The notes under the pieces are model-generated. The model saw only the letters and a list, made by a program, of their open reading frames with translations. It did no database searches and was not told the origin of the DNA. Below, in pieces: positions 1 through 64,000 of a DNA stretch of 64,000 nt. This DNA comes from Amycolatopsis mongoliensis (GTDB lineage: Bacteria > Actinomycetota > Actinomycetes > Mycobacteriales > Pseudonocardiaceae), in the NCBI RefSeq assembly GCF_030285665.1, contig NZ_CP127295.1, positions 7,068,001-7,132,000 on the forward strand, given 5' to 3'. A program made the translations under genes and the position numbers. Position 1 is the first letter of the stretch. Each line of letters opens with the position of its first letter.

Positions 1-453
1 CGCCGAGTAGATCTGCTCGCCGTCGGAGGTGCCTTCGCCGGTGAAGTAGAAGAAGCTGTAGCCCGCCAAGGGTTCCTGGGCCGGCTTCGGGACGACGGTG
101 GCGGTGAACCGCCGCGTGGTGCTCTCGCGGCCGAGGCTGACCTTCGCGGTCAGGACGACCTTCGCGGGCTCGGCGCCGGTCGGCGGCCGGGTGACCTCGC
201 CGGTGGGGGTGATGACGGCGGGAGCGGACGACGTCCAGGCGACGCTCGTGCCGTCCGCGCCGGCGGTCGGCAGCGTGAGGTTGCCACGGACGTCGTCGAT
301 GCCCGGGACGGACAGCGTGCTCGCGGCGGCGCGGACGGGGGAGGCTGTGCTTTCGGACGGCAGCGTGGCGCCGGCACCGGCGCTGCCCAGGGGGACGAGT
401 GCGGCCACGACGGCCAGCACGACGCCGAAACGGCGCGGGGAGAACAACTTCAT
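1..453 (-). CDS. Secreted glycoside hydrolase family 43-like protein, N-terminal part (runs off the window)
   Basis: The first 151 codons of a minus-strand gene are present and the rest lies outside the window. The N-terminus (MKLFSPRRFG...) is a typical signal peptide: a basic start, a hydrophobic core to about residue 25, then small residues. Residues 45-120 look like the atrophied bacterial Ig-like domain that often precedes GH43 arabinofuranosidase or xylosidase domains. The last visible residues, with YSFFYFTGEG followed by DGEQIY, resemble the first blade of such a catalytic domain. A role in extracellular plant-polysaccharide degradation is inferred. A LacI-type operator lies 38 bases upstream. 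The catalytic residues are not visible, so the family call is moderate. Confidence 0.7.
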   Translation of the reverse strand, partial: MKLFSPRRFGVVLAVVAALVPLGSAGAGATLPSESTASPVRAAASTLSVPGIDDVRGNLTLPTAGADGTSVAWTSSAPAVITPTGEVTRPPTGAEPAKVVLTAKVSLGRESTTRRFTATVVPKPAQEPLAGYSFFYFTGEGTSDGEQIYSA

Positions 454-490
454 CGTTGTCGGTTCCTTCGGGGCGCGTCGGGACCTGGTG

Positions 491-506
491 ATGTTAGCGT
501 TAACAT
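491..506. promoter_or_regulatory. LacI-family-like operator upstream of the GH43 gene
   Basis: ATGTTAGCGTTAACAT is a near-perfect palindrome with a central CG, the usual form of LacI/GalR-family operators. It closely matches the perfect CTGTTAGCGCTAACAG upstream of the aldose epimerase at 28266-28281. No lacI-family gene lies beside either site. Confidence 0.55.
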
Positions 507-577
507 TGAGTGGGGCACGCTGACCATAGGGTCCGGCGTGTCCGCTGGTCAAGAGGCCGACCGGGGGCCGGTGCCGG

Positions 578-1456
578 TCAGCCGAGGCCGCCGAACGCCG
601 GCGCGAGCCGTTCCAGCACCTCGACGTCGGCGCGGAAGTCGTCCGTCGTCGGGGGCATGAGCAGGACGTGGTCCGCGCCCGCGGCGAGGTGTTCGCGCAC
701 CTTGGCCGCGATGGCGTCCGGACCGCCGTGGGCGACGATCGCGTCGGCGATCCCGGCCACGTCGTCCAGGTCGAAACCCAAGCGGCGCAGGGCATTCGAG
801 AACGTCGGCAGGTTCAGCGTCGCCGACACCCGCTCGACCGCCGCCGCCTTCGCCCGGTCGGCGTCGGGGTCGGGGGCCACGGCCAGGCCGACGACCAGCA
901 GCTTGCCCGGGCCGAGCACCGACCGGGCCTCGGCGGTGAAGGACGGCGGCAGGTTGGCCGGGTACGCGCCGTCCGCGATCTCCCCCGCCAGGGCGAGCAT
1001 CCTCGGCCCGTTCGCGCCGAGGATCCGGGGGTAGTCCGCCTCCGGAGCCGGTGGCCAGGTCTCCGCGTCCATCCGCCCGACGTAGTCGCGCATCGTGGCC
1101 AGCGGGCTGCCGAAGTCCCGGCCGGTCGCTTCGGCCTGCTGCGGGTAGCCGACGCCCACGCCGAGCACCAGCCGGCCCGGGTACGCCTCGGCCAGGAAAG
1201 CCGCCCCGGCGTGCAGGGTCTGCGGTTCGCGGGCCCAGACGTTCGCGATGCCGGTGCCGAACGTCAGCCGCTCCGTCGCGGCCAGCAGCACGGCCAGCTG
1301 GACGAGGGCGTCCTTGCCACCGACGACCTCGTTCGTCCAGACGGTCCGGTACCCGGCGCGCTCGAGTCGCCGCACGGCCTCGCGCTGGCTCTCGGCGGGG
1401 GGTGTGCGGGTGAACGAAATCGGCAGGTGGACGCCGACGGGCCCCAAGGTCGCCAT
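578..1456 (-). CDS. LLM-class flavin-dependent oxidoreductase (probable F420-dependent)
   Basis: This 292-residue protein is a luciferase-like (bacterial luciferase/F420 oxidoreductase) TIM barrel. Visible hallmarks are the N-terminal GVHLPISF strand, the middle TFGTGIANVW segment and a LVLGVGVG loop. It resembles the family of probable F420-dependent oxidoreductases of about 290 residues. The substrate is unknown. The ATG at 1456 was chosen because GGAGAGGGAG stands just before it; an upstream in-frame start at 1489 lacks a ribosome-binding site. The gene is divergent from the lysR-type gene at 1584, which is its likely regulator. Confidence 0.8.
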   Translation of the reverse strand: MATLGPVGVHLPISFTRTPPAESQREAVRRLERAGYRTVWTNEVVGGKDALVQLAVLLAATERLTFGTGIANVWAREPQTLHAGAAFLAEAYPGRLVLGVGVGYPQQAEATGRDFGSPLATMRDYVGRMDAETWPPAPEADYPRILGANGPRMLALAGEIADGAYPANLPPSFTAEARSVLGPGKLLVVGLAVAPDPDADRAKAAAVERVSATLNLPTFSNALRRLGFDLDDVAGIADAIVAHGGPDAIAAKVREHLAAGADHVLLMPPTTDDFRADVEVLERLAPAFGGLG

Positions 1457-1583
1457 GGAACTCCCTCTCCGGTGGTGTGGTCCTTCCACCGTGGCGGCAC
1501 CGGGAGCGCCGGGTCCAATGAACGTTTCGCGAGACGTGACGCGGTTCGTGCATCACCGCAGTTCAGCTGGCTAAGCTGGCGGC

Positions 1584-2462
1584 ATGTCGGACCTCGATCT
1601 CCGTCTGGTGCGTGGCTTCGCCGTCGTCGCCGGACACCGGCACTTCGGCCGCGCCGCCGCCGAGCTGCACCTCACGCAGTCGTCGCTGAGCCGGCAGATC
1701 GTGCGGCTGGAGCAGCAGGTGGGCGCCCGCCTGCTGGACCGCACCCCGCAGGGCACGCGGCTCACCGAGGCCGGCGAGGCGTTCCTCCCGCTCGCCGCGG
1801 ACCTGCTGCGGGCCGCGGCGCACGCGGCGGCCCACGCGCGGGCGGTCGCGCGGCCCAGCCGGATCACCGTCGGCTACACGGGGAACCTGATCATCACGCC
1901 GGCGGTGCGCGAGCTGCGCCGCCGTCACCCCGACGCCGACGTGCGCACCCAGCACCTCGCGTGGGACGACGCCCGCGCGGCGCTGCTGGAGCACCGCGTC
2001 GACGTGGCGGTCGTCCGGCTGCCGCTGCGGGCGGCGCGGCTGCACGTGACGGTGCTCTACGACGAGCCCCGCGTCCTCCTGCTGCCGAGTGACCATCGCT
2101 TGGCGGGCAAGGAATCCGCGACGCTCGACGACATCGCCGGCGAACCGCTGCCGCGCGCCCTCGACCCGGAGTGGGACGCGTTCTGGCGCGTCGACCCGCG
2201 TCCGGACGGCCGCCCGGCGCCCGGCGGCCCGGTCATCGACGCGATCGAGGACAAGATCGAGCTCGTGGCGAGCGGGCAGGCGGTGGCGATCGTCCCGGCG
2301 GCGCCGGGCACCGTCACCGGCCTTCGGGCGGACCTGACGACCGTGCCGCTGACCGACGTCGAGCCGAGCCAGGTGGCGGTGGCCACGCGGGCGGGCGAGC
2401 GCAACCGGCTCGTGGCGGCGTTCCGCAAGTGCGCGGAGGCGCTCCTGTTCCCGCCGGAGTAG
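1584..2462 (+). CDS. LysR-family transcriptional regulator
   Basis: The 292-residue protein has the standard LysR layout. A winged HTH covers residues 1-60 (FGRAAAELHLTQSSLSRQI is the recognition region), followed by a linker helix and a periplasmic-binding-protein-like effector domain from about residue 88. Length and order are normal for the family. It is divergently transcribed from the flavin oxidoreductase at 578-1456 with 127 bases between the starts, the usual arrangement for a LysR regulator and its target. The effector cannot be read from sequence. Confidence 0.9.
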   Translation: MSDLDLRLVRGFAVVAGHRHFGRAAAELHLTQSSLSRQIVRLEQQVGARLLDRTPQGTRLTEAGEAFLPLAADLLRAAAHAAAHARAVARPSRITVGYTGNLIITPAVRELRRRHPDADVRTQHLAWDDARAALLEHRVDVAVVRLPLRAARLHVTVLYDEPRVLLLPSDHRLAGKESATLDDIAGEPLPRALDPEWDAFWRVDPRPDGRPAPGGPVIDAIEDKIELVASGQAVAIVPAAPGTVTGLRADLTTVPLTDVEPSQVAVATRAGERNRLVAAFRKCAEALLFPPE

Positions 2463-2470
2463 GGACCAAA

Positions 2471-2504
2471 CTGCCGCGGCACCCCGGCCGGGGCGCCGCG
2501 GCAG
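2471..2504. terminator. Hairpin terminator between convergent genes
   Basis: CTGCCGCGGC (2471-2480) pairs with GCCGCGGCAG (2495-2504), and the loop contains a further CCCCGG/CCGGGG pairing. It lies between the ends of the convergent lysR-type gene and the small ORF, without a U tract, as is usual in high-GC actinobacteria. Confidence 0.6.
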
Positions 2505-2523
2505 TCCGTTGTGGACGGTCGGG

Positions 2524-2643
2524 TCAGCGGGGCGCCGCCGATGTGCCGACCGGGGTTCGCGAGGCTTGTTCCGCCCGCTTCCGCTGGATCGCTTCCTGTT
2601 CGCGCTGCAGTTTGGCGTGCCATGCTCCTGAGTCGTTGGTCAT
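2524..2643 (-). CDS. Small charged hypothetical protein (39 residues)
   Basis: A 39-codon ORF starts at an ATG preceded by GGAGAG with suitable spacing. The product is hydrophilic and mostly helical-looking, with a K/Q/R/E-rich centre (KLQREQEAIQRKRAEQ) and a disordered tail. No domain is recognised. The ribosome-binding site and isolated position support expression, but there is no functional clue. A longer in-frame reading to 2847 has no ribosome-binding site and unlikely composition. Confidence 0.45.
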   Translation of the reverse strand: MTNDSGAWHAKLQREQEAIQRKRAEQASRTPVGTSAAPR

Positions 2644-2877
2644 GGTGCTCTCCGGTGGACGAAAAATGTGCGTGACGGTGCCGTGCCGCGGGCGGACCCG
2701 GTCACGGGCGGAGGGTGCGGCCCGGTGCGGGGAGGACCTGGGATCCGGGCTCCGGTGCCGTGATCCGGAAGTACCCAGGCGTTCCGCCGTCCAACCACTT
2801 TTCTGTGGTCCGACCTGCGGATTTCCCGCTCCGGTAAGTGCGTTCACGCGTTCGGAGCAAGCGCTGCTCCGCCCGGG

Positions 2878-3876
2878 CTAGCTGTATTGCCCTGCGAGGT
2901 TGGGGACGCGGCTGGCGGGTGGTTGGCCGGCGAGTGCGGTATGGCCGCGATGGTGATTGTAAGTGTGCAACCAGCCCGGTAACGCATCGCGGCGCTGGGT
3001 CTCGGTGCGGTAAGGCCGGGCGTAGGCCCATTCGTCGAGCAGGGTGCGGTTGAACCGCTCCACTTTGCCGTTGGTTTGTGGCCGGTAAGGCCGGGTGCGT
3101 TTGTGGGCGACGCCCGCGTCGCGCAGCGTGTCGCGCCAGAGCCGAGAGCGGTAGCAGGAGCCGTTGTCGGTCAGCACCCGTGCAACGGTGATCCCGGCAT
3201 CGGCGAAGAACGCCTGCGCGCGGGTCCAGAACGCGGCCGCGGTCTCCTTCGTCTCATCCGGGAGGATTTCGGTGTAGGCCAGGCGAGAGTGATCGTCCAC
3301 GGCGTTGTGCAGGTAGCTGTAGCCCAGGTTCGCGCGGCCGCCGACCTTGCGCGGTCGGGCGGGGTCACGGTGGGCGGCGCTGTTGCGGCCACCGGCGGCA
3401 CGTCCGTGAACGCGGTGGCCGCCGCCGTCGGGGATGTTGCCCAGCTTCTTGATGTCCACGTGCACCAGATCACCGGGTGCCGGGTGTTCGTAGCGGCGGA
3501 CCACCCGGCCGGTGGCCCGATCCAGATGCCGCAGCCGGGCCAGCCGGTAGCGGGACAGGACCCGATGCACCGTGGAAGGGTTCAACCTGAGCAGGTAGGC
3601 GATGCGGGCCGGTCCCCACCGGCGCAGGACGCGGACCTTGATGATCCGTCGTTCGGTCCGGGTGGGAGTCCGGTTCGGGCTGGTGGCAGGCCGTGACGGA
3701 CGGTCGGTCATGCCTGCTTCGCCGTGGTCGCGGTAGCGGCCGGCCCATCGGACGGCGGTCGTGACCGAGACCTGGAACCGGTCCGCGGCTCGTCGCAGAG
3801 GCCAGCCCTCGTCCACGACGCAGCGGGCCAGGCGCAGCCTGCCGGTGGGGGTCAGGGGTGCGTTAGCGTGGGTCAC
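2878..3876 (-). CDS. IS481-family DDE transposase
   Basis: The 332-residue protein has an N-terminal HTH region (residues 1-60), a second HTH/linker, and an rve-type DDE catalytic core. DDE motifs visible are VHVDIKKLG (first D), VLTDNGSCYRS (second D) and NGKVERFNRTL (E). The GTG at 3876 was chosen because the reading VTHANAPLTP matches the usual family N-terminus; an ORF start at 3915 would lie near the element end. The last codon is completed by, and the TAG stop lies wholly within, the duplicated target GCTAGC, so host DNA supplies the stop. The gene appears intact. Confidence 0.93.
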   Translation of the reverse strand: MTHANAPLTPTGRLRLARCVVDEGWPLRRAADRFQVSVTTAVRWAGRYRDHGEAGMTDRPSRPATSPNRTPTRTERRIIKVRVLRRWGPARIAYLLRLNPSTVHRVLSRYRLARLRHLDRATGRVVRRYEHPAPGDLVHVDIKKLGNIPDGGGHRVHGRAAGGRNSAAHRDPARPRKVGGRANLGYSYLHNAVDDHSRLAYTEILPDETKETAAAFWTRAQAFFADAGITVARVLTDNGSCYRSRLWRDTLRDAGVAHKRTRPYRPQTNGKVERFNRTLLDEWAYARPYRTETQRRDALPGWLHTYNHHRGHTALAGQPPASRVPNLAGQYS

Positions 3877-3994
3877 GAGGGCCTCCAGGTAGCCGGTGCA
3901 GATGTCGCAATCCACACCGAACCCGGAGGCCCTCCCTCACACCAAGATCATCCGATCACGTGTCGCCCCGTCCCCAACCTCCGTGGTCAATACA
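2883..3994. mobile_element. IS481-family insertion sequence (1112 bp) with 6-bp target duplication GCTAGC
   Basis: Imperfect terminal inverted repeats bound the element: 2883-2908 begins TGTATTGCCC, and the reverse complement of 3969-3994 begins TGTATTGACC. They agree at 22 of 26 positions. GCTAGC directly flanks both ends (2877-2882 and 3995-4000). This fits the NCTAGN six-base target duplication known for IS481-family elements. One transposase gene fills the element. The insertion is exactly at the TAG stop codon of the tetR gene at 3996-4568. A small hairpin (GGAGCA/TGCTCC, 2854-2870) lies just outside the left end and may be the old tetR terminator. Confidence 0.93.
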
Positions 3995-3995
3995 G

Positions 3996-4568
3996 CTAGC
4001 CGGGTTGGTCCCGCCCGCCGGCGAGGCCGTCGAGGAACACCCGCACCAGGCGCTCCGCGGGTTCCGCGGGCTTGCGCGGGGCCAGGCCCGACACCAGTGC
4101 CGCCTCGTGCATCTCGAACAGCAGCGCCAGGTCCGCGGGTTCCAGGTCCGCGCGCACGCTGCCCTCGCGCTGCGCCTCCTCGAAAGCCGGGCGCAGCAAC
4201 GAAACCAGGGCGTGGGTGTACTGGCGCTGGCTGCGCTCGGGCAGTTCGCGGAACAGCCGGACGAGCGGGCGCCGCCGGGCCTGCATCGCCAGCACCGTCC
4301 GCAGCAGCTCGCGGAAGGACTCCTGGCCCCGCACCCGGATCTTGAACGCCGCCAGGTGGTGCGCCGCGACGGCGAGGGCCAGCGCCGTGCGGTCGGGGAA
4401 GTGCCGGTAGACCGTGGCCCGGCCGAGACCGGCGCGGCGGGCCACCTCGTCCAGTGCGACGTCGGCGTCTTCGCTGAAGGCTTCGTCGGCCGCGCGCAGG
4501 ATCGCCTCGCGGTTGCGGCGGGCGTCGACGCGCCGGGGCACGGCCGCGGACGGTCGCACAGCGCGCAT
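3996..4568 (-). CDS. TetR/AcrR-family transcriptional regulator
   Basis: This is a 190-residue TetR protein. The N-terminal HTH (about residues 18-62) includes EVARRAGLGRATVYRHF and is followed by an all-helical ligand domain. A 16-bp perfect palindrome eleven bases upstream of the start is its probable autoregulatory operator. Its TAG stop falls in the right copy of the IS target duplication, so the insertion left the coding sequence intact. The gene on the other side of the operator is only a lipase remnant, so its original target may be lost. Confidence 0.88.
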   Translation of the reverse strand: MRAVRPSAAVPRRVDARRNREAILRAADEAFSEDADVALDEVARRAGLGRATVYRHFPDRTALALAVAAHHLAAFKIRVRGQESFRELLRTVLAMQARRRPLVRLFRELPERSQRQYTHALVSLLRPAFEEAQREGSVRADLEPADLALLFEMHEAALVSGLAPRKPAEPAERLVRVFLDGLAGGRDQPG

Positions 4569-4578
4569 GACCGGGAAT

Positions 4579-4594
4579 ACTACTCGCGAGTAGT
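4579..4594. promoter_or_regulatory. Perfect 16-bp palindrome, probable TetR operator
   Basis: ACTACTCGCGAGTAGT is a perfect palindrome between the tetR start (4568) and the lipase remnant. Its position and form fit a TetR-family operator. The remnant begins within about ten bases of it, so the deletion that removed the lipase 5' end stopped just beyond the operator. Confidence 0.7.
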
Positions 4595-4600
4595 GAGACC

Positions 4601-5053
4601 GGCAATCCGTTCCATCTCTCGGCGCTGGGCCTGGACGCCGCGTACTCGGAGCTGGACCTGCCCGCCTACCTCAACGAGCGCGGCCGCACGCTGTGCGCGA
4701 CGCAGCAGGACGCGTGCGTCGACGCCGTGTTCGGCTACGCCTTCGGGCACATCGCCGACTACACGACGGCGAACCCGCTGACGACCCCGCGGTGGCAGGC
4801 CCGGCCGGCGGAGAACGAACTGGGCGCCCGCCCGCCGAAGGCGCCGGTCTTCCCGTTCCACGGCAGCCTCGACGAGATCATCCCGCTCTCGCAGGCGCAG
4901 ACACTGCGGCGCGAGTACTGCGCGGCCGGGGTGGACGTCACGTGGGGCACCTACGTCGGCGAGCACGTCGCGACGCCGGCGTTCTCCGCCGGTGACATCG
5001 TGAACTACCTGGGCGACCGGTTCGCGGGCAAGCCGGCGCGCTCCAGCTGCTGA
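4601..5053 (+). pseudogene. 5'-truncated secreted lipase (LIP family) remnant
   Basis: An open frame without a plausible start encodes only the C-terminal third of a secretory lipase. It aligns with the intact lipase at 43874-45088: ALGLDAAY versus [19 protein letters not shown] versus [11 protein letters not shown], and an ending in RSSC versus PSNC. The signal peptide, nucleophile elbow and first two thirds are missing. Homology starts abruptly next to the TetR operator. Its 3' end overlaps the convergent kinase-like gene by 49 bases. It is probably non-functional. Confidence 0.8.
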
Positions 5054-5991
5054 GCGATTTCTTCGCGGGGATACGGTGTCCTGCGGCTTTCGGCGTGCAG
5101 CGCGAAGTAGAAGTCGTTGACGACCGTGGCCAGCGGGGCGTAGCGCTGCAGGAGCGGGCTCGTGCCCGGCACCGTCCCCGCGGCGCACGCGCGGACGAAG
5201 TCGTTGCGGGCGCGGGGATCCGGCCACTCGCCGAGACCCCGGACGACCCGGTTGACCAGCTGGGTCAGGACATAGGCCCGGTCGTGGTCGGCGTGCTCGG
5301 CGAGGAACGCGGCCTCGGCGTCCGAAAGCTCGAACCGCGGGGACACCGTGAGGCCGAAGTCCGTGAGGTAGAGCCGTTCGCCGTCGGTGACGATGTTGGC
5401 GAAGTGGGCGTCGAAGTGCTGGACGCCCTGACCGGCCAGGAAGTCGGTGATGTGCCGCAGGTCCTCTTCGAGCGGCAGGTCGTCGTCCGGCCACCGGGCG
5501 AGGCTGTGCGGCAGGTACTCGAGGAACAGCACGAGGTCGGTGGTGGACCCGGCGAGGGCCTCGAGGCGTCGCCGGACGCCCGGGTCGCCGTGCCAGAACG
5601 CGACGTCCCGCTCCACGTCGGCGCGGGGCCGCGGCAGGCCGGGCAGGACGCGCCAGTGGTGCAGGAGCGGGAAGTTCCCGCACTCTCCGCCGCGGACCCA
5701 CGCACTGGCCATGAGGTGCGCTTCCAGCTCGCGCCACGCTCCGCCGCCCGCGGAGCCGACCCCGTAGTGCGACCACGTCGGCAGCCCGTAGAGGTCCGCT
5801 GTCGAACGGGGGTTGGCCAGCTCGACGGCGGTGAGGGCGACCCTTTTCACGAAGACGGGCTCGCCCGCCACGCTCAGCAGCCAGGTCGACCCGCCGATCC
5901 CGGTGCCGAGCGGGCGCGCGGAGTCCAGGAGGTCGTCGGGTGCGTCTTGGAGGGCCTGGGCGATCTTGTCGTGGCGGGCGAGTCGGGTCAC
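5005..5991 (-). CDS. Protein-kinase-fold phosphotransferase-like protein
   Basis: This 328-residue protein has kinase-fold signatures. There is a glycine-rich loop (LGTGIGGSTW, about residue 30), a candidate ATP lysine in VFVKRVAL, a catalytic loop HFDAHFANIV (near residue 192) of HxDxxxxN type, and TDFGL as the DFG motif. The order matches atypical protein kinases and APH-like enzymes, but the N-lobe is short and no membrane or sensor domain is present. The substrate is unknown. It is convergent to, and overlaps, the lipase remnant, and may be an independent single gene. Confidence 0.7.
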   Translation of the reverse strand: MTRLARHDKIAQALQDAPDDLLDSARPLGTGIGGSTWLLSVAGEPVFVKRVALTAVELANPRSTADLYGLPTWSHYGVGSAGGGAWRELEAHLMASAWVRGGECGNFPLLHHWRVLPGLPRPRADVERDVAFWHGDPGVRRRLEALAGSTTDLVLFLEYLPHSLARWPDDDLPLEEDLRHITDFLAGQGVQHFDAHFANIVTDGERLYLTDFGLTVSPRFELSDAEAAFLAEHADHDRAYVLTQLVNRVVRGLGEWPDPRARNDFVRACAAGTVPGTSPLLQRYAPLATVVNDFYFALHAESRRTPYPREEIAQQLERAGLPANRSPR

Positions 5992-6004
5992 GCTTCGACA
6001 GTAC

Positions 6005-7078
6005 TTACGGGCGGACCACCGTGAGGGCGAAGCGCGCCCGGCCGCCGGCCGCGTGGTCGAGCGCGCCGCCGATGTCGTCGAGACCGAACTCCGTGACGGC
6101 GAACTGGCCGAGGTCCAGCAGGCCGGCGCGGGCCAGGGCGATCAGGCTCGCGTTCGCCGTCCGGGGGTGCAGCCACTGGCCGCGCACCGTGACGCTGTTG
6201 CGCATGAGCCACGGGTAGGGCAGGGCGAGGTCGTCGCCGCCGAGCATGCCGACGCCGCCCATCAGCACGACCCGGCCGTGTTCGCGGACCGCCATCGCCG
6301 CCGCTCGCACGGGCGCGGTGCTCGCCGACGGCGGCAGCAGGTCGAGGACGACGTCGATCGGGCCGGGGGCCGCCCGGCGGAGGCGGTCCGTGTCGCCGTC
6401 GCCGGTGAGCCGCACCGTCCGGACGCGGGTGCCGAACCGGCGTTCGAGGTCCGCCAGAACGGCGTCGTTCCGGCCCGGCGCCACCACGCACGCCGCGCCC
6501 ATGGCGAGCGCGACCGCGACGGCCGCGCTCCCGAAGTTCCCGGTGGCGCCGCTGACCAGCACGGTTTCGCCGGGCTGCAGCCCGGCCGCGAGCAGGCCGC
6601 CGTACGGCACCAGGCACAGGGCCAGCGCGGTCCAGCGGCCGGCGTCGGCGGGATCGAGCGGCCCGAGCGGGATGGCGTTCTCGGTCGGGACGAGCACCTG
6701 CTCGGCATACGCGCCGTGGCCGAAGTACCGCTGGAGGAACAGGCCGCCTTCGCCGCGTGCGCTCAGGCCCTGGAGGGTGATGTCCGGGGTGAGCGCGTCG
6801 TCGCGGGAGCGGATCACCGGGTCGCACAGCACCCAGTCGCCGGGTGCCAGGCGGGTCGCGTCCGGGCCGGTCGCGCGCACGCGGCCGATCGCCCCGGCGC
6901 CGGGGACGACCGGCAGCGTCAGCTGGTAGTTCCGCTCGCCGCGGAACACCTCGGCCGCGTAGGGCAGTACGCCCGCCGCTACGACGTCGACCAGCACTTC
7001 GCCGGTCCCGAGCACCGGCGCGGGTACTTCGCGCACCGACAGGGGTTTGCCGAATTCTTCGAGTATCGCGGCTCTCAT
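6005..7078 (-). CDS. Medium-chain dehydrogenase/reductase (zinc-type alcohol dehydrogenase-like)
   Basis: The 357-residue protein has a GroES-like N-terminal domain and an NAD(P)-binding Rossmann domain, with the nucleotide loop in VLVSGATGNFGSAAVAVALA. The cysteine cluster of the structural zinc site is absent, as in quinone-oxidoreductase-type members. The ATG at 7078 (MRAAILEEFG) matches the usual family start; the open frame continues far upstream only because of codon bias. The gene is divergent from the XRE-family regulator at 7160, 81 bases away, which probably controls it. Confidence 0.82.
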   Translation of the reverse strand: MRAAILEEFGKPLSVREVPAPVLGTGEVLVDVVAAGVLPYAAEVFRGERNYQLTLPVVPGAGAIGRVRATGPDATRLAPGDWVLCDPVIRSRDDALTPDITLQGLSARGEGGLFLQRYFGHGAYAEQVLVPTENAIPLGPLDPADAGRWTALALCLVPYGGLLAAGLQPGETVLVSGATGNFGSAAVAVALAMGAACVVAPGRNDAVLADLERRFGTRVRTVRLTGDGDTDRLRRAAPGPIDVVLDLLPPSASTAPVRAAAMAVREHGRVVLMGGVGMLGGDDLALPYPWLMRNSVTVRGQWLHPRTANASLIALARAGLLDLGQFAVTEFGLDDIGGALDHAAGGRARFALTVVRP

Positions 7079-7159
7079 GTCCCGATCGTCGAAGATCCGG
7101 GGGCGCACATCCAGGCCTGGTATCATCCTGGGACTGTCGAGTGCCAGGGGGAAGTCGTC

Positions 7160-7939
7160 ATGTCCGAGGTGGCCCGGGCCGGGCTGGGGGAGTTCCTGCG
7201 GTCGCGGCGCGAGCGGCTGAGCCCGGCGGCGCTCGGGCTGCCGGATCGCCGCCGGCGCCGGACGCCCGGGCTGCGTCGCGAAGAGGTCGCCGAACTGGCC
7301 GGCATCGGCGTCGACTGGTACATCCGGCTCGAGCAGGGCCGGACGGTCAGCCCGTCGTCCGCGACGGTCGAGGCGCTCGCGGGTGCCTTGCGGCTGGACG
7401 ACGCCGAGCGCGCCCACCTGCGGGCCCTGGCCCGGAACCCGGCCCGGACCCCGTTCGCCCGCGAGCAGGTCCCCGAAGCCACCCGACGGCTCGTCGAGGG
7501 CCTGAGCGAGCCCGCGTACGTGACGGGCCGCCGCTGGGACGTGCTGGCCTGGAACCGCGCGGCCACCGAGGTGTTCGTCGACTTCGGTGCCGTGCCGGAG
7601 GCGGACCGGAACGTCCTGGTCTTCCTCCTGCTCGGCGAGCGCGGACGGCGGCTGTTCGGCGCCGGCTGGGCCGCGCAGGCCGAGCACGCGGTGGCGCAGT
7701 TCCGCGCCGCGCACGACCTGTGGGCCGGCGACCCGGCGTTCACCGGGCTGGCGGCGCGGCTGCGGTCGGGCTGCCCGGAGTTCGCGACGTGGTGGGACCG
7801 CCACGACGTCGGCCGGAACGGACCCGGCCGGAAGACGCTGTTCCTCCCGGAGAAGCGGGAGTTCGACTACGCGACCTTCCAGGCCGTCGAGGACCCGGGA
7901 CTGCGCCTGACGATCTACGCGCCCACCAGTGGCAGGTAG
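7160..7939 (+). CDS. XRE-family regulator with MmyB-like ligand-binding domain
   Basis: The 259-residue protein has an N-terminal Cro/CI-type HTH (about residues 10-75; GLRREEVAELAGIGVDWYIR) and a C-terminal MmyB/MLTR-type domain with the usual YVTGRRWDVLAWNRAA segment. MLTR-type regulators often bind fatty acids and control a divergent oxidoreductase, which fits the MDR gene at 6005-7078. The ATG at 7160 was chosen because HTH homology begins immediately; the long upstream frame is antisense to other genes. The 3' end overlaps the convergent tetR by 25 bases. Confidence 0.88.
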   Translation: MSEVARAGLGEFLRSRRERLSPAALGLPDRRRRRTPGLRREEVAELAGIGVDWYIRLEQGRTVSPSSATVEALAGALRLDDAERAHLRALARNPARTPFAREQVPEATRRLVEGLSEPAYVTGRRWDVLAWNRAATEVFVDFGAVPEADRNVLVFLLLGERGRRLFGAGWAAQAEHAVAQFRAAHDLWAGDPAFTGLAARLRSGCPEFATWWDRHDVGRNGPGRKTLFLPEKREFDYATFQAVEDPGLRLTIYAPTSGR

Positions 7940-8493
7940 ACCTCGTCGACGATCTCGACGAGCACCTCGTCGTCCACTGTGGTCAGTCCGCGGGTGAGCA
8001 GTTCGTTGCGCAGCAGCACGAGTGCCACGGTGGCGACGCGCGGATGTCGGGCGCCGGGGCGTGCTTCGCCGCGCGCGACGGCCCTGTCGACGATCGCGAG
8101 CCAGGGTTTCGCGCCGCCCTCGGCGGCCTGCTCGTGCAGCTGTTCCCTCAGCTCCGGCTCGTCGCCGACGCCGGTCAGGAGGCTGCGCAGGATCCGGGCG
8201 GCCGGGGAGGACTGACCGCAGTTGATCGCGCGCAGCAGGGTCAGGGCGTCTTCGCGGAGGCTGCCGGTGTCGGGTGGCTTGAGGGTGTCCTCGGCCAGGT
8301 GGCGGTAGGCGGCGACGCCGAGCGCGGCGCGGTTCGGCCAGCGCCGGTAGATCGTGTTCTTGTTGGTGCCGGCCCGCTGCGCGACCCGTTCCATGGTCAG
8401 GGCGGGGTAGCCGGTTTCGGCGAGCTCGTCCGCGGCGGCGCGCAGGATCGCCTCTTCCAGCTCGGCGCCGCGGCGGCGGATCTTCTCGGCCAT
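7915..8493 (-). CDS. TetR-family transcriptional regulator
   Basis: The 192-residue protein has an N-terminal HTH (ERVAQRAGTNKNTIYRRW, residues 35-55) and a TetR C-terminal helical domain. ATG at 8493 is preferred; an in-frame GTG three codons upstream is possible and neither has a strong ribosome-binding site. It faces the TIM-barrel gene at 8555, and a long perfect inverted repeat lies in the 61 bases between them. It is therefore likely to repress both itself and that gene. Confidence 0.87.
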   Translation of the reverse strand: MAEKIRRRGAELEEAILRAAADELAETGYPALTMERVAQRAGTNKNTIYRRWPNRAALGVAAYRHLAEDTLKPPDTGSLREDALTLLRAINCGQSSPAARILRSLLTGVGDEPELREQLHEQAAEGGAKPWLAIVDRAVARGEARPGARHPRVATVALVLLRNELLTRGLTTVDDEVLVEIVDEVYLPLVGA

Positions 8494-8509
8494 GGGCCAC
8501 ACTGTACCG

Positions 8510-8541
8510 CTTTAGGGTACGGTACGGACCGTACCCTAAAG
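8510..8541. promoter_or_regulatory. Long inverted-repeat operator in the tetR/TIM-barrel divergent promoter
   Basis: CTTTAGGGTACGGT (8510-8523) and ACCGTACCCTAAAG (8528-8541) form a perfect 14-bp inverted repeat with a 4-bp spacer. It fills the divergent promoter and is the obvious binding site for the TetR protein encoded at 7915-8493. Confidence 0.75.
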
Positions 8542-8554
8542 TTCTGGAGGAGAT

Positions 8555-9550
8555 GTGCGAGCCAAGGGCATCGGCTACGACACCGGCTTGGAGCGCGACG
8601 GGCGGTTCAACCGCCCGTTCGACCCGGACCTGGTCCGCCGCGAGCTGACGATCATCCGCGACGACCTGCACTGCACGGCGGTGCGCCTGATCGGCACCGA
8701 CCTGGACCGGATCGAGCACGCCGCCCGCGAAGCGGCCGCGCTGGGGCTGGAGGTGTGGTTCTCGCCGTTCCCCTGGGACCGCACCCAGGAGGAGATCCTC
8801 GAGCTGCTGGCCGACGGGGCTTCGCGGGCGGAACGTCTCCGTTCGACGGGCGCCGAGGTCGTGTTCGTGACCGGCGCCGAGCTGAGCCTGTTCAACCACG
8901 GCTTCCTGCCCGGCGCCGGCATCGAAGAACGCCTGGCCGGGCTCCTGGCGTCGCGGGATCGCATCGCGGGGCTTCCCGCGCGGGTCAACGCTTTCCTGGC
9001 CCGCGCGCTCGAGGCGGTCCGCGCGCGGTTCGGGGGCCGCGTGACGTACGCGGCGGTGCCGCTGGAAGGCGTCGACTGGGCGCCGTTCGACATCGTGTCG
9101 GTGGACGCGCACCGCTCGAAGGAGGTCGCGCACCTGTACCGCGAGGGCGTCCGCACGCTGGTGGCGGCGGGCAAGCCGGTGGCGATCACGGAGTTCGGCG
9201 TGACCCCCTACCGCGGTGCGGCCGACCTCGGGGCCCGCTGCGGTGAAATCGTGGAGTACGAGGGCGAGGTTCCGGTGCGGCTGAAGGGCGAGTACGTCCG
9301 CGACGAGGAGGAGCAGGCCCGGTACTTCCGGGAGTTGCTCGAGATCTTCACGGAGGAGGGGGTCGACGCGGCGTTCGCGTGCACGTTCGTGTGTTACGGG
9401 CTGGTGCACCGGGCCGATCCGCGGGAGGACCTGGACATGGCGAGCTGGGGCGTGGTGAAGGTGCTGGAGGAAGGGACGGGGGAGCGGTACCCGGGAGTCC
9501 CGTGGGAGCCGAAGGCGGCTTTCGGTGCCCTGGCCGACTGCTACGCCTGA
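8555..9550 (+). CDS. TIM-barrel glycoside-hydrolase-like protein
   Basis: The 331-residue protein looks like a clan GH-A type (beta/alpha)8 barrel. FVTGAELSLFN could carry the acid/base glutamate and AITEFGVTPY the nucleophile glutamate near the barrel ends. There is no signal peptide, so it is probably cytoplasmic. I recall related actinobacterial proteins being annotated as abortive-infection proteins, without clear basis. The start is a GTG preceded by GGAGG. It sits behind the TetR operator at 8510-8541, so it is probably inducible. The substrate cannot be assigned. Confidence 0.6.
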   Translation: MRAKGIGYDTGLERDGRFNRPFDPDLVRRELTIIRDDLHCTAVRLIGTDLDRIEHAAREAAALGLEVWFSPFPWDRTQEEILELLADGASRAERLRSTGAEVVFVTGAELSLFNHGFLPGAGIEERLAGLLASRDRIAGLPARVNAFLARALEAVRARFGGRVTYAAVPLEGVDWAPFDIVSVDAHRSKEVAHLYREGVRTLVAAGKPVAITEFGVTPYRGAADLGARCGEIVEYEGEVPVRLKGEYVRDEEEQARYFRELLEIFTEEGVDAAFACTFVCYGLVHRADPREDLDMASWGVVKVLEEGTGERYPGVPWEPKAAFGALADCYA

Positions 9551-9963
9551 GCCAGGAACGCCACCATCGCCGCGGTCAGCTCCGGGCTCGTCATCGCCGT
9601 GAAGTGGGTGCCCGGGACCCGCTCGAACCGGCCGTTCGGCAAAGCGGCGGCCAGTGCGTCCGCCGTCGCGTGGCTGTCGTCCTCCGTGCCGATCAGGACC
9701 AGCGTCGGCGTCGGGATCCGGTCCAGGCCGGCCGTCGGCACGTGCGTGCCGAGCACGTGCCGCAGCGCGACGGGGTCGCCGCCGGCCTGCCGGATCCAGT
9801 ACGCCGGTGACCCGGGCTCGACGGGCTCGTCGTCGATCAAGGTGGTCAGCGCGCGGTGGTGGACGCCCGTCCGGGACGTCGCGCGCTGCACGGCGTCGAG
9901 GCCCTGGCCCGCGACGATCGCGCGGCCCGGGCGGGCGCCGCGGGCCAGGAGGCCACCGACCTC
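9541..9963 (-). pseudogene. 5'-truncated alpha/beta hydrolase remnant
   Basis: The frame reads as the C-terminal half of an alpha/beta hydrolase. TPTLVLIGTEDDSHA is the beta-strand with the catalytic acid and VPGTHFTAM holds the catalytic histidine. The nucleophile elbow and N-terminal half are absent. Upstream of about 9963 the frame continues only as antisense of a lyase remnant. The 5' limit is approximate. The 3' end overlaps the preceding gene by 10 bases. Confidence 0.7.
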
Positions 9964-10224
9964 GCGCCCCTGCGGAACAAGTGGATCACCATCGAATGGA
10001 CGTTCACGCCGGGCTCGAAGGGCAAGGCGTCGTGCGTCATCCGCACCGGCACCGGATCCGGCGCGCCGGTCGCCGCGCAGGGCAGCATGAGCGGAGTCGA
10101 CCTTCCCGACCAGGGTGACTACGTCCGCCCGAAGTGGGGGATCTACCGCTCGGTCGAAAGCGCTTCGTCCGACATCCTGGACACCTACCTGCTGTTCCGG
10201 AACTACACGGCTTCGCGCAAGTAG
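9955..10224 (+). pseudogene. 5'-truncated secreted polysaccharide lyase remnant
   Basis: The frame encodes about the last 90 residues of a heparin-lyase-I-like polysaccharide lyase. Recognisable segments are KWITIEWTFTPG, YVRPKWGIYRSVES and LDTYLLFRNY before the stop. No signal peptide or start codon fits; the open frame upstream is antisense to a hydrolase remnant. It meets that remnant head to head, so one deletion probably removed both 5' ends. The 5' boundary is approximate. Confidence 0.65.
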
Positions 10225-10259
10225 GTGCGCTCGCCGGCGACCAGGGTGACACTGGCGCC

Positions 10260-11552
10260 ATGAAGGTCGTCGACGGGTACTCCGGCACGCGCCGCCCGTC
10301 GACGACCGCGCGCTACGCCACGCCACCGCCGCTGCGCCGCGGTCCGGTGCTGGTCACGGCCGCTTTCGCCGCCCTCGGCGGCGCCCTGATCCCGGCCGCC
10401 TCGCTCGCCGCGCTCTGGCGGGTCTGGCAGTTCTACGCGATGTTGTTCGGCCTGTTCGCCGCCGTCGAGTTCGTCGCCTTCGTCGCGGTGCTCGGGTGGC
10501 CGACCCGCAAGACCGCCCGGGCCGGCGCGCTCGTCGCGGCCGCCGGTCTCGCGCTGTGGGTGGCGAGCCGGCCGCTCGGGCTGCTGACCCGGTTCGACCC
10601 CTGGCAGCCCGCGGACACCGTCGTCGGCTTCACCGACTACGCCGCGGCCGCGCTGCAGGTCGTCGCCGTCTTCGGCTTCCTGGTCGTGGCACGGCGGCGG
10701 GCCCACCCGCGGCCGTCGGCGCCGCGACGCGTGTCGGCGTGGATCGTGCTGTTCCCCGTGCTGCTGCTGGTGCTCGCGACCGGCACGGCGGGGACGGTCG
10801 CGGCCGGCGACAACATCACCGGCTCGACGGCCACGGCACTGCTCGACGGCAGCACCGTCGAATACTGCCGCCCGGACGGGATCCCCCTGGTCATGGACCT
10901 CGCCCGCCCGCGCCCGGACGCCCGGGCCGCCCCGGTGGCGCTCTTCCTGCACGGGGGTGGGCTCGTCGTCGGCAACCGCAAGCCGGCCGGCCCGGGCGCG
11001 CTGCTCGCCGGATCGCGGCTCGTCCCGCTGCGCGACGCGCTGACGGCGCGGGGGTTCGCGGTCGCCGCGATCGACTACCGCCTCGCGCCCGCGGCGCGCT
11101 GGCCGGCGCCGCTGACGGACGCGAGGTGCGCGGTCCGGTTCCTCGAGGCCAACGCGGCGGCGCTGAACCTCGACCCGGCGCGGATCACGGCCGTGGGCAC
11201 GGGAACGGGCGGCACGCTGGCGTCGCTGCTCGGCGTGGCCAGGGAGCCGGAGAGCCCGGTCCGCGCGGTGGCGGCACTGGACGCTCCGGCCGATTTCGAC
11301 TTCGCCGGCCAGGACCCGCTCACCCGGGCGGCGATCCTCCTGGCGCTGGGCCGCTCCCCGGCGACGCTGCGCGAGGCGAGCCCGCTGACGTACCCGGCCG
11401 CGGGCGCACCACCGTTCCTGATCGAGGGCGGCCGCAAGTCGGCGGAGTTCGCGGTCCACCTGCGCGAGGCGGGCGTCCCGGTGACGACCGGCGCCGGTGA
11501 TCCGGCGGCGGTGGCGGGCTTCCTGGCTGCCGCCACCGGCGCGCCGGGCTGA
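10260..11552 (+). CDS. Membrane protein with alpha/beta-hydrolase-fold domain, catalytic residues degenerate
   Basis: The 430-residue protein starts with four to five membrane segments (about residues 30-185). A domain of the hormone-sensitive-lipase/carboxylesterase type follows. The oxyanion-hole motif LFLHGGGLVVGN (about residue 230) and the IDYRLAPAARWPAPL segment are normal. The nucleophile elbow, usually GDSAGG, reads GTGTGG (about residue 314), so the serine is replaced. The C-terminal acid/histidine motifs are also not recognisable. It may be an inactive sensor or scaffold. The ATG at 10260 follows the lyase remnant directly. Confidence 0.65.
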   Translation: MKVVDGYSGTRRPSTTARYATPPPLRRGPVLVTAAFAALGGALIPAASLAALWRVWQFYAMLFGLFAAVEFVAFVAVLGWPTRKTARAGALVAAAGLALWVASRPLGLLTRFDPWQPADTVVGFTDYAAAALQVVAVFGFLVVARRRAHPRPSAPRRVSAWIVLFPVLLLVLATGTAGTVAAGDNITGSTATALLDGSTVEYCRPDGIPLVMDLARPRPDARAAPVALFLHGGGLVVGNRKPAGPGALLAGSRLVPLRDALTARGFAVAAIDYRLAPAARWPAPLTDARCAVRFLEANAAALNLDPARITAVGTGTGGTLASLLGVAREPESPVRAVAALDAPADFDFAGQDPLTRAAILLALGRSPATLREASPLTYPAAGAPPFLIEGGRKSAEFAVHLREAGVPVTTGAGDPAAVAGFLAAATGAPG

Positions 11553-11567
11553 CGCGCGGCGTGCGGC

Positions 11568-11598
11568 TTGCCCTGGAGCGCGCTCCAGGTCCTAACGT
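11568..11598 (+). promoter_or_regulatory. MerR-type promoter with operator in a 19-bp spacer
   Basis: A -35-like TTGCCC (11568-11573) and a -10-like TAACGT (11593-11598) are separated by 19 bp. That spacer length is characteristic of promoters activated by MerR-family proteins. The spacer holds nearly all of the perfect 18-bp palindrome CCTGGAGCGCGCTCCAGG (11572-11589). The gene served is the flavin oxidoreductase at 11635. No merR gene is adjacent. Confidence 0.65.
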
Positions 11599-11634
11599 GA
11601 GGGGCACGCCGACCGCACGTCAGGAGAACGTTTC

Positions 11635-12510
11635 ATGGAGCTCGGTTTTCACCTCCCCATCTTCGACATCGACGGCGGGACCACCGCCATCGCCGGCGAG
11701 CTCGCCCGGGTGGGCGAAGCGGCGGAGGAGGCCGGGGCGACCTGGCTGTCCTTCATGGACCACTACTTCCAGATCGAGCCGACCGGCCGGCCCGCCGAGT
11801 CGAACATGCTGGAGGGCTACACCACGCTCGGCTTCCTCGCCGCGCACACGTCCCGGATCGACCTCGGCCTGCTGGTCACCGGTGTGACCTACCGACACCC
11901 CGGCCTGCTCGCGAAGATCGTCACCACCCTCGACGTCCTCTCGGGCGGCCGGGCCGTGCTGGGTGTCGGCGCCGCCTGGTTCGAGCGCGAGCACCGGGGG
12001 ATGGGCGTGCCGTTCCCGCCGATCGCCGAGCGGTTCGAACGGCTGGAGGAGACGCTGCGCATCTGCGGGCAGATGTGGGACCCGGAGAACAACGGCCCGT
12101 TCGAGGGCAAGCACTACCAGCTCGCCGAGACGCTCTGCTCGCCCCAGCCGATCAACCGGCCGAGGGTGCTCATCGGCGGCGGCGGGGAGCGCAAGACGCT
12201 GCGGCTCGTCGCGCAGTACGGCGACGCGTGCAACCTCTTCGCCTCCTCGCCGGAGGACGTCGCGCACAAGCTGGACGTGCTGCGCCGCCACTGCGACGAC
12301 GCCGGCCGCGACTACGACGAGATCCGCAAGACGGTCCTGGCCAACAACCCGCGCCCGGCACCGGAGACCCGCGACGAGTTCGTCCGCGCCATGGCGGACT
12401 ACGCGAAGCTCGGTGTGCACACGGCGATCATCACGCCGACCACCGGCTCGCCGGCCGCGTGGATCGAGGGCATGGCCCCGGCCGTGCCGCAGCTGGCCGA
12501 CCTCGGCTAA
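11635..12510 (+). CDS. LLM-class F420-dependent oxidoreductase
   Basis: The 291-residue luciferase-like TIM barrel starts MELGFHLPIF and shows LGLLVTGVTYRHPGLLAK, a GRAVLGVGAAWFEREH cofactor loop and RVLIGGGGERKTLRLVAQYGD. These segments are typical of the roughly 290-residue F420-dependent LLM family with the GVGAAW loop. The substrate is unknown. The start codon is preceded by AGGAGAAC. A MerR-type promoter directly upstream suggests induction by a small reactive or cationic ligand. Its stop overlaps a convergent hydrolase remnant by four bases. Confidence 0.82.
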   Translation: MELGFHLPIFDIDGGTTAIAGELARVGEAAEEAGATWLSFMDHYFQIEPTGRPAESNMLEGYTTLGFLAAHTSRIDLGLLVTGVTYRHPGLLAKIVTTLDVLSGGRAVLGVGAAWFEREHRGMGVPFPPIAERFERLEETLRICGQMWDPENNGPFEGKHYQLAETLCSPQPINRPRVLIGGGGERKTLRLVAQYGDACNLFASSPEDVAHKLDVLRRHCDDAGRDYDEIRKTVLANNPRPAPETRDEFVRAMADYAKLGVHTAIITPTTGSPAAWIEGMAPAVPQLADLG

Positions 12511-13065
12511 CCCGCGGCGGCGGTCAGGATCCGCGCGGTGACCAGCTCCGGGCGCTGCAGCGGCAGGGCGTGGGTCGTGCGGGGCACGACCTCGACGTCG
12601 AACAGCGGGTTGAGCGCCTTCACGCGCTGTTCGACGTCACGCGCGGGGTGGATCACGCTGTGCTCGGCGAGCAGCAGCCGGACCGGGACACCCACCGCGC
12701 GCAGTTCGCTTGAGCGCGCCGAACAGCAGCGGACGGAGGGTGCGCCGCACCGCCGCGCCCGGGCGGGGATCGAACCAGCGCACGATTTCGCGCAGGCTCC
12801 ACCAGAGGAAGGCGGAGCCGATCACCGCGAACCCGGACGGCTCGATCGCGACCACCGCGGCCACCCGGGACGGCGCTCGCGTCGCGAGGGCGAGCGCGTG
12901 CCGTCCGCCGGTGGAGACGCCGGCCAGCTCGGCGACGTGCGGGTACCACGACAACGACGTGCCCACGCCGCCCGGCAGCAGCACGACCGGCGGCCCCGCT
13001 TCGCCGCTGGCGCGCACGCGTGTCGGCCCGTAGCGCGTCTCGACGTCCAGCTCCCGGGCCGGCAC
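12507..13065 (-). pseudogene. Alpha/beta hydrolase remnant with internal deletion and frameshift
   Basis: Two frames on the minus strand together give a broken alpha/beta hydrolase. From about 13065, RYGPTRVRASGEAG, VVLLPGGVGTSLSWYPHVAELAG and the nucleophile elbow GVSTGG are readable. The strand-helix section normally between YPHVAELA and the elbow is missing. At about 12705-12715 the frame changes: ALK(R) continues in another frame as LRAVGVPVRLLLAEH, then VPRTTHALPLQRP with the catalytic histidine, to the stop at 12507. The gene is decayed. The 5' end meets a tetR remnant. Confidence 0.7.
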
Positions 13066-13309
13066 CCGTGGTGGCTCGCAGCCGGACCAGGAAGCGCTGC
13101 TGCCGCACCTGGTCCGCGGGCCGGCCGGGCAGTTCCGCTCGGCGCAGAAGGGCAACCGGGTCGGCCCGGACCTGGACGCTGACCTGGAGGCCGACGCCCT
13201 CGCGACGATGGCCGCCGGTCTCGTCACCGGGATCCTCGTCGGAGCGTACACGGCCGAGCAGGCTTCCGCACTCGTCGAATACCGGCTCGGCCAGCTGTTC
13301 AGCGCCTGA
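13061..13309 (+). pseudogene. 5'-truncated TetR-family regulator remnant
   Basis: A startless frame ending with TGA at 13307-13309 reads like the C-terminal domain of a TetR regulator: LEADALATMAAGLVTGIL, then ASALVEYRLGQLF. The DNA-binding half is gone. It abuts the 5' end of the hydrolase remnant head to head near 13063. A former divergent tetR/hydrolase pair that lost its shared promoter region is the simplest explanation. Confidence 0.6.
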
Positions 13310-13418
13310 CTCTCTGTCCACAGTAGACACTCTGGTGAATCCTTTCCGGTGACCGGTGAACCGTTTGCGGCGGCGCGCCGTGTGCCGTGGTGAGGTGGCG
13401 ACCAGAGAGGAGGGGCTG

Positions 13419-14660
13419 ATGCCCCACGGACGCAGTACCGGACGACACCGCAAACAGGCCACGATCGGGCTGGCGGCGCTGCTGGGAGTCGCGGGGGCGA
13501 CGGCGACGGCGATCGCTCTCAGCAGCCCGGCGAGCAACGCGGCGACGGAGAGCTGCGGCGGCCTGGACACGGCGCTGCAGAACAACCTCACCTTCATCGC
13601 GGGTCAGCAGGCGGCGCCGGACGCCCAGTCGGCGGCCCGGATAGCCAACCGCCAGGCGGTGGTCGACCAGATCCAGCAGCGCCGCGCGGCGGCCGGCTGC
13701 GGGGGAGAGGTGGCGGCGAACGCGGTCGCGACCCAGTGCGCGGCGATCGCCGACGCGGCCCAGCAGAACGCGGCCGCCGAGGACAACGCCCAGGCCGGCG
13801 GGAACGGCATGGCCAAGGGCCACGGTATGGCCAAGGGCAACGGCAAGGCCAAGAACGGCAAAGCCGCCCAGCAGGGCGCGGCTGACGAGAACGGCATGGC
13901 CGCCGAGAACGGCATGGCCAACGGCAAGGCCAAGCAGAAGGGCATGGCCGCCGAGAACGGCGCGGCCGACGAAAACGCCATGGCCGGCCAGCAGGACGCG
14001 GCCGCCGCCCAGGACGCCGCGGCCGCGCAGGCCTGCGGCGTGGTCGAGAAGTGCGTAGCCGAGGCCGCCGGAGCCGCCGACGCCAACGGTATGGCCAACC
14101 AGAACGGCATGGCCAACGAGAACGGTATGGCGCAGCAGAACGGCATGGCCAACGAGAAGGGCATGGCCAACCAGAACGGCATGGCCAACCAGAACGGCAT
14201 GGCCGACCAGAACGGTATGGCGCAGCAGAACGGCATGGCCGACCAGAACGGTATGGCGCAGCAGAACGGCATGGCCGACCAGAACGGCATGGCGGCTCAG
14301 AACGACGCCGCCGTCAACCCGGACTGCACCGCCATCCTGGACTGCGTTTCCCAAGCCACCGCCGAGTCCGGCGCGGCCGCGGACCAGCAGGGCATGGCCA
14401 CCGCCGAGTCCGGCGCGGCCGCCGACCAGCAGGGCATGGCCACCGCCCAGAACGGCAACGGCCAGCAGAAAGCCAAGGACAAGAACAAGGACAAGAACAA
14501 GGCGGCCGGCGACGCGGCGGAGCAGGCGGCTGCGGCCGCGGTGGCCGAGAAGTGCGTAGCCGACCCGGCCGCGGGTGCCACCGCAACCGGGACCGCCACC
14601 GCAACCGACACCACCAGCGCCACCGAAACCGGCACCGAAACCGCAAAAGCGGGCAACTGA
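13419..14660 (+). CDS. Secreted methionine-rich protein with tandem N-G-M-A hexapeptide repeats
   Basis: The 413-residue protein begins with a signal peptide (MPHGRSTGRHRKQATIG..., hydrophobic core about residues 16-35, then small residues). The mature part is extremely rich in Ala, Asn, Gln, Gly and Met. Eight cysteines are spaced through it, several as CxxxxC-type pairs (ACGVVEKC, DCTAILDC). The centre contains twelve exact-length hexapeptide repeats of N-G-M-A-x-x, and outlying copies bring internal methionines to 20. A Lys-rich tract (KAKDKNKDKNKAAG) and a Thr/Ala/Glu tail follow. The ATG at 13419 has GAGAGGAGGGG before it. No known family was recognised; surface exposure is inferred, and metal binding or oxidant scavenging is only a possibility. 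Confidence 0.75.
   Translation: MPHGRSTGRHRKQATIGLAALLGVAGATATAIALSSPASNAATESCGGLDTALQNNLTFIAGQQAAPDAQSAARIANRQAVVDQIQQRRAAAGCGGEVAANAVATQCAAIADAAQQNAAAEDNAQAGGNGMAKGHGMAKGNGKAKNGKAAQQGAADENGMAAENGMANGKAKQKGMAAENGAADENAMAGQQDAAAAQDAAAAQACGVVEKCVAEAAGAADANGMANQNGMANENGMAQQNGMANEKGMANQNGMANQNGMADQNGMAQQNGMADQNGMAQQNGMADQNGMAAQNDAAVNPDCTAILDCVSQATAESGAAADQQGMATAESGAAADQQGMATAQNGNGQQKAKDKNKDKNKAAGDAAEQAAAAAVAEKCVADPAAGATATGTATATDTTSATETGTETAKAGN
14085..14300 (+). repeat. Twelve tandem 18-bp coding repeats (N-G-M-A-x-x)
   Basis: The 216 bases from 14085 form twelve 18-bp units with the pattern AAC-GGY-ATG-GCx-xxx-xAG. The last two residues vary among NQ, NE, QQ, DQ and AQ, and one unit starts with Lys. 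Identical neighbouring units indicate expansion by slippage or unequal crossing-over. Confidence 0.95.
14358..14441 (+). repeat. Duplicated 42-bp coding segment
   Basis: Two adjacent 42-bp units (14358-14399 and 14400-14441) encode the same 14 residues, TAESGAAADQQGMA, with one visible base difference. This is a second, independent tandem duplication in the same gene. Confidence 0.9.
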
Positions 14661-14665
14661 GACCA

Positions 14666-14704
14666 GGAGGGTGTGCACCGGCGGCGGGCCGGTGCACACC
14701 CTCC
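14666..14704. terminator. Strong hairpin terminator after the repeat-protein gene
   Basis: GGAGGGTGTGCACCGG (14666-14681) and CCGGTGCACACCCTCC (14689-14704) form a perfect 16-bp stem with a 7-base loop, five bases after the stop codon at 14660. It separates this gene from the amidohydrolase that follows. Confidence 0.8.
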
Positions 14705-14725
14705 GTCAGCTGCCACACTGACCCG

Positions 14726-15592
14726 GTGGAGTTCGCCCCCGAGCGGAAGTTCGCCGTCTGCCCCGGCCCGGATCCGCGGCCCCGCGCCCCGGTCCGGGTC
14801 GACGTGCCGCCCGGGGCCGTCGACACCCACGCCCACGTGGTCGGCGACCGCGGCTTCGTCGAAAGCCGCAGCTTCACCCCGCCGCCCGCCACCGCCGCCG
14901 ACTACGCAGCCATGCTCGACGCCACGAACATGACCTACGGCGTCCTCGTGCAGGTCAGCGTGCACGGCACCGACAACACCCTGCTCCTCGACACCCTCCG
15001 CGCCCACCCCGGCAGGCTCAAGGGCGTCGCCGTCGTGGATCCGCACATCGGCGACCGCGAACTCGCCGAACTCCACGACGCCGGTGTCACCGGGCTGCGG
15101 ATCAACACCCTGACCGGCGGCGGCGTCGGGTTCGCCGCCCTCGCCCGCCTGGAAGCGATCTGCGCGGAACACGGCTGGCACCTGCAGCTGTTCACCGACG
15201 CGGCCACGCTGACGCCGGCGAGGCTGGCCAAGCTCCGCGTGCCGTACGTGCTCGACCACCTGGGCGTCCCCGACGTCGCGGGCGGCACGAGGAGGTGGCC
15301 GGTGCGCGACCTCGTCGCCGACGGCGCCTGGGTCAAGCTGTCGGGCGCCAACCGGCTCGCCGAACCGCCGTACACCGAGACCGTGCCGTTCGCCCGGGAG
15401 CTCGTCGCGGCGGCGCCGGACCGGTGCGTCTACGGCTCCGACTGGCCGCACGTCGGCTGCTGGGGCCCGATGCCGAACGACGGCGACCTCGTCGACCTGC
15501 TCGCCGACTGGGTCCCCGACCCGGCCACCCGCGCGGCGGTCCTCGGCGCCAACGCGCGCCGGCTCTACGGCTTCCCCGACCCGATCCGGTGA
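14726..15592 (+). CDS. Amidohydrolase (2-pyrone-4,6-dicarboxylate lactonase-like)
   Basis: The 288-residue TIM-barrel hydrolase belongs to the amidohydrolase_2 group. It shows the N-terminal metal motif VDTHAHV (HxH), FTPPPATAADY, WVKLSGANRL and the C-terminal YGSDWPH motif with the catalytic aspartate. This layout is shared by LigI-like lactonases and other decarboxylase/hydrolases of aromatic catabolism; the substrate is unresolved. The GTG at 14726 was chosen because family similarity begins soon after it. The gene is alone, between a terminator and the alarmone synthetase gene. Confidence 0.8.
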   Translation: MEFAPERKFAVCPGPDPRPRAPVRVDVPPGAVDTHAHVVGDRGFVESRSFTPPPATAADYAAMLDATNMTYGVLVQVSVHGTDNTLLLDTLRAHPGRLKGVAVVDPHIGDRELAELHDAGVTGLRINTLTGGGVGFAALARLEAICAEHGWHLQLFTDAATLTPARLAKLRVPYVLDHLGVPDVAGGTRRWPVRDLVADGAWVKLSGANRLAEPPYTETVPFARELVAAAPDRCVYGSDWPHVGCWGPMPNDGDLVDLLADWVPDPATRAAVLGANARRLYGFPDPIR

Positions 15593-15683
15593 CCGGCGGG
15601 AACTCGCACCCGCCGGTGCTCGTTGACCCAGTAGCGCACAGTAACCTGGGGTGACCACCCGACCGACGACACACGAGGCTTCA

Positions 15684-16331
15684 GTGACCACCGATCCGGC
15701 GGCCGAGGACCTGCGGGAGGCGGCCGACGCGCTCGCGGTCGCCGGGCAGCTCCCGCGGTTCCTGCTGATGTACAAGTTCGCCATCGAAGAGCTGATGACG
15801 AAACTGCGGATCCTCAGCGAGGAGTTCGACTTCGTCCACAGCCACGACCCGATCGAGCACATCACGAGCCGGGTGAAGCGGCCGGAGGCGATCAAGGAAA
15901 AGGTCCGCCGCCGGGGCCTCGGCGACGACTGGATCGCCGCCGCGCACGTCCTCGACGACATCGCCGGCATCCGCGTCGTCTGCCCGTTCGTGTCCGACGT
16001 CCACGAGGTCGCCCGGATGCTCACCGCGCAGGACGACGTCGAACTGTTGCGCACCAAGGACTACATCGCGCGCCCGAAGGCGAACGGCTACCGCAGCCTG
16101 CACCTGATCGTCCGGATCCCGGTGTTCCTGTCCGACCGGGTCGAGAAGGTCAAAGTGGAACTGCAGCTGCGCACCATCGCGATGGACTTCTGGGCCGCCG
16201 TCGAACACAAGCTGTCCTACAAGTACGCCGACCGCGTCCCGGACGACTTCGCGGGCGAGCTCGCGGCCGCGGCCCGGACGGCGGCCGACCTCGACGCCCG
16301 CATGGCGGCGCTGCACGAACGCATCCGCTGA
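15684..16331 (+). CDS. Small alarmone synthetase (RelA/SpoT nucleotidyltransferase domain)
   Basis: About 215 residues comprise a single RelA/SpoT synthetase domain. Motifs include DDIAGIRVVCPF, RPKANGYRSLHLIV and VELQLRTIAMDFWAAVEHKLSYK, containing the expected catalytic and substrate-binding residues. No HD hydrolase, TGS or ACT domain is present, so it should only make (p)ppGpp-type alarmones. GTG at 15684 has GAGG at suitable spacing. An in-frame GTG at 15651 lies seven bases behind a possible -10 (TAACCT) and could be a leaderless start. It is convergent with the tetR gene at 16333. Confidence 0.87.
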   Translation: MTTDPAAEDLREAADALAVAGQLPRFLLMYKFAIEELMTKLRILSEEFDFVHSHDPIEHITSRVKRPEAIKEKVRRRGLGDDWIAAAHVLDDIAGIRVVCPFVSDVHEVARMLTAQDDVELLRTKDYIARPKANGYRSLHLIVRIPVFLSDRVEKVKVELQLRTIAMDFWAAVEHKLSYKYADRVPDDFAGELAAAARTAADLDARMAALHERIR

Positions 16332-16332
16332 G

Positions 16333-16977
16333 TCACGGTGCCAGCGCGTCGAGCAGGATGCCCAGCCCGAACTCGAACTCCGCTTCGTGGTCGCACACCG
16401 CGAGGTGGGGCGCCGCTTCGGCGACGGCCGGCAGCCCGGACGCCGAGAGGTCCGCGAGCCGGCCCAGGTCGCCGGTACTGCTGAACGTCGGCGCCGCGTC
16501 GACCTCCCGCATCAAGGTGCCGATCAGGAACGCCAGCACCGCGCGCAGCCCGTGCACCGCGCGGTCCGGCGGGTAGCCCGCCGCGAGCAGCGGGCCGAGC
16601 ACGGCCTCCACCGGCGCGAGCGCGGTCATCGACGCGAGCTGGCGGGTGAGCACGAGCGGCGCCGCGCGCGGGTGGCCGAGCATCGCGGCCCGGAACCCGC
16701 GCGCCAGCGCGGACATCGTCTCCCGCAGGCCCGTTCCCGGTGCCGGTGCGGGGATCGCCGCCAGCAGGACCTCGGCGATCCCGTCCAGCAGGGCGTCCTT
16801 GCCGTCGACGTGGTTGTACAGGCTCATCGGGTCGACGCCGAGCCGGCGCGCGAGCTTGCGCATGCTGACGGCGGCCAGGCCCTCTTCGTCGACGAGAGCG
16901 AGGGCTTCCTTCAGGATCCGCTCCCTCGACAGCCCGCTGTCGGCGCTCTTGGGCGGACGGCCGCGCCGGCCCGTCAC
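16333..16977 (-). CDS. TetR-family regulator cotranscribed with a P450
   Basis: The 214-residue protein has an N-terminal HTH (KLARRLGVDPMSLYNHVDGKD) and a TetR-type C-terminal domain. Its GTG start overlaps the stop of the upstream P450 gene by four bases (GTGA), so the two form an operon. The divergent promoter at 18299-18341 holds repeated palindromic elements that are its likely operators. It probably controls both the P450 operon and the SnoaL-like gene. Confidence 0.9.
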   Translation of the reverse strand: MTGRRGRPPKSADSGLSRERILKEALALVDEEGLAAVSMRKLARRLGVDPMSLYNHVDGKDALLDGIAEVLLAAIPAPAPGTGLRETMSALARGFRAAMLGHPRAAPLVLTRQLASMTALAPVEAVLGPLLAAGYPPDRAVHGLRAVLAFLIGTLMREVDAAPTFSSTGDLGRLADLSASGLPAVAEAAPHLAVCDHEAEFEFGLGILLDALAP

Positions 16978-18293
16978 GCGGCGAGCACCGCCGGCAGGCT
17001 TTCGTAGCCGCGCAGGATCCGCGTTCCCCGGCGACGGCCTCCCGGCAGCACACGCAGGTCCGGGAACCGGTCGAAGATCGTGCGCAACCCGATCTCGCCC
17101 TCCATGCGCGCCAGCGAAGCGCCCAGGCAGTGGTGGCGCCCGGCGCCGAACGACACGTGGTCACGCGCGCCGGTCCGGGTGACGTCGAAGACGGCCGGGT
17201 CGGCGAAGACCTCCGGGTCGCGGTTCGCGCCGGCCAGCACGGTGGTCACCAGCGCCCCGCGCGGCAGGGGCATCCCGGCGACCTCGGTGGCGCGGGTCGC
17301 CAGCCGGCCGGTCAGCAGGACCGGCGGGTCGTACCGCAGGACCTCCTCGACGGCGTTGCCCCACAGCTCCGGCCGCTCGCGCAGCACGGCGAGCTGCCCG
17401 GGATCGTTCGCGAGCAGGGCGATCCCGCTGCCCAGGAGGTTGACAGTCGTTTCGAAGCCGGCCGCCAGCACCAGGCCCGCCGTGGACTTCAGCTCCGTCT
17501 CGGTGAGGCCGACGCCGCCGTCGCGGGCCGCGACGAGCTTGCTGAACAGGTCCTTGCCGGGGTGCCGGCGCAGGTGGTCGAGGTGCTCGCCGAGCCAGGT
17601 GTCGAACTCGCCCAGCGCGGTCTCGACGTCGCGGAACGTGCGCCAGCCCAGGCCGAGGTCGAGGCTGGGCGCCGCGGCCGCGCCCAGCGACAGCACCTTG
17701 CCGAGGTCTGACGGTGGCACCCCGAGGATCTCGCTGATGACCGTCACCGGGAGCAGGCCGCAGTAGGACTCGACGAGGTCGAGCGGGCGGCTCGGGTCGA
17801 GCGCGTCGAGCAGGCCGTCGGCGATCTCCTGGACCCGGCCGCGCAGCTGCTCGACCGCGCGCACGGTGAACACGCCGGTGACCAGCTTGCGGTAGCGGGT
17901 GTGCTCCGGCGGGTTGACGGCGAGCAGCGACGGCGGCCGCACCGGGTGCAGGTGCTCGCCGGCCGACCACTCGACCAGGCGGCCGAGCGCCGAGCCGTCG
18001 GAGCCGATGACACCGACGCGGAAGTCTTCGCTGGACAGCACTTCCCGGACCGCGGCGTGGGTGGTGGTCATCCAGCCGAAGCGGGTGCGGGCGAGCGGGC
18101 CGGCGGCGCGGATCTCCTCGAACAGCCCGGTCAGGTCGCGCCCGTCGGCCGCGGCGACGACCATCCGGCCCTGGAGGTCCCCGCGCCGGGCTTCGCGGCG
18201 CAGCACGGTCCGGGGGAGCGCGTGGCCCAGGCCCCACCTGATCACCGGCTTCGCGCGGGCGAGGGTTCCTTCGAGCACAACGTCCCCTTCCAT
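16974..18293 (-). CDS. Cytochrome P450
   Basis: The 439-residue soluble P450 has the standard signatures: I-helix AGFETT (about residue 280), K-helix ExxR in EEVLRYDPP, and the heme loop FGAGRHHCLG with the thiolate cysteine near residue 388. No ferredoxin or reductase gene is adjacent, so electron donors must be encoded elsewhere. Translation is coupled to the downstream tetR. The substrate is unknown; regulation by an adjacent TetR suggests a xenobiotic or lipid-like inducer. Confidence 0.92.
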   Translation of the reverse strand: MEGDVVLEGTLARAKPVIRWGLGHALPRTVLRREARRGDLQGRMVVAAADGRDLTGLFEEIRAAGPLARTRFGWMTTTHAAVREVLSSEDFRVGVIGSDGSALGRLVEWSAGEHLHPVRPPSLLAVNPPEHTRYRKLVTGVFTVRAVEQLRGRVQEIADGLLDALDPSRPLDLVESYCGLLPVTVISEILGVPPSDLGKVLSLGAAAAPSLDLGLGWRTFRDVETALGEFDTWLGEHLDHLRRHPGKDLFSKLVAARDGGVGLTETELKSTAGLVLAAGFETTVNLLGSGIALLANDPGQLAVLRERPELWGNAVEEVLRYDPPVLLTGRLATRATEVAGMPLPRGALVTTVLAGANRDPEVFADPAVFDVTRTGARDHVSFGAGRHHCLGASLARMEGEIGLRTIFDRFPDLRVLPGGRRRGTRILRGYESLPAVLAA

Positions 18294-18298
18294 CAGCG

Positions 18299-18341
18299 TG
18301 CCTACAGTGTAGGTTATCGTCGGTTACCTACACCGTAGATT
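18299..18341. promoter_or_regulatory. Paired operator elements in the P450/SnoaL divergent promoter
   Basis: CCTACAGTGTAGG (18301-18313) and CCTACACCGTAG (18328-18339) are related dyads. Between them, TAGGTTA and TTACCTA form a further imperfect dyad. They lie between the P450 start (18293) and the plus-strand start (18354), where the TetR protein of 16333-16977 should bind. Confidence 0.6.
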
Positions 18342-18353
18342 TAAGGAGCGCCG

Positions 18354-18917
18354 ATGACCGAGTTCGACATCCCCGCACCCGAAGTCCTCGCGGCCCGCCA
18401 GAAGCTGGTGCTCGACCACTTCCGCGACGAGGTCGCCCAGGACTGGGACGCCACGCTCTCGACGTTCCCGCACCCGCACTACGAGGTCGTCGCAACGATG
18501 ACGGTCCACGACGGCGACGGCGCCGTCCGCGGCTACTACCACGACACGCGCACCGCCTTCCCCGACCAGCACCACGAGCTGATCGCGCTGCGGCACAGCG
18601 CCGACGCGGTCGTCGTCGAGTTCTGGCTGCTGGGCACGCACCTCGGCCCGCTCGGCGCGATCCCGGCGACCGGGTCCCGCTTCCGCGTCCGCATGACGGC
18701 CTACTTCGTGTTCGACGCCGAGGAGCGCCTGGTGTGCGAGCGCATCTACTTCGACACGCTCTCGATGCTCAAGCAGCTGATCGGCGGGGTGGACAAGAAG
18801 AACCCGAAGAACTGGCCGCTGCTGCTCCGGGTGGCCCGGGGCTTCCTGGCGATGGCGGGGGAGCAGCCGGACCCGAGGCTGACCGAGACGACGGAGCCGG
18901 ACCTGCGGCCGGTCTGA
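18354..18917 (+). CDS. SnoaL-like / NTF2-fold family protein
   Basis: The 187-residue protein resembles the SnoaL-like polyketide-cyclase fold. It has an N-terminal helix pair, a mid-segment VRGYYHDTRTAFPD and a beta-rich half with VVVEFWLLGTH and ERIYFDTLSMLKQL. Such proteins act as cyclases, isomerases or ligand binders. The ATG at 18354 follows AAGGAG. Divergence from the P450-tetR operon and shared operators suggest it works on the same compound as the P450. Confidence 0.75.
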   Translation: MTEFDIPAPEVLAARQKLVLDHFRDEVAQDWDATLSTFPHPHYEVVATMTVHDGDGAVRGYYHDTRTAFPDQHHELIALRHSADAVVVEFWLLGTHLGPLGAIPATGSRFRVRMTAYFVFDAEERLVCERIYFDTLSMLKQLIGGVDKKNPKNWPLLLRVARGFLAMAGEQPDPRLTETTEPDLRPV

Positions 18918-19010
18918 CGACCGCGGCGACGTTGACCGCGACGATCACCGCGATCGCCGCCCACGACAGCGCCCGGCGACGCACCTGGCCGCCGCCCTGC
19001 TGACGGAGCT

Positions 19011-19661
19011 CTACCGCTCCTGAGGCCTGGCCGGTGCGAGCAGGACGCCCAGTGCGATCAGTTCCGTCAGCGCCATCCCGCGTTCGACGAGGCCGAGCGG
19101 GATGAGCGTCCACCAGCGGCCGCCCTCCACCGCGGCCACCACGACGGCCCCGAGGATCACCGCGAACCAGCCCAGCGAAGCGATCGCCAGCACCCGGGCC
19201 AGCCACCGGCGGCCGGGAGTGCCCGGGAACGCCGCGCGGGCCGCGACCAGCACCGCGAGCGGGAGTGCGACGAACGCCACCACGCTCGCGATCCGGTGCA
19301 GCGTGCCGCCGAAGTCCGAGCGGGAAACCGTGGCCCAGTCCGGCTTCGGGAAAGCCACGATGACCAGCAGTCCGACCGTCCACAATGTACCGAGGAGGGC
19401 CGCGGGGACGGGCAGCCGCCGCTGGCTGTGCAGGACGGCGAGCCCGGCCGCCGAGCCCAGCGCCACCAGGATCACGGCGAGGTCGAACACCCACTTGTGG
19501 TCGGAGAGCCCGTATTCGCTGATCGTGCGGCGGGTCGCGCTGATCTCGTCGGTCGGCGGGATGACCTGGAGCAGCAGCACCAGCGCGGCACCGATCGCGA
19601 GGGCGGCGATGCCGCTCAGCGAGATCGCGAGCGACGTCCGTCGCGCAGGGACCGTGACCAT
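19011..19661 (-). CDS. DUF998-family integral membrane protein
   Basis: The 216-residue protein has six hydrophobic segments (about residues 10-30, 55-75, 85-105, 122-145, 158-180 and 190-210). The conserved ISEYGLSDHKWVFD segment after the first helix is typical of DUF998 proteins. The function of the family is unknown. It ends near the convergent SnoaL-like gene and stands upstream of, and divergent to, the carboxypeptidase gene. Confidence 0.78.
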   Translation of the reverse strand: MVTVPARRTSLAISLSGIAALAIGAALVLLLQVIPPTDEISATRRTISEYGLSDHKWVFDLAVILVALGSAAGLAVLHSQRRLPVPAALLGTLWTVGLLVIVAFPKPDWATVSRSDFGGTLHRIASVVAFVALPLAVLVAARAAFPGTPGRRWLARVLAIASLGWFAVILGAVVVAAVEGGRWWTLIPLGLVERGMALTELIALGVLLAPARPQER

Positions 19662-19753
19662 GAACCGACAGTAGCCGACCAGCGGTTGAACTCCCGGTGA
19701 AATGCCCTATCGGGCGGCCGGACGTGTGAAGGCCGGGTGAAGGCTGTACGACT

Positions 19754-19769
19754 TACGGCGGTTACCGTA
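19754..19769. promoter_or_regulatory. Dyad in the carboxypeptidase upstream region
   Basis: TACGG and CCGTA flank a 6-base spacer, and related TTACGG/TACCGG words recur to about 19808. The cluster is 40-95 bases upstream of the carboxypeptidase start. An operator or promoter role is only suggested by position. Confidence 0.3.
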
Positions 19770-19846
19770 GCCGGTTTTCGTCCATTACGGTCACTCGCTA
19801 CCGGTACGTCCGTGCTGTGCCGGCCTCGTCAAGGAGGTCTTTGCCT

Positions 19847-22330
19847 GTGGGGAATTCACCAAGAAGAGCGGTGCTGGCGGTTTCGGTCGTGGCGCTGGCG
19901 GCGGCGTTCGTCACACTGCCGGCCGGTACCGCCGGCGCCGCCCAGAACATCCTGCGTGCCGACAAGTCGGTACCGCGCTCGTGCTTCGCGAAAGTGCTGC
20001 CCAAGGGCACCGCGGGCACCGATCGCCGGGAGCTTACGTCCACTGTGGACGGGTTGGTCCAGGCGCGGCTCAAGCCGGTCCCGGGCACCGAAGGCGACTG
20101 GGACGTCGCCGTGTTCGACAAGGCGACGGGCGCGGTGGTCGCCGCCTCCACGGCGTTGCGCACCCACGAACTCGCCGAAAGCTTCGTGAAGAAGGGCCAG
20201 GAGCTCGTCGTCCAGGGCTGCCGCTACGGCGGTCCGGCCGGCCAGGCCCAGCTCGGCGTCGACTTCCTCGCGCTGACCCCGCAGGGCACGCCGACGACGG
20301 CGTCGAAGGCGCAGCTGGTCCGGGTCGAGACGCCGACGCGCGCCGACAAGAACAAGCTGACCGCCCTCGGCCTCGACGTCACGGAGAAGGGCGACGCGAC
20401 CGGCGTCGAGGTCGTCCTCGCCGACGACGCCGACCGCCAGGTGCTCAAGAACAGCGGCTTCAAGTCCCAGGTGATCGAGGCCGACCTCTCGGCCAAGTCG
20501 GTCCAGGACGCGAAGACCGACCGCCAGTACGCCGCGAAGACCGCCGCGTCGGCGCTGCCGTCCGGGCGCACGAGCTACCGGCACCTCTACGACTACAACT
20601 ACGAGATGAAGGAGCTGGCCCGCAAGAACCCCGGCCTCGTCTCGGCGTTCACCATGCCGGAGTCGACCTGGGAAGGCCGGGACGTCGTCGGCGTCGAAAT
20701 CGCCACCGACGTCAAGAACGTCACCGACGGCAAGCCGGTGAACTTCACCATGGGCGTGCACCACGCCCGGGAGTGGCCGGCCGGCGAGCACGTCATGGAG
20801 TGGGCGTACGAGCTGATCAACGGCTACTCCCACGACGCGGCGATCCGCAGCCTCGTCGGCAAGACCCGCAACATCGTCGTGCCGATCATCAACCCGGACG
20901 GCTTCGAGATCTCCCGCGAAGCCGAGCCCAAGGGTGACTTCACCCGGTTCGACTATGAAATGAAGCGGAAGAACTGCAACGTCGACGACTCGCCGGCGCA
21001 GTACTCCACCGGCGTGTGCAAGGCGAACCCGGCCGGCCGCCTCCGCGGCACCGACCCGAACCGCAACTACGGCGGGTTCTGGGGCGGCAACGGCGCCGAG
21101 ATCGCCTGGAGCGGCGACACCTTCCGCGGGTCCGCGCCGTTCAGCGAGCCCGAAGTGCGCAACGTCCGGTCGATCGTGTCCTCGCGCCAGGTGACCAACC
21201 TGATGACGATGCACACCGTCGCGGCGCTGGTGCTGCGCCCGCCGGGCGTGGCGGACGTCCGGCCGCCGCTGGAGGAGCCCGCCTACAAGGCCCTCGGCGA
21301 CAAGCTGGCCTCGCGCAACGGCTACACCAGCGAGCCGAGCTGGGCGCTGTATGACACCACGGGCACTACAGAGGACTGGTCGTACTGGGCCACCGGCGGC
21401 TGGGGCTTCACCATCGAGGTCGGCGGCAACGGCTTCCACGGCCCGTTCGCCGACAGCGTCGTGGCCGAGTACGAGGGCCTGGCCCCCGCGGCCGGGGCGG
21501 GCAAGGGCGGCAACCGCCAGGCGTTCCTGGACATGCTGGGCAACGCGGCCGACCCGCAGCAGCACTCGACGCTGATCGGCTCGGCGCCCAAGGGCTACCA
21601 GCTCAAGCTGCACAAGACGTTCCAGACGCCGACGTCGCCGGTGATCCAGCCCGACGGCTCCACCAAGCCGCCGATCTACATCACCGACGACCTGAACTCG
21701 AAGTTCACCACCACCGGCGGGCGGTTCGCCTGGTCGGTCAACCCGTCGACCCGGCCGTACGTGGCCGGCCGCTACGGGCGTGACCCCCAGGGCCCGGCGC
21801 AGCAGGGCTTCGCGGTCGCCAACCCGGCCGGTGTGCCGCCGATCAACCAGAACTACCCGGCGGACGCGACGGCGGAGAGCTTCACCTTCCACGTCGACGG
21901 CCTGCCGAAGGTGGACAACGGGAAGTTCAGCGTCAACATCAACTGGGCCAACACCGCGACCGACTGGGACCTGTTCGTCTACGACGCGGCGGGCAACCTG
22001 GTCAGCTCGTCGGCCAACGGCGGCACGACGTCCGAGCACGCCGTGCTGTTCGACCCGCCGGCCGGCGACTACAAGGCCGTGGTGGTCAACTACGACCAGG
22101 CCGACCCGAACGCCGTCGACGACTGGACCGGGGACGTGTCGTTCGCGTCGCCGATCCCGCCGACGTACGGGACGAAGGAGGCCTACCAGCTGACCTGCTC
22201 GACGCCGAACGGCAAGCTCGTCGGGGTCGCGGACGTCTACGCCGACCGCGGCCAGACGGTCGACGTCGGCGAGGTCTGCACCCGCTCCGCGCACGCGCAG
22301 AAGCAGCGTGCTTCGGGTGGGGTCCGGTAA
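19847..22330 (+). CDS. Secreted M14-family zinc carboxypeptidase
   Basis: The 827-residue protein has a signal peptide (hydrophobic core to about residue 28). A propeptide-like region runs to about 240 and an M14 catalytic domain from about 245 to 590. Zinc ligands are H306 and E309 in the HARE motif and H456 in MTMHTVAAL. NRNYGGFWGG gives the substrate-binding Asn-Arg, and E524 in FTIEVGG is the catalytic glutamate. A C-terminal beta-sandwich (residues 660-780; WDLFVYDAAGNLV) resembles a pre-peptidase C-terminal domain. GTG at 19847 was chosen for the AAGGAGG nine bases before it. It is expected to digest extracellular peptides. Confidence 0.92.
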   Translation: MGNSPRRAVLAVSVVALAAAFVTLPAGTAGAAQNILRADKSVPRSCFAKVLPKGTAGTDRRELTSTVDGLVQARLKPVPGTEGDWDVAVFDKATGAVVAASTALRTHELAESFVKKGQELVVQGCRYGGPAGQAQLGVDFLALTPQGTPTTASKAQLVRVETPTRADKNKLTALGLDVTEKGDATGVEVVLADDADRQVLKNSGFKSQVIEADLSAKSVQDAKTDRQYAAKTAASALPSGRTSYRHLYDYNYEMKELARKNPGLVSAFTMPESTWEGRDVVGVEIATDVKNVTDGKPVNFTMGVHHAREWPAGEHVMEWAYELINGYSHDAAIRSLVGKTRNIVVPIINPDGFEISREAEPKGDFTRFDYEMKRKNCNVDDSPAQYSTGVCKANPAGRLRGTDPNRNYGGFWGGNGAEIAWSGDTFRGSAPFSEPEVRNVRSIVSSRQVTNLMTMHTVAALVLRPPGVADVRPPLEEPAYKALGDKLASRNGYTSEPSWALYDTTGTTEDWSYWATGGWGFTIEVGGNGFHGPFADSVVAEYEGLAPAAGAGKGGNRQAFLDMLGNAADPQQHSTLIGSAPKGYQLKLHKTFQTPTSPVIQPDGSTKPPIYITDDLNSKFTTTGGRFAWSVNPSTRPYVAGRYGRDPQGPAQQGFAVANPAGVPPINQNYPADATAESFTFHVDGLPKVDNGKFSVNINWANTATDWDLFVYDAAGNLVSSSANGGTTSEHAVLFDPPAGDYKAVVVNYDQADPNAVDDWTGDVSFASPIPPTYGTKEAYQLTCSTPNGKLVGVADVYADRGQTVDVGEVCTRSAHAQKQRASGGVR

Positions 22331-22341
22331 TTTTCCCTGAT

Positions 22342-22379
22342 CGTGAAGGCCTCCTCGCTCGCGCGGGGAGGCCTTCACG
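22342..22379. terminator. Bidirectional hairpin terminator
   Basis: CGTGAAGGCCTCC (22342-22354) and GGAGGCCTTCACG (22367-22379) form a perfect 13-bp stem with a 12-base loop between convergent genes. The TGA stop of the lysE-type gene (22375-22377) lies inside the right arm. Confidence 0.8.
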
Positions 22380-23049
22380 GCGTTACGGCGAGGGTGACGC
22401 CGAGGACGACGAGAACCGTGCCCACGACGCGGTTGAGGGCCGGTTTCGCGTGCGCGTACCAGCGCTGGGTGGCGGGTGCGGAGAACAGCAGGGCGACGGA
22501 CAGGTGCCAGGCGGTCGAGGTCACGAGGATCAGCGCGACCGCGGCGGCTTTGACCGCCGTGGGTTCGGTGGGCGGCAGGGCCGCGGTGAGCACGCTGCCG
22601 AAGAAGGCCGCGGCTTTCGGGTTGGTCAGGTTGCTGACCACGCCTTGGCGGAAGTGGTTCGGATTGGCAGCGTCCGGTGCCCGCTTGCGCGGTGGTGCGG
22701 CCACCTCATCGCGGTTCGCGGTCTCTTCCGGTGCATCGGGCATTTCCCCTGCGTCCGGCGTGCGGGCTCGCAGCCACAGCCGCACCCCGAGCCAGGCGAG
22801 ATAGCCGCCGCAGACCACGCGCAGGCCGGCGGCCAGCCACGGCGCGCGGGCGAGCACGCTGCCCAGCCCGAAGACGGCGACGGCCGCCAGCACCCCGCCC
22901 GCGGCGACGACGCCGAGCGCGACCGCCACCGCGGCCCGCCGGGTGCCGGCCGCGGCGGTGTGCGCGATGAGCACGAAGTTCGGACCGGGGGAGACCGCCG
23001 CCGGGAGGTAGGCCAGCAGCACGGTGCCCAGCGTGGCGGCGGGGTTCAC
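22375..23049 (-). CDS. LysE/RhtB-family amino-acid exporter
   Basis: The 224-residue protein has about six membrane segments and the LysE-family N-terminus, with the SPGPNFVLI motif near residue 20 and SNLTNPKAAAFF near residue 140. A charged cytoplasmic loop (residues 95-130) is longer than usual. It is predicted to export an amino acid or related small metabolite. The start is GTG at 23049. The gene is convergent with the carboxypeptidase, whose products could raise the intracellular amino-acid load; that link is speculative. Confidence 0.85.
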   Translation of the reverse strand: MNPAATLGTVLLAYLPAAVSPGPNFVLIAHTAAAGTRRAAVAVALGVVAAGGVLAAVAVFGLGSVLARAPWLAAGLRVVCGGYLAWLGVRLWLRARTPDAGEMPDAPEETANRDEVAAPPRKRAPDAANPNHFRQGVVSNLTNPKAAAFFGSVLTAALPPTEPTAVKAAAVALILVTSTAWHLSVALLFSAPATQRWYAHAKPALNRVVGTVLVVLGVTLAVTP

Positions 23050-23131
23050 GCCGTCCAGCCTGGCACGGCGGTCGGGCCATGGGCTGGTGGCATCGTGGCC
23101 GGCAGTGCCACGCCTGGCGAGGCGCCGGAGC

Positions 23132-24238
23132 TCACGCCGCCCGGCCGCCCCCGCCGACCACCTGGTCGCGCATGGTCCGCAGCGTCTGGTGGTCCACTGT
23201 GGACGGATCGGCGGCGAGCCATTCGCCGATCTCGTGCAGGAACTCCTCGGGCGTCATCGGCGCGGCGGGCAGGTCACCCGGGTCGGCCGTGGTCAGGTCG
23301 CCGCTGCGGCTCGGGTACACGATCATCGCGCCGCGCAGTGCCACGCCGGGCAGCAGGTCGCGGTAGGCGGCGAGGCTCTCGGCGAGCCGGCTGCCGCCGC
23401 CGCGGAACGGGCGGCCGTTGCGCAGCAGCCTGCCGTCCTCGGCCGTCTCGTAGTGCCCCGGCAGCCACAGCTTCGACTCGATGAGCACCAGGCGCTTCCC
23501 GCACAGCACCGCGTGGTCGACGTCGGCGAACACCGAGCCGGGCCACGCGAGCCCGTGGAAGATCCGCGCGCCGGGCAGCCGGGTCAGGTAGCCCTCGAGC
23601 AGGTCGGCGGTGAGCCGCTCGGCCAGCTCGTCGCGCTCGGTGCCGGGGGCGCCGAACACGGTACGGCCGCCGAACTCCTCGGCGTACGCCTCGCGGGCCT
23701 GGTGCGCCCGCAGGTAGCCGCGGGCCAGGCGCTGGACGAGCAGCGCGGTGCCGGCGGTGAGCAGCAGCCAGACGATGAGCACCGGCGTGCTGAACCCCAC
23801 CCCGGTGACCAGCGGCAGCAGCACCAGCACCATCCCGCCCACCGCGGCGACCACCGGCGTGTGCCCGGGCCCGCGGCGGCGGCCGTGGCGCATCCGGGTG
23901 TCCTGCCCGGCGAAGTGCCACCAGCTGAGGTCCTCGGCGTCCAGTTCCGGCAGGTCGGGGACGAACCCGGGCTCGTCCCCGAAGCGCCGCCGGGGCCGCG
24001 GCCGGACCGGGACGGGCACCACGGTCGCGCCGCCGGAGTCGTACCGCGCGCGGGCGACGGGATCGCCGAGGACGTCGTAGGCCTCGCGGAGCAGGCGGAA
24101 CGTGCCGACCGTCCCGCCGCCGTCCGGGTGCATGGTCTTCGCCAGCCGGCGGTAGGCCGTCTTGACGTCGGCCGCCGTGGCGTCCCGGCGGACGCCGAGC
24201 ACCTCGTAGTAGTCGACGTCGGGCACGCGGGCGTTCAC
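23132..24238 (-). CDS. J-domain protein fused to a membrane segment and a NERD-like nuclease domain
   Basis: The 368-residue protein starts with a J domain (residues 8-68; HPD at 37-39 in KTMHPDGGG). An acidic linker and two membrane segments (about 128-170) follow. The C-terminal region contains DVDHAVLCGKRLVLIESKLW near residues 238-258, with the D...E-x-K pattern of NERD/restriction-endonuclease-like folds. The combination suggests a membrane-anchored Hsp70 co-chaperone with a nuclease-like module. No operon partner is evident. The GTG start at 24238 was chosen because the J domain begins almost at once. Confidence 0.75.
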   Translation of the reverse strand: MNARVPDVDYYEVLGVRRDATAADVKTAYRRLAKTMHPDGGGTVGTFRLLREAYDVLGDPVARARYDSGGATVVPVPVRPRPRRRFGDEPGFVPDLPELDAEDLSWWHFAGQDTRMRHGRRRGPGHTPVVAAVGGMVLVLLPLVTGVGFSTPVLIVWLLLTAGTALLVQRLARGYLRAHQAREAYAEEFGGRTVFGAPGTERDELAERLTADLLEGYLTRLPGARIFHGLAWPGSVFADVDHAVLCGKRLVLIESKLWLPGHYETAEDGRLLRNGRPFRGGGSRLAESLAAYRDLLPGVALRGAMIVYPSRSGDLTTADPGDLPAAPMTPEEFLHEIGEWLAADPSTVDHQTLRTMRDQVVGGGGRAA

Positions 24239-24544
24239 CTCCGGTTGGCTGCGCGAAGACTTTATGGGACCCGGTTTCCGGTCCGGTCACCGCCTCGGCG
24301 GCGCGTCGGGGTGATGGTCCTCCGGCGCAGGTCAGTGCGGTGTCAGGAGTTCTACCGCGGACGGCGGGCGGCCCGGCGGCACGGGGTGGGGCCGCGTGAC
24401 GGCGTCCCGGACGGGGTGCCCGGCGCGTTTGCCGTGGTCCGTGAGTGTCCATTGAGGACCGCGTATCACTCGGAAGTGTTGTCGCGGCGCGAATCGTCGC
24501 GACGGCGGTGACGGTTCGTAGCCGTAATTCACCCGAAGGGACGG

Positions 24545-24582
24545 GAACAGGTGTTCGAATCCGTGGCTAGGATGGAGGCATG
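24545..24582 (+). promoter_or_regulatory. LexA-box-like site with leaderless-type promoter and no intact gene
   Basis: GAACAGGTGTTC (24545-24556) matches the actinobacterial SOS-box core GAAC-N4-GTTC, followed by GA. A TAGGAT -10 element lies at 24568-24573, and an ATG stands at 24580, about where transcription would start. The frame from that ATG soon becomes antisense of the acyl-CoA ligase, so the original gene may have been lost. Confidence 0.4.
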
Positions 24583-24601
24583 TCCCCGGCACTCCCCAGA
24601 C

Positions 24602-24645
24602 GTGACGGGCCCACCGCCACCCCACCTCGGCAGCGGGCCCGTCAC
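24602..24645. terminator. Inverted repeat at the end of the acyl-CoA ligase gene
   Basis: GTGACGGGCCC (24602-24612) and GGGCCCGTCAC (24635-24645) form an 11-bp stem with a 22-base loop, immediately after the minus-strand stop at 24651. A Rho-independent-like terminator role is inferred. Confidence 0.55.
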
Positions 24646-24650
24646 CCCCG

Positions 24651-26234
24651 TCACCGCTCGCGCAGCAGGAAGCGCTGCAGCTTCCCGCTCGCGTTGCGCG
24701 GCAGCGCGTCGATGAACCGCACCCGGCGCGGGTACTTGTACGGCGCCGCAACGGCTTTGGCGTGCTCCTGCAGGGCGAGCACGACGTCCGGGCCCGGGGC
24801 GACGCCGGGCCGCAGCACGACGAAGGCGGTCACGACCGCGCCGCGGTCCGGGTCGGGCGTGCCGACGACCGCGCACTCCTCGACGTCCGGGTGGCGCAGC
24901 AGCACCTCTTCGACCTCGGGAGCGGCGATGTTGTAACCGGAGGAGACGATCATGTCGTCGCTGCGCGCCACGAACCGGAAATAGCCGTCGGGTTCGCGGA
25001 CGTAGGTGTCGCCGGTGATGTTCCAGCCGTCGCGGACGTAGTCGGCCTGCCGCGGGTCCTCGAGGTAGCGGCAGCCGGTGGGACCCTGCACCGCGAGCAG
25101 CCCGGGCGTGCCGTCGGGCACGGGTGTGCCGTCGAGGTCCAGGACGGCGGCGCGGAACCCGGGCACGACGGTGCCGGTCATGCCGGGACGTGCGGCTTCG
25201 TCGGCCGCGGAGATGAAGACGTGCAGCATCTCCGTGCTGCCGATGCCGTCGATGAGCGGGCGGCCGACGAGGTCGCGGTACTGCTCGGCCACGGCGGCGG
25301 GCAGGGTTTCGCCGGCGGAGACGGCGCGGCGCACCCCCTTGAGAAGCGGGCCGTCGCCGGAGCCGAGGATCGCGCGGTACGCGGTCGGCGCCGTGAACAG
25401 CACGGTCACCGACCGCTCGGCGACGACCGAGGCCAGCTCCTTGGGGGTGGCGCGTTCCAGGAGGAGCACGGACGCGCCGGCGTGCAGCGGGAAGACGAGG
25501 AGGCCGCCGAGGCCGAAGGTGAACGCCAGGGGAGGGGTGCCGCAGAAGAGGTCGTCCGCGGTGGGCCGCACGACGTGCCGGGAGAACGTGTCGGCGATGG
25601 CGAGCAGGTCGCGGTGGAAGTGCATCGTCGCCTTGGGAGTCCCGGTGGTGCCGGAGGTGAAGGCGAGCAAGGCGACGTCGTCGGCGGCGGTCGGCACGTC
25701 GGCGAAGGTTGCCGGGTACCGCGCGCAGCGGGTGGCGAGCTCGGTGCCGTAGGAGACGACGGGCAGCCCGGGCGGCAGCTCGTCGAGCAGGCGCTCGTCG
25801 CACAGGGCGACGGCCGGCCGCGCCCGGTCGACGATCTTGTCGAGCTCGTGGCGGCGCAGCATGGGCATCGTGGAGACGGCGACGGCGCCGGCCTTGAGCA
25901 CGCCCAGCCAGCAGGCCGCGAGCCACGGCGTGTTCGTGCCGCGCAGCAGCACGCGGTTCCCGGGGACGACCCCGAGCTCGGCGGTGAGGACGTGCGCGAT
26001 CCGGTTGGCGCGCGCGAGGACCTCGCCGTAGGTCCACGTCTCCTCGAGGGAGCGCAGGCAGGGCCGGTCGGCGCCGAGGCGCTCGACGGCGCCGTCGAGC
26101 AGGGCGGTGGCGGCGTTGAGCCGGTCGGGGTAGTCCAGCTCGGGCAGGTCGAAGACGAGCCGCGGCCACTGCTCCCCGGGCGGCAGCCGGTCACGGCAGA
26201 ACGAGTCGGTGTGAGCGCTGGGAGTAAGCCTCAT
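24651..26234 (-). CDS. Acyl-CoA synthetase, benzoate/2-aminobenzoate-CoA ligase-like
   Basis: The 527-residue ANL-superfamily enzyme has the AMP-binding loop LLAFTSGTTGTPKATMH and a GIGSTEMLHVF A5-type motif. The hinge GWNITGDTYVREPDGYFRFVARSDDMIVSSGYN and the C-terminal catalytic lysine segment PRNASGKLQRF also fit. Its N-terminal region (DSFCRDRLPP, PDRLNAA) resembles benzoate/anthranilate-CoA ligases, so an aromatic acid is the likely substrate. The ATG at 26234 follows GAGGAG. No further aromatic-catabolism genes are adjacent. Confidence 0.85.
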   Translation of the reverse strand: MRLTPSAHTDSFCRDRLPPGEQWPRLVFDLPELDYPDRLNAATALLDGAVERLGADRPCLRSLEETWTYGEVLARANRIAHVLTAELGVVPGNRVLLRGTNTPWLAACWLGVLKAGAVAVSTMPMLRRHELDKIVDRARPAVALCDERLLDELPPGLPVVSYGTELATRCARYPATFADVPTAADDVALLAFTSGTTGTPKATMHFHRDLLAIADTFSRHVVRPTADDLFCGTPPLAFTFGLGGLLVFPLHAGASVLLLERATPKELASVVAERSVTVLFTAPTAYRAILGSGDGPLLKGVRRAVSAGETLPAAVAEQYRDLVGRPLIDGIGSTEMLHVFISAADEAARPGMTGTVVPGFRAAVLDLDGTPVPDGTPGLLAVQGPTGCRYLEDPRQADYVRDGWNITGDTYVREPDGYFRFVARSDDMIVSSGYNIAAPEVEEVLLRHPDVEECAVVGTPDPDRGAVVTAFVVLRPGVAPGPDVVLALQEHAKAVAAPYKYPRRVRFIDALPRNASGKLQRFLLRER

Positions 26235-26444
26235 CGCAGCTCCTCGGATCGACCTGGCCTGCCCGAAACGTAGCACTCGTTGCGACCGTCGAGAAGACGC
26301 AATGTCGCACCGATGACGGCGGCGACGAGGAAGCGATATCACTCCGTGGACCGGGAACCGCGCAGAGTGACGGCCGGGCGCGCGGGGACGCCGCGGAGCG
26401 CTGCCTGTCACCGGCTCCGTCGGACCGTCCTCAAAGGATGGACG

Positions 26445-27158
26445 TCACTCCGCGGGAGGCGCGACCGCGGCGTCCGGCTGGTTCGCACGGCGCAGGGAAT
26501 CGGCCACGAACCCGTTGGCCTTCAGCTCTTCGACCAGATCGCACAGGAACGCGACCGTCGCCGGGTGGCGATCGGGTGTGGTCCCGACAGCCTGCTGGAT
26601 CTGCATGAACCGCTCCGGAATCACCCGCGTCCCCGGGTGCGAAGAGACGTACGCGGTCATCGGCTGCCGGATCCCGGCCGCCACCTCGAGACTCTGCTCC
26701 TCGAACGCCGCGACGCCGTCCGCGCCTCGCACGACCGTCGCATGCGCAAGGGTCCGGGTCAGGAACAGGTCGTAGGCCGACCCCTGCTTCACGCCGATCC
26801 GGACGCCCGGCCGGTCGACGTCCGCGGGCGAGCCGAACGGCGAATCCTCCGGCACCACGAACGCGCCCTCGATGACGACGTACGGCGCGGTGAAGGCCAC
26901 CGAGGCCGCGCGCGCCGGCTCGATCGCCAGGAAGCACAGGTCCGCCGCGCCCGAGGTCAGCGCCTCGAACGACTTCCGGGCCGCGTCGAAGCACACGAAC
27001 TCCACCGGCACCTCGAGCCGCGCCGCCACCTCGCGCGCGAGGTCGACCGTGACGCCCCCGGGCGCGTCCGGCGTCCCGTGGGCGAGCACCGGGTTCCCGA
27101 GGTTGACCGCGGCGCGCAGCACGCCGGTGGGGGCGAGGTCGGCGGAAAGATCTCCCAT
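26445..27158 (-). CDS. Solute-binding protein family 3-like protein without signal peptide
   Basis: The 237-residue protein matches the amino-acid-type periplasmic binding fold: TGVLRAAVNLGNPV, GVTVDLAREVAARL, FTAPYVVIEGAFVVPEDS and RIGVKQGSAYD. The N-terminus (MGDLSADLAP) has neither a signal peptide nor a lipobox, and no permease or ATPase gene is near. It may act in the cytoplasm as a ligand binder or be an enzyme with this fold. There is no operon partner; the epimerase upstream is 50 bases away on the same strand and could be cotranscribed. Confidence 0.75.
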   Translation of the reverse strand: MGDLSADLAPTGVLRAAVNLGNPVLAHGTPDAPGGVTVDLAREVAARLEVPVEFVCFDAARKSFEALTSGAADLCFLAIEPARAASVAFTAPYVVIEGAFVVPEDSPFGSPADVDRPGVRIGVKQGSAYDLFLTRTLAHATVVRGADGVAAFEEQSLEVAAGIRQPMTAYVSSHPGTRVIPERFMQIQQAVGTTPDRHPATVAFLCDLVEELKANGFVADSLRRANQPDAAVAPPAE

Positions 27159-27207
27159 GACCGGCGAGGGTAACGGCGGGAACGGCCGTGAGCGGGGCGA
27201 ATGTTGT

Positions 27208-28242
27208 TCACGCCACGGGCGGCCGGTCCGGCGCCGTCAGCTCGAAGACCGTCTCCTGGTGGTAGACCTCGCCCGGCCGGAGCACCGTGCTCGGGAAGTC
27301 CGGCCGGTTCGGCGAGTCCGGGAAGTGCTGGGCCTCCAGCGCGAACCCCGCGCCGGGGCTGCCGAGGTGGTTGCCCGAATAGAACTGCAGGCCCGGCTCG
27401 GTCGTCCACATCGTGAGCAGCCGGCCGGACGTCGGCTCCCAGGCCCGGGCGGCGAACGGCGCGCCGTCGTCGAGGACCCAGTTGTGGTCGTAGCCGTGGC
27501 CGATCGCCAGCTGGGGGTCGGGGGCGCCGAGGCGGGCGCCGATCGTCGTCGCGCGGCGGAAGTCGAACGGGGTGCCGTCGACCGGGGCCGGGGCGCCCAC
27601 CGGGATCAGGTTCTCGTCGGTGGGGCAGTACCGGCTCGCGGCGATCGACAGCGAGTGGTCGTGCACCGAACCGGCGCCGGCCAGGTTCCAGTAGGTGTGG
27701 TTGGTCAGGTTGACGACCGTCGGGGCGTCCGTGGTCGCGCGGTAGGTGATCCGGAGCCGTGAGCCGAGGCGGTACGTCACCTCCGTGGTGAGCCGGCCGG
27801 GGTAGCCCTGGTCGCCGTCCGGGCTGACCAGCGTGAGCCGCACGCCGCCGGGAACCGGGGCCGCCGACCACACCCGCGTGTCGAACCCGGCCGGGCCGCC
27901 GTGCAGGCTGTTCTTCCCGTCGTTCACCGGTACCCGGTGCAGGACGCCGTCGAGGGTGAACGCGCCGCCGGCGATCCGGTTGGCGAACCGGCCGATCAGC
28001 GCGCCCAGGAAGACCCGCGGGGCGCCCGGCCGGTTGTTCGCGACGTAGCCGTCGAGGTCGGGGTAGCCCAGGACGACGTCGGCCGGCCGCCCGTGCCGGT
28101 CCGGCGCTTGCACGGACTGGATGACGCCGCCGTAGTCGAGCACGCGGACGGTGAGCCCGCCGGGCCGGGAGAGGGTGTACCGGTGGACGTCGGTGTCGCC
28201 GACGCGCCCGAAGAACTCCCGGGTGAGTTCGGAAAGGGTCAT
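27208..28242 (-). CDS. galM: Aldose 1-epimerase
   Basis: The 344-residue galactose mutarotase-like protein has the conserved NLTNHTYWNLAG and GHGYDHNWVL segments with the two catalytic histidines. LQFYSGNHLG and the C-terminal FALEAQHFPDSPN with the catalytic glutamate region complete the set. It interconverts alpha and beta anomers of hexoses or pentoses. The ATG at 28242 follows GGGGAGGA. A perfect LacI-type operator stands 24 bases upstream and resembles the one before the GH43 gene, suggesting a shared sugar regulon. Confidence 0.9.
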   Translation of the reverse strand: MTLSELTREFFGRVGDTDVHRYTLSRPGGLTVRVLDYGGVIQSVQAPDRHGRPADVVLGYPDLDGYVANNRPGAPRVFLGALIGRFANRIAGGAFTLDGVLHRVPVNDGKNSLHGGPAGFDTRVWSAAPVPGGVRLTLVSPDGDQGYPGRLTTEVTYRLGSRLRITYRATTDAPTVVNLTNHTYWNLAGAGSVHDHSLSIAASRYCPTDENLIPVGAPAPVDGTPFDFRRATTIGARLGAPDPQLAIGHGYDHNWVLDDGAPFAARAWEPTSGRLLTMWTTEPGLQFYSGNHLGSPGAGFALEAQHFPDSPNRPDFPSTVLRPGEVYHQETVFELTAPDRPPVA

Positions 28243-28265
28243 CGGCCGGTCCTCCCCACAGCATT

Positions 28266-28281
28266 CTGTTAGCGCTAACAG
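28266..28281. promoter_or_regulatory. Perfect LacI-family-like operator upstream of galM
   Basis: CTGTTAGCGCTAACAG is a perfect 16-bp palindrome centred on CG, located just upstream of the epimerase. It differs at only a few positions from the site at 491-506. Confidence 0.7.
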
Positions 28282-28315
28282 CATGGTGGGGAGGACGCCG
28301 TCCGGTCAAGGCCCG

Positions 28316-29551
28316 TCAGTGCTCACCCGGCGGCTGCGTGCCCAGCAGCTGGTGCGCCCGCAGGGCTATCTGGATCTCCAGCCGGTGCGCCGGATCCGCC
28401 AGCCGGTCGCCGAAGAGGTCGCTCAGCTGGCTCACGCGGTAGCGCACGGTCTGCGGGTGGACGCCCAGTGCCTGCGCGATGTCCGGGGTGTTCCCGTTGT
28501 GTTCGAGCCAGCTCAGCAACGTTTCGGCGAGGCGGACCTGCTGCTTCACCGTCAGGCCCGCGAACGGGGCCAGGGTCTTCGCCGACAGCGCGTCGAGCAG
28601 GAACCGGTCCAGCAGCAGCCAGTGCGTCGCCAGGTGGTCGGCCGTGTGCGTCACCACGTGGTCGCCGACCAGGCCGCGGCGGACCAGGTCGAGCGTGCGG
28701 CGGGCCCACAGCGACGACGTCGCCGCGTCGGCCGGCCGGACCCGGGGGCCGACGGCGGCGCGCCAGCCCGGCAGCCGGCCCTCCAGCCCCCGCAGGTCGC
28801 GGTCCGGGTTCGGGGTCAGCAGGCAGGGCTCGGTGCCTTCGAGGTCGAGCAGGACGTCGTCGGCGACCTGCGGAGCCGGTGTCAGGTGCTGCTCGCTGCG
28901 CGGTTCGAGCGCGACGACCGTCACCCACTCCGGCATGGTCCACTTCGCGGCCTTCGCCATCGTCGCGATCGTCGCCGGGGACGACGGCGGACTGGCCAGG
29001 AGGAGTTCGAGCAGCCGGCGGCGACGGCGTTCGAGCGTCCCGGTCGCCATCGCCTGCGCCAGCGTGTACCCCTCGACCGAGTACGCCGAAATCTCTTCCA
29101 CGTAGGCGAAGATCGCCTCCGCGCCGACGCACAGCACGGCCGCGGGGAAGCGGTGGGCCTGGCCCAGCTCCGCCACGTACCGCCACGCGGCGCGCCCGCC
29201 CGCGCGGTAGGCGGCCTGCAGCGAGTTCAGGCTGCCGCCGTCGTGGTGAACGCGCTTTCCGACCTCCCGGAACAACTTCGGCCAGTTGTCCTCTGTGGAC
29301 GCCACGTCGTCGATGCTGTCGATGCAGCTGACCACGGCCCGCTCGATCGCCAGCACGATCATCTTCCCGAACTCGCCTTCGAGGGGCTTGGCGTACTCGG
29401 GCACGGCCCGCTGGATCTCTTCGAGGATCCGCCGGGCCAGGGGGTCGGCGTGCGGCCGGAACCGCCGCGCGAGCTCGGCCGGCAGTGAGCACCACAGCTG
29501 CTGTGCCCGGCCGGTGCCGCGGGGGTGCGGGACGGTGATCGTCCGGGTCAT
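28316..29551 (-). CDS. PucR-type transcriptional regulator (FasR/MabR-like)
   Basis: The 411-residue protein ends with the PucR-family HTH (TLLSWLEHNGNTPDIAQALGVHPQ... then TVRYRVSQLSDLFGDRL, about residues 340-395). An N-terminal helical domain and a central GGDEF-like/PucR region precede it. Length and layout resemble the actinobacterial FasR and MabR regulators of fatty-acid and mycolate synthesis; that assignment is by resemblance only. It is divergent from the mmpL-type gene that opens the lipid locus, 234 bases away. A paralogue lies at 46719-47885, on the other side of the locus. ATG at 29551 has GGGGTGG before it. Confidence 0.82.
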   Translation of the reverse strand: MTRTITVPHPRGTGRAQQLWCSLPAELARRFRPHADPLARRILEEIQRAVPEYAKPLEGEFGKMIVLAIERAVVSCIDSIDDVASTEDNWPKLFREVGKRVHHDGGSLNSLQAAYRAGGRAAWRYVAELGQAHRFPAAVLCVGAEAIFAYVEEISAYSVEGYTLAQAMATGTLERRRRRLLELLLASPPSSPATIATMAKAAKWTMPEWVTVVALEPRSEQHLTPAPQVADDVLLDLEGTEPCLLTPNPDRDLRGLEGRLPGWRAAVGPRVRPADAATSSLWARRTLDLVRRGLVGDHVVTHTADHLATHWLLLDRFLLDALSAKTLAPFAGLTVKQQVRLAETLLSWLEHNGNTPDIAQALGVHPQTVRYRVSQLSDLFGDRLADPAHRLEIQIALRAHQLLGTQPPGEH

Positions 29552-29785
29552 GGCCACCCCTTTTCCGCGTCGTCGCGAAGGTCATGTACGCACACGGAAA
29601 CGAGATTGGCAACTGCCGGATCTACGCCCGGACCGGGTTCTGTCATGCGGGGACCAACGACCGCGCGCGGTTTTGTCACCCGTCCGACAAACGGCGGAAC
29701 ACTCACGGCCGCAAGGGTTTCCGGAATGCGATTTGTGAGCCCGGCCCGTATCTTCGCGGGCCTTTCCGTAGTTAGCGTGATCACC

Positions 29786-31780
29786 ATGACGGCCGTCGTT
29801 TCGTGGTGCTTCCGCCACTCCGGTGTGGTGGTCGCGTGGTGGCTGACGGCGCTGGCGGGGCTCGTCGCCGCCGTGCTGCACACCGGCGCGGACTTCCGCG
29901 ACACGGTCGACCTGCCCACCGCGGACAGCACCGCCGCGGCCCGTTTGCTGCGCGGCACCGGCACCGAAGAACGCGTCGTCGTCCGCGCGCCGGACGGCCC
30001 GATCGACTCGGGCACCGGCCGCGCCCGGCTCGACGCCTTCGCCGCGCGGCTGGCGGCGCTCCCGCACGTCGTGGCCGTCGGGCCGCCGCCCGGCGAGGTG
30101 TCGGCCGACCACCGGACCGCGGTGCTGCCCGTCCGGTTCGACGCGCCGGCCGCGGACCTCGGCCAAGGCACGGCGGACGCCTTCGCGGACATCGTGCGGG
30201 ACCCGGGCGGCCTGACCGCCGGAGCGTCGGGGGAGCTCTCGGCGATGACGGCGGCCGCGCCGGACCTGGGCAACGCCGGGATCGGCCTGCTCGCCGCGGC
30301 CCTCGTGCTGCTGGTCACGTTCCGCTCGGCGGCGTGCGTCCTGCTCCCGGTCCTCACCGCGTCGGTGTCGGTCGGCTGTGCTCTCGCCGTCGTCACGCTG
30401 GTGTCGCACGTCATGACCGTCCCGAAGATCAGCACCGAGATCGCCGCATTGCTGGGCCTCGGGGTCGGCGTCGACTACGCGTTGTTCGTGCTCACCCGCT
30501 TCCGGCAGGGACGCCGGGAAGGTGCGGACCCCGCGGCGGCGCTGGCCGTCGCGGCGGCGACGTCGGGCCGCAGCGTGGTCTTCGCCGGGATCACCGTGTG
30601 CGTCTCGCTGGCGGGCATGCTGACCGTCGGCCTGCCGTTCCTCGACGGGATCGCCGTCGCGGCCGCGGTTTCCGTGCTGCTCACCGCGGCCGCCGCGCTG
30701 ACCCTGCTGCCCGCGTTGCTGCGGCCGGTGGCCGCGCGGATGCGGATCCCGGCGGAGGGGAGCGGCCGCCGGTGGGCCCGCCTGGCGCGTGCGGTGACCG
30801 GGCGGCCGGGCCCGTGCACGCTGGCCGCGTTGCTGGTCGTGGCCGTGCTCGCGCTGCCGATGACCGGGCTGCGGCTCGGGGTGCCGGACGCCGCCCTGGA
30901 CCCGCCCGGCAGTGTCACGCGGACGGCCGCCGAACTGCTGCGCGACGCGTTCGGCCCGGGCGCCGGCGCGCCGCTACTGGTGACCGGCACAGGCGACCCG
31001 TCGCTGGGCACGCTCCGCGAGGCGCTGCTCGCCCGCGCCGATGTCGGGCCCCCGGCGACTCTGCCGGACGGCGGCTGGCTGCTCACGGTCACCCCGCGCA
31101 CCGCACCCGACGACCCGGCCACCGGCGAGCTGCTGACCTGGACGCGGGCGATGGCCACGACCGTCGGCGGTCCGGACACCCACGTCGGCGGGCTCGTCGC
31201 GGCCCGGGCGGACTTCTCCGCGGCCATCACCGCGCGGCTGCCGCTGTTCCTCTTCAGCGTCGTCGGCATCTCGGTGCTGCTGCTCGCCTGGGTGTTCCGC
31301 AGCGTGCTGATCCCGCTGACGGCCGCGGTGATGAACCTGCTGACCGCGGCCGCGACGACGGGCGCGGTCGTGTTCGCCTTCGGCGGCCCGATCGAGCCCT
31401 ACCTGCCGGTGTTCCTGTTCGCCGGGCTGTTCGGCCTGTCGATGGACTACGAGGTCTTCCTCATCGCGCGCATCCAGGAGGCGTGGCGCCGCCGCGGCGA
31501 CACCCGGGCCGCGGTCGTCGACGGCGTCGCGGCGACCGGCCGGACCATCACCGCGGCCGCGCTGATCATGGCGCTGGTGTTCGTGGCGTTCGCCTTCGTG
31601 GACGCCCGCGTCGTGCGGGAGGCCGGGGTGGGGCTGACCGTCGCGGTGCTCCTCGACGCGGTCGTCGTGCGGTGCGTGCTGGTCCCGGCGGTGATGGCGT
31701 GGTTCGGCGAAGCCAACTGGTGGTTCCCGCGGCCCTCTCGCGCCCGGATCACCCGCGAGCCGGTGGGAAGTGCGCGATGA
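29786..31780 (+). CDS. MmpL/RND-family lipid transporter
   Basis: The 664-residue protein has the MmpL two-half layout. Each half has a first membrane helix, an extracytoplasmic domain and a block of five to six helices. GLGVGVDYALFVLTRFRQGR in the first half and GLSMDYEVFLIARIQEAWRRRG in the second are the family signature helices with the proton-relay D-Y pairs. It is shorter than MmpL3 and lacks a long C-terminal tail. ATG at 29786 lies eight bases after a TAGCGT -10 element, so the message may be leaderless; an in-frame ATG at 29726 is an alternative. It probably exports the lipid made by the genes downstream. Confidence 0.87.
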   Translation: MTAVVSWCFRHSGVVVAWWLTALAGLVAAVLHTGADFRDTVDLPTADSTAAARLLRGTGTEERVVVRAPDGPIDSGTGRARLDAFAARLAALPHVVAVGPPPGEVSADHRTAVLPVRFDAPAADLGQGTADAFADIVRDPGGLTAGASGELSAMTAAAPDLGNAGIGLLAAALVLLVTFRSAACVLLPVLTASVSVGCALAVVTLVSHVMTVPKISTEIAALLGLGVGVDYALFVLTRFRQGRREGADPAAALAVAAATSGRSVVFAGITVCVSLAGMLTVGLPFLDGIAVAAAVSVLLTAAAALTLLPALLRPVAARMRIPAEGSGRRWARLARAVTGRPGPCTLAALLVVAVLALPMTGLRLGVPDAALDPPGSVTRTAAELLRDAFGPGAGAPLLVTGTGDPSLGTLREALLARADVGPPATLPDGGWLLTVTPRTAPDDPATGELLTWTRAMATTVGGPDTHVGGLVAARADFSAAITARLPLFLFSVVGISVLLLAWVFRSVLIPLTAAVMNLLTAAATTGAVVFAFGGPIEPYLPVFLFAGLFGLSMDYEVFLIARIQEAWRRRGDTRAAVVDGVAATGRTITAAALIMALVFVAFAFVDARVVREAGVGLTVAVLLDAVVVRCVLVPAVMAWFGEANWWFPRPSRARITREPVGSAR

Positions 31781-33165
31781 CCCGGCGGACCCTGGTGCTG
31801 ATCGCGCTCGGCGCGTTCGTCACGACCCTGGACAACACCATCGTCGCGGCCGGTGCACCCTCGATCGCCCGCGACCTCGGGCTGGACCTCGGGACGCTGC
31901 AGTGGGTCGCCCTCGGCTACATGCTCCCCTTCGCCGGGCTGCTCCTGGTGGCGGGCACCCTGATCGACCGCTGGGGCCGGCGCCCGGCACTGCTGGCCGG
32001 GCTGCTCGCGTTCGGGGTCGGCGCGGCCGCCGGCGGGCTGGCCGGTTCGGCGGGCCTGCTCGTCGCCGCCCGGGTGCTGCAGGGTGCGGCGGCGGCGTTC
32101 CTGGTGCCCGGCCTGCTGAGCCTGCTGCGGTCGAACCTCGACGCGCGGGGCCGGACGCTCGGTGCCGCCGTGTGGACGGCGTGCCTGGCCGCCGCGCTGG
32201 CGCTGGGCCCGGCGCTCGGCGGGCTGCTGAGCGAATACCTCGGCTGGGCCTGGATCTTCTTCGTCAACCTCCCGTTCGTGGCGGCGATGCTCGTCCTGCT
32301 GCCGGGGACGGTGCCACCCGGGCGCGACCCGTCGGCGCCGCGCCCGGCCGCCGGGGCGATGGCCGTCGTGACGGCGAGCCTGGTCCTGCTCACCGCGGCG
32401 CTCGTCGAACTGGGCGAGGCTCCCCGGACCGGGGTCGTCCTGCTGGCGGCGGGCGCCGCGCTCGGCGTGGGGTTCGTGCTGCGGGAGCGCCGGACGCGGG
32501 AGCGGCTGGTGCCGGCCGACCTGACCGGCAACCGGGTGTTCGCGGGCTCGCTCGCCGTGCAGGTGCTGTGGGGGCTCGGGATCTCGGGCATCGTCTTCTT
32601 CACACCTCTGCTGCACCAGGAGTTCCTCGGTCTCGACCCGGTGCGGGCCGGGTTGCCGCTGGCGCTCGTCGCGGTCGCGGTGGTGGCCGCGACGCCGCTG
32701 GTCCCGGGGGCGGTGGCCCGGTTCGGTCCGCCTCGGACGGTCGCCGCCGGGCTCGCCGTGGTCGCCTGCGGCCTGCTCGTCCTCGCCGTCGTGAACCACC
32801 TCCCGGCGGTTCCCCCGCGGGTGCCGGGACTGGTGCTGATCGGGGCCGGCTCGGCGTTCACGACGCCGTTGACGTCGCACGCGCTGGACGTCGTGGCCGC
32901 ACGGCGGTCCGGGACGGCGTCCGGGCTGCTCACGGCGTCCCGCGAGCTGTCGAGTGCGCTGGGCGTCGCGCTGATCGGCGCCGTCCTGACGGCGGTCCGG
33001 GGGGTGCGGCTCGGTGCGGGCGCGCCGCCGGGAGGGGCGCTGGCCGCGGGCTACACCGCCGGCCTCCTCGCGGCGGCCGGGCTGACGTTCGCCGGCGCGC
33101 TGCTGGCCGTGCGCGTGGTGCGGAGCCCGACCTCGTCGCCGCGTGACAAACGCGCGGTGCCGTAA
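31777..33165 (+). CDS. MFS drug:H+ antiporter-family transporter (DHA2-like)
   Basis: The 462-residue membrane protein has 12-14 hydrophobic segments and the family signatures FVTTLDNTIVAAGAPSIARDL in helix 1, GTLIDRWGRRPAL in loop 2-3 and the antiporter motif region ALGPALGGLLSEYLGWAWIF. Its ATG overlaps the mmpL stop (ATGA), so the two transporters are translationally coupled. Export of a lipid precursor or product of the downstream synthase is inferred from the operon, not from sequence. Confidence 0.88.
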   Translation: MTRRTLVLIALGAFVTTLDNTIVAAGAPSIARDLGLDLGTLQWVALGYMLPFAGLLLVAGTLIDRWGRRPALLAGLLAFGVGAAAGGLAGSAGLLVAARVLQGAAAAFLVPGLLSLLRSNLDARGRTLGAAVWTACLAAALALGPALGGLLSEYLGWAWIFFVNLPFVAAMLVLLPGTVPPGRDPSAPRPAAGAMAVVTASLVLLTAALVELGEAPRTGVVLLAAGAALGVGFVLRERRTRERLVPADLTGNRVFAGSLAVQVLWGLGISGIVFFTPLLHQEFLGLDPVRAGLPLALVAVAVVAATPLVPGAVARFGPPRTVAAGLAVVACGLLVLAVVNHLPAVPPRVPGLVLIGAGSAFTTPLTSHALDVVAARRSGTASGLLTASRELSSALGVALIGAVLTAVRGVRLGAGAPPGGALAAGYTAGLLAAAGLTFAGALLAVRVVRSPTSSPRDKRAVP

Positions 33166-33257
33166 TCCGTGTGCCGGTGAGCATCGGAATTCGCTTGATT
33201 GACAACCGCCGGGAAGCAGCTATTCACTGCGCCGGCAAACGCTATCTGCGAGGAGCC

Positions 33258-34994
33258 ATGGAAACCATTTCCCAGCCGGTTCCCGTCACCGGGGAAACCA
33301 CCGCCGACCCTGCGTCGCTGGCGACTCTGCTCGGCCGGTGGGCGCGCGTCCTCGGCGACGAGGTCGCCTTGACCTGTCTGGACCACCGCGACAGCGCGGA
33401 CGGCCGGGCGGTGACGCTCACCTGGCGCGAGCTCGACGAGCGGGTCGGCACGGTCGCCGCGCGGTTGAGCGGGATCGCGCTCCCGGGGGAGCGGGCGGCG
33501 GTGCTCGCCGGGCAGTCCGCGGACTACGTCGTCGCGTTCCTCGGCGCGATCCGGGCGGGCCTGGTCGCCGTGCCGCTGTTCGCGCCCGGCCTGCCCGGGC
33601 ACGCGGCCCGGCTGGCCGCGGCGCTCGCCGACTGCGCCCCACGGGCCGTGCTCACCACGACCGGCGACATCGACGCGGTGCACGCCTTCCTCGCCGATTC
33701 GGCGGCGCGGCCGGCCGTGGTCGCCGTCGACGCTCTCGCGCCGGCCGGACCGCGGGAATGGCCGCCACCGGATCCCGATGCCACGGCGTACCTGCAGTAC
33801 ACCTCCGGCTCCACCCGCTCGCCCGCCGGCGTCGTGCTGACCCACCGCAATGTCCTGGCCAACGCCCGCCAGGCGTGCACCGCCTACGGCGCCGAAAGCC
33901 GCACCACCTCGACCGTCAGCTGGCTCCCGCTGTTCCACGACATGGGCCTGATCCTCGGCGTCGGTGCGCCGATGGTCGGCGGCATGGCGTCGGTGCTGAT
34001 GGACCCGCTGGCGTTCCTGGAACGGCCGTCGCGATGGCTGCGCGCGCTGTCGGCCAGCCCCGGCGCGATCAGTGCCGCGCCCAACTTCGCCTACGCCTAC
34101 TGCGCTTCCCGCGTGTCCGAGGCCGAGAAGAGCTACCTGGAGCTGAGCCGGGTGGTCTCGCTGATCAACGGCAGCGAACCGGTGCTGCCGGCCACGATCG
34201 CGAAGTTCCAGGACGCCTTCGCCGAGTGCGGGCTGCGGCCGGAGGTCCACCGGTCGTCCTACGGGCTGGCCGAGGCCACCGTGTTCGTCTCCGTGTCGGA
34301 CGCCGGGAAACCGCCCCGGCAGGTCACGTTCGACCGCGACCGGCTCGCCGCCGGGTCCGCGGTGCCGGCCGGCTCCGGTTCGACCCTCGTTTCGTGCGGT
34401 CGCCCGGCCGGGCAGCGGGTGCGGATCGCCGATCCCGTCACCGGCGAACCCCTCGCGCCCGGTGCGGTCGGCGAGATCCGGGTCAGCGGCCCGAACGTCG
34501 GCCGCGGTTACTGGGGGCGGCCCGAGGCGTCGTCGGCCACGTTCGGCCTGCCGCCGCTCGACCCGGGCACCGGCGAGGGCTGGCTGGCGACCGGGGACCT
34601 CGGCGTGGTCTTCGACGGCGAACTGTTCGTCACCGGCCGGCTGAAGGACCTGGTCGTCGTCGACGGCCGCAACCACTACCCGCAGGACGTCGAGCAGACG
34701 GTGGAGGAGCACGCGGGCGTCCGGCCGCACTCGGCCGCGGTCTTCGCCATCGGCACCGACGACGGGGAAGCCGCGGTCGTCGCGCTGGAACGCGCCAAGA
34801 ACTCCGCCGCGGACGTCGCCGAAGTGACCGCCGCGCTGCGGGCGGCGGTGTCGGCCGGGCACGGCCTGCGCCTGCACGACGTCGTGGTCCTGGCGCCCGG
34901 GGAGGTGCCGCGGACGTCCAGCGGCAAGATCAGCCGGGCCCGCTGCCGGGAGTCCTATTCGGACGGCTCGCTGGCCGGGCGGCGGCTCGGATGA
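33258..34994 (+). CDS. Long-chain fatty acyl-AMP ligase (FadD32-like)
   Basis: The 578-residue ANL enzyme is of the fatty acyl-AMP ligase type. The P-loop YLQYTSGSTRSPAGVVLTH and motifs WLPLFHDMGLI, SSYGLAEATVFV, TGDLGVVFDGELFVTGRLKD and the C-terminal SSGKISR are present. FAALs activate fatty acids as acyl-adenylates and hand them to an acyl carrier domain instead of CoA. The following gene starts with such a carrier domain and overlaps this one (ATGA), as with mycobacterial FadD32 and Pks13. The ATG at 33258 has CGAGGAG; the upstream in-frame extension lacks one. Confidence 0.9.
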   Translation: METISQPVPVTGETTADPASLATLLGRWARVLGDEVALTCLDHRDSADGRAVTLTWRELDERVGTVAARLSGIALPGERAAVLAGQSADYVVAFLGAIRAGLVAVPLFAPGLPGHAARLAAALADCAPRAVLTTTGDIDAVHAFLADSAARPAVVAVDALAPAGPREWPPPDPDATAYLQYTSGSTRSPAGVVLTHRNVLANARQACTAYGAESRTTSTVSWLPLFHDMGLILGVGAPMVGGMASVLMDPLAFLERPSRWLRALSASPGAISAAPNFAYAYCASRVSEAEKSYLELSRVVSLINGSEPVLPATIAKFQDAFAECGLRPEVHRSSYGLAEATVFVSVSDAGKPPRQVTFDRDRLAAGSAVPAGSGSTLVSCGRPAGQRVRIADPVTGEPLAPGAVGEIRVSGPNVGRGYWGRPEASSATFGLPPLDPGTGEGWLATGDLGVVFDGELFVTGRLKDLVVVDGRNHYPQDVEQTVEEHAGVRPHSAAVFAIGTDDGEAAVVALERAKNSAADVAEVTAALRAAVSAGHGLRLHDVVVLAPGEVPRTSSGKISRARCRESYSDGSLAGRRLG

Positions 34995-37900
34995 CCACGA
35001 CCGACGCGGTCCGCGCGTGGCTGCTCGCTCGGCTCGGTCCGGTGGACCCCGACCGGCCGCTGCAGGAGACCGGACTGTCCTCACGGGACGCGACGGCCCT
35101 CGCGGCCGACCTCGGGCAGTTCGTCGGCCGTCCCCTGGACGTGACCCTCGTCTGGCGGTACCCGACGATCACCGCCTTGGCCGAACACCTGTCCACCGGG
35201 CAGTCCCGGGCGGTTCCGCTGCCGGAGCGCCCGGCCGGGGAGCCGATTGCGGTCGTCGGCCTGGGCTGCCGGCTGCCCGGCGGGATCGACTCCCCGGAGG
35301 CGTTCTGGCGCTTCCTCGACTCCGGGGGCGACGGTATCGGCGACGTCCCCGAAGGGCGCTGGGAGACGTTCGCGCCGGCGTCGGACCTCGCCGGTTTGCC
35401 TTCGCGGGGCGGGTTCCTCGACGACGTCGCCGGGTTCGACGCGGAGTTCTTCGGCATCACTCCCCGCGAGGCCGAAGCGATGGACCCGCAGCAGCGGATC
35501 CTCCTGGAGGTCGCCTGGGCGGCGCTGGAGCACGCCGGCATCCCGCTGTCCGGCCTGCGCGGCAGCCGGACCGGCGTGTTCGTCGGGCTGTCGGCCACCG
35601 AATACGGCTCCTTGACGATGACCGACGTCGCGGGCGTCGACGTCTGGTCGGGCACGGGTGCCGCGGCGAGCATCGCCGCCAACCGGCTGTCGTACCTGCT
35701 CGACCTGCGCGGGCCGAGCCTGACGCTCGACACGGCGTGTTCGTCGTCGCTGGTCGCGGTGCACCAGGCGATGCAGAGCCTGCGCCGCGGGGAGAGCGAG
35801 ATCGCGCTGGCCGCCGGGGTGAACGTGCTGTTGTCCCCCGGCATCACCGCGGGCTTCCACCGCGCCGGGGTACTGGCCGCGGACGGGCACTGCAAGCCGT
35901 TCGACGCGGGCGCCGACGGCATCGCGCGCGGCGAGGGCTGCGGGGTCGTCGTGCTGAAGCCGTTGCGGGCGGCCCGCCGGGCGGGGGACCGGGTGCTGGC
36001 GGTGCTGCGCGGCAGCGCGGTGAACTCCGACGGCCGGTCCAACGGCATGACGGCGCCCAACCCTTCGGCGCAGGCGGACCTGCTGCGTGAGGCTTGTGCG
36101 GAAGCCGGGATCGATCCGTCCTCAGTGGACTACGTCGAAGCGCACGGGACCGGTACCCCGCTCGGAGACCCGCTGGAGGCCGGTGCGCTGCGGACGGTGC
36201 TCGGACGCGAGGCCGAGCGTCCGCTGCTGCTGGGATCGGTGAAGAGCAACCTGGGCCACCTCGAAGGGGCGGCCGGCATCGCGGGGCTGCTGAAGGTCGT
36301 GCTGGCGATGACGCACCGCCGCGTGCCGCCGAGCCTGCACTTCCGGGAGCCGAACCCGCACATCGACTTCACCGGGCTGCGGGTGGTGACGGAAAGCACG
36401 GACTGGCCGCGCTATTCGGGCACGGCGCGGGCCGGGGTGTCGGCGTTCGGCTTCGGCGGGACGAACGCGCACGTGGTGGTCGAGGAGTGGCCGGCGGCGA
36501 CGTTCCCGGTGCGGGTGACCGAGGCTCCAGGGCCGGAGGTGTTCGCGCTTTCGGCCCGGTCGGCGGAGGTGCTGCGGGCGCGGGCGGGCGGGCTGGCGGA
36601 CTGGGTCGAGCGGTCGGACGTGCTGCTGGGGGCGGTGGCGTCGACGCTGGCTCACGGGCGCGAGCACCTGCCGGTCCGCGGCGCGATCGTGGGGGAGAGC
36701 CGCGACGAAGTGGTGGCGGGGCTGCGGGCGCTGGCCGCGGGAAGTGCCGTGGCCGGCGCGGAGGCCGGGAGCAGGTCCCCCGGCCTGCCGCAGCTTGTCG
36801 TGAGTGAGAAACAGTGTTCTGACCCGGTTTCTCACTCACGACCGTCCGCGGCGCCCCCGGGCGTGGTCTTCGTCTTCTCCGGCTACGGTTCCCAGTGGGC
36901 CGGTATGGGCCGCCGGTTCCTGCGCTCCGAACCCGCCTTCTGTGCCGAGGTCGAAGCGCTCGATCGCGCCTTCCTCGCCGAAGCCGGCTGCTCGCTCCGG
37001 GACCTGCTCGAGCGCGAACCCGACGACCTCGCCACCACCCAGCTCGCCCTCTTCGGCATGCAGCTCGCCCTGGCCGGGCTCTGGCGCGCCCACGGCGTCA
37101 CCCCCGCGGCCGTCCTGGGGCATTCCATGGGCGAGGTCGCCGCGGCCGTCGTCGCCGGGGCGCTCGAGGTCGCCGACGGCCTGCGCGTCATGACCACCCG
37201 GGCCCGGCTGCTCGCCGAACTCGACCGGAGCGGGGACGGCGCCATGGCCGTCGTCGAACTCTCACCCGCCGAACTGGCGAAGTTCCCCGAGGTCACCGTC
37301 GCCGTCTACGCCTCGCCCACCCAGTGCACGGTCAGCGGCGCCGCGGACCAGGTCGACGCCCTCGTCGAGCACGCCGAAAGCCTGGGCAGGCTCGCCCGGC
37401 GGCTCCCGGTCGGCGGGGCCGGGCACTCAGCCGCCGTCGACGCCGTGCTCGACCGGTTCCGCCGCGAGATCGGCCCGATTCGGCCCAGGAAGCCGGAAAT
37501 CCCCTGCTACACCACCGTTCTCGACGATCCTGAAGAGACACCCGCCTTCGACGTCGAGTACTGGGCGGCGAACCTGCGCCGTCCGGTGCGGTTCAGCCAA
37601 GCCCTCGCCGCCGCCGCGAAAGACGGGCCCACCGCGTTCGTCGAAGTGTCCCCGCACCCGGTGGCCCTCGCCGCCATCGAACAGACCACCGGCGAACAGG
37701 GCCTGCCGTCGGCGAGCCGGTGGAGCGACGAACGGACGGCCTTCCTCACCAGCCTCGCCCGGCTGCACGTCGGCGGCCGTCCCGGCACACTGGCCGCCCG
37801 TCCCCGGACGGCGCTGGTCGACCTGCCGGGCCCCGTCTGGCGGCACGAACGGTTCTGGCCGAAGCGGCGCACCCAGGCCCATGGGCTCCACCCGCTGCTG

Positions 37901-40900
37901 GGCGTCCACATCGAGCACCCGGACGGCCACCTGTGGCGGGCCGGCGTCGGCGTGGCGGCCCTGCCGTGGCTGTCCGACCACACCGTGCAGGGGACGCCGG
38001 TGTTCCCCGCCACCGGCTTCCTCGAACTGGCGCTCGCCGCCGGGCGCACCGGGCGGATCCGCGACCTCGAGCTGCGGGAAGTCCTCCCGCTCGACGAGCA
38101 CACCGAGGTCACGACCAGTCTTGCCGGCACCGAGTTCGGCGTCCACGCGAAGTCCGCACAGGGCGAATGGGTCCGCCACGCCACGGCCCGGATCGAGACC
38201 GGCGGCGCGCCGTCGGCACCGTTCGGCGAGGTCACCGGCGAGCCCCTCGATCTGTACCGCGTCCTGTCCGAGCTGGGCCAGGACTACGGCCCGGCCTTCC
38301 GGGGCCTGCGGCGGGTGGTCGCCACCGAGGGCCGTGCCTCGGCGTCGATCGCGCTGCCCGCCGCCGATCACCCCGCCTACCTGCTGCACCCCGCCCTCGC
38401 CGACGCCTGCCTGCACGCGCTCGCCGCGGCCGTCGGGGACGCGGACGCCCTCTACTTGCCGCTCACGATCGGCGAGGTGGTGCTCGCCGGCGAACCGCGG
38501 CACGGCGTACGCGTGGACGCCGTCCTCACCTCGAAAGACCCCTCCGGCGACGGCCTGCTCGGCAGTGTCCAGCTCGTCGGCGCCGACGACGTCGTCCTGG
38601 TCGAGTTCCGCGACGTCTACTGCCGCCGCTTCCGCGACGCGGCCCTGGACCGGCTGCTGTTCGAGGCGGCCTGGCAGCCCGCCGATCTGCCCGCCGGGCC
38701 GGAGCGGACCGGCGACTGGATCGTACTGTCCGAAGTGGACGACGACCTCGTCACCGCCCGCCTCGGCGACCGTGCCGCACTGGCGAACCAGCTGCGCGAC
38801 AGCGCCGCGACCGCCGTCGTGGTCCTGCTCGGCGGGGAAGCCACGCCGGACCCCGCGCGGGCCGCGCGGCTGACCGGGACCCTGTCCGCCGTCGTCGCCG
38901 AGCTGGCCGAACTGGCGACGCCGCCGAGGGTGTGGCTGGTCACGGCCGGGGCGCAGAGCGTCGAACCCGGCGAGCGCGGTGACCCCGATCTGGCCGCGCT
39001 GCGCGGGCTCGTCCGCGTGCTCGCCTTCGAACACCCCGAGCTCCGGGTGAGCGCGGTCGACTTCGACGCCGGCCCGGACCCGGCGCGGCTGTGGGCCGGC
39101 CAGCTACGCGACGAGGTCCGCGCGGACGGCCCGGACGACGAGGTCGCCTGGCGCGAGGGCGTCCGGCACGTGCGACGGCTGGTCCGCCCCGAGCCGGCCG
39201 ACGCGGTGCGCGAGCCGGTCCGCGACGGCGCCTACGTCGTCACCGGCGGGCTCGGCGGCCTCGGCCTGGTCGCGGCGAAGTGGCTGGCCGATCGCGGCGC
39301 GACACGGGTGGTGCTGAACGGCCGGCGCGCGGCCCCCGCCCCGGGCCTGGGGATCGACGTCCGGGTGGTGGCCGGCGACATCGCCGCGCCCGGCACGGCG
39401 GAAGCGCTGGTCGCGGCCGCCGTCGACGACGGCGTGCCGCTGCGCGGGGTGCTGCACGCCGCCGGGGTGCTGGCCGACGGCGCCGCGATCAGCCTGGACA
39501 CGGACGCGCTCGACGCCGTCTGGCGACCGAAGGCGCTGGGTGCCTGGCGGCTGCACGAGGCGACTGCCGGGCACGAACTCGACTGGTGGCTCGTCTATTC
39601 CTCGGCGGCCGCGCTGTTCGGCTCGCCCGGCCAGGCCGCGTACGCCACGGCGAACGCGTGGGCCGACGCCCTGGTCGCGTGGCGCCGGGCCCAGGGCCTC
39701 CCGGCGGCGACGATCGGGTGGGGCGCCTGGGGCGAGGTCGGCGCCGCGGCCGGGTCGCGCAACCCGGTGCTCGAACCGCTCGGCACCGGGGAAGCGCTGT
39801 CGGCGCTGGACACCGTCCTCGCGCGCGACCGCGCGGCGACCGGCGTGGCCCGCGTCAACGCCGCGACGGTGCTGGAGCTGTTCCCGCGGCTGGCCGACCG
39901 GCCGTTCTTCGGGTTGTTCGCGCCGCGCACCGGACCGTCTACTTGGGACGGACTGGACGCCCTGCGGACCGGCCCGCCGGAAGCCGCGCGCGCAGCGATC
40001 GCCGACCACCTCGCCGGGCTCGTCGCGGGCTTGCTGGGTTACACCGACGTCGAACGGGACGTGCCGCTCACCCGGCTCGGCCTCGACTCGCTGTCGGCGA
40101 TGCGCGCGCGGGGCGCGGTGGAACGCGACTTCGGGCTGCCGCTGCCGATCCCGCTGCTCCTGCGCGGTGCCAGCCTGGCGGAGCTCGCCGGCCACCTCGC
40201 CGAGCAGGCCGGCTTCGGACCGGCGAAGGCCGAGCCGGTCACCGCCGGGCCGCGCGACCCCGCCGAGCGGTGGGTCGCCCGCCACTGGCGGGCCGAGCTG
40301 GGCGGCCCGGAACCCGGTGTGCACGACGACTTCTTCGCCGTGGGCGGCGATCCCGAGCGCGCGCGGCGGCTGCGGGCGGTGTTCGCGGAGCAGCTGGGCG
40401 CCGTGCCCGCCGTGGAGCGGCTGTTCGCCACGCCGACGGTCGCGGCGATGGCGGACCTGCTGCGCGCGGAGCTCGAAGGCCACGGCGGCGGCCCGGTGCG
40501 GTTGTTGCGCGACGGCGTCGGTGAGCCGGTGTTCCTGTTCCACCCGGCCGGCGGCCCGACGAGCGTGTACCGCGAGCTCGCCCGGCTGCTCCCGGAGGGG
40601 AACCCGGTGTACGGGTTCGAGCGGATCGACGACGAAGACACGGTCGAGGCCAAGGCCGCGTGCTACGTCGAGCTGATCCGGGAGATCCAGCCGCAGGGCC
40701 CGTACCGGCTGGGCGGCTGGTCGTTCGGCGGCTGCCTGGCGTACGAGACGGCGCGGCGGCTGGACGGGCCGGTCGAGCTCGTGTTCCTGATCGACACGAT
40801 CCTGCCGCTGCCCGCGCCCGGGAAGCCGGCCGACCTGGTGCTGGACCGCTTCGAACGGTTCGCCGAGCACGTCTCGCGGACCTACGGCGTGCCGTTCGAG

Positions 40901-41287
40901 GTCCCGCGCGAGGCCCTGGCCGAGCTCGACGAGGACGCCCAGATCCGCTGGGTCCTGGACCGGCTGACCGAGCAGGTCCCCGACCTGGGTGCGGGCGTCC
41001 TGCGCCACCAGTACGAGTCCTATGTGGACGCCCGGGTGGCCGAGCGGTACGCGCCGGAGCGGTACGGCGGGCGGGTGCTGCTGCTGCGGGCGCAGGACCC
41101 GCACCCGCTGACGACGGCGCTCGACCCGCGCTACCTGCGCACGGACGACAGCTTGGGCTGGGACGAGTACTGCTCCGACCTCGAAGTGGCCCGCGTCCCG
41201 GGTGACCACGTGTCGATGATCGACCCGCCGCACGTGGCCGTGCTGGCGGCGGAACTGGCGGCGCGGCTCGGAGTGGGGGTGCGGTGA
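34991..41287 (+). CDS. Type I polyketide synthase: ACP-KS-AT-DH-KR-ACP-(ACP-like)-TE
   Basis: The 2098-residue synthase starts with a carrier domain whose GLSSRDA motif (S31) strongly resembles the N-terminal carrier of Pks13. KS: C250 in DTACSSS, then EAHGTGT and KSNLGH. AT: S712 in GHSMGE, with GAGH at 809-812 in the extender-specificity position instead of YASH or HAFH. DH: H997 in [10 protein letters not shown], with D1138 opposite. KR: GGLGGLG near residue 1417 and the S/Y region near 1537-1550. ACP: S1700 in LGLDSL. A second carrier-like domain reads GGDP with P1788 where serine is expected. TE: S1911 in GWSFGG and H2073. No ER is present. A palindromic repeat lies in the KS-AT linker (residues 603-618). 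The gene overlaps both neighbours. It probably condenses a loaded long acyl chain with a carboxyacyl extender. Confidence 0.93.
36797..36842. repeat. Palindromic repeat element inside the polyketide synthase gene
   Basis: GTCGTGAGTGAGAAAC (36797-36812) and GTTTCTCACTCACGAC (36827-36842) form a perfect 16-bp inverted repeat with a 14-base loop. The same arms occur at 56144-56192 between other genes. Here the element is in frame, encoding the KS-AT linker residues 603-618. Confidence 0.9.
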
Positions 41288-42863
41288 TGGACGAGCTCAC
41301 GCCGACGACGGCGTTCCGGATCGCCGACCTCGCGGCCAGACAGGACGAAGCCGTCCGGATCGCCGAGAAGCGGGCCGTCGACCGGCAGCATGCCAAAGGC
41401 AAGCTCACTGCGCGGGAACGGATCGGGCTGCTGCTCGACCCCGGTTCCTTCGTCGAGCTCGACCAGTTCGCGCGGCACCGGTGCGGCGAGTTCGGGATGG
41501 ACGCCAACCGGCCCTACGGGGACGGCGTCGTCACCGGGCACGGAACCGTCGACGGTCGGCAGGTCTGCGTCTTCTCCCAGGACTTCACCGTCTTCGGCGG
41601 CAGCATGGGCGAGGTCTCCGGCGAGAAGGTCCTCAAGGTGATGGACCTGGCGCTGTCGCTGGGCTGCCCGGTCGTCGGGATCAACGACTCCGGCGGCGCG
41701 CGCATCCAGGAAGGCGTCGTCTCGCTGGCCTACTACGCCGAACTCGGCCGGCGCAACGCCCACGCGTCCGGGGTCGTCCCGCAGATCTCGATGATCATGG
41801 GCCCGTGCGCCGGCGGCGCCGTCTACGCGCCGGCCATCACCGACTTCACCGTGATGGTCGACGAGACCTCGCACATGTTCGTCACCGGACCGGACGTCGT
41901 GCACGCCGTCACCGGTGAGCGGGTCACGGCGCAGGAACTGGGCGGCGCGGCCGTGCAGAGCGAGGTCGCCGGCAACGCCCACCACCGGGCCGCCGACGAG
42001 CAGGACGCCATCGAGTGGGTGCAGACGCTGCTGGCCTACCTCCCCGCCAACAACCTCGACCCCGCCCCGGAGTACGCCGACGACACCAGCCCCGTCGTCA
42101 CTCCCGCCGACCTGGAGCTCGACCGGCTGGTGCCCGACTCGCCGAACCAGACCTACGACATGGCCGAGCTGATCGTCCGGGTGGTGGACGACGGCGAGTA
42201 CACCCAGGTGCACAGCGCCTTCGCGGCCAACATGATCTGCGCGTTCGGCCGGGTCCAGGGCCGCACGGTCGGCATCGTGGCGAACCAGCCGCGGCACCAG
42301 GCCGGCGTCCTCGACATCGACGCGTCGGAGAAGGCCGCGCGGTTCGTGCGCTTCTGCGACGCCTTCTCGATCCCGCTGCTCACCCTCGCCGACGTCCCCG
42401 GCTACCTGCCGGGCAGCGACCAGGAACGCGGCGGCATCATCCGCCGCGGCGCCAAGCTGATCTACGCCTACTCCGAAGCCACCGTGCCGAAGGTGACCGT
42501 GGTGGTCCGCAAGGCCTACGGCGGCGGCTACGCGGTGATGGGCTCCAAGCACCTCGGCGCCGACGTGTCCCTGGCCTGGCCCACCGCGGAGATCGCCGTG
42601 ATGGGCGCGGAAGGGGCGGTGCAGGTGCTCTACCGGCGTGAGCTGGCCGAGCTTCCCCGGAGCGGCGGGCCGCGGCGCGAAGACGGCTCACCGAGGAGTA
42701 CCGCAAGCGCCACACCGGGCCGTACCTGGCCGCCGAGCGCGGCTACGTCGACCAGGTCATCACGCCTTCGCAGACCCGGCTGCAGGTCGCGCGCGCCCTG
42801 CGGACCCTGCGCACCAAACGCCAGACCCTGCCGGCCAAGAAGCACGGAAACATCCCCCTGTGA
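41287..42863 (+). pseudogene. Acyl-CoA carboxylase beta subunit (AccD4/PccB-like), one-base frameshift
   Basis: The product is a biotin-dependent carboxyltransferase. [44 protein letters not shown] and [15 protein letters not shown] form the two crotonase-fold halves. The frame from 41287 is intact to about 42651. The family C-terminus ([20 protein letters not shown]) then continues in another frame to the TGA at 42861-42863. Adding one G at 42651 (GAGCTTCC to GAGGCTTCC) restores a 525-residue protein. The lesion is either real or a sequencing error. The start overlaps the synthase stop (TGATG). By analogy with AccD4 it would make the carboxyacyl extender for the synthase. Confidence 0.85.
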
Positions 42864-42874
42864 AGGAGACTTCG

Positions 42875-43843
42875 ATGAGAGCCACCCTGCTGCTGCTGGC
42901 CGTCGTCGTCCTCGTCGCCAGCGGCGTCACGGCCGCCCAGGCGAGCCCGGCCGTGGCCGACGACGGCGCGAAGGTCGTCGAGGAGACCTGGCTCGACGCC
43001 CGGACCGTCGACCTGAAGATCAGCTCGCCCGCCCTCGGCACCACCGGGATGGTCCGGCTGATCGTGCCGTCCGGGTGGGCCGCGCAGCCCACCCGCACGT
43101 GGCCGGTGCTGTTCCTGCTGCACGGCTGCTGCGAGCCCGTCGACTACAAGTCGTGGGACCAGTTCACCGACGTGAAGGCGTTCACTGCCACCAAGGACGC
43201 GCTCGTCGTGATGCCGACGGACGGTCCGGCCGGGATGTACACGAAGTGGTGGAACTTCGGCCTGTCGAGCACCCCGGACTGGGACACGTTCCACACGGCC
43301 GAAGTGCGCCAGATCGTCGAACGCGGGTACCGCGGCGGCACGCGCCGGGCGGTCGCCGGGCTGTCGATCGGCGGGTACGGCGCGCTCGCGTACGCCTTCC
43401 AGCACAAGGGGATGTTCGCCGCGGCGGCGTCCTACAGCGGGGTGCCGAACACGCTCTACCCGGGCATCCCGGTGTGGATCATCGGCATCCTGGCCCGCGC
43501 CGGGATCTTCAACTACCTGAACCTCTGGGGCGACTCCTTCGGGATGCAGCCGATCTGGTCCGCGCACAACCCCTACGACCACGTCCAGGACCTGCGCGGC
43601 ACGGCGCTCTACATCTCCTGCGGCAACGGGCAGACCGGGCCGCTCGACCCGCCGGGGCAGAGCGACGTGCTGGAACCGTCGGCGCTGCTGTCGTCGCAGA
43701 GCTTCACCGACAAGCTGCGGCAGGCGGGCATCCCGGCGACCGTCGACTACTACGGGCCGGGCACGCACAGCTGGCCGTACTGGCAGCGGGCCCTGCACAA
43801 CTCGTGGCCGGTCCTGGCCGGCGCGCTCGGCCTCCCCGCCTGA
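42875..43843 (+). CDS. Secreted esterase-D/antigen-85-like acyltransferase
   Basis: The 322-residue protein has a signal peptide (residues 1-24) and an esterase-family alpha/beta-hydrolase domain of the group containing mycolyltransferases. The elements are [17 protein letters not shown], nucleophile elbow [13 protein letters not shown] and C-terminal [12 protein letters not shown] with the catalytic histidine. Eleven bases after the carboxylase stop and preceded by AAGGAG, it belongs to the same operon. In mycobacteria the corresponding fbp genes transfer mycolates to trehalose and arabinogalactan. An analogous extracytoplasmic acyl transfer is inferred. Confidence 0.85.
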
Positions 43844-43873
43844 GCGTTTCCCCTTTCCCCGATGGAGGTTGTG

Positions 43874-45088
43874 GTGAAGTCTGTCCCTTTGCGACGCGTG
43901 CTGTCCGCGCTCCTGGGCGTTTCCCTGGCGGCGCTCGGAGTCGTGGCCGCGAGCCCACCCGCCGGCGCGGTGGCGGCGCCGGTCCTGCCCGGCCCGTTCG
44001 ACGACTCGTTCTACACCCCGCCGTCGCCGCTGCCGGCCGGGAAGCCCGGTGACGTCCTGCGCTGGCGCCCGTCGGTGCCGCTGCTGAACGTCGCCAACGC
44101 CGACGCCTGGCAGGTCATGTACCTCTCGACCAACGCCCAGGGCCGGCCGGACGCGGTCACCGGGACCGTCCTGGTGCCGAAGGGCACGGACCCGGCGCAG
44201 GCGCCGATCGTCGGCTACGCCGTCGGCACGCAGGGGCCGGCGTTCAAGTGCACGGCGTCCAAGGCGATGGAGCGGGGCACGCTCTACGACCAGCCCGCCA
44301 TCAACGACTCGCTCTCCAGCGGGTACGCCGTCGCCGTGACCGACTACGAGGGCTACTCGCCGACGACCGTGCCGACCTACATCACCGGGCAGTCCATGGG
44401 CCCCGCCGTGATCGACTCGGTGCGGGCGGCGCAGAACCTGCCGGCCGCGCGGCTGGCCAAGTCGGCGAAAGTGATCTTCCAGGGGTACTCGCAGGGCGGC
44501 GGCGGATCGATGTGGGCGGGGGAGAAGCAGCCTGCTTATGCGCCGGAACTCGACGTGGTGGGCGTCGTCGCGGGCGGCGTGCCGGCCGATCTGGCCGAGG
44601 TCGCCAAGGGACTCGACGGGTACATCGGGTTCGGGTTCCTCGCGTTCGCCGCCGTCGGGCTCGATGCCGCGTACCCGGACCTGAAGCTCGATTCGTTCCT
44701 CAACGACACCGGCCGTCAGCAATTGGGCGATGCCAAGAAGAACGCTTGTGTCGCGGAACTGCTGCTGAACTACTCGTTCAAGAAGATCAGCGACTACACG
44801 ACGACCAACCCGCTGAACACGCCGCAGTGGCAGGCCCGGCTGGCGCAGAACAAGCTGGGCGCGAACCCGCCGCGGGTGCCGGTGTTCCAGTACCACGCGA
44901 GCACCGACGAGATCGTCAACACGCCGCAGGCCGAGACCTTGCACCGGGCCTACTGCGCGGCCGGGGTGCGGGAGCAGTGGCAGACCTACGTTTCCGACCA
45001 CGCAACGGGGATTCTGGCCGGGAATGCCGACGCCCACCAGTGGATCGTGAAACGGTTCAGCGGGGCGCAGGCACCGTCGAACTGCTGA
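43874..45088 (+). CDS. Secreted lipase (LIP family)
   Basis: The 404-residue protein has a signal peptide ending near residue 30 and a secretory-lipase domain. Segments include [23 protein letters not shown] and the nucleophile elbow [14 protein letters not shown] near residue 205. An aspartate in YHASTDEIV and a histidine in VSDHATGIL complete the triad. GTG at 43874 is preferred because GGAGG stands five bases before it; ATG at 43862 overlaps that site. It follows the acyltransferase by 30 bases. A truncated paralogue lies at 4601-5053. Confidence 0.87.
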
Positions 45089-45097
45089 GGAAATGTA

Positions 45098-45144
45098 GTG
45101 AATGACTCATTCCTGTCGCCACACGACAGGAATGAGTCATTCAC
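45098..45144. terminator. Perfect 21-bp hairpin between convergent lipase and cutinase genes
   Basis: GTGAATGACTCATTCCTGTCG (45098-45118) pairs perfectly over 21 bp with 45124-45144, leaving a 5-base loop. It separates the convergent lipase (stop 45088) and cutinase (stop 45151) and can serve as a bidirectional terminator. Confidence 0.8.
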
Positions 45145-45150
45145 GTCGGG

Positions 45151-45810
45151 TCAGACCTTGCTCGCGGCGAAGGCTGCGGCGTCGGTGGCGTTTCCGCCGT
45201 AGCTCAGGTGGGCCAGGACGTTCGCGCCACCCGCCTGGCAGATCGGGTCGCCGTCGGCGCAGTAGTCCTTGGTGCGGCTCTGGTACGGGCCGGTCACCTG
45301 CCGGCCGACCGCCCGGATCGGGTTGCCGAACAGCAGCACCGCCGCGATCCGCGGGGCCAGCTCCGCCGGGATGGTCGCCACGATCGGGCCGCCGACGACC
45401 GCGCCGTCGCTGCTGACACCGAGCGAGTTGTCGACGACGTTGGCGCCCTGGGAGTAGCCGACCAGGACGAACCGCTGCTGCGGGCAGGCCGCGGCCTGGG
45501 CCTTGACGTGGTTCACCAGGTCGGTGTTGCCCTTCTGCACCGACGCCGGCTCGCCGAGGTCGGCCGGGTAGTTCACGGGGTAGCTGCTCAGCGAGCGGGG
45601 CCGCAGGGAGTTCTGCACGGCCTGGTAGACGGGATCGCCGACGATGAGGCCCAGCGTGCCGGGCTCGAACGTGCCGCGGGCGACCGGCACGTCGATGTCG
45701 GTGCAGGGCGCGGCCGACGCCGCCGGTGCGGTGGCGACGGCGAGCCCGGCCGCGGCGAGGCCGACCGTGACGGCGGCGGAAAGCAGACGGGACCTGGAAA
45801 CGCGAGTCAT
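45151..45810 (-). CDS. Secreted cutinase-family esterase (Culp-like)
   Basis: The 219-residue protein has a signal peptide (core residues 8-30, then ASAAPC) and the cutinase fold. FVLVGYSQGANVVDN contains the nucleophile serine, KDYCADGDPICQAGG the aspartate with flanking cysteines, and NVLAHLSYG the histidine. Cutinase-like proteins of mycolate-containing bacteria are lipases/phospholipases, and culp6 (Rv3802c) lies in the mycolate locus. Its presence beside the FAAL-PKS-carboxylase-acyltransferase operon extends that resemblance. Confidence 0.9.
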   Translation of the reverse strand: MTRVSRSRLLSAAVTVGLAAAGLAVATAPAASAAPCTDIDVPVARGTFEPGTLGLIVGDPVYQAVQNSLRPRSLSSYPVNYPADLGEPASVQKGNTDLVNHVKAQAAACPQQRFVLVGYSQGANVVDNSLGVSSDGAVVGGPIVATIPAELAPRIAAVLLFGNPIRAVGRQVTGPYQSRTKDYCADGDPICQAGGANVLAHLSYGGNATDAAAFAASKV

Positions 45811-45982
45811 GGATGATCACACCTCTGATGGCGAGAAACCGGAATGCCCGCAAGCGCTTTCCCGGAATGCGATTCCGGACGGGTCACGGCAGCGTCGCAG
45901 CGACCATCCGCCAGAGGCAAGAGCGGTTTTCGGCTAGTGCCGAGAATTGTTCAGCCGGTGACAAGCAGTCCGATGTGGACGC

Positions 45983-46648
45983 TCAGGTGGTGCACTGTCC
46001 GGCGTCGACGTGGTCCAGCAGGGCGGGGTCGAGGCCGCGCAGGGCGGCCATGACGAACCCGGTGGCCAGCTCGCCGGCCGCGATCGGGTCGACGCCGGGG
46101 GAGTGGGAGACGTGCATCGCGGCGCGGCCGACCAGGCCGACCATCATCGCGGCGAGCAGGTCCGCGCCCGGGCCCGGGGTGCGGCCGTGGGTGAGCAGGT
46201 GCTCGCGGACCCGGTCGACGACGTGCGTGGTGACGGTGTCGGCCAGGGCGCGGCGTTCGTTCGACATCTCGTCGACGGCGGAGTCGAACAGCATCCGGAA
46301 GCTCTCCGGATGCGCGCTCGCGTAGCTGAACATGGCCATCACGGCGAGCCGGACGCGTTCTTCGAGAGGGCTCGTGCTCGCCGTTTCGTAGGCGGTGAGC
46401 ACCCAGTGCCGCACCGCGGCGACCTCCCGCCGCACGGTGGCGCGGAACAGGGCCGCTTTGTCGCCGAAATGCGCGTAGAGGGTCGGTTTGGTGGAGTCGG
46501 CGCGCTCGGCGATCAGCCCCATGGTGGCCTGGGCGTACCCGCGTTCGGCGAACACCGCGCGGGCGGCGTCGAGCAGCTCGTCGTCGGTGGGCCGGGCGGC
46601 CGGGCTCCGGCGGGTGCTGGATCGATCAGGGGAACGCGGCCGGCTCAT
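45983..46648 (-). CDS. TetR-family transcriptional regulator
   Basis: The 221-residue protein has a basic N-terminal extension, a TetR HTH (GLIAERADSTKPTLYAHFGDKAA in two short stretches, residues 44-66) and a helical effector domain. It is divergent from the PucR-type gene at 46719, with two similar half-site elements in the 70-base interval. It may control the PucR-type gene, the lipid locus, or itself. ATG at 46648 is the natural start of the HTH-containing frame. Confidence 0.87.
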   Translation of the reverse strand: MSRPRSPDRSSTRRSPAARPTDDELLDAARAVFAERGYAQATMGLIAERADSTKPTLYAHFGDKAALFRATVRREVAAVRHWVLTAYETASTSPLEERVRLAVMAMFSYASAHPESFRMLFDSAVDEMSNERRALADTVTTHVVDRVREHLLTHGRTPGPGADLLAAMMVGLVGRAAMHVSHSPGVDPIAAGELATGFVMAALRGLDPALLDHVDAGQCTT

Positions 46649-46655
46649 GGAGGTG

Positions 46656-46690
46656 TACTGTACGGTCCCCGCTGCTTTACTGTCCGGTAA
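46656..46690. promoter_or_regulatory. Repeated elements in the tetR/pucR-type divergent promoter
   Basis: ACTGTACGGT and ACTGTCCGGT occur about two helical turns apart between the divergent starts; the second lies in the partial dyad TTACTGTCCGGTAA. They are candidate sites for the adjacent TetR protein. Confidence 0.45.
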
Positions 46691-46718
46691 AGCACGCCGC
46701 CCTCGGGGAGGGAACCTG

Positions 46719-47885
46719 GTGTCCGGCGACGGTGCTCGGCAGCAAGTCCCGGTGACGGGAGAGGTGTTCGGGCGCGCGGAGCTGGCCGCGCTCATGCGGC
46801 CGGCGGTGCCGGCGCTGGTGGACTGGATCGTCCGGGAGGTGTGGCGCGAGGTCCCGGTGTACGCCCGGCACGGCAGCGTGACCCGCCACGGCGTCGAGTG
46901 CGCGGTGGTGCTCTTCGTCGATCTGGTCGAGGACCCGCTCGCCCCCCGCGATCGGCTGTACGAGACGTGCCGCCGTCTCGGCGCGGGCGAGGCGTACGAG
47001 GGCCGGACGCTCGACGACCTCCAGGTGGCGTACCGGGTCGGCTCGCGCGCGGGCTGGCGCTGGATCATGCGCCTGGGTCGGCGGCACCGGCTGTCGTCGG
47101 CGGTGATGGCGCGCCTGGCGGAGATGCTGTTCGGCTACGCGGACGAGCTGGCCCGGATGTCGATCCGCGGGCACCGCGAAGCGCAAGCGGAGCTGGACGG
47201 CACGCGGGCGGGCCTGCGCCGCCGCCTGCTGCGGCTGGTGACCGGGCCGGTGGCGGTGACGGACGCGGTCCTCGCCGAGCTCGCGGTGGCGGCCGGCTGG
47301 CCGGTGCCGGGCGAGGTGGCGGCGGTGGCCGTCGAGTCGCCGGTGAATCCGTCGTGGGGTCCCGAGGTGCTCGCCGACCTCGAGCCGCCCCAGCCGTACC
47401 TGCTGGTGCCGGCCCCGGTGGACGGACGGTTCGTCGCTTCTCTCGGCGTCCGGGCCGCGGTGGGCCCGCCGGTCTCCCCGACGGCCGCAGCACATTCCCT
47501 GCGGTGGGCCCGGACGACGTTGCGGCTGGTGGGCGACGGCGCGCTGCCCGACGCCCCGGTGACGTGGTGCGCCGAGCACCTGACGACGCTGTGGCTGCTC
47601 TGCGACTCGCCGCTGGCGGACCAGGTGGCCCGCCAGGAGCTGGCCCCGCTGACCCGGTTCCCGGACCGCACGCGGCGGCGGCTCGGCGAGACTTTGCTGT
47701 CGTGGCTGGAAAACGGCGGCAACTCGGAGAAGATCGCGGTCGACCTGTCCGTGCATCCGCAGACGGTGCGCTACCGCGTGCGTCAGCTCAAACAGGCCTT
47801 CGGGGACCGGCTGGACGATCCGGAGGCGCGGTTCGCGATGCAGGCGGCCCTGCGAGCCTCGGCGCTGCGATCCCGCGGCGCGTGA
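46719..47885 (+). CDS. PucR-type transcriptional regulator (paralogue of 28316-29551)
   Basis: The 388-residue protein has the same architecture as the regulator at 28316-29551, including a nearly matching C-terminal HTH (TLLSWLENGGNSEKIAVDLS, then VHPQTVRYRVRQLKQAFGDRL). Residues 1-180 are helical. GTG at 46719 was chosen for GGGGAGGG upstream; an earlier in-frame reading overlaps the tetR gene. Two related PucR-type regulators at both borders of the lipid locus suggest control of lipid synthesis, by analogy with FasR and MabR. Confidence 0.82.
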   Translation: MSGDGARQQVPVTGEVFGRAELAALMRPAVPALVDWIVREVWREVPVYARHGSVTRHGVECAVVLFVDLVEDPLAPRDRLYETCRRLGAGEAYEGRTLDDLQVAYRVGSRAGWRWIMRLGRRHRLSSAVMARLAEMLFGYADELARMSIRGHREAQAELDGTRAGLRRRLLRLVTGPVAVTDAVLAELAVAAGWPVPGEVAAVAVESPVNPSWGPEVLADLEPPQPYLLVPAPVDGRFVASLGVRAAVGPPVSPTAAAHSLRWARTTLRLVGDGALPDAPVTWCAEHLTTLWLLCDSPLADQVARQELAPLTRFPDRTRRRLGETLLSWLENGGNSEKIAVDLSVHPQTVRYRVRQLKQAFGDRLDDPEARFAMQAALRASALRSRGA

Positions 47886-47889
47886 AAGT

Positions 47890-47940
47890 CCGTGAATGGC
47901 ACATCGAGGGACTTCAAGTCCCTCGATGTGCCATTCACGG
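47890..47940. terminator. Almost perfect 51-base palindrome between convergent genes
   Basis: A 25-bp arm beginning CCGTGAATGGCACATCGAGG (47890-47914) pairs perfectly with 47916-47940 around a single central base. It lies between the convergent PucR-type gene (stop 47885) and the quinone oxidoreductase gene (stop 47947). A terminator role is likely. Confidence 0.8.
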
Positions 47941-47946
47941 CTTCGG

Positions 47947-48801
<855 letters not shown>

Positions 48802-48845
48802 CTGCTTCTCCTCGCTGCTGGGCTGCTTACCAACAGAGTGTACTA

Positions 48846-48858
48846 ACTTTGAGAAAGT
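48846..48858. promoter_or_regulatory. Candidate HxlR operator in the divergent promoter
   Basis: ACTTTGAGAAAGT is a perfect 5-bp inverted repeat with a 3-base spacer in an AT-rich stretch between the quinone oxidoreductase and hxlR starts. Related ACT-containing words flank it on both sides. Confidence 0.45.
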
Positions 48859-48919
48859 GCAAACTCTTGGTGAGCATCCTCACCTGGGCTTCGGCGGCCG
48901 GCGAGGTACCGTTGACGTC

Positions 48920-49321
48920 ATGAGCGAGGCGCCGGAGTGGCTGGACGAGCACGGGCAGGTGGTGTTCGACGTGTTCGCGCAGGCGTGCACGTCCCGGGCG
49001 ACGCTCGAGCACATCACCGGCCGGTGGGGGATCCTCGCGATGGCCGCGCTCCACGACGGCACGCTCCGGTTCAACGCCCTGCGCCGGCGCGTGTCCGGCG
49101 TGAGCGAGAAGATGCTCGCCCAGACGCTGCAGGCCCTCGAGCGTGACGGCTTCGTGCACCGCGAAGCGCAGCCGACCATCCCGCCGAAGGTCGAGTACAG
49201 CCTCACCCCGCGCGGCCGCCGGACCGCGGCGCTGCTGCTGGCGCTCATCCAGGACGTCGAGGGGCAGATGCCCGAGGTCATGGAGGCCAACGCGAAGTAC
49301 GACGCCGCGAAGCGCGACTGA
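48920..49321 (+). CDS. HxlR-family transcriptional regulator (QorR-like)
   Basis: The 133-residue winged-helix protein has the HxlR features: an N-terminal QACTSRATLEHITGRWG segment with a cysteine in the position used for redox or electrophile sensing, then RRRVSGVSEKMLAQTLQALE and VEYSLTPRGR in the wing. ATG at 48920 lies eight bases after a TACCGT -10-like element, suggesting a leaderless message. It probably represses the divergent quinone oxidoreductase gene until quinone or oxidant modifies the cysteine. Confidence 0.88.
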   Translation: MSEAPEWLDEHGQVVFDVFAQACTSRATLEHITGRWGILAMAALHDGTLRFNALRRRVSGVSEKMLAQTLQALERDGFVHREAQPTIPPKVEYSLTPRGRRTAALLLALIQDVEGQMPEVMEANAKYDAAKRD

Positions 49322-49326
49322 CGTCC

Positions 49327-50019
49327 TCAGACGGCCCAGGGCAGCCGCAGTCCTTCGATTTCGTCGTCGTTCAGCAGTGCCTCGATCAGCGCCGGAGAGC
49401 CGGTGACCTGGGTGCCCCGCAGGTCGTAGTCGGTGTGGTGGAGCCCGAGCGTCGCCGGGCTGTAGTAGGCCAGGCAGGGGGTCGCGGGGCCGGCGTGACT
49501 GTGGTCGGTCAGGACGCCGATCAGCCGCGTCCACGTTTCCCGGTCGAGGCTTCCCTCGGTGGGCGGGATGATGCCGAGCGGCCGGCTGCCGGCTCTCTTG
49601 GCCGAGGGAAACACCGGTGGCAGGGCAGGAGCCCTTCGGGGACGACGGGGTCGCCGGTGCGCTCCGCGAGTTCCGTCCAGCGCAGCCGACGCCACCTGGG
49701 ACCCGGGTGCTCGGCGCGGCCCAGCCCGCCGCCGGTGGTCATGCTCGTCGCTTCGAGGCCGAGGTACGCGGCGATCGGCTGGATGCTGCCCACGGCCAGG
49801 CGTGCCTGGCGGTACTCGTGGTAGGTCGTGTCCGCCGGCCCTCGCTCGTGCTCGTACATCGCGTTGATGACCCAAGCCGCGTCCGGCATCGCCGGTGACA
49901 TGAAGCCGGTCAGGCCGTCGCCGCAGAGCTTCGGCAACCAGTTCGCGGAATCCGGCGGTGCGAGCGGCCACCGCCCGGACCGCGGGTTCGAATGCCCGGG
50001 TACGCGCCCATGATCCCAT
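49327..50019 (-). pseudogene. Unrecognised gene broken by two frameshifts
   Basis: Three consecutive minus-strand frames look like one protein of about 230 residues. From ATG 50019 the first frame reads MGSWARTRAFEPAVRAVAAR. Near 49920 it shifts to one with TGFMSPAMPDAAWVINAMYE and ARLAVGSIQPIAAYLGLEAT. Near 49610 it returns to one with LGIIPPTEGSLDRETWTRL and ALIEALLNDDEIEGL, ending at 49327. Composition is protein-like in each part and not in the others. I do not recognise the family. A dyad, GAGTT...AACTC (50023-50040), lies before the start. Confidence 0.5.
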
Positions 50020-50083
50020 AATGAGTTCTAGTTCGAACTCACGTCGCCGTCCCTCGCGCACCTCGGCCGACCTTGCCCAAAGT

Positions 50084-50108
50084 TGGAACGTGTTCTAGTT
50101 TTGTGATG
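50084..50108 (+). promoter_or_regulatory. KstR-type operator overlapping a leaderless promoter
   Basis: TGGAACGTGTTCTA (50084-50097) matches the TNNAACNNGTTNNA motif described for KstR at all fixed positions. Its right edge overlaps a TAGTTT -10 element (50096-50101). Transcription would begin at about 50108, the G of the GTG start, giving a leaderless message. A closely related site is at 59338-59351. Confidence 0.65.
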
Positions 50109-50875
50109 TGAAGACCGATCTGGGCCTGGCCGGTGCCGTCGTGCTCGTCACCGGCGGCGTCCGCGGCGTGGGCCGGGGCATCAGCGACGTGTTCCTCGCC
50201 CACGGCGCCCACGTCGTCACCTGCGCCCGGCGCGAGACCGCCACGAAGGCCGAGTTCGTCCAGTGCGATGTCCGTGACGAAGCCCAGGTCGCGGCCCTGA
50301 TCGACGGAATCGTCGCGAAGCACGGCCGCTTGGACGTCGTCGTGAACAACGCCGGCGGCGCCCCCTACTCGCCCGCGGCGGACGCGTCGCCGCGGCTGCA
50401 CGACAAGATCGTCCAGTTGAACCTGCTGGCCCCGCTGCTGGTCTCCCAGCGGGCCAACGCCGTCATGCAGCGCCAGGACAGCGGGGGCTCCATCGTGATG
50501 ATCTCCAGCGTCAGCGGCACTCGCGCGTCCCCGGGAACCGCGGCTTACGGCGCCGCGAAGGCCGGGCTCGACAACCTCACCGCCAGCCTCGCCGTCGAGT
50601 GGGCGCCCAAGGTGCGGGTCAACGCGCTCGACGTCGGCATGGTCCGCACCGAGCAGTCCCACCTGCACTACGGCAGCGAGGCCGCGATCGAAGCGGTCGG
50701 CAAGACCGTGCCGCTGGGCCGGCTCGCCGAGCCCGAGGAGGTGGGCGCGTGCGCCGCGTTCCTCGCCTCCGGCCTGGCTGCCTACGTCTCCGGCGCGACC
50801 CTGCGCGTCCACGGCGGGGGTGAGGTCCCGGCGTTCCTCGCCGCGGCCGACGTCAACCAACGGGAGGATTCGTGA
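50108..50875 (+). CDS. Short-chain dehydrogenase/reductase of the steroid ring C/D locus (Rv3549c-like)
   Basis: The 255-residue classical SDR has VLVTGGVRGVGRG as cofactor loop, the NNAG motif, S in MISSVSG and the YxxxK pair in YGAAKAGL. It is first in an operon with echA20, ipdA, ipdB and ipdC, and by position matches Rv3549c of M. tuberculosis. Its step in HIP degradation is not certain. The GTG start coincides with the predicted transcription start. A downstream GTGA overlap couples it to the next gene. Confidence 0.83.
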   Translation: MKTDLGLAGAVVLVTGGVRGVGRGISDVFLAHGAHVVTCARRETATKAEFVQCDVRDEAQVAALIDGIVAKHGRLDVVVNNAGGAPYSPAADASPRLHDKIVQLNLLAPLLVSQRANAVMQRQDSGGSIVMISSVSGTRASPGTAAYGAAKAGLDNLTASLAVEWAPKVRVNALDVGMVRTEQSHLHYGSEAAIEAVGKTVPLGRLAEPEEVGACAAFLASGLAAYVSGATLRVHGGGEVPAFLAAADVNQREDS

Positions 50876-51750
50876 GCAGGTTGTGCCAGGACCGCGTGGT
50901 CGTGGTGACCGGCGCCGGTCGCGGCATCGGGCGGGCCCACGCGCTCGCCTTCGCCGCCGAGGGCGCGCCGGTGGTGGTGAACGACGTGGACGGGGACGCG
51001 ACCGCCGGAGTCGTCGCCGAGATCGAGGCGCTGGGCGGAAAGGCGGTGGCGAACACCTCCGATGTCGCCGACTGGGCCGGGGCGAGGGACTTGATCGGGA
51101 CGGCGCTGGCGAACTTCGGCCGCCTGGACGTGCTGGTCAACAACGCGGGGTTCGTCCGGGACCGGATGCTGGTCAACCTCGACGAGGACGAGTGGGACGC
51201 GGTGGTCCGCGTGCACCTGAAGGGACATTTCGCGCCGTTGCGGCACGCCGCCGAGCATTGGCGCGCCGAAGCCAAAGCCGGGCGGACGCCGAGCGCGCGC
51301 GTCATCAACACCAGTTCGGGCGCCGGGCTGCTGGGGAGCGTCGGCCAGGGCAACTACTCCGCGGCGAAGGCGGGTATCGCCGGCCTGACCGTCGTCGCGG
51401 CCGCCGAACTCGCCCGCTACGGCATCACCGTCAACGCGATCGCGCCGGCCGCGCGGACCCGGATGACCGAGGCGGTGTTCGCGTCGATGGCGCGTCCCGA
51501 CGAGGGGTTCGACGCGATGGCCCCGGAAAACGTCTCGCCACTGGTCGTCTGGCTCGGCAGCGAAGAGTCCGCGCACGTCACCGGCCGCGTCTTCGAGGTC
51601 GAGGGCGGAAAGGTGTCGCTCGCGCAGTCGTGGCGGCACGGCCCGGCCGTGGACAAGGGTGACCGGTGGGACCCGGCCGAGCTCGGCCCGGTGGTGAAGG
51701 ATCTGCTCGAGCGCGCGCCCGAGCCCGAACCTGTCTACGGAGCGAGCTGA
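50872..51750 (+). CDS. Short-chain dehydrogenase/reductase of the steroid ring C/D locus (Rv3548c-like)
   Basis: The 292-residue SDR belongs to the longer subgroup resembling the (3R)-hydroxyacyl-CoA dehydrogenase part of multifunctional enzymes. VVVTGAGRGIGRAHALAFA, VNNAGFVRDRM, INTSSGAGLLGSVGQGNYSA and the YSAAKAG catalytic pair are visible. A C-terminal extension (WRHGPAVDKGDRWDP) is typical of Rv3548c-like proteins. It overlaps the first SDR by four bases (GTGA) and echA20 by one (TGATG). It is expected to oxidise a hydroxyacyl-CoA in side-chain or ring degradation. Confidence 0.84.
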   Translation: MSRLCQDRVVVVTGAGRGIGRAHALAFAAEGAPVVVNDVDGDATAGVVAEIEALGGKAVANTSDVADWAGARDLIGTALANFGRLDVLVNNAGFVRDRMLVNLDEDEWDAVVRVHLKGHFAPLRHAAEHWRAEAKAGRTPSARVINTSSGAGLLGSVGQGNYSAAKAGIAGLTVVAAAELARYGITVNAIAPAARTRMTEAVFASMARPDEGFDAMAPENVSPLVVWLGSEESAHVTGRVFEVEGGKVSLAQSWRHGPAVDKGDRWDPAELGPVVKDLLERAPEPEPVYGAS

Positions 51751-52490
51751 TGGGCATCCTCACCAAGCGCGACGGCCACGTCGAGGTCGTCACGGTCGAC
51801 TTCCCGCCGGTGAACGCGCTGCCCGTGCAGGGCTGGTTCGACCTGGCCGACGCGCTGAAGAAGGCCGGTGAAGACCAGGACGTCCACGTCGTCGTGCTCC
51901 GCGCGGAAGGGCGGGGCTTCAACGCCGGCGTCGACATCAAGGAGATCCAGCGCAGCGCGGGGTACGACGCGCTGGTCGGTGCGAACCGGGGCTGCCACGC
52001 GGCTTTCGGCGCGGTCTACGACTGCGCGGTGCCGGTCGTCGCCGCGGTGCACGGCTTCTGCCTCGGCGGCGGCATCGGCCTGGTCGGCAACGCCGACGTC
52101 GTGATCGCCTCCGACGACGCCACCTTCGGCGTCCCCGAGGTCGAACGGGGCGCGCTCGGCGCCGCGACCCACCTGGCCCGGCTCGTCCCGCAGCACCTGA
52201 TGCGCACCCTCTACTTCACCGCCCGCACCATCACCGCCGCCGAGCTGCACACGCACGGCTCGGTCTACGAGGTCGTGCCCCGCGCCGAGCTGGACGACGC
52301 CGCGCTCGCCGTCGCCCGCGACATCGCGAAGAAGGACCCGCGGGTCATCCGGGCGGCGAAAGAGGCCCTGAACGGCATCGACACCCAGCAGGTGCACCGC
52401 AGCTACCGGTTCGAGCAGGGCTTCACCTTCGAGCTCAACCTGCTCGGCGCCTCCGACGAAGCCCGCGAGGAGTTCTTGAATGGCCGATAA
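51750..52490 (+). CDS. echA20: EchA20-like ring-opening hydrolase of the crotonase family
   Basis: The 246-residue crotonase-fold protein has the oxyanion segments FNAGVDIKEIQ and VHGFCLGGGIGLVGNADV. In M. tuberculosis EchA20 (Rv3550) hydrolyses ring D of the HIP-derived CoA thioester. Gene order SDR-SDR-echA20-ipdA-ipdB-ipdC here repeats that locus, which supports the orthology. It overlaps ipdA by 11 bases. The start ATG shares a base with the previous stop. Confidence 0.87.
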   Translation: MGILTKRDGHVEVVTVDFPPVNALPVQGWFDLADALKKAGEDQDVHVVVLRAEGRGFNAGVDIKEIQRSAGYDALVGANRGCHAAFGAVYDCAVPVVAAVHGFCLGGGIGLVGNADVVIASDDATFGVPEVERGALGAATHLARLVPQHLMRTLYFTARTITAAELHTHGSVYEVVPRAELDDAALAVARDIAKKDPRVIRAAKEALNGIDTQQVHRSYRFEQGFTFELNLLGASDEAREEFLNGR

Positions 52491-53343
52491 GCGCACGACC
52501 GCCGACGCCGTCGCGGCGGAGCTCCGCGACGGGATGACGATCGGCATCGGCGGCTGGGGCTCCCGGCGCAAGCCGATGGCGCTGGTCCGCGCGATCCTCC
52601 GCACCCCGGTCAAGGACCTCACCGTCGTTTCCTACGGCGGCCCCGACGTCGGCCTGCTCTGCGCGGCCGGCAAGGTGAAACGCGTGGTGTTCGGGTTCGT
52701 CACGCTCGACTCGATCCCGTTCGACCCGTGGTTCGGCCGTGCCCGCGAAACCGGCGCGATCGCCGTCACCGAGTACGACGAGGGCATGTTCGGCGCGGCG
52801 CTTTCCGCGGCGGCGCAACGGCTCCCGTTCCTCCCGATGCGCGCCGGGCTCGGCTCGGAGGTGATGCGGGCGAACCCGGACCTGCGGACCGTGCGGTCGC
52901 CGTACGCCGACGGCGAGGAGCTCGTCGCGGTCCCGGCGCAGCACCTCGACGTCGCGCTCGTGCACCTCAACCGCGCCGACGCCCGCGGCAACGCCCAGTA
53001 CCTCGGCCCGGACCCGTACTTCGACGACCTGTTCTGCCTAGCCGCTTCGAAGAGGTTCGTATCGGTCGAAAAAGTCGTCGAGACACCGGACTTGCTGGCG
53101 GGCGGGCCGGTGCAGTCGCTGCTGCTCAACCGCGGCGCGGTCGACGGCGTCGTCGAGGCGCCGCGCGGCGCGCACTTCACCACGGCCGTGCCGGACTACG
53201 GCCGCGACGAACGGTTCCAGCGCCACTACGCCGCCTGCGCCAAGGATCCCGACGCGTGGCCGGGGTTCGCGGACCGGTTCCTCTCCGGCGACGAGCGCAG
53301 CTATCTGTCCGAAGTGGACAAGTTCGAGGCGGAGGCGGCATGA
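52480..53343 (+). CDS. ipdA: COCHEA-CoA hydrolase subunit IpdA
   Basis: The 287-residue protein is a CoA-transferase-family alpha subunit, with GMTIGIGGWGSRRKPMALV near the N-terminus and VVSYGGPDVGLL. With IpdB it forms a hydrolase that opens the last steroid ring (ring C) of COCHEA-CoA. Acidic residues E98 and E101 in TEYDEGMFG lie where the catalytic glutamate is expected. ATG at 52480 overlaps echA20 and the stop overlaps ipdB (ATGA), so the subunits are coupled. Confidence 0.92.
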   Translation: MADKRTTADAVAAELRDGMTIGIGGWGSRRKPMALVRAILRTPVKDLTVVSYGGPDVGLLCAAGKVKRVVFGFVTLDSIPFDPWFGRARETGAIAVTEYDEGMFGAALSAAAQRLPFLPMRAGLGSEVMRANPDLRTVRSPYADGEELVAVPAQHLDVALVHLNRADARGNAQYLGPDPYFDDLFCLAASKRFVSVEKVVETPDLLAGGPVQSLLLNRGAVDGVVEAPRGAHFTTAVPDYGRDERFQRHYAACAKDPDAWPGFADRFLSGDERSYLSEVDKFEAEAA

Positions 53344-54071
53344 GTGCGACCCGGGCCGAGATCGCCGTCGTGGCGGTGGCCGAGCTGTTCCGCGGCGACG
53401 GCGAGATCGTCGTCAGCCCGATGGGCCTGGTCCCGCAGCTCGGGGCGAAGCTCGCGCGGCTGACGTTCGAGCCGGACCTGCTGATGTCGGACGGCGAGGC
53501 GTACCTGGTCACCACCGACGGTGTCGTCGAGGGCTGGCAGCCGTTCCGGAAGATGCTCGACACGATCGTCCCGCACGGGCGGCGGCACGTCGTCATGGGC
53601 GCCAACCAGATCGACCGGTACGGCAACCAGAACATCTCCGCCATCGGCGACCACGCCCGGCCGAAGAAGCAGCTGCTGGGCGTGCGGGGCGCGCCGGGCA
53701 ACACCGTCAACCACCGCACCAGCTACTGGGTGCCGCGGCATTCCTCGAGGGTCTTCGTGGACACCGTGGACGTCGTTTCCGGCGTGGGCTACGACAACGC
53801 GGCGAAGGCGGGCCCGTCGGCCGAGAAGTTCCACGACGTCCACCGGGTCGTCACGAACCTCGGCGTCTTCGACTTCGCCACGCCCGACCACTCGATGCGG
53901 GCGGTGTCGCTGCACCCCGGCGTCACGCGCGACGAGGTCGCGGCGGCGACCACGTTCGAGATCGACTTCGGCAGCGTGGTGACCAGCCGCGAGCCGGCGG
54001 ACGAAGAGCTGCGGCTCATCCGCGAGGTCGTGGACCCGAAGAGCCTGCGCGACAAGGAAGTCCCGGCGTGA
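53340..54071 (+). CDS. ipdB: COCHEA-CoA hydrolase subunit IpdB
   Basis: The 243-residue CoA-transferase beta-type subunit has VVSPMGLVPQLGAKLARLTF, HVVMGANQIDRYGNQN and GAPGNTVNHRTSYWVPRHS, as in IpdB. It pairs with the product of the preceding, overlapping gene. Its stop overlaps the ipdC GTG start by four bases. Confidence 0.92.
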   Translation: MSATRAEIAVVAVAELFRGDGEIVVSPMGLVPQLGAKLARLTFEPDLLMSDGEAYLVTTDGVVEGWQPFRKMLDTIVPHGRRHVVMGANQIDRYGNQNISAIGDHARPKKQLLGVRGAPGNTVNHRTSYWVPRHSSRVFVDTVDVVSGVGYDNAAKAGPSAEKFHDVHRVVTNLGVFDFATPDHSMRAVSLHPGVTRDEVAAATTFEIDFGSVVTSREPADEELRLIREVVDPKSLRDKEVPA

Positions 54072-55123
54072 AGACGGCTCTGACGGAGCTCGTCGGCGTC
54101 GAGCACCCGGTCGTGCAGACCGGGATGGGCTGGGTCGCCGGGCCGCGGCTCGTCTCGGCGACGGCCGAAGCGGGCGCGCTCGGCATCCTGGCGTCGGCCA
54201 CCATGACCTACCTCGAACTGGAAGCCGCGATCGAGGAGGTCAAGAAGCGCACGGAGAAACCGTTCGGCGTGAACCTGCGCGCCGATGCGGCCGACGCCGG
54301 CGACCGCGTCGACCTGCTGATCCGCGAGGGCGTCAAGGTGGCGTCGTTCGCGCTCGCGCCGCGCAAGGAGATGATCGCCAAGCTGCGTGACCACGGGATC
54401 GTCGTGATCCCGTCGATCGGCGCCGCGCGCCACGCCGAGAAAGTCGCCGCGTGGGGCGCCGACGCCGTCATCGTCCAGGGCGGCGAAGGCGGCGGGCACA
54501 CCGGGGGAGTGGCGACCACCCTGCTGCTGCCGTCGGTGCTGGACGCCGTCGACATCCCGGTCGTCGCCGCCGGCGGCTTCTTCGACGGACGCGGGCTCGC
54601 CGCGGCCCTCGCGTACGGCGCGGCGGGCGTGGCGATGGGCACCCGGTTCCTGCTGAGCAAGGAGAGCACGGTCCCCGACGACGTCAAGCGCGTCTACCTC
54701 GAGCAGGGTCTCACCGGGACGGTCGTCACCCGGCGGGTCGACGGCCTGCCGCATCGCGTGCTGCGCACCGACCTCGTCGAGAAGCTCGAGCGCACCGGCC
54801 GGCTGCGCGGCCTGGCGCAGGCCGCGAGGAACGCTCTCCGCTTCCGGAATATCACCGGACTGTCCCCGGTTGCGATGGTCAAAGAAGGCCTTGCGATGAA
54901 GCACGGCAACGATCTGACCTGGAGTCAGCTGGTCATGGCGGCCAACACCCCGATGCTGTTGCGGGCGGGGCTGGTCGAGGGCCGGACGGACGCGGGAGTG
55001 CTAGCGTCGGGACAGGTGGTGGGCATGATCCACGACCTGCCCACGGTGGCCGGGATCGTCGAGGGCACAGTGGCCGAGGCAGGTGAGATCCTGCGGCGAC
55101 TCGGCCGGGAAACGGGAGGATGA
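54068..55123 (+). CDS. ipdC: IpdC, nitronate-monooxygenase-family flavoprotein
   Basis: The 351-residue FMN-binding TIM barrel starts with [16 protein letters not shown] and shows [14 protein letters not shown] and [20 protein letters not shown], the FMN phosphate-binding loops of 2-nitropropane-dioxygenase-like enzymes. IpdC (Rv3553) acts in HIP ring degradation on the 5-hydroxy/oxo HIC-CoA intermediate. Position directly after ipdB supports the name. The stop overlaps an ATG of the next gene. Confidence 0.9.
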
Positions 55124-55125
55124 GC

Positions 55126-56130
55126 GTGGCGCTCAAGGTCGGATACAAGGCGTCGGCGGAGCAGTTCGGACCGCGGGACCTGGTCGAGTACGCGGTGCGT
55201 GCCGAAGAGGTCGGCCTCGACTCGGTCTGGGTGTCGGATCACTTCCTGCCGTGGCGGCACGAGGGCGGGCACGCGCCGTGGGCGCTGGCGTGGATGCCGG
55301 CGGTGGCCGAGCGCACGAAGCGGGTGCAGATCGGCACGAGCGTGCTGACCCCGACGTTCCGGTACAACCCGGCGGTGATCGCCCAGGCGTTCGCGACGAT
55401 GTCGCTGCTGTCGAACGGTCGCGTGATCCTCGGCGTGGGGTCCGGCGAGGCGCTGAACGAGATCGCCGTGTCGGGGCGTGAGTGGCCGGAGTTCAAGGAG
55501 CGCTTCGCCCGGCTGCGGGAGTCGGTCAAGCTGATCCGCGAGCTGTGGACCAGCGACAACGTGAACTTCGACGGCGAGTACTACAAGCTGGTCGACGCCC
55601 GCATCTACGACCGGCCGGAGCAGCCGGTGCCGGTGTACATCGCCGCGGGCGGCCCGGTGGTGGCCAAGTACGCCGGCCGGTCCGGTGACGGCTTCATCTG
55701 CACCTCGGGCAAGGGCATGGACCTCTACACCGAGAAGCTGATGCCCGCGGTCAAGGAAGGTGCCGAGGCGGCCGGGAAGACCGTCGACGACGTCGACCGG
55801 ACCATCGAGATCAAGATGTCCTACGACCGCGACCACGAGAAGGCGCTGGAGAACACCCGGTTCTGGGCGCCGCTGTCGCTGTCGGCGGAGCAGAAGCACA
55901 GCGTCACGTCGGCCGACGAGATGGAGCGGCTGGCCGACGAGCTGCCGATCGAGCAGGTCGCCAAGCGCTGGATCGTGGCGTCCGACCCGGACGAGGCCGT
56001 GGCGCAGATCAAGCCGTACCTGGACGCGGGGCTCAACCACCTCGTCTTCCACGGCCCGGGCCACGGCCAGGAGCGGTTCTTGAGCCAGTTCTCCGAGGAC
56101 GTCCTGCCGAAGCTGCGCGCCCTGGGCTGA
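55126..56130 (+). CDS. fgd: F420-dependent glucose-6-phosphate dehydrogenase
   Basis: The 334-residue LLM-family enzyme is very close to mycobacterial FGD1: [81 protein letters not shown] and [14 protein letters not shown]. It reduces F420 with glucose-6-phosphate. GTG at 55126 is preferred, giving MALKVGYK as in FGD1 and placing GGGAGG six bases upstream; ATG at 55120 abuts that site. It is last in the ipd operon, so F420H2 supply is tied to steroid degradation. Confidence 0.92.
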
Positions 56131-56143
56131 GTCTCGGTGCAAG

Positions 56144-56192
56144 TTGTCGTGAGTGAGAAACAGGGTTCTAACCTGTTTCTCACTCACGACAA
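56144..56192. repeat. Palindromic repeat between convergent fgd and fadA6 genes
   Basis: A 21-bp arm beginning TTGTCGTGAGTGAGAAACAG (56144-56164) pairs perfectly with 56172-56192 around a 7-base loop. The inner 16-bp arms are identical to those of the element inside the polyketide synthase (36797-36842). Here it stands 13 bases after fgd and 15 before the fadA6 stop and can act as a bidirectional terminator. Confidence 0.88.
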
Positions 56193-56207
56193 GCCGCGGC
56201 AGACCAC

Positions 56208-57359
56208 TTACAGGCGTTCGATGATGGTGACGTTGGCGGTGCCGCCGCCTTCGCACATCGTCTGCAGGCCGTAGCGGCCGCCGCGGCGCTCCAGCTCGTG
56301 CAGGAGCGTCGCGAGCAGCTTCGTCCCGGTCGCCCCGATGGGGTGGCCGAGGGCGATGCCGCCGCCGTTGACGTTCACCCGCTCGGGGTCCGCGCCCGTT
56401 TCGTCCAGCCACGCGAGCACCACGCTCGCGAACGCCTCGTTGACCTCGAACAGGTCGATGTCGTCGATCGCGAGCCCGGTCTTGCGGAGCGCGTGCGACG
56501 TCGCCGGGATCGGGCCGGTCAGCATCCACACCGGGTCGGCCGCGCGGACCGACAGGTGGTGGATGCGGGCCCGGGGCGTCAGGCCGTGCTCCTTCACGAA
56601 CGCCTCCGACGCGACGAGGGCCGCGCTCGCGCCGTCGGAGATCTGGCTGGCCACCGCCGCCGTGAGGCGTGATTCCGGAGACAGCGGCTTCAGGCCGCGC
56701 ATCCGCTCCAGCGACGTGTCCCGGCGCGGGCCTTCGTCCTGCCGGAAGCCGTCGACCGGCGCGATCTCGGCGTCGAAGCGTCCTTCGTCGATGGCCGCGA
56801 GCGCCCGCTGATGGCTGCGCAGCGCGTATTCCTCCATCGCGGAGCGGCTGATGTCCCAGTGCTCGGCGATCATGTCGGCGCTGCGGAACTGCGACACCTC
56901 GACACTGCCGTAGCGCTCCTGCCAGCCCTTCGAGCCGGAGAACGGGTCGTCGAAGCCGTATTCGCGCCCGGCCAGCATCGCCGCGCTGATCGGGATGCGG
57001 CTCATGTTCTGCACGCCGCCGGCCAGCACCAGGTCCTGCGTCCCCGATAGCACGGCCTGCGCGGCGAAGTGCACGGCCTGCTGGCTCGACCCGCACTGCC
57101 GGTCGATGGTCACGCCGGGCACGTGGTCCGGGAAGCCTGCCGCTAGCCACGCCGTGCGCGCGATGTTGCCCGACTGCGGGCCCAGGGTGTCCGTGCAGCC
57201 CAGGATGACGTCGTCGACGAGGTCCGGGTCGACGCCCGCGCGCTCGACGACCGCCCGGATGACGTGCGCCCCGAGGTCGGCGGAGTGCCACCCGGACAGC
57301 GCGCCGCCGCGCCGGCCGACCGGGGTGCGGACCGCGTCGAGGAGGAAGGCTTCGGGCAC
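56208..57359 (-). CDS. fadA6: Acetyl-CoA acetyltransferase FadA6 (steroid ring C/D thiolase)
   Basis: The 383-residue thiolase has the acyl-enzyme cysteine in TIDRQCGSSQQAVHFAAQAV, GHPIGATGTKLL with the catalytic histidine, and CEGGGTANVTIIE with the second cysteine. It is the last gene of the fadE30-ipdF-fadA6 operon. In M. tuberculosis FadA6 acts after ring opening in HIP degradation. The GTG at 57359 has AGGAG before it. The stop is followed by a long hairpin shared with the convergent fgd. Confidence 0.9.
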   Translation of the reverse strand: MPEAFLLDAVRTPVGRRGGALSGWHSADLGAHVIRAVVERAGVDPDLVDDVILGCTDTLGPQSGNIARTAWLAAGFPDHVPGVTIDRQCGSSQQAVHFAAQAVLSGTQDLVLAGGVQNMSRIPISAAMLAGREYGFDDPFSGSKGWQERYGSVEVSQFRSADMIAEHWDISRSAMEEYALRSHQRALAAIDEGRFDAEIAPVDGFRQDEGPRRDTSLERMRGLKPLSPESRLTAAVASQISDGASAALVASEAFVKEHGLTPRARIHHLSVRAADPVWMLTGPIPATSHALRKTGLAIDDIDLFEVNEAFASVVLAWLDETGADPERVNVNGGGIALGHPIGATGTKLLATLLHELERRGGRYGLQTMCEGGGTANVTIIERL

Positions 57360-57367
57360 GGGAGCTC

Positions 57368-58153
57368 CTAGGGGTGCTGGCTGCTGACGGAGACGACTTC
57401 GCCGGTGAGGTAGCTCGCGTAGTCGCTGGCGAGGAAGACCATGACGTTGGCGACCTCCCACGGTTCGGCGGCGCGGCCGAACGCCTCCCGCTTCGTGAGG
57501 TCTTCGAGGAGTTCGTCGCTGGTCACCTTGGCGAGGAAGGGATGCATGGCCAGGCTCGGCGCGACGGCGTTGATCCGGACGCCGTGCTCGGCGGCGTCGA
57601 GGGCCGAACACCGCGTCAGCGCCATCACCCCGGCTTTCGCGGCGGCGTAGTGCGCCTGCCCGGCTTGGGCGCGCCAGCCGATCACCGACGCGTTGTTGAC
57701 GATCGCCCCGCCGCCGCCCTGGGCGACGAACTGCCGCAACGCCGCGCGCGTGCACCGGAACGTCCCGGTGAGCGTGATGTCGAGAACGCGGGACCACTCG
57801 TCGTCGGCCATGTCCAGCACGGACTTCGTGCCGCCCAGCCCGGCGTTGTTCACCATGACGTCGATCTGTCCGAAGTGGTCCACCGCGCCATCGATCAGTG
57901 CCTGGACCTGGTCCTCGGCCGTGACGTCGCAGGGAATCGCGTGCACCTTGCCGAGCGAAGCCAGCTCGGCCGCCTTTTCGCCGAGCCGCCGTTCGTGCCA
58001 GTCGGAGATGACGACGCTGGCGCCCTCTTCCAGGCACCGGCGGGCCACGGCCGAGCCGATGCCGGTGCCGGCCGCGGCGGTGACCACGACGACCTTGCCG
58101 GCCAGCAGCTCGTGGCCGGGTACGTTTTTCAAAGACACTGTCTGCGGGATCAC
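57368..58153 (-). CDS. ipdF: IpdF-like short-chain dehydrogenase (5-hydroxy HIP-CoA dehydrogenase)
   Basis: The 261-residue SDR has VVVTAAAGTGIGSAVARRC as cofactor loop, VNNAGLGGTKSV, and S/Y/K in NNASVIGW and YAAAKAGVM. Length and place next to fadE30 match Rv3559c (IpdF), which oxidises the 5-hydroxyl of the HIP-CoA intermediate. GTG at 58153 overlaps the fadE30 stop by four bases. The first glycine of the usual TGxxxGIG loop is replaced (TAAAGTGIG), a mild deviation seen in some close homologues. Confidence 0.85.
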   Translation of the reverse strand: MIPQTVSLKNVPGHELLAGKVVVVTAAAGTGIGSAVARRCLEEGASVVISDWHERRLGEKAAELASLGKVHAIPCDVTAEDQVQALIDGAVDHFGQIDVMVNNAGLGGTKSVLDMADDEWSRVLDITLTGTFRCTRAALRQFVAQGGGGAIVNNASVIGWRAQAGQAHYAAAKAGVMALTRCSALDAAEHGVRINAVAPSLAMHPFLAKVTSDELLEDLTKREAFGRAAEPWEVANVMVFLASDYASYLTGEVVSVSSQHP

Positions 58154-59295
58154 GGGCGTGCCTCCCTCGGCAGGCCGAGCACGCGCTCGGCGATGATGTT
58201 CCGCTCGATCTCGTCCGAACCGCCGTAGATCGTGTCCGCGCGGGTGAACAGGTAGAGCCGCTGGGCATCGTCCAGCTCGGCACCGGCGGCGACCAGCGAA
58301 CGCGCCCCGCGGGCCCGCATCGCCAGCTCACCGAGCCCGCGGTGCCACTGCGCCCACAGCAGCTTCCCGACGGCGACCTCCGGCCCGGCCGGGCGTCCGA
58401 GGGTCCGCAACGCGTGCGCGCGCAGGACCCGCAGGCCGATCCGGGCGCGCGCGAGGTCCGTGCGCAGCAGCGGGTCGTCGTAGGTGCCGGTCCGCTTCGC
58501 GTCGGCGACGATGTCGTCGAGCTCGCGGCGGAAGCCGATCTGCTGGCCGAGCGTGGAGACGCCGCGTTCGAAGCCGAGGGTGGCCATGGCGATCTTCCAG
58601 CCGTCGCCGGGTTCGCCGACGACCATCCCGGCGGACGTGCGGGCGTCGTCGAAGAAGACTTCGTTGAACTCGGACGTGCCGGTCAGCTGCTGGATCGGCC
58701 GCACGGTGACGCCCTCCTGGCGCAGCGGCACCAGCAGGTAGGACAGGCCGTGGTGGCGTTGCGACCCCGGTTCGGTGCGGGCCACGACGAAGCACCAGTC
58801 GGCCACGTGCGCCAGCGACGTCCAGATCTTCTGGCCGTTGACCACCCAGTCGCCGTCGCGCCGGACGGCCGACGTCGAGACGGCAGCCAGGTCGGACCCG
58901 GCACCGGGCTCGGAGTAGCCCTGGCACCACAGCTCTTCGACGGCGACGATCTTCGGCAGGAACCGCTTCCGCTGCTCGGGCGTGCCGAACGCGATGAGCG
59001 TCGGGCCGAGCAGCTGCTCGCCGATGTGGTTGACGCGCGCGGGCGCCCCCGAAGCCGCGTACTCCTCGTGGAAGGCGACCTGCTCGTCGAGGGACAGGCC
59101 GCGGCCGCCGTGCTCGACCGGCCAGCCGACGCAGGTCCAGCCCGCCGCGGCGAGGTGGCGCTCCCAGGCCAGCCGCAGGTCGAACGCCTCGTGCTCGCGT
59201 CCCGGGCCACCGAGGCCCCGCAGCTCGGCGAACTCGCCGGTCAGGTTGTCCGCGAGCCAGCCCGCGACCTCGCGGCGGAATCGCGTCGGTTCCAC
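58150..59295 (-). CDS. fadE30: Acyl-CoA dehydrogenase FadE30
   Basis: The 381-residue ACAD has CQGYSEPGAGSDLAAVSTSA (FAD-binding segment), GQKIWTSLAHVADW, a GERGVST-like FERGVSTLGQQ segment and the C-terminal DTIYGGSDEIERNIIAERVLG. In M. tuberculosis FadE30 dehydrogenates the propionyl side chain of HIP-CoA. It heads the minus-strand operon and faces fadD3 across a shared operator. GTG at 59295 follows GGAGG. Confidence 0.9.
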   Translation of the reverse strand: MEPTRFRREVAGWLADNLTGEFAELRGLGGPGREHEAFDLRLAWERHLAAAGWTCVGWPVEHGGRGLSLDEQVAFHEEYAASGAPARVNHIGEQLLGPTLIAFGTPEQRKRFLPKIVAVEELWCQGYSEPGAGSDLAAVSTSAVRRDGDWVVNGQKIWTSLAHVADWCFVVARTEPGSQRHHGLSYLLVPLRQEGVTVRPIQQLTGTSEFNEVFFDDARTSAGMVVGEPGDGWKIAMATLGFERGVSTLGQQIGFRRELDDIVADAKRTGTYDDPLLRTDLARARIGLRVLRAHALRTLGRPAGPEVAVGKLLWAQWHRGLGELAMRARGARSLVAAGAELDDAQRLYLFTRADTIYGGSDEIERNIIAERVLGLPREARP

Positions 59296-59329
59296 GCTCG
59301 CCTCCTTGCTGCCGGGCCGGTCCGGACCT

Positions 59330-59355
59330 AGGGTAATGAGAACACGTTCTAGTTT
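59330..59355. promoter_or_regulatory. KstR-type operator in the fadE30/fadD3 divergent promoter
   Basis: GAGAACACGTTCTA (59338-59351) matches TNNAACNNGTTNNA except for the first base. TAGTTT (59350-59355) is a -10 toward fadD3, and the complement of AGGGTA (59330-59335), TACCCT, is a -10 toward fadE30. One site can therefore control both operons. The block CGTTCTAGTTT nearly repeats that at 50092-50101. Confidence 0.65.
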
Positions 59356-59376
59356 GTCGGTCCAGAGGAGGGTGTG

Positions 59377-60909
59377 GTGGGACAGACCACGATCCCGGCC
59401 GTCGTCCGCGATGCCGCCGCGAAGTTCGGTTCGGCGGAGGCACTGGTCGACGGCGCGCTCCGGCTCGGTTTCGACGATCTTCTGGAACGTGTTCAGTCGG
59501 TCGCGCGGGCGTTCGCCGCGAGCGGTGTCCAGCCCGGCGACCGGGTCGCCATCACCCTCCCGAACACCCACCACTGGGTGCTCACGGCGCTGGGCGCGCT
59601 CTACGCGGGCGCGACCCTGGTGCCGGTCAACACCCGGTTCACCGCCGCCGAGACCGTCGACCTGCTGGTCCGCAGCCGGGCGAAGGCCCTGGTCGTGGCG
59701 GCGGACTTCCTCGGCACCGACCGGCACGCCGCGATCGTCGCGACCGGCGCGGACCTGCCCGACCTCGGCACGGTCGTCCGGGTCGCCCTGGAGCAACCGC
59801 CCCGGCCGGTCGGGGACGCGCTCGGCTGGGACGAGTTCCTCGCGCTGGCGGACGGCGTGCCGGTGGCCGACGTCGAGGCGCGCGCGGACGCGGTCCGGCC
59901 GGACGACGTGAGCGACATCCTCTTCACCTCGGGCACGACCGGCCGCTCGAAGGGCGTGCTGTCGGCGCACCGCCAGGTCGTCGGTGTCGCCGCCGCCTGG
60001 GCGGACTGCGGCCGGGTCACCGCCGACGACCGGTACCTGGTGATCAACCCGTTCTTCCACAGCTTCGGCTACAAGGCCGGGATCGTCGTGGGCCTGCTGA
60101 CCGGCGCGACGATCGTCCCGCAGGCCGTGTTCGACGTGCGCGCCGCGCTCGACCTGATCGACCGGGAGCGGATCTCGGTGCTGCCGGGCGCGCCCACGAT
60201 CTTCCAGTCCCTGCTGCACGAGCCCGAACGCGGCGACCTGTCCTCGCTGCGGCTCGCGGTCACCGGCGCCGCCGACGTCCCGGCGTCGCTCGTCCGGCGA
60301 ATGCGGTCCGAGCTGGGCTTCGACATCGTCCTGACGGCGTACGGCCTCACCGAGGCCGTCGTGGTGACCATGTGCCGCCCGGGTGACGACGCGGAGCTCG
60401 TCGCGAAGACGTCCGGCCGCGCGACCGCCGGGTTCGAGGTCGCGATCCAGGGCTCGCCCGGCGAGGTGGTGGTCCGCGGGCCGAACGTGATGCTCGGCTA
60501 CCTCGACGACCCCGAGGCCACCGCGAAGGCCGTCGACGAGCAGGGCTGGCTGCACACCGGCGACGTCGGCGAGCTCGACGAGGAAGGCAACCTCACGCTC
60601 ACCGGCCGGCTCAAGGACATGTACATCTGCGGCGGCTTCAACGTCTACCCGGCCGAGGTCGAGCACGCCCTGACCGAGCTGGCCGGCGTCCGCGACGCCG
60701 CCGTGATCGGCGTGCCGGACGAGCGGCTCGGCGAGGTCGGCAAGGCCTTCGTCGTCGGCGCCGGCCTGACCGAAGACGCCGTGCTCGCGTTCTGCCGCGA
60801 GCGCCTCGCCAACTACAAGACCCCGCGGTCGGTCGCGTTCCTGGACGCGCTGCCCCGCAACGCTTCCGGCAAGGTGCTGAAGCGGCTGCTCAGTGAGGAA
60901 ACGCAATGA
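59377..60909 (+). CDS. fadD3: HIP-CoA synthetase FadD3
   Basis: The 510-residue ANL enzyme has DILFTSGTTGRSKGVLSAH, PFFHSFGYKAGIVV, TAYGLTEAVVV, GWLHTGDVGELDEEGNLTL and PRNASGKVLKRL. FadD3 attaches CoA to HIP, the first step in degrading rings C and D. Place and divergence from fadE30 match Rv3561. GTG at 59377 is preferred because AGAGGAGG ends five bases before it; GTG at 59374 is closer than usual. The stop overlaps the next ATG. Confidence 0.9.
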   Translation: MGQTTIPAVVRDAAAKFGSAEALVDGALRLGFDDLLERVQSVARAFAASGVQPGDRVAITLPNTHHWVLTALGALYAGATLVPVNTRFTAAETVDLLVRSRAKALVVAADFLGTDRHAAIVATGADLPDLGTVVRVALEQPPRPVGDALGWDEFLALADGVPVADVEARADAVRPDDVSDILFTSGTTGRSKGVLSAHRQVVGVAAAWADCGRVTADDRYLVINPFFHSFGYKAGIVVGLLTGATIVPQAVFDVRAALDLIDRERISVLPGAPTIFQSLLHEPERGDLSSLRLAVTGAADVPASLVRRMRSELGFDIVLTAYGLTEAVVVTMCRPGDDAELVAKTSGRATAGFEVAIQGSPGEVVVRGPNVMLGYLDDPEATAKAVDEQGWLHTGDVGELDEEGNLTLTGRLKDMYICGGFNVYPAEVEHALTELAGVRDAAVIGVPDERLGEVGKAFVVGAGLTEDAVLAFCRERLANYKTPRSVAFLDALPRNASGKVLKRLLSEETQ

Positions 60910-61751
60910 GTGAAGACGTCGTCCGCTACGAGCGCCGCGGGCCGGTCGCCGTGGTCACCATGAACCGGCCCGACTACCGCAACGCCCAGAACTCGGCGAT
61001 GACCTACGCCCTCGACGACGCCTTCGCCCGCGCGGTGAACGACGCCGAGGTCAAGGTGATCGTGCTGGCGGGGGAGGGCAAGCACTTCTCCGCCGGGCAC
61101 GACATCGGCACCCCGGGCCGGGACGTGGACCAGTCGTTCGACCGCCGCGCGGTGCTGTGGTGGGACCACACCGACCGCGCCGGCGGCGACCAGCGCTTCG
61201 CCCGCGAGTCCGAGGTCTACCTGGGCATGTGCCGGCGCTGGCGGGAGATCCCGAAGCCGATGATCGCGAGCGTGCAGGGCGCCTGCATCGCGGGCGGGCT
61301 GATGCTGGCCTGGGTGTGCGACCTGATCGTGGCGGCCGACGACGCGTTCTTCGCCGACCCGGTGGTGCGCATGGGCATCCCGGGCGTCGAGTACTTCGCG
61401 CACCCGTGGGTGCTGGGCCCGCGAGCCGCGAAGGAGGTCCTGTTCACCGGCGAGCGCTTCACCGTCCAGCAGGCCAAGGAATGGGGGATGATCACCCGGA
61501 TCGTCCCCCGCGCGGAGCTGGAACAGCGCACGCTGGAGCTGGCGGAGAAGATCGGTGCGATGCCGCAGTTCGGCCTCGCGCTGGCGAAGAAGGCCGTCAA
61601 CCAGGCCGAAGACCTGATGGGCCTGCGGTCCGGGATGGACTCCGTGTTCGGGCTGCATCATCTCGCGCACGCCCACAACGCAGAGACGTCGGAAGACTCG
61701 CTCGGCGGGCAGTCCGCGCGGTCCATGCGCGACGCGAACAAGGGGGCTTGA
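60906..61751 (+). CDS. Enoyl-CoA hydratase/isomerase
   Basis: The 281-residue crotonase has VTMNRPDYRNAQN, HFSAGHDIGTPG and VQGACIAGGLMLAWVCDLIVA as the CoA-binding and oxyanion segments. A long insertion after the first oxyanion segment (residues 75-100, rich in charged residues) is notable. It is coupled to fadD3 (ATGA) and to fadE31 (TGATG). As I recall, the M. tuberculosis block runs fadD3-fadE31-fadE32 without a hydratase between, so this is an added gene. Hydration of an enoyl-CoA in the HIP pathway is inferred. Confidence 0.86.
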   Translation: MSEDVVRYERRGPVAVVTMNRPDYRNAQNSAMTYALDDAFARAVNDAEVKVIVLAGEGKHFSAGHDIGTPGRDVDQSFDRRAVLWWDHTDRAGGDQRFARESEVYLGMCRRWREIPKPMIASVQGACIAGGLMLAWVCDLIVAADDAFFADPVVRMGIPGVEYFAHPWVLGPRAAKEVLFTGERFTVQQAKEWGMITRIVPRAELEQRTLELAEKIGAMPQFGLALAKKAVNQAEDLMGLRSGMDSVFGLHHLAHAHNAETSEDSLGGQSARSMRDANKGA

Positions 61752-62881
61752 TGGACCTCGACATCGACGAGGCGTCCGCGGCCTTCCGCGACGAAGCGCG
61801 CGCGTGGCTGCGTGAGCACGTCCGGGCGTTGCCGTCGATGGACACGGCCGAAGGCTTCGCGGCGCACCGCGAGTGGGAAGCCGAACTCGCCGAAGCGCGG
61901 TGGTCAGTCGTGTCGTGGCCGCGCGAGTACCACGGCCGGGACGCGTCGATGCTGCAGTGGCTGCTGTTCGAGGAGGAGTACTACGCGTCCGGCGCGCCGG
62001 GCCGGGTGGGCCAGAACGGGATCTTCATGCTGGGCCCGACACTGTTCGCGCACGGCACGCCGGAGCAGCGGGACCGGATCCTGCCCGCGATGGCCCGCGG
62101 CGACGAAGTGTGGGCGCAGGCGTGGTCGGAACCCGAAGCGGGCAGCGACATCGCGGCGTTGCGCAGCACGGCCGTGCGCACCGACGGCGGCTGGCTGCTT
62201 TCGGGGCAGAAGACGTGGAGTTCGCGAGCGGCCTTCGCGGATCGCGCGTTCGGGCTGTTCCGCACCGACCCCTCGGCACAGCGCCATCACGGGCTGACGT
62301 ACTTCATGGCCGACCTGCGCGCCGACGGCGTGACGGTCCGGCCGATCCCGCAGCTGGACGGCGAGCCCGGGTTCGCGGAGATCTTCTTCGACGCCGTGTT
62401 CGTGCCCGACGAGGACGTGATCGGGGAGGTGGGGCAGGGCTGGCGGGTCGCGATGACGACCGCCAACAACGAACGCGGCCTGTCCCTGCGCAGCCCGGGC
62501 CGGTTCCTCGCCGCGGCCGACCGGCTCGTCGACCTCTGGCGCTCGCAGGACTCGCCACCATCCACACAGGACCGGGTCGCCGACGCCTGGATCGGCGCCC
62601 GCGCCTACCAGCTCTACACGTTCGGCACGGTGAGCCGGCTCGCCGACGGTGGCGAGCTGGGCCCGGAGTCCAGCGTGAACAAGCTGTTCTGGTCGCACCT
62701 GGACGTCGAGCTGCACGAGACGGCCCTGGACGTGCTCGGCCCGGCCGCGGAGACCGCCCGGGACTGGGTGGACGGCTACTTGTTCTCCCTCGCCGGACCC
62801 ATCTACGGCGGCACCGACCAGATCCAGCGCAACACGATCGCGGAACGGCTGCTGAAACTGCCGCGGGAGGCGCGCCGATGA
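61751..62881 (+). CDS. fadE31: Acyl-CoA dehydrogenase FadE31
   Basis: The 376-residue ACAD has AWSEPEAGSDIAALRSTAVR, GQKTWSSRAAFADRAFGLFR and the C-terminal GPIYGGTDQIQRNTIAERLLK. In M. tuberculosis FadE31 pairs with FadE32 or FadE33 in heterotetrameric dehydrogenases of HIP breakdown. Adjacent fadE32 overlaps it by four bases (ATGA), as expected for subunits made together. Confidence 0.88.
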   Translation: MDLDIDEASAAFRDEARAWLREHVRALPSMDTAEGFAAHREWEAELAEARWSVVSWPREYHGRDASMLQWLLFEEEYYASGAPGRVGQNGIFMLGPTLFAHGTPEQRDRILPAMARGDEVWAQAWSEPEAGSDIAALRSTAVRTDGGWLLSGQKTWSSRAAFADRAFGLFRTDPSAQRHHGLTYFMADLRADGVTVRPIPQLDGEPGFAEIFFDAVFVPDEDVIGEVGQGWRVAMTTANNERGLSLRSPGRFLAAADRLVDLWRSQDSPPSTQDRVADAWIGARAYQLYTFGTVSRLADGGELGPESSVNKLFWSHLDVELHETALDVLGPAAETARDWVDGYLFSLAGPIYGGTDQIQRNTIAERLLKLPREARR

Positions 62882-63813
62882 AGTTCCAGCTGTCGCCGGA
62901 GCAGCGCCAGTTCTCCGCGTCGCTGCACGACCTGCTGGGCGGCGCGGACACCGCCGCCGTCGCGCGGGCCTGGGCCGCGGGTTCGCCCGAGCGCGGCCTG
63001 AAACTGCTGCGCGCCCTCGCCGACCTCGGCGTCCCCGCGTTGCTCGTCGACGAGGACCACGGCGGGCTCGGCGGTTCCCCGGTCGACCTCGTCGTCGCCT
63101 TCGAAGCCCTCGGGTACCACGCCGTGCCCGGCCCTTTGGTCGAAACGGCCGCCGCGGCCCCCGCGGTGCTGACCGGCGACCAGCTCGCCGCGCTGGCCGG
63201 AGGCGAACTCCTCGCCACGGTCGTCGCGCCGCCGGAAGTGCCGCTCGCCCTGGACGCCGACGTCGCCGGAGTGCTCCTCGACCTCAACGAGGGCGAAGTC
63301 ACCGACGTCGGGATCGACCTCGTCCCGTCGATCGATCCGGCCCGGCGGCTGTTCCGGATCACCGGGACCACACGCCCGACCGCCGCCGATCCGATCGCGT
63401 TCGACCGGGGCGTCCTGGCCGTGTCCGCGCAGCTGCTCGGCGCGGGCCAGTGGCTTCTCGACGCTTCGGTCGCCTACGCCAAGCAGCGCAGCCAGTACGG
63501 CCGGGCGATCGGCGAGTACCAAGCGGTCAAGCACCTGCTGGCCGACGTCGTGACGCAGCTCGAACTCGCCCGGCCGCTCCTGTACGGCGCGGCCGTCGCC
63601 GGGGACACCTTCGCCCGCGACGTCTCCGCGGCGAAGGTGATGGCGGGCGATGCCGCCTACCTCGCCGCACGCACGGCCCTCCAGGTGCACGGCGCCATCG
63701 GCTACACCGCCGAACACGACCTCGGCCTGCGGCTGACGAAGGTGCGCGCCCTGGCCGGAGCCTGGGGAACCGGGTCGTTCCACCGCGCGCGCGTCCTGGC
63801 GGCGCTGCGATGA
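62878..63813 (+). CDS. fadE32: Acyl-CoA dehydrogenase-like subunit FadE32
   Basis: The 311-residue ACAD is shorter than FadE31, with a reduced middle domain and the C-terminal segments YAKQRSQYGRAIGEYQAVKH and ALQVHGAIGYTAEHDLGL. Such short steroid ACADs act as one half of a heterotetramer with a neighbour. It is coupled to fadE31 upstream and to the next ACAD by ATGA overlaps. Confidence 0.86.
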   Translation: MKFQLSPEQRQFSASLHDLLGGADTAAVARAWAAGSPERGLKLLRALADLGVPALLVDEDHGGLGGSPVDLVVAFEALGYHAVPGPLVETAAAAPAVLTGDQLAALAGGELLATVVAPPEVPLALDADVAGVLLDLNEGEVTDVGIDLVPSIDPARRLFRITGTTRPTAADPIAFDRGVLAVSAQLLGAGQWLLDASVAYAKQRSQYGRAIGEYQAVKHLLADVVTQLELARPLLYGAAVAGDTFARDVSAAKVMAGDAAYLAARTALQVHGAIGYTAEHDLGLRLTKVRALAGAWGTGSFHRARVLAALR

Positions 63814-64000
63814 CCGATCCCCTGGACACCGAGGAAGCCCAGGCCCTGCGGGACGCGGTGCGATCGCTGCTGACCCGCCGGTCGGGACCGGAGGCGGTCC
63901 GGGCGGCGATGGAGTCACCGCTCGGGTACGACGACAAGCTCTGGTCGACGCTGTGCGAGCAGATCGGCGTCGCCGCCCTCGCGATCCCCGAGCACTACGG
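63810..64000 (+). CDS. fadE33: Acyl-CoA dehydrogenase FadE33-like, N-terminal part (cut by window end)
   Basis: The first 63 codons are visible, starting at an ATG overlapping the fadE32 stop. EEAQALRDAVRSLLTRRSG and LCEQIGVAALAIPEHYG are the N-terminal helices of an acyl-CoA dehydrogenase. Third position after fadE31 and fadE32 points to fadE33, but the catalytic part is outside the window. Confidence 0.75.
   Translation, partial: MTDPLDTEEAQALRDAVRSLLTRRSGPEAVRAAMESPLGYDDKLWSTLCEQIGVAALAIPEHY

Follow-up and report, generated by a model that had tools for sequence, protein, structure and literature searches.

A predicted Pks13-family lipid synthase locus with DH and KR domains in the synthase of Amycolatopsis mongoliensis

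The closest described system is the mycolic-acid condensation cluster, which is presented in passages of PMC2625445 as fadD32–pks13–accD4 together with Rv3802c and the Ag85 genes, and complexes of AccD4 are stated in part of another report to carboxylate long-chain acyl-CoA (PMC4347857). Passages of a 2018 perspective describe mycolic acids as exclusive to Corynebacteriales and Ag85 genes as occurring only in mycolate-positive species, and regard how the mycomembrane arose as a mystery (PMC6194230). In the window (a 64,000-nucleotide stretch of the A. mongoliensis genome), genes for MmpL, MFS, fatty acyl-AMP ligase (FAAL), PKS, AccD, Ag85-like Est, lipase, and a convergent cutinase cluster at 29777–45810. 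The initial annotation had grouped lipid genes here around a DH/KR-containing synthase, all of which we located where it had placed them. It had also supposed an Amycolatopsis-like host held to lack mycolic acids; the genus is Amycolatopsis, for one species of which such acids are reported absent in a passage of PMC11004387.

On the forward strand, the cluster begins with an MmpL-family RND lipid transporter (29777..31780; Pfam MMPL, 4.9e-71; starting from a GTG at 29525 would give a longer open frame) and an MFS exporter (31777..33165; MFS_1, 7.5e-47; the overlapping frame 31770–33146 has no Pfam match, and the MFS match belongs to 31777–33165). These are followed by FAAL (33258..34994; AMP-binding, 3.4e-63; alternative start, 33171), the synthase (34991..41287), the acyl-CoA carboxylase beta subunit AccD (41284..42863; Carboxyl_trans, 2.6e-174), whose frame is shifted, the secreted acyltransferase Est (42875..43843), and a secreted lipase of the LIP family (43862..45088; LIP, 7.2e-54), with a secreted cutinase converging on the reverse strand (45151..45810; Cutinase, 4.1e-41). 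MmpL/MFS, FAAL/PKS, and PKS/AccD overlap by four bases each. A divergent PucR-type gene on the reverse strand (28316..29557; HTH_30, 2.1e-19), similar to genes adjoining the locus in several relatives, may encode its regulator; composition and tRNA scans of the window gave nothing bearing on the locus. An ACP-KS match at E ≤ 1e-160 was found in 26 of 35 same-genus relatives, and examination of the best locus in each showed FAAL–PKS–AccD–Est to be contiguous in 23 (23/35 relatives; 23/26 loci examined), so that the grouping goes beyond chance and the gene order, for which the initial annotation had proposed a search, is kept. MFS is present in 20 of these 23 core loci, and the accessory MmpL, lipase, and cutinase in 8, 9, and 6, respectively, within the 14–20 kb examined per locus.

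We consider it probable, at roughly 60%, that this is a Pks13-family locus performing a single condensation, whose synthase also contains KR and DH; the predicted product is an alpha-alkyl, beta-reduced, and probably dehydrated lipid that is exported and transferred extracellularly. In the proposed pathway, FAAL would adenylate a fatty acid and load it onto the N-terminal ACP, while the AccD4-like subunit, working with biotin-carrying subunits whose genes lie elsewhere, would carboxylate an acyl-CoA longer than propionyl-CoA, from which the AT (motif GAGH) would put an alkylmalonyl unit on the second ACP. The KS would then join both chains into an alpha-alkyl beta-keto acyl chain, to be reduced by KR and probably dehydrated by DH to an alpha-alkyl-2-enoyl acid, here termed "anhydro-mycolate". 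Release of the acid, or its transfer to a sugar (trehalose, for instance), would fall to the Pks13-like TE, and after export by MFS (and by MmpL where present), the secreted Ag85-like enzyme would shift the acyl chain to an envelope acceptor, possibly arabinogalactan; the host encodes an Emb-type arabinosyltransferase. The initial annotation had likewise drawn an alpha-branched lipid with its beta-keto group reduced and perhaps dehydrated in cis. The retained catalytic residues of KR and DH speak for this chemistry, and we infer its chain length and acceptor, together with the substrates, DH activity, and export.

The Pfam domains of the synthase are, in order, carrier, KS, AT, DH, KR, carrier, a third carrier-like stretch, and TE; the third stretch, directly before the TE, is without the active-site serine and matches the counterpart in Pks13 (hhalign probability, 96.4). 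In trees of chosen rows with near-identical relatives dropped (KS, AccD, FAAL, and Est among them), the KS falls into one 30-row clade with Pks13 (support, 96/94), within which the exact sister of the window clade (type A) is not resolved. AU tests, for which the groups were picked after the first tree had been inspected, rejected groupings of type A with the PpsA KS (p 0.0097) and with the bimodular polyphleate-type KS (p 3.6e-5), and did not reject type A with Pks13 alone (p 0.42) or a single DH/KR loss across Pks13, type B, and the Streptomyces synthases (p 0.44). The KS phylogeny, one of the checks the initial annotation had put forward, hence favours Pks13 kinship. The seven best PDB matches of the TE are all Pks13 (1.6e-49 to 4e-45; the next, 1.9e-25). 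As counter-evidence, the best PDB match is MAS for the whole protein, PpsA for the AT, and 7zma, ahead of Pks13, for the ACP-KS part. The DH and KR set the synthase apart from the ACP-KS-AT-ACP-TE order of Pks13, an order also found in Amycolatopsis type B (L065) and in Streptomyces (L191), where such relatives also carry AccD, Est, and cutinase. As a Pks13 equivalog (NCBIfam NF040607), the synthase was rejected at 1268.9 bits against a cut-off of 2100 (831 bits short), below which the Pks13-order synthases also fall where tested (L072, 1268.8 bits; L191, 1159.8 bits). Within the host genome, we found no close relative of the synthase besides a paralogue near 4.40 Mb (150 of 193 candidates scored); a search for the Pks13 family returned zero, a weak result because five of 76 candidates were scored and the window's own synthase was not among the matches listed.

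AccD groups with the Pks13-adjacent subunits, apart from AccD5 and PccB: the PKS-adjacent AccDs (Actinacidiphila L204 excepted) and AccD4 stand together at 95/96, and at 98/89 with fewer references; this phylogeny is another check that the initial annotation had suggested. Its pocket motif is GGGYA (GGGYA/GGAYA in AccD4), in contrast to GGAYD in the host PccB-like subunit and GGAYC/GGAYD in AccD5-like subunits. Raw identity points the other way (66% to the PccB-like subunit versus 51–55% to AccD4), and the putative AccD4 affinity is thus favoured by tree and pocket motif only. The gene is frameshifted near 42650–42655, its C-terminal part continuing in another frame to a stop at 42861–42863, a feature absent from the description in the initial annotation. 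It is possible, though we doubt it, that the locus is decaying in this strain, the pathway being off or using another beta subunit; such a loss would be compatible with the other readings. The shift is a net one-base loss relative to L187 and L040 and occurs in this genome only among the 26 compared, the frame being intact in 25/25 relatives. Against a real lesion, the surrounding sequence is GC-rich and of a kind prone to assembly errors, and the remaining genes of the locus are open.

For Est, the best PDB match is corynebacterial PS1 (1.3e-47), the nearest proteins are mycoloyltransferases, and all of the top 16 Foldseek matches to its model (pLDDT 87) belong to this group. It shares with PS1 and mycobacterial Ag85 the fold, the conserved Ser, Glu, and His (S164/E267/H298), the HxWxYW motif, and an apparent secretion signal; by analogy, E267 may have a catalytic role. 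Unlike them, it belongs to a distinct 40-row clade drawn almost entirely from PKS loci (100/99; hits with an internal stop were dropped). Est is a candidate for transferring the acyl chain to an envelope acceptor. FAAL does not follow FadD32: its grouping with Pks13-adjacent FAALs was rejected (AU p 1.7e-55), it scored 503.7 bits against the FadD32 cut-off of 975, and its best PDB matches are 5icr and 5d6j (named acyl-CoA synthase), followed by FadD23 and FadD32. MmpL3 and Culp6 were likewise rejected as identities for MmpL (NCBIfam, 181.6 bits; cut-off, 1400) and the cutinase (22.5 bits; cut-off, 570). The likeness to a mycolate locus claimed in the initial annotation therefore holds for KS, AccD, AT motif, TE, and Est, and fails for FAAL, whose phylogeny it had also proposed, MmpL, and cutinase. 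An alternative product is a small glycolipid or ester natural product that is secreted and is no part of the envelope, Est being a tailoring acyltransferase or hydrolase and MFS the exporter. In its favour, FAAL is distinct from FadD32, MFS is the commonest transporter of the core loci, a glycosyltransferase and an SDR adjoin Est in type B locus L072, and relatives occur in Streptomyces, whereas passages of the 2018 perspective confine arabinogalactan to Corynebacteriales and certain orders related to them (PMC6194230). Against this stand the nearness of Est to mycoloyltransferases in both sequence and fold, and the retention of the core in 23/35 same-genus relatives. Secondary-product loci usually show less retention than this, and we regard a secreted natural product as unlikely.

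The in-cis KR and DH that the initial annotation had called are both present, with KR K/Y/N and DH H/D retained in 24/24 type-A rows. In the DH motif HxxxGxxxxP, the Gly is present in the window and substituted in six of these 24 rows (five being close relatives), which leaves dehydration uncertain. With an idle DH, an intact KR, and a mycoloyltransferase-like Est, the locus could yield an ordinary alpha-alkyl-beta-hydroxy acid, that is, a true short mycolic acid, overlooked because the genes are silent or amounts low. This is improbable given the invariant DH His and Asp and the reported absence of mycolic acids in the tested Amycolatopsis (a passage of PMC11004387).

As for the extender, the AT carries GAGH (GASH/GAGH in Pks13), whereas host modular synthases have HAFH and other f8 synthases HAFH/YASH/VASH. 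GHSQG with GAGH in the primycin synthase is read, in part of PMC7522111, as butyl- to hexylmalonyl, and the motif suggests an extender larger than methyl. A Gly at the first position of the motif coincides with a nearby accD in 79/81 loci, an association that after tree correction (three concordant and no discordant independent pairs; p 0.25) is not significant and is underpowered. The 81 loci, without the window's own row, derive from a 92-locus table by merging two identical rows and leaving out nine. Of these nine, L121, L189, L194, L198, and L210 are truncated where a contig or locus ends (GAGH occurs in L194 and L198, whose stretches contain no accD, and the accD of L210 is partial), and L234, L249, L254, and L257 lie outside the clade; "no accD" denotes none within the stretch examined. 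A methyl-branched unsaturated fatty acid like that of mycobacterial trehalose esters, made from methylmalonyl-CoA with AccD as a dedicated propionyl-CoA carboxylase, would fit the MAS-like whole protein (through DH and KR), the PpsA-like AT, and the 66% identity of AccD to the PccB-like subunit, but is very unlikely in view of GAGH in place of YASH/VASH, GGGYA in place of GGAYD, and the rejected PpsA grouping.

The single-condensation Pks13-family reading implies that, with core enzymes near the mycolate machinery and extra built-in steps, a related but unrecognised lipid is probably made; the locus would point to a new lipid class. No description of such a locus was found in open-licence literature searched by title and abstract start. 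Less probably, the Ag85-type enzyme of Amycolatopsis and other Pseudonocardiaceae may link trehalose or arabinogalactan to the alpha-alkyl-2-enoyl "anhydro-mycolate", forming a mycomembrane-like layer that TLC for mycolic acids would miss because the beta-hydroxyl is gone. If so, Pks13–AccD4–Ag85 would represent a derived branch within an older and wider actinobacterial system, DH and KR having disappeared in the Pks13 lineage. Close relatives of parts of the condensation and transfer module occur beyond Corynebacteriales, in Pseudonocardiaceae and Streptomyces, both with and without in-cis reduction, and the question of mycomembrane origin therefore becomes testable.

Among known systems, PpsA, which we take to be the phthiocerol loading module because of the sizes and arrangement of the genes in G087, shares with the present locus a FAAL and an ACP-KS-AT-KR-ACP start module. 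It differs in that no TE was found, its locus (L121) has no AccD or Est match in the 11.9 kb examined, and its KS grouping is rejected. The bimodular mycobacterial PKS of ~3.7k aa, presumably of the trehalose-polyphleate type, likewise has a FAAL nearby (in G042) and differs in its rejected KS grouping. From the mycolate condensation cluster, the present locus differs by DH and KR inside the synthase, a FAAL of another clade, an MmpL other than MmpL3, a cutinase other than Culp6, and a host genus recorded without mycolic acids. With that cluster it shares, side by side, FAAL, the ACP-KS-AT-ACP-TE core, an AccD4-clade carboxylase, an Ag85-type transferase, and cutinase, along with the AT motif and the Ser-less carrier before the TE; by sequence comparison, its KS, AccD, TE, and Est are kin to the mycolate condensation and transfer machinery.

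All genes named in the initial annotation were found in the window, in the order it gave, by gene calls and Pfam: an MmpL (29777–31780), an MFS transporter (31777–33165), a FAAL (33258–34994), a PKS (34991–41287), an AccD (41284–42863), the Ag85/PS1-like Est (42875–43843), a lipase (43862–45088), and, on the reverse strand, a cutinase (45151–45810). The host genome is a single contig of 10.81 Mb, in which the window occupies 7068001–7132000. A relative grouped in the same genus, G011, contains 300 bases identical to Amycolatopsis marina; by this grouping, the host genus is Amycolatopsis. Because the neighbors overlap by four bases, the pairs MmpL/MFS, FAAL/PKS, and PKS/AccD are each probably read as a single transcript. 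Est, the lipase, and the cutinase have N-terminal stretches that, judged by eye, resemble secretion signals. The PKS (2098 aa) is composed, by Pfam, of ACP, KS, AT, DH, KR, ACP, a third carrier-like stretch, and TE. PucR-type regulator genes flank the locus on both sides (28316–29557 and 46764–47885). A literature search, judged by titles and the beginnings of abstracts, returned no description of such a locus.

The ACP-KS part of the synthase used as a query found matches at E ≤ 1e-160 in 26 of 35 relatives of the same genus, and the best locus of each (14–20 kb) was fetched. The gene order proved to be shared by related genomes, with FAAL, PKS, AccD, and Est contiguous in 23 of the 26 loci; the remaining three are L057 and L060, without AccD, and L061, of a different type. 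Within the fetched 14–20 kb, these 23 loci are accompanied by MFS (20), lipase (9), MmpL (8), and cutinase (6) genes. Therefore, the conserved core consists of four genes (FAAL, PKS, AccD, and Est), mostly plus MFS. Of 120 genomes from the host's family (host counted), 43 have an Est match at E ≤ 1e-60, and these span 18 of 46 genera. The accD frame is open from 41284, and the C-terminal part, ending in KHGNIPL, sits in a different frame; aligned with L187 and L040, two relatives' loci, the gene carries a one-base insertion near 42650 and a two-base deletion near 42655. In all 25 relatives checked, accD is a single frame of 516–526 codons counted from the aligned start. The frameshift, unique to the host among the 26 genomes compared, may be either an assembly error or recent damage.

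The locus had initially been likened to the mycolate-type Pks13/FadD32/AccD4 system. A relocated mycobacterial operon is ruled out, since FAAL lies outside the FadD32 clade (forced sisterhood costs 180 log-likelihood units; p = 1.7e-55) and the MmpL and cutinase score far under the cut-offs for MmpL3 and Culp6. The proposed kinship held for the other two phylogenies. AccD forms clades with AccD4 (98/89 in one tree, and 95/96 in another, where the Actinacidiphila AccD falls outside the grouping). In a 54-row tree with named references, with which an earlier tree of 80 rows agrees, the KS falls into one clade (96/94) with type-A relatives (synthases built like that of the window, including Saccharopolyspora and Actinokineospora rows), Amycolatopsis type B (synthases with the Pks13 domain order), four Streptomyces, and seven Pks13. 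Groupings of the type-A KS with PpsA (p = 0.0097) and with bimodular 3.7k-aa synthases (p = 3.6e-5), both picked after the first tree had been seen, were rejected. Some parts of the locus are thus of common ancestry with the mycobacterial operon, and others were recruited separately.

Searched individually against PDB sequences, TE matched Pks13 by far best and ACP-KS matched 7zma first and Pks13 second, while AT placed PpsA and MAS ahead of Pks13; the whole synthase matched MAS (923.8 bits) and then Pks13 (890.9 bits). A carrier-like domain with GGDP, GGDA, and similar motifs separates the second ACP from TE and has no serine at the site in any of 24 type-A rows. Its profile (14 rows) aligned with the corresponding stretch of Pks13 at an hhalign probability of 96.4 (E 1.3e-9; 14 rows) and with that of type B at 94.2 (4 rows). 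The true ACP of type A, as a control, gave 5.8, and no match was found (0.1) in the three Streptomyces rows from which the stretch could be excised. By these profiles, the domain appears to be a vestige common to type A, type B, and Pks13.

GAGH is the AT motif of both the window and the AccD-bearing type A. Pks13 rows show GASH or GAGH (AASH in Tomitella), and the modular synthases of the host show HAFH; most other synthases of f8, the family of all eight genomes with a PKS above the Pks13 cut-off, carry HAFH, YASH, or VASH. In primycin module 18, GHSQG with GAGH has been interpreted as butyl- to hexylmalonyl (PMC7522111). The AT glycine and a nearby accD are concordant in 79 of 81 loci (both, 62; neither, 17; exceptions, L196 and L227); six changes per trait occur on the tree, and the tree-aware pair test gave 3:0 (p = 0.25). 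AccD has a raw identity of 66% to the host's PccB-like subunit versus 51–55% to AccD4, and shares with AccD4 the pocket motif GG[GA]YA, which is GGAYD in the PccB-like subunit. By work on PccB/AccB, a position in this motif sets acyl size, and it may do so in the present AccD. Each of the 24 type-A rows retains the catalytic KR Lys, Tyr, and Asn and DH His and Asp; the Gly of the DH motif is substituted in six of them and retained in the window. The most probable product is an acid with an alpha-alkyl branch and a reduced beta position, dehydrated provided that DH works. A dehydrated acid lacks the beta-hydroxyl group of mycolic acids and, we infer, might evade the usual mycolic-acid TLC.

The type B loci (L065, L066, L072, and L073) carry FAAL-PKS with the Pks13 domain order (Pfam, L065), a following gene (MFS in L072), and an Ag85-like Est on the opposite strand. 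Pfam on L065 and a motif scan on L066, L072, and L073 found neither KR nor DH in these synthases. Est in L072 is followed by an SDR gene, with a glycosyltransferase gene also downstream, and L066 and L073 have genes similar to the SDR gene in size and position. This arrangement resembles that of CmrA, the separate reductase of mycolate makers (PMC6194230), and the SDR might, as a guess, modify the chain built by the PKS.

Streptomyces stelliscabiei (L191) and S. adelaidensis and S. olindensis (together L190 and L201) have AccD-FAAL-PKS-Est, one further gene, and cutinase; in L191, the further gene encodes a PucR-type regulator (L191:17311–18489), and the synthase is ACP-KS-AT-ACP-TE without DH/KR. 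In A. tucumanensis and Actinokineospora pegani, genes for a CocE/NonD-type hydrolase and an R2-like ligand-binding oxidase lie upstream of FAAL (L185:5922–8465 and L188:6983–9566); L045 and L186 have similar-sized genes there. FAAL, MmpL, and Est matches lie close together in Actinomadura, Spirillospora, and Nonomuraea loci (L197, L198, and L203), with a related KS also in L198 and L203. At about 4.40–4.41 Mb of its genome, the host has a second PKS (L039:8852–13639) with partial identity of 56%, situated downstream of genes of the Mce/MlaD type (two checked). The KS motif of this second PKS is DTAGSAA versus DTACSSS in the window, missing the active-site Cys, and Pfam found no TE.

Among PDB sequences, Est matched corynebacterial PS1 (1.3e-47) and Ag85 (about 7e-20). 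In the alignment, Ser164 and His298 are invariant in 15 rows and Glu267 almost so; the structure model (mean pLDDT, 87) retrieved mycoloyltransferases in all of the best 16 PDB fold rows, followed by a ferulic acid esterase. Elsewhere in the host genome, at 9095017–9095949, lies another Est-like gene with 50% identity. The host has one Emb-type arabinosyltransferase, in line with the arabinose and galactose reported as present in Amycolatopsis cells (PMC11004387).

In comparison with the mycoloyltransferases of mycolate makers, Est stands apart in its own clade (100/99), whose 40 rows come almost entirely from PKS loci. The window PKS scored 1268.9 bits with the NCBI Pks13 model, under the cut-off of 2100. 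With few candidates scored per genome, the cut-off was exceeded in none of nine genomes of the window's family and in eight of 81 drawn from the order, all in f8 (8 of 8 there). Assignment to Pks13 thus failed on architecture and score, whereas the locus works like the Pks13 system and shares part of its descent; it is a Pks13-related system, partly of common descent with Pks13 and distinct from Pks13 itself.
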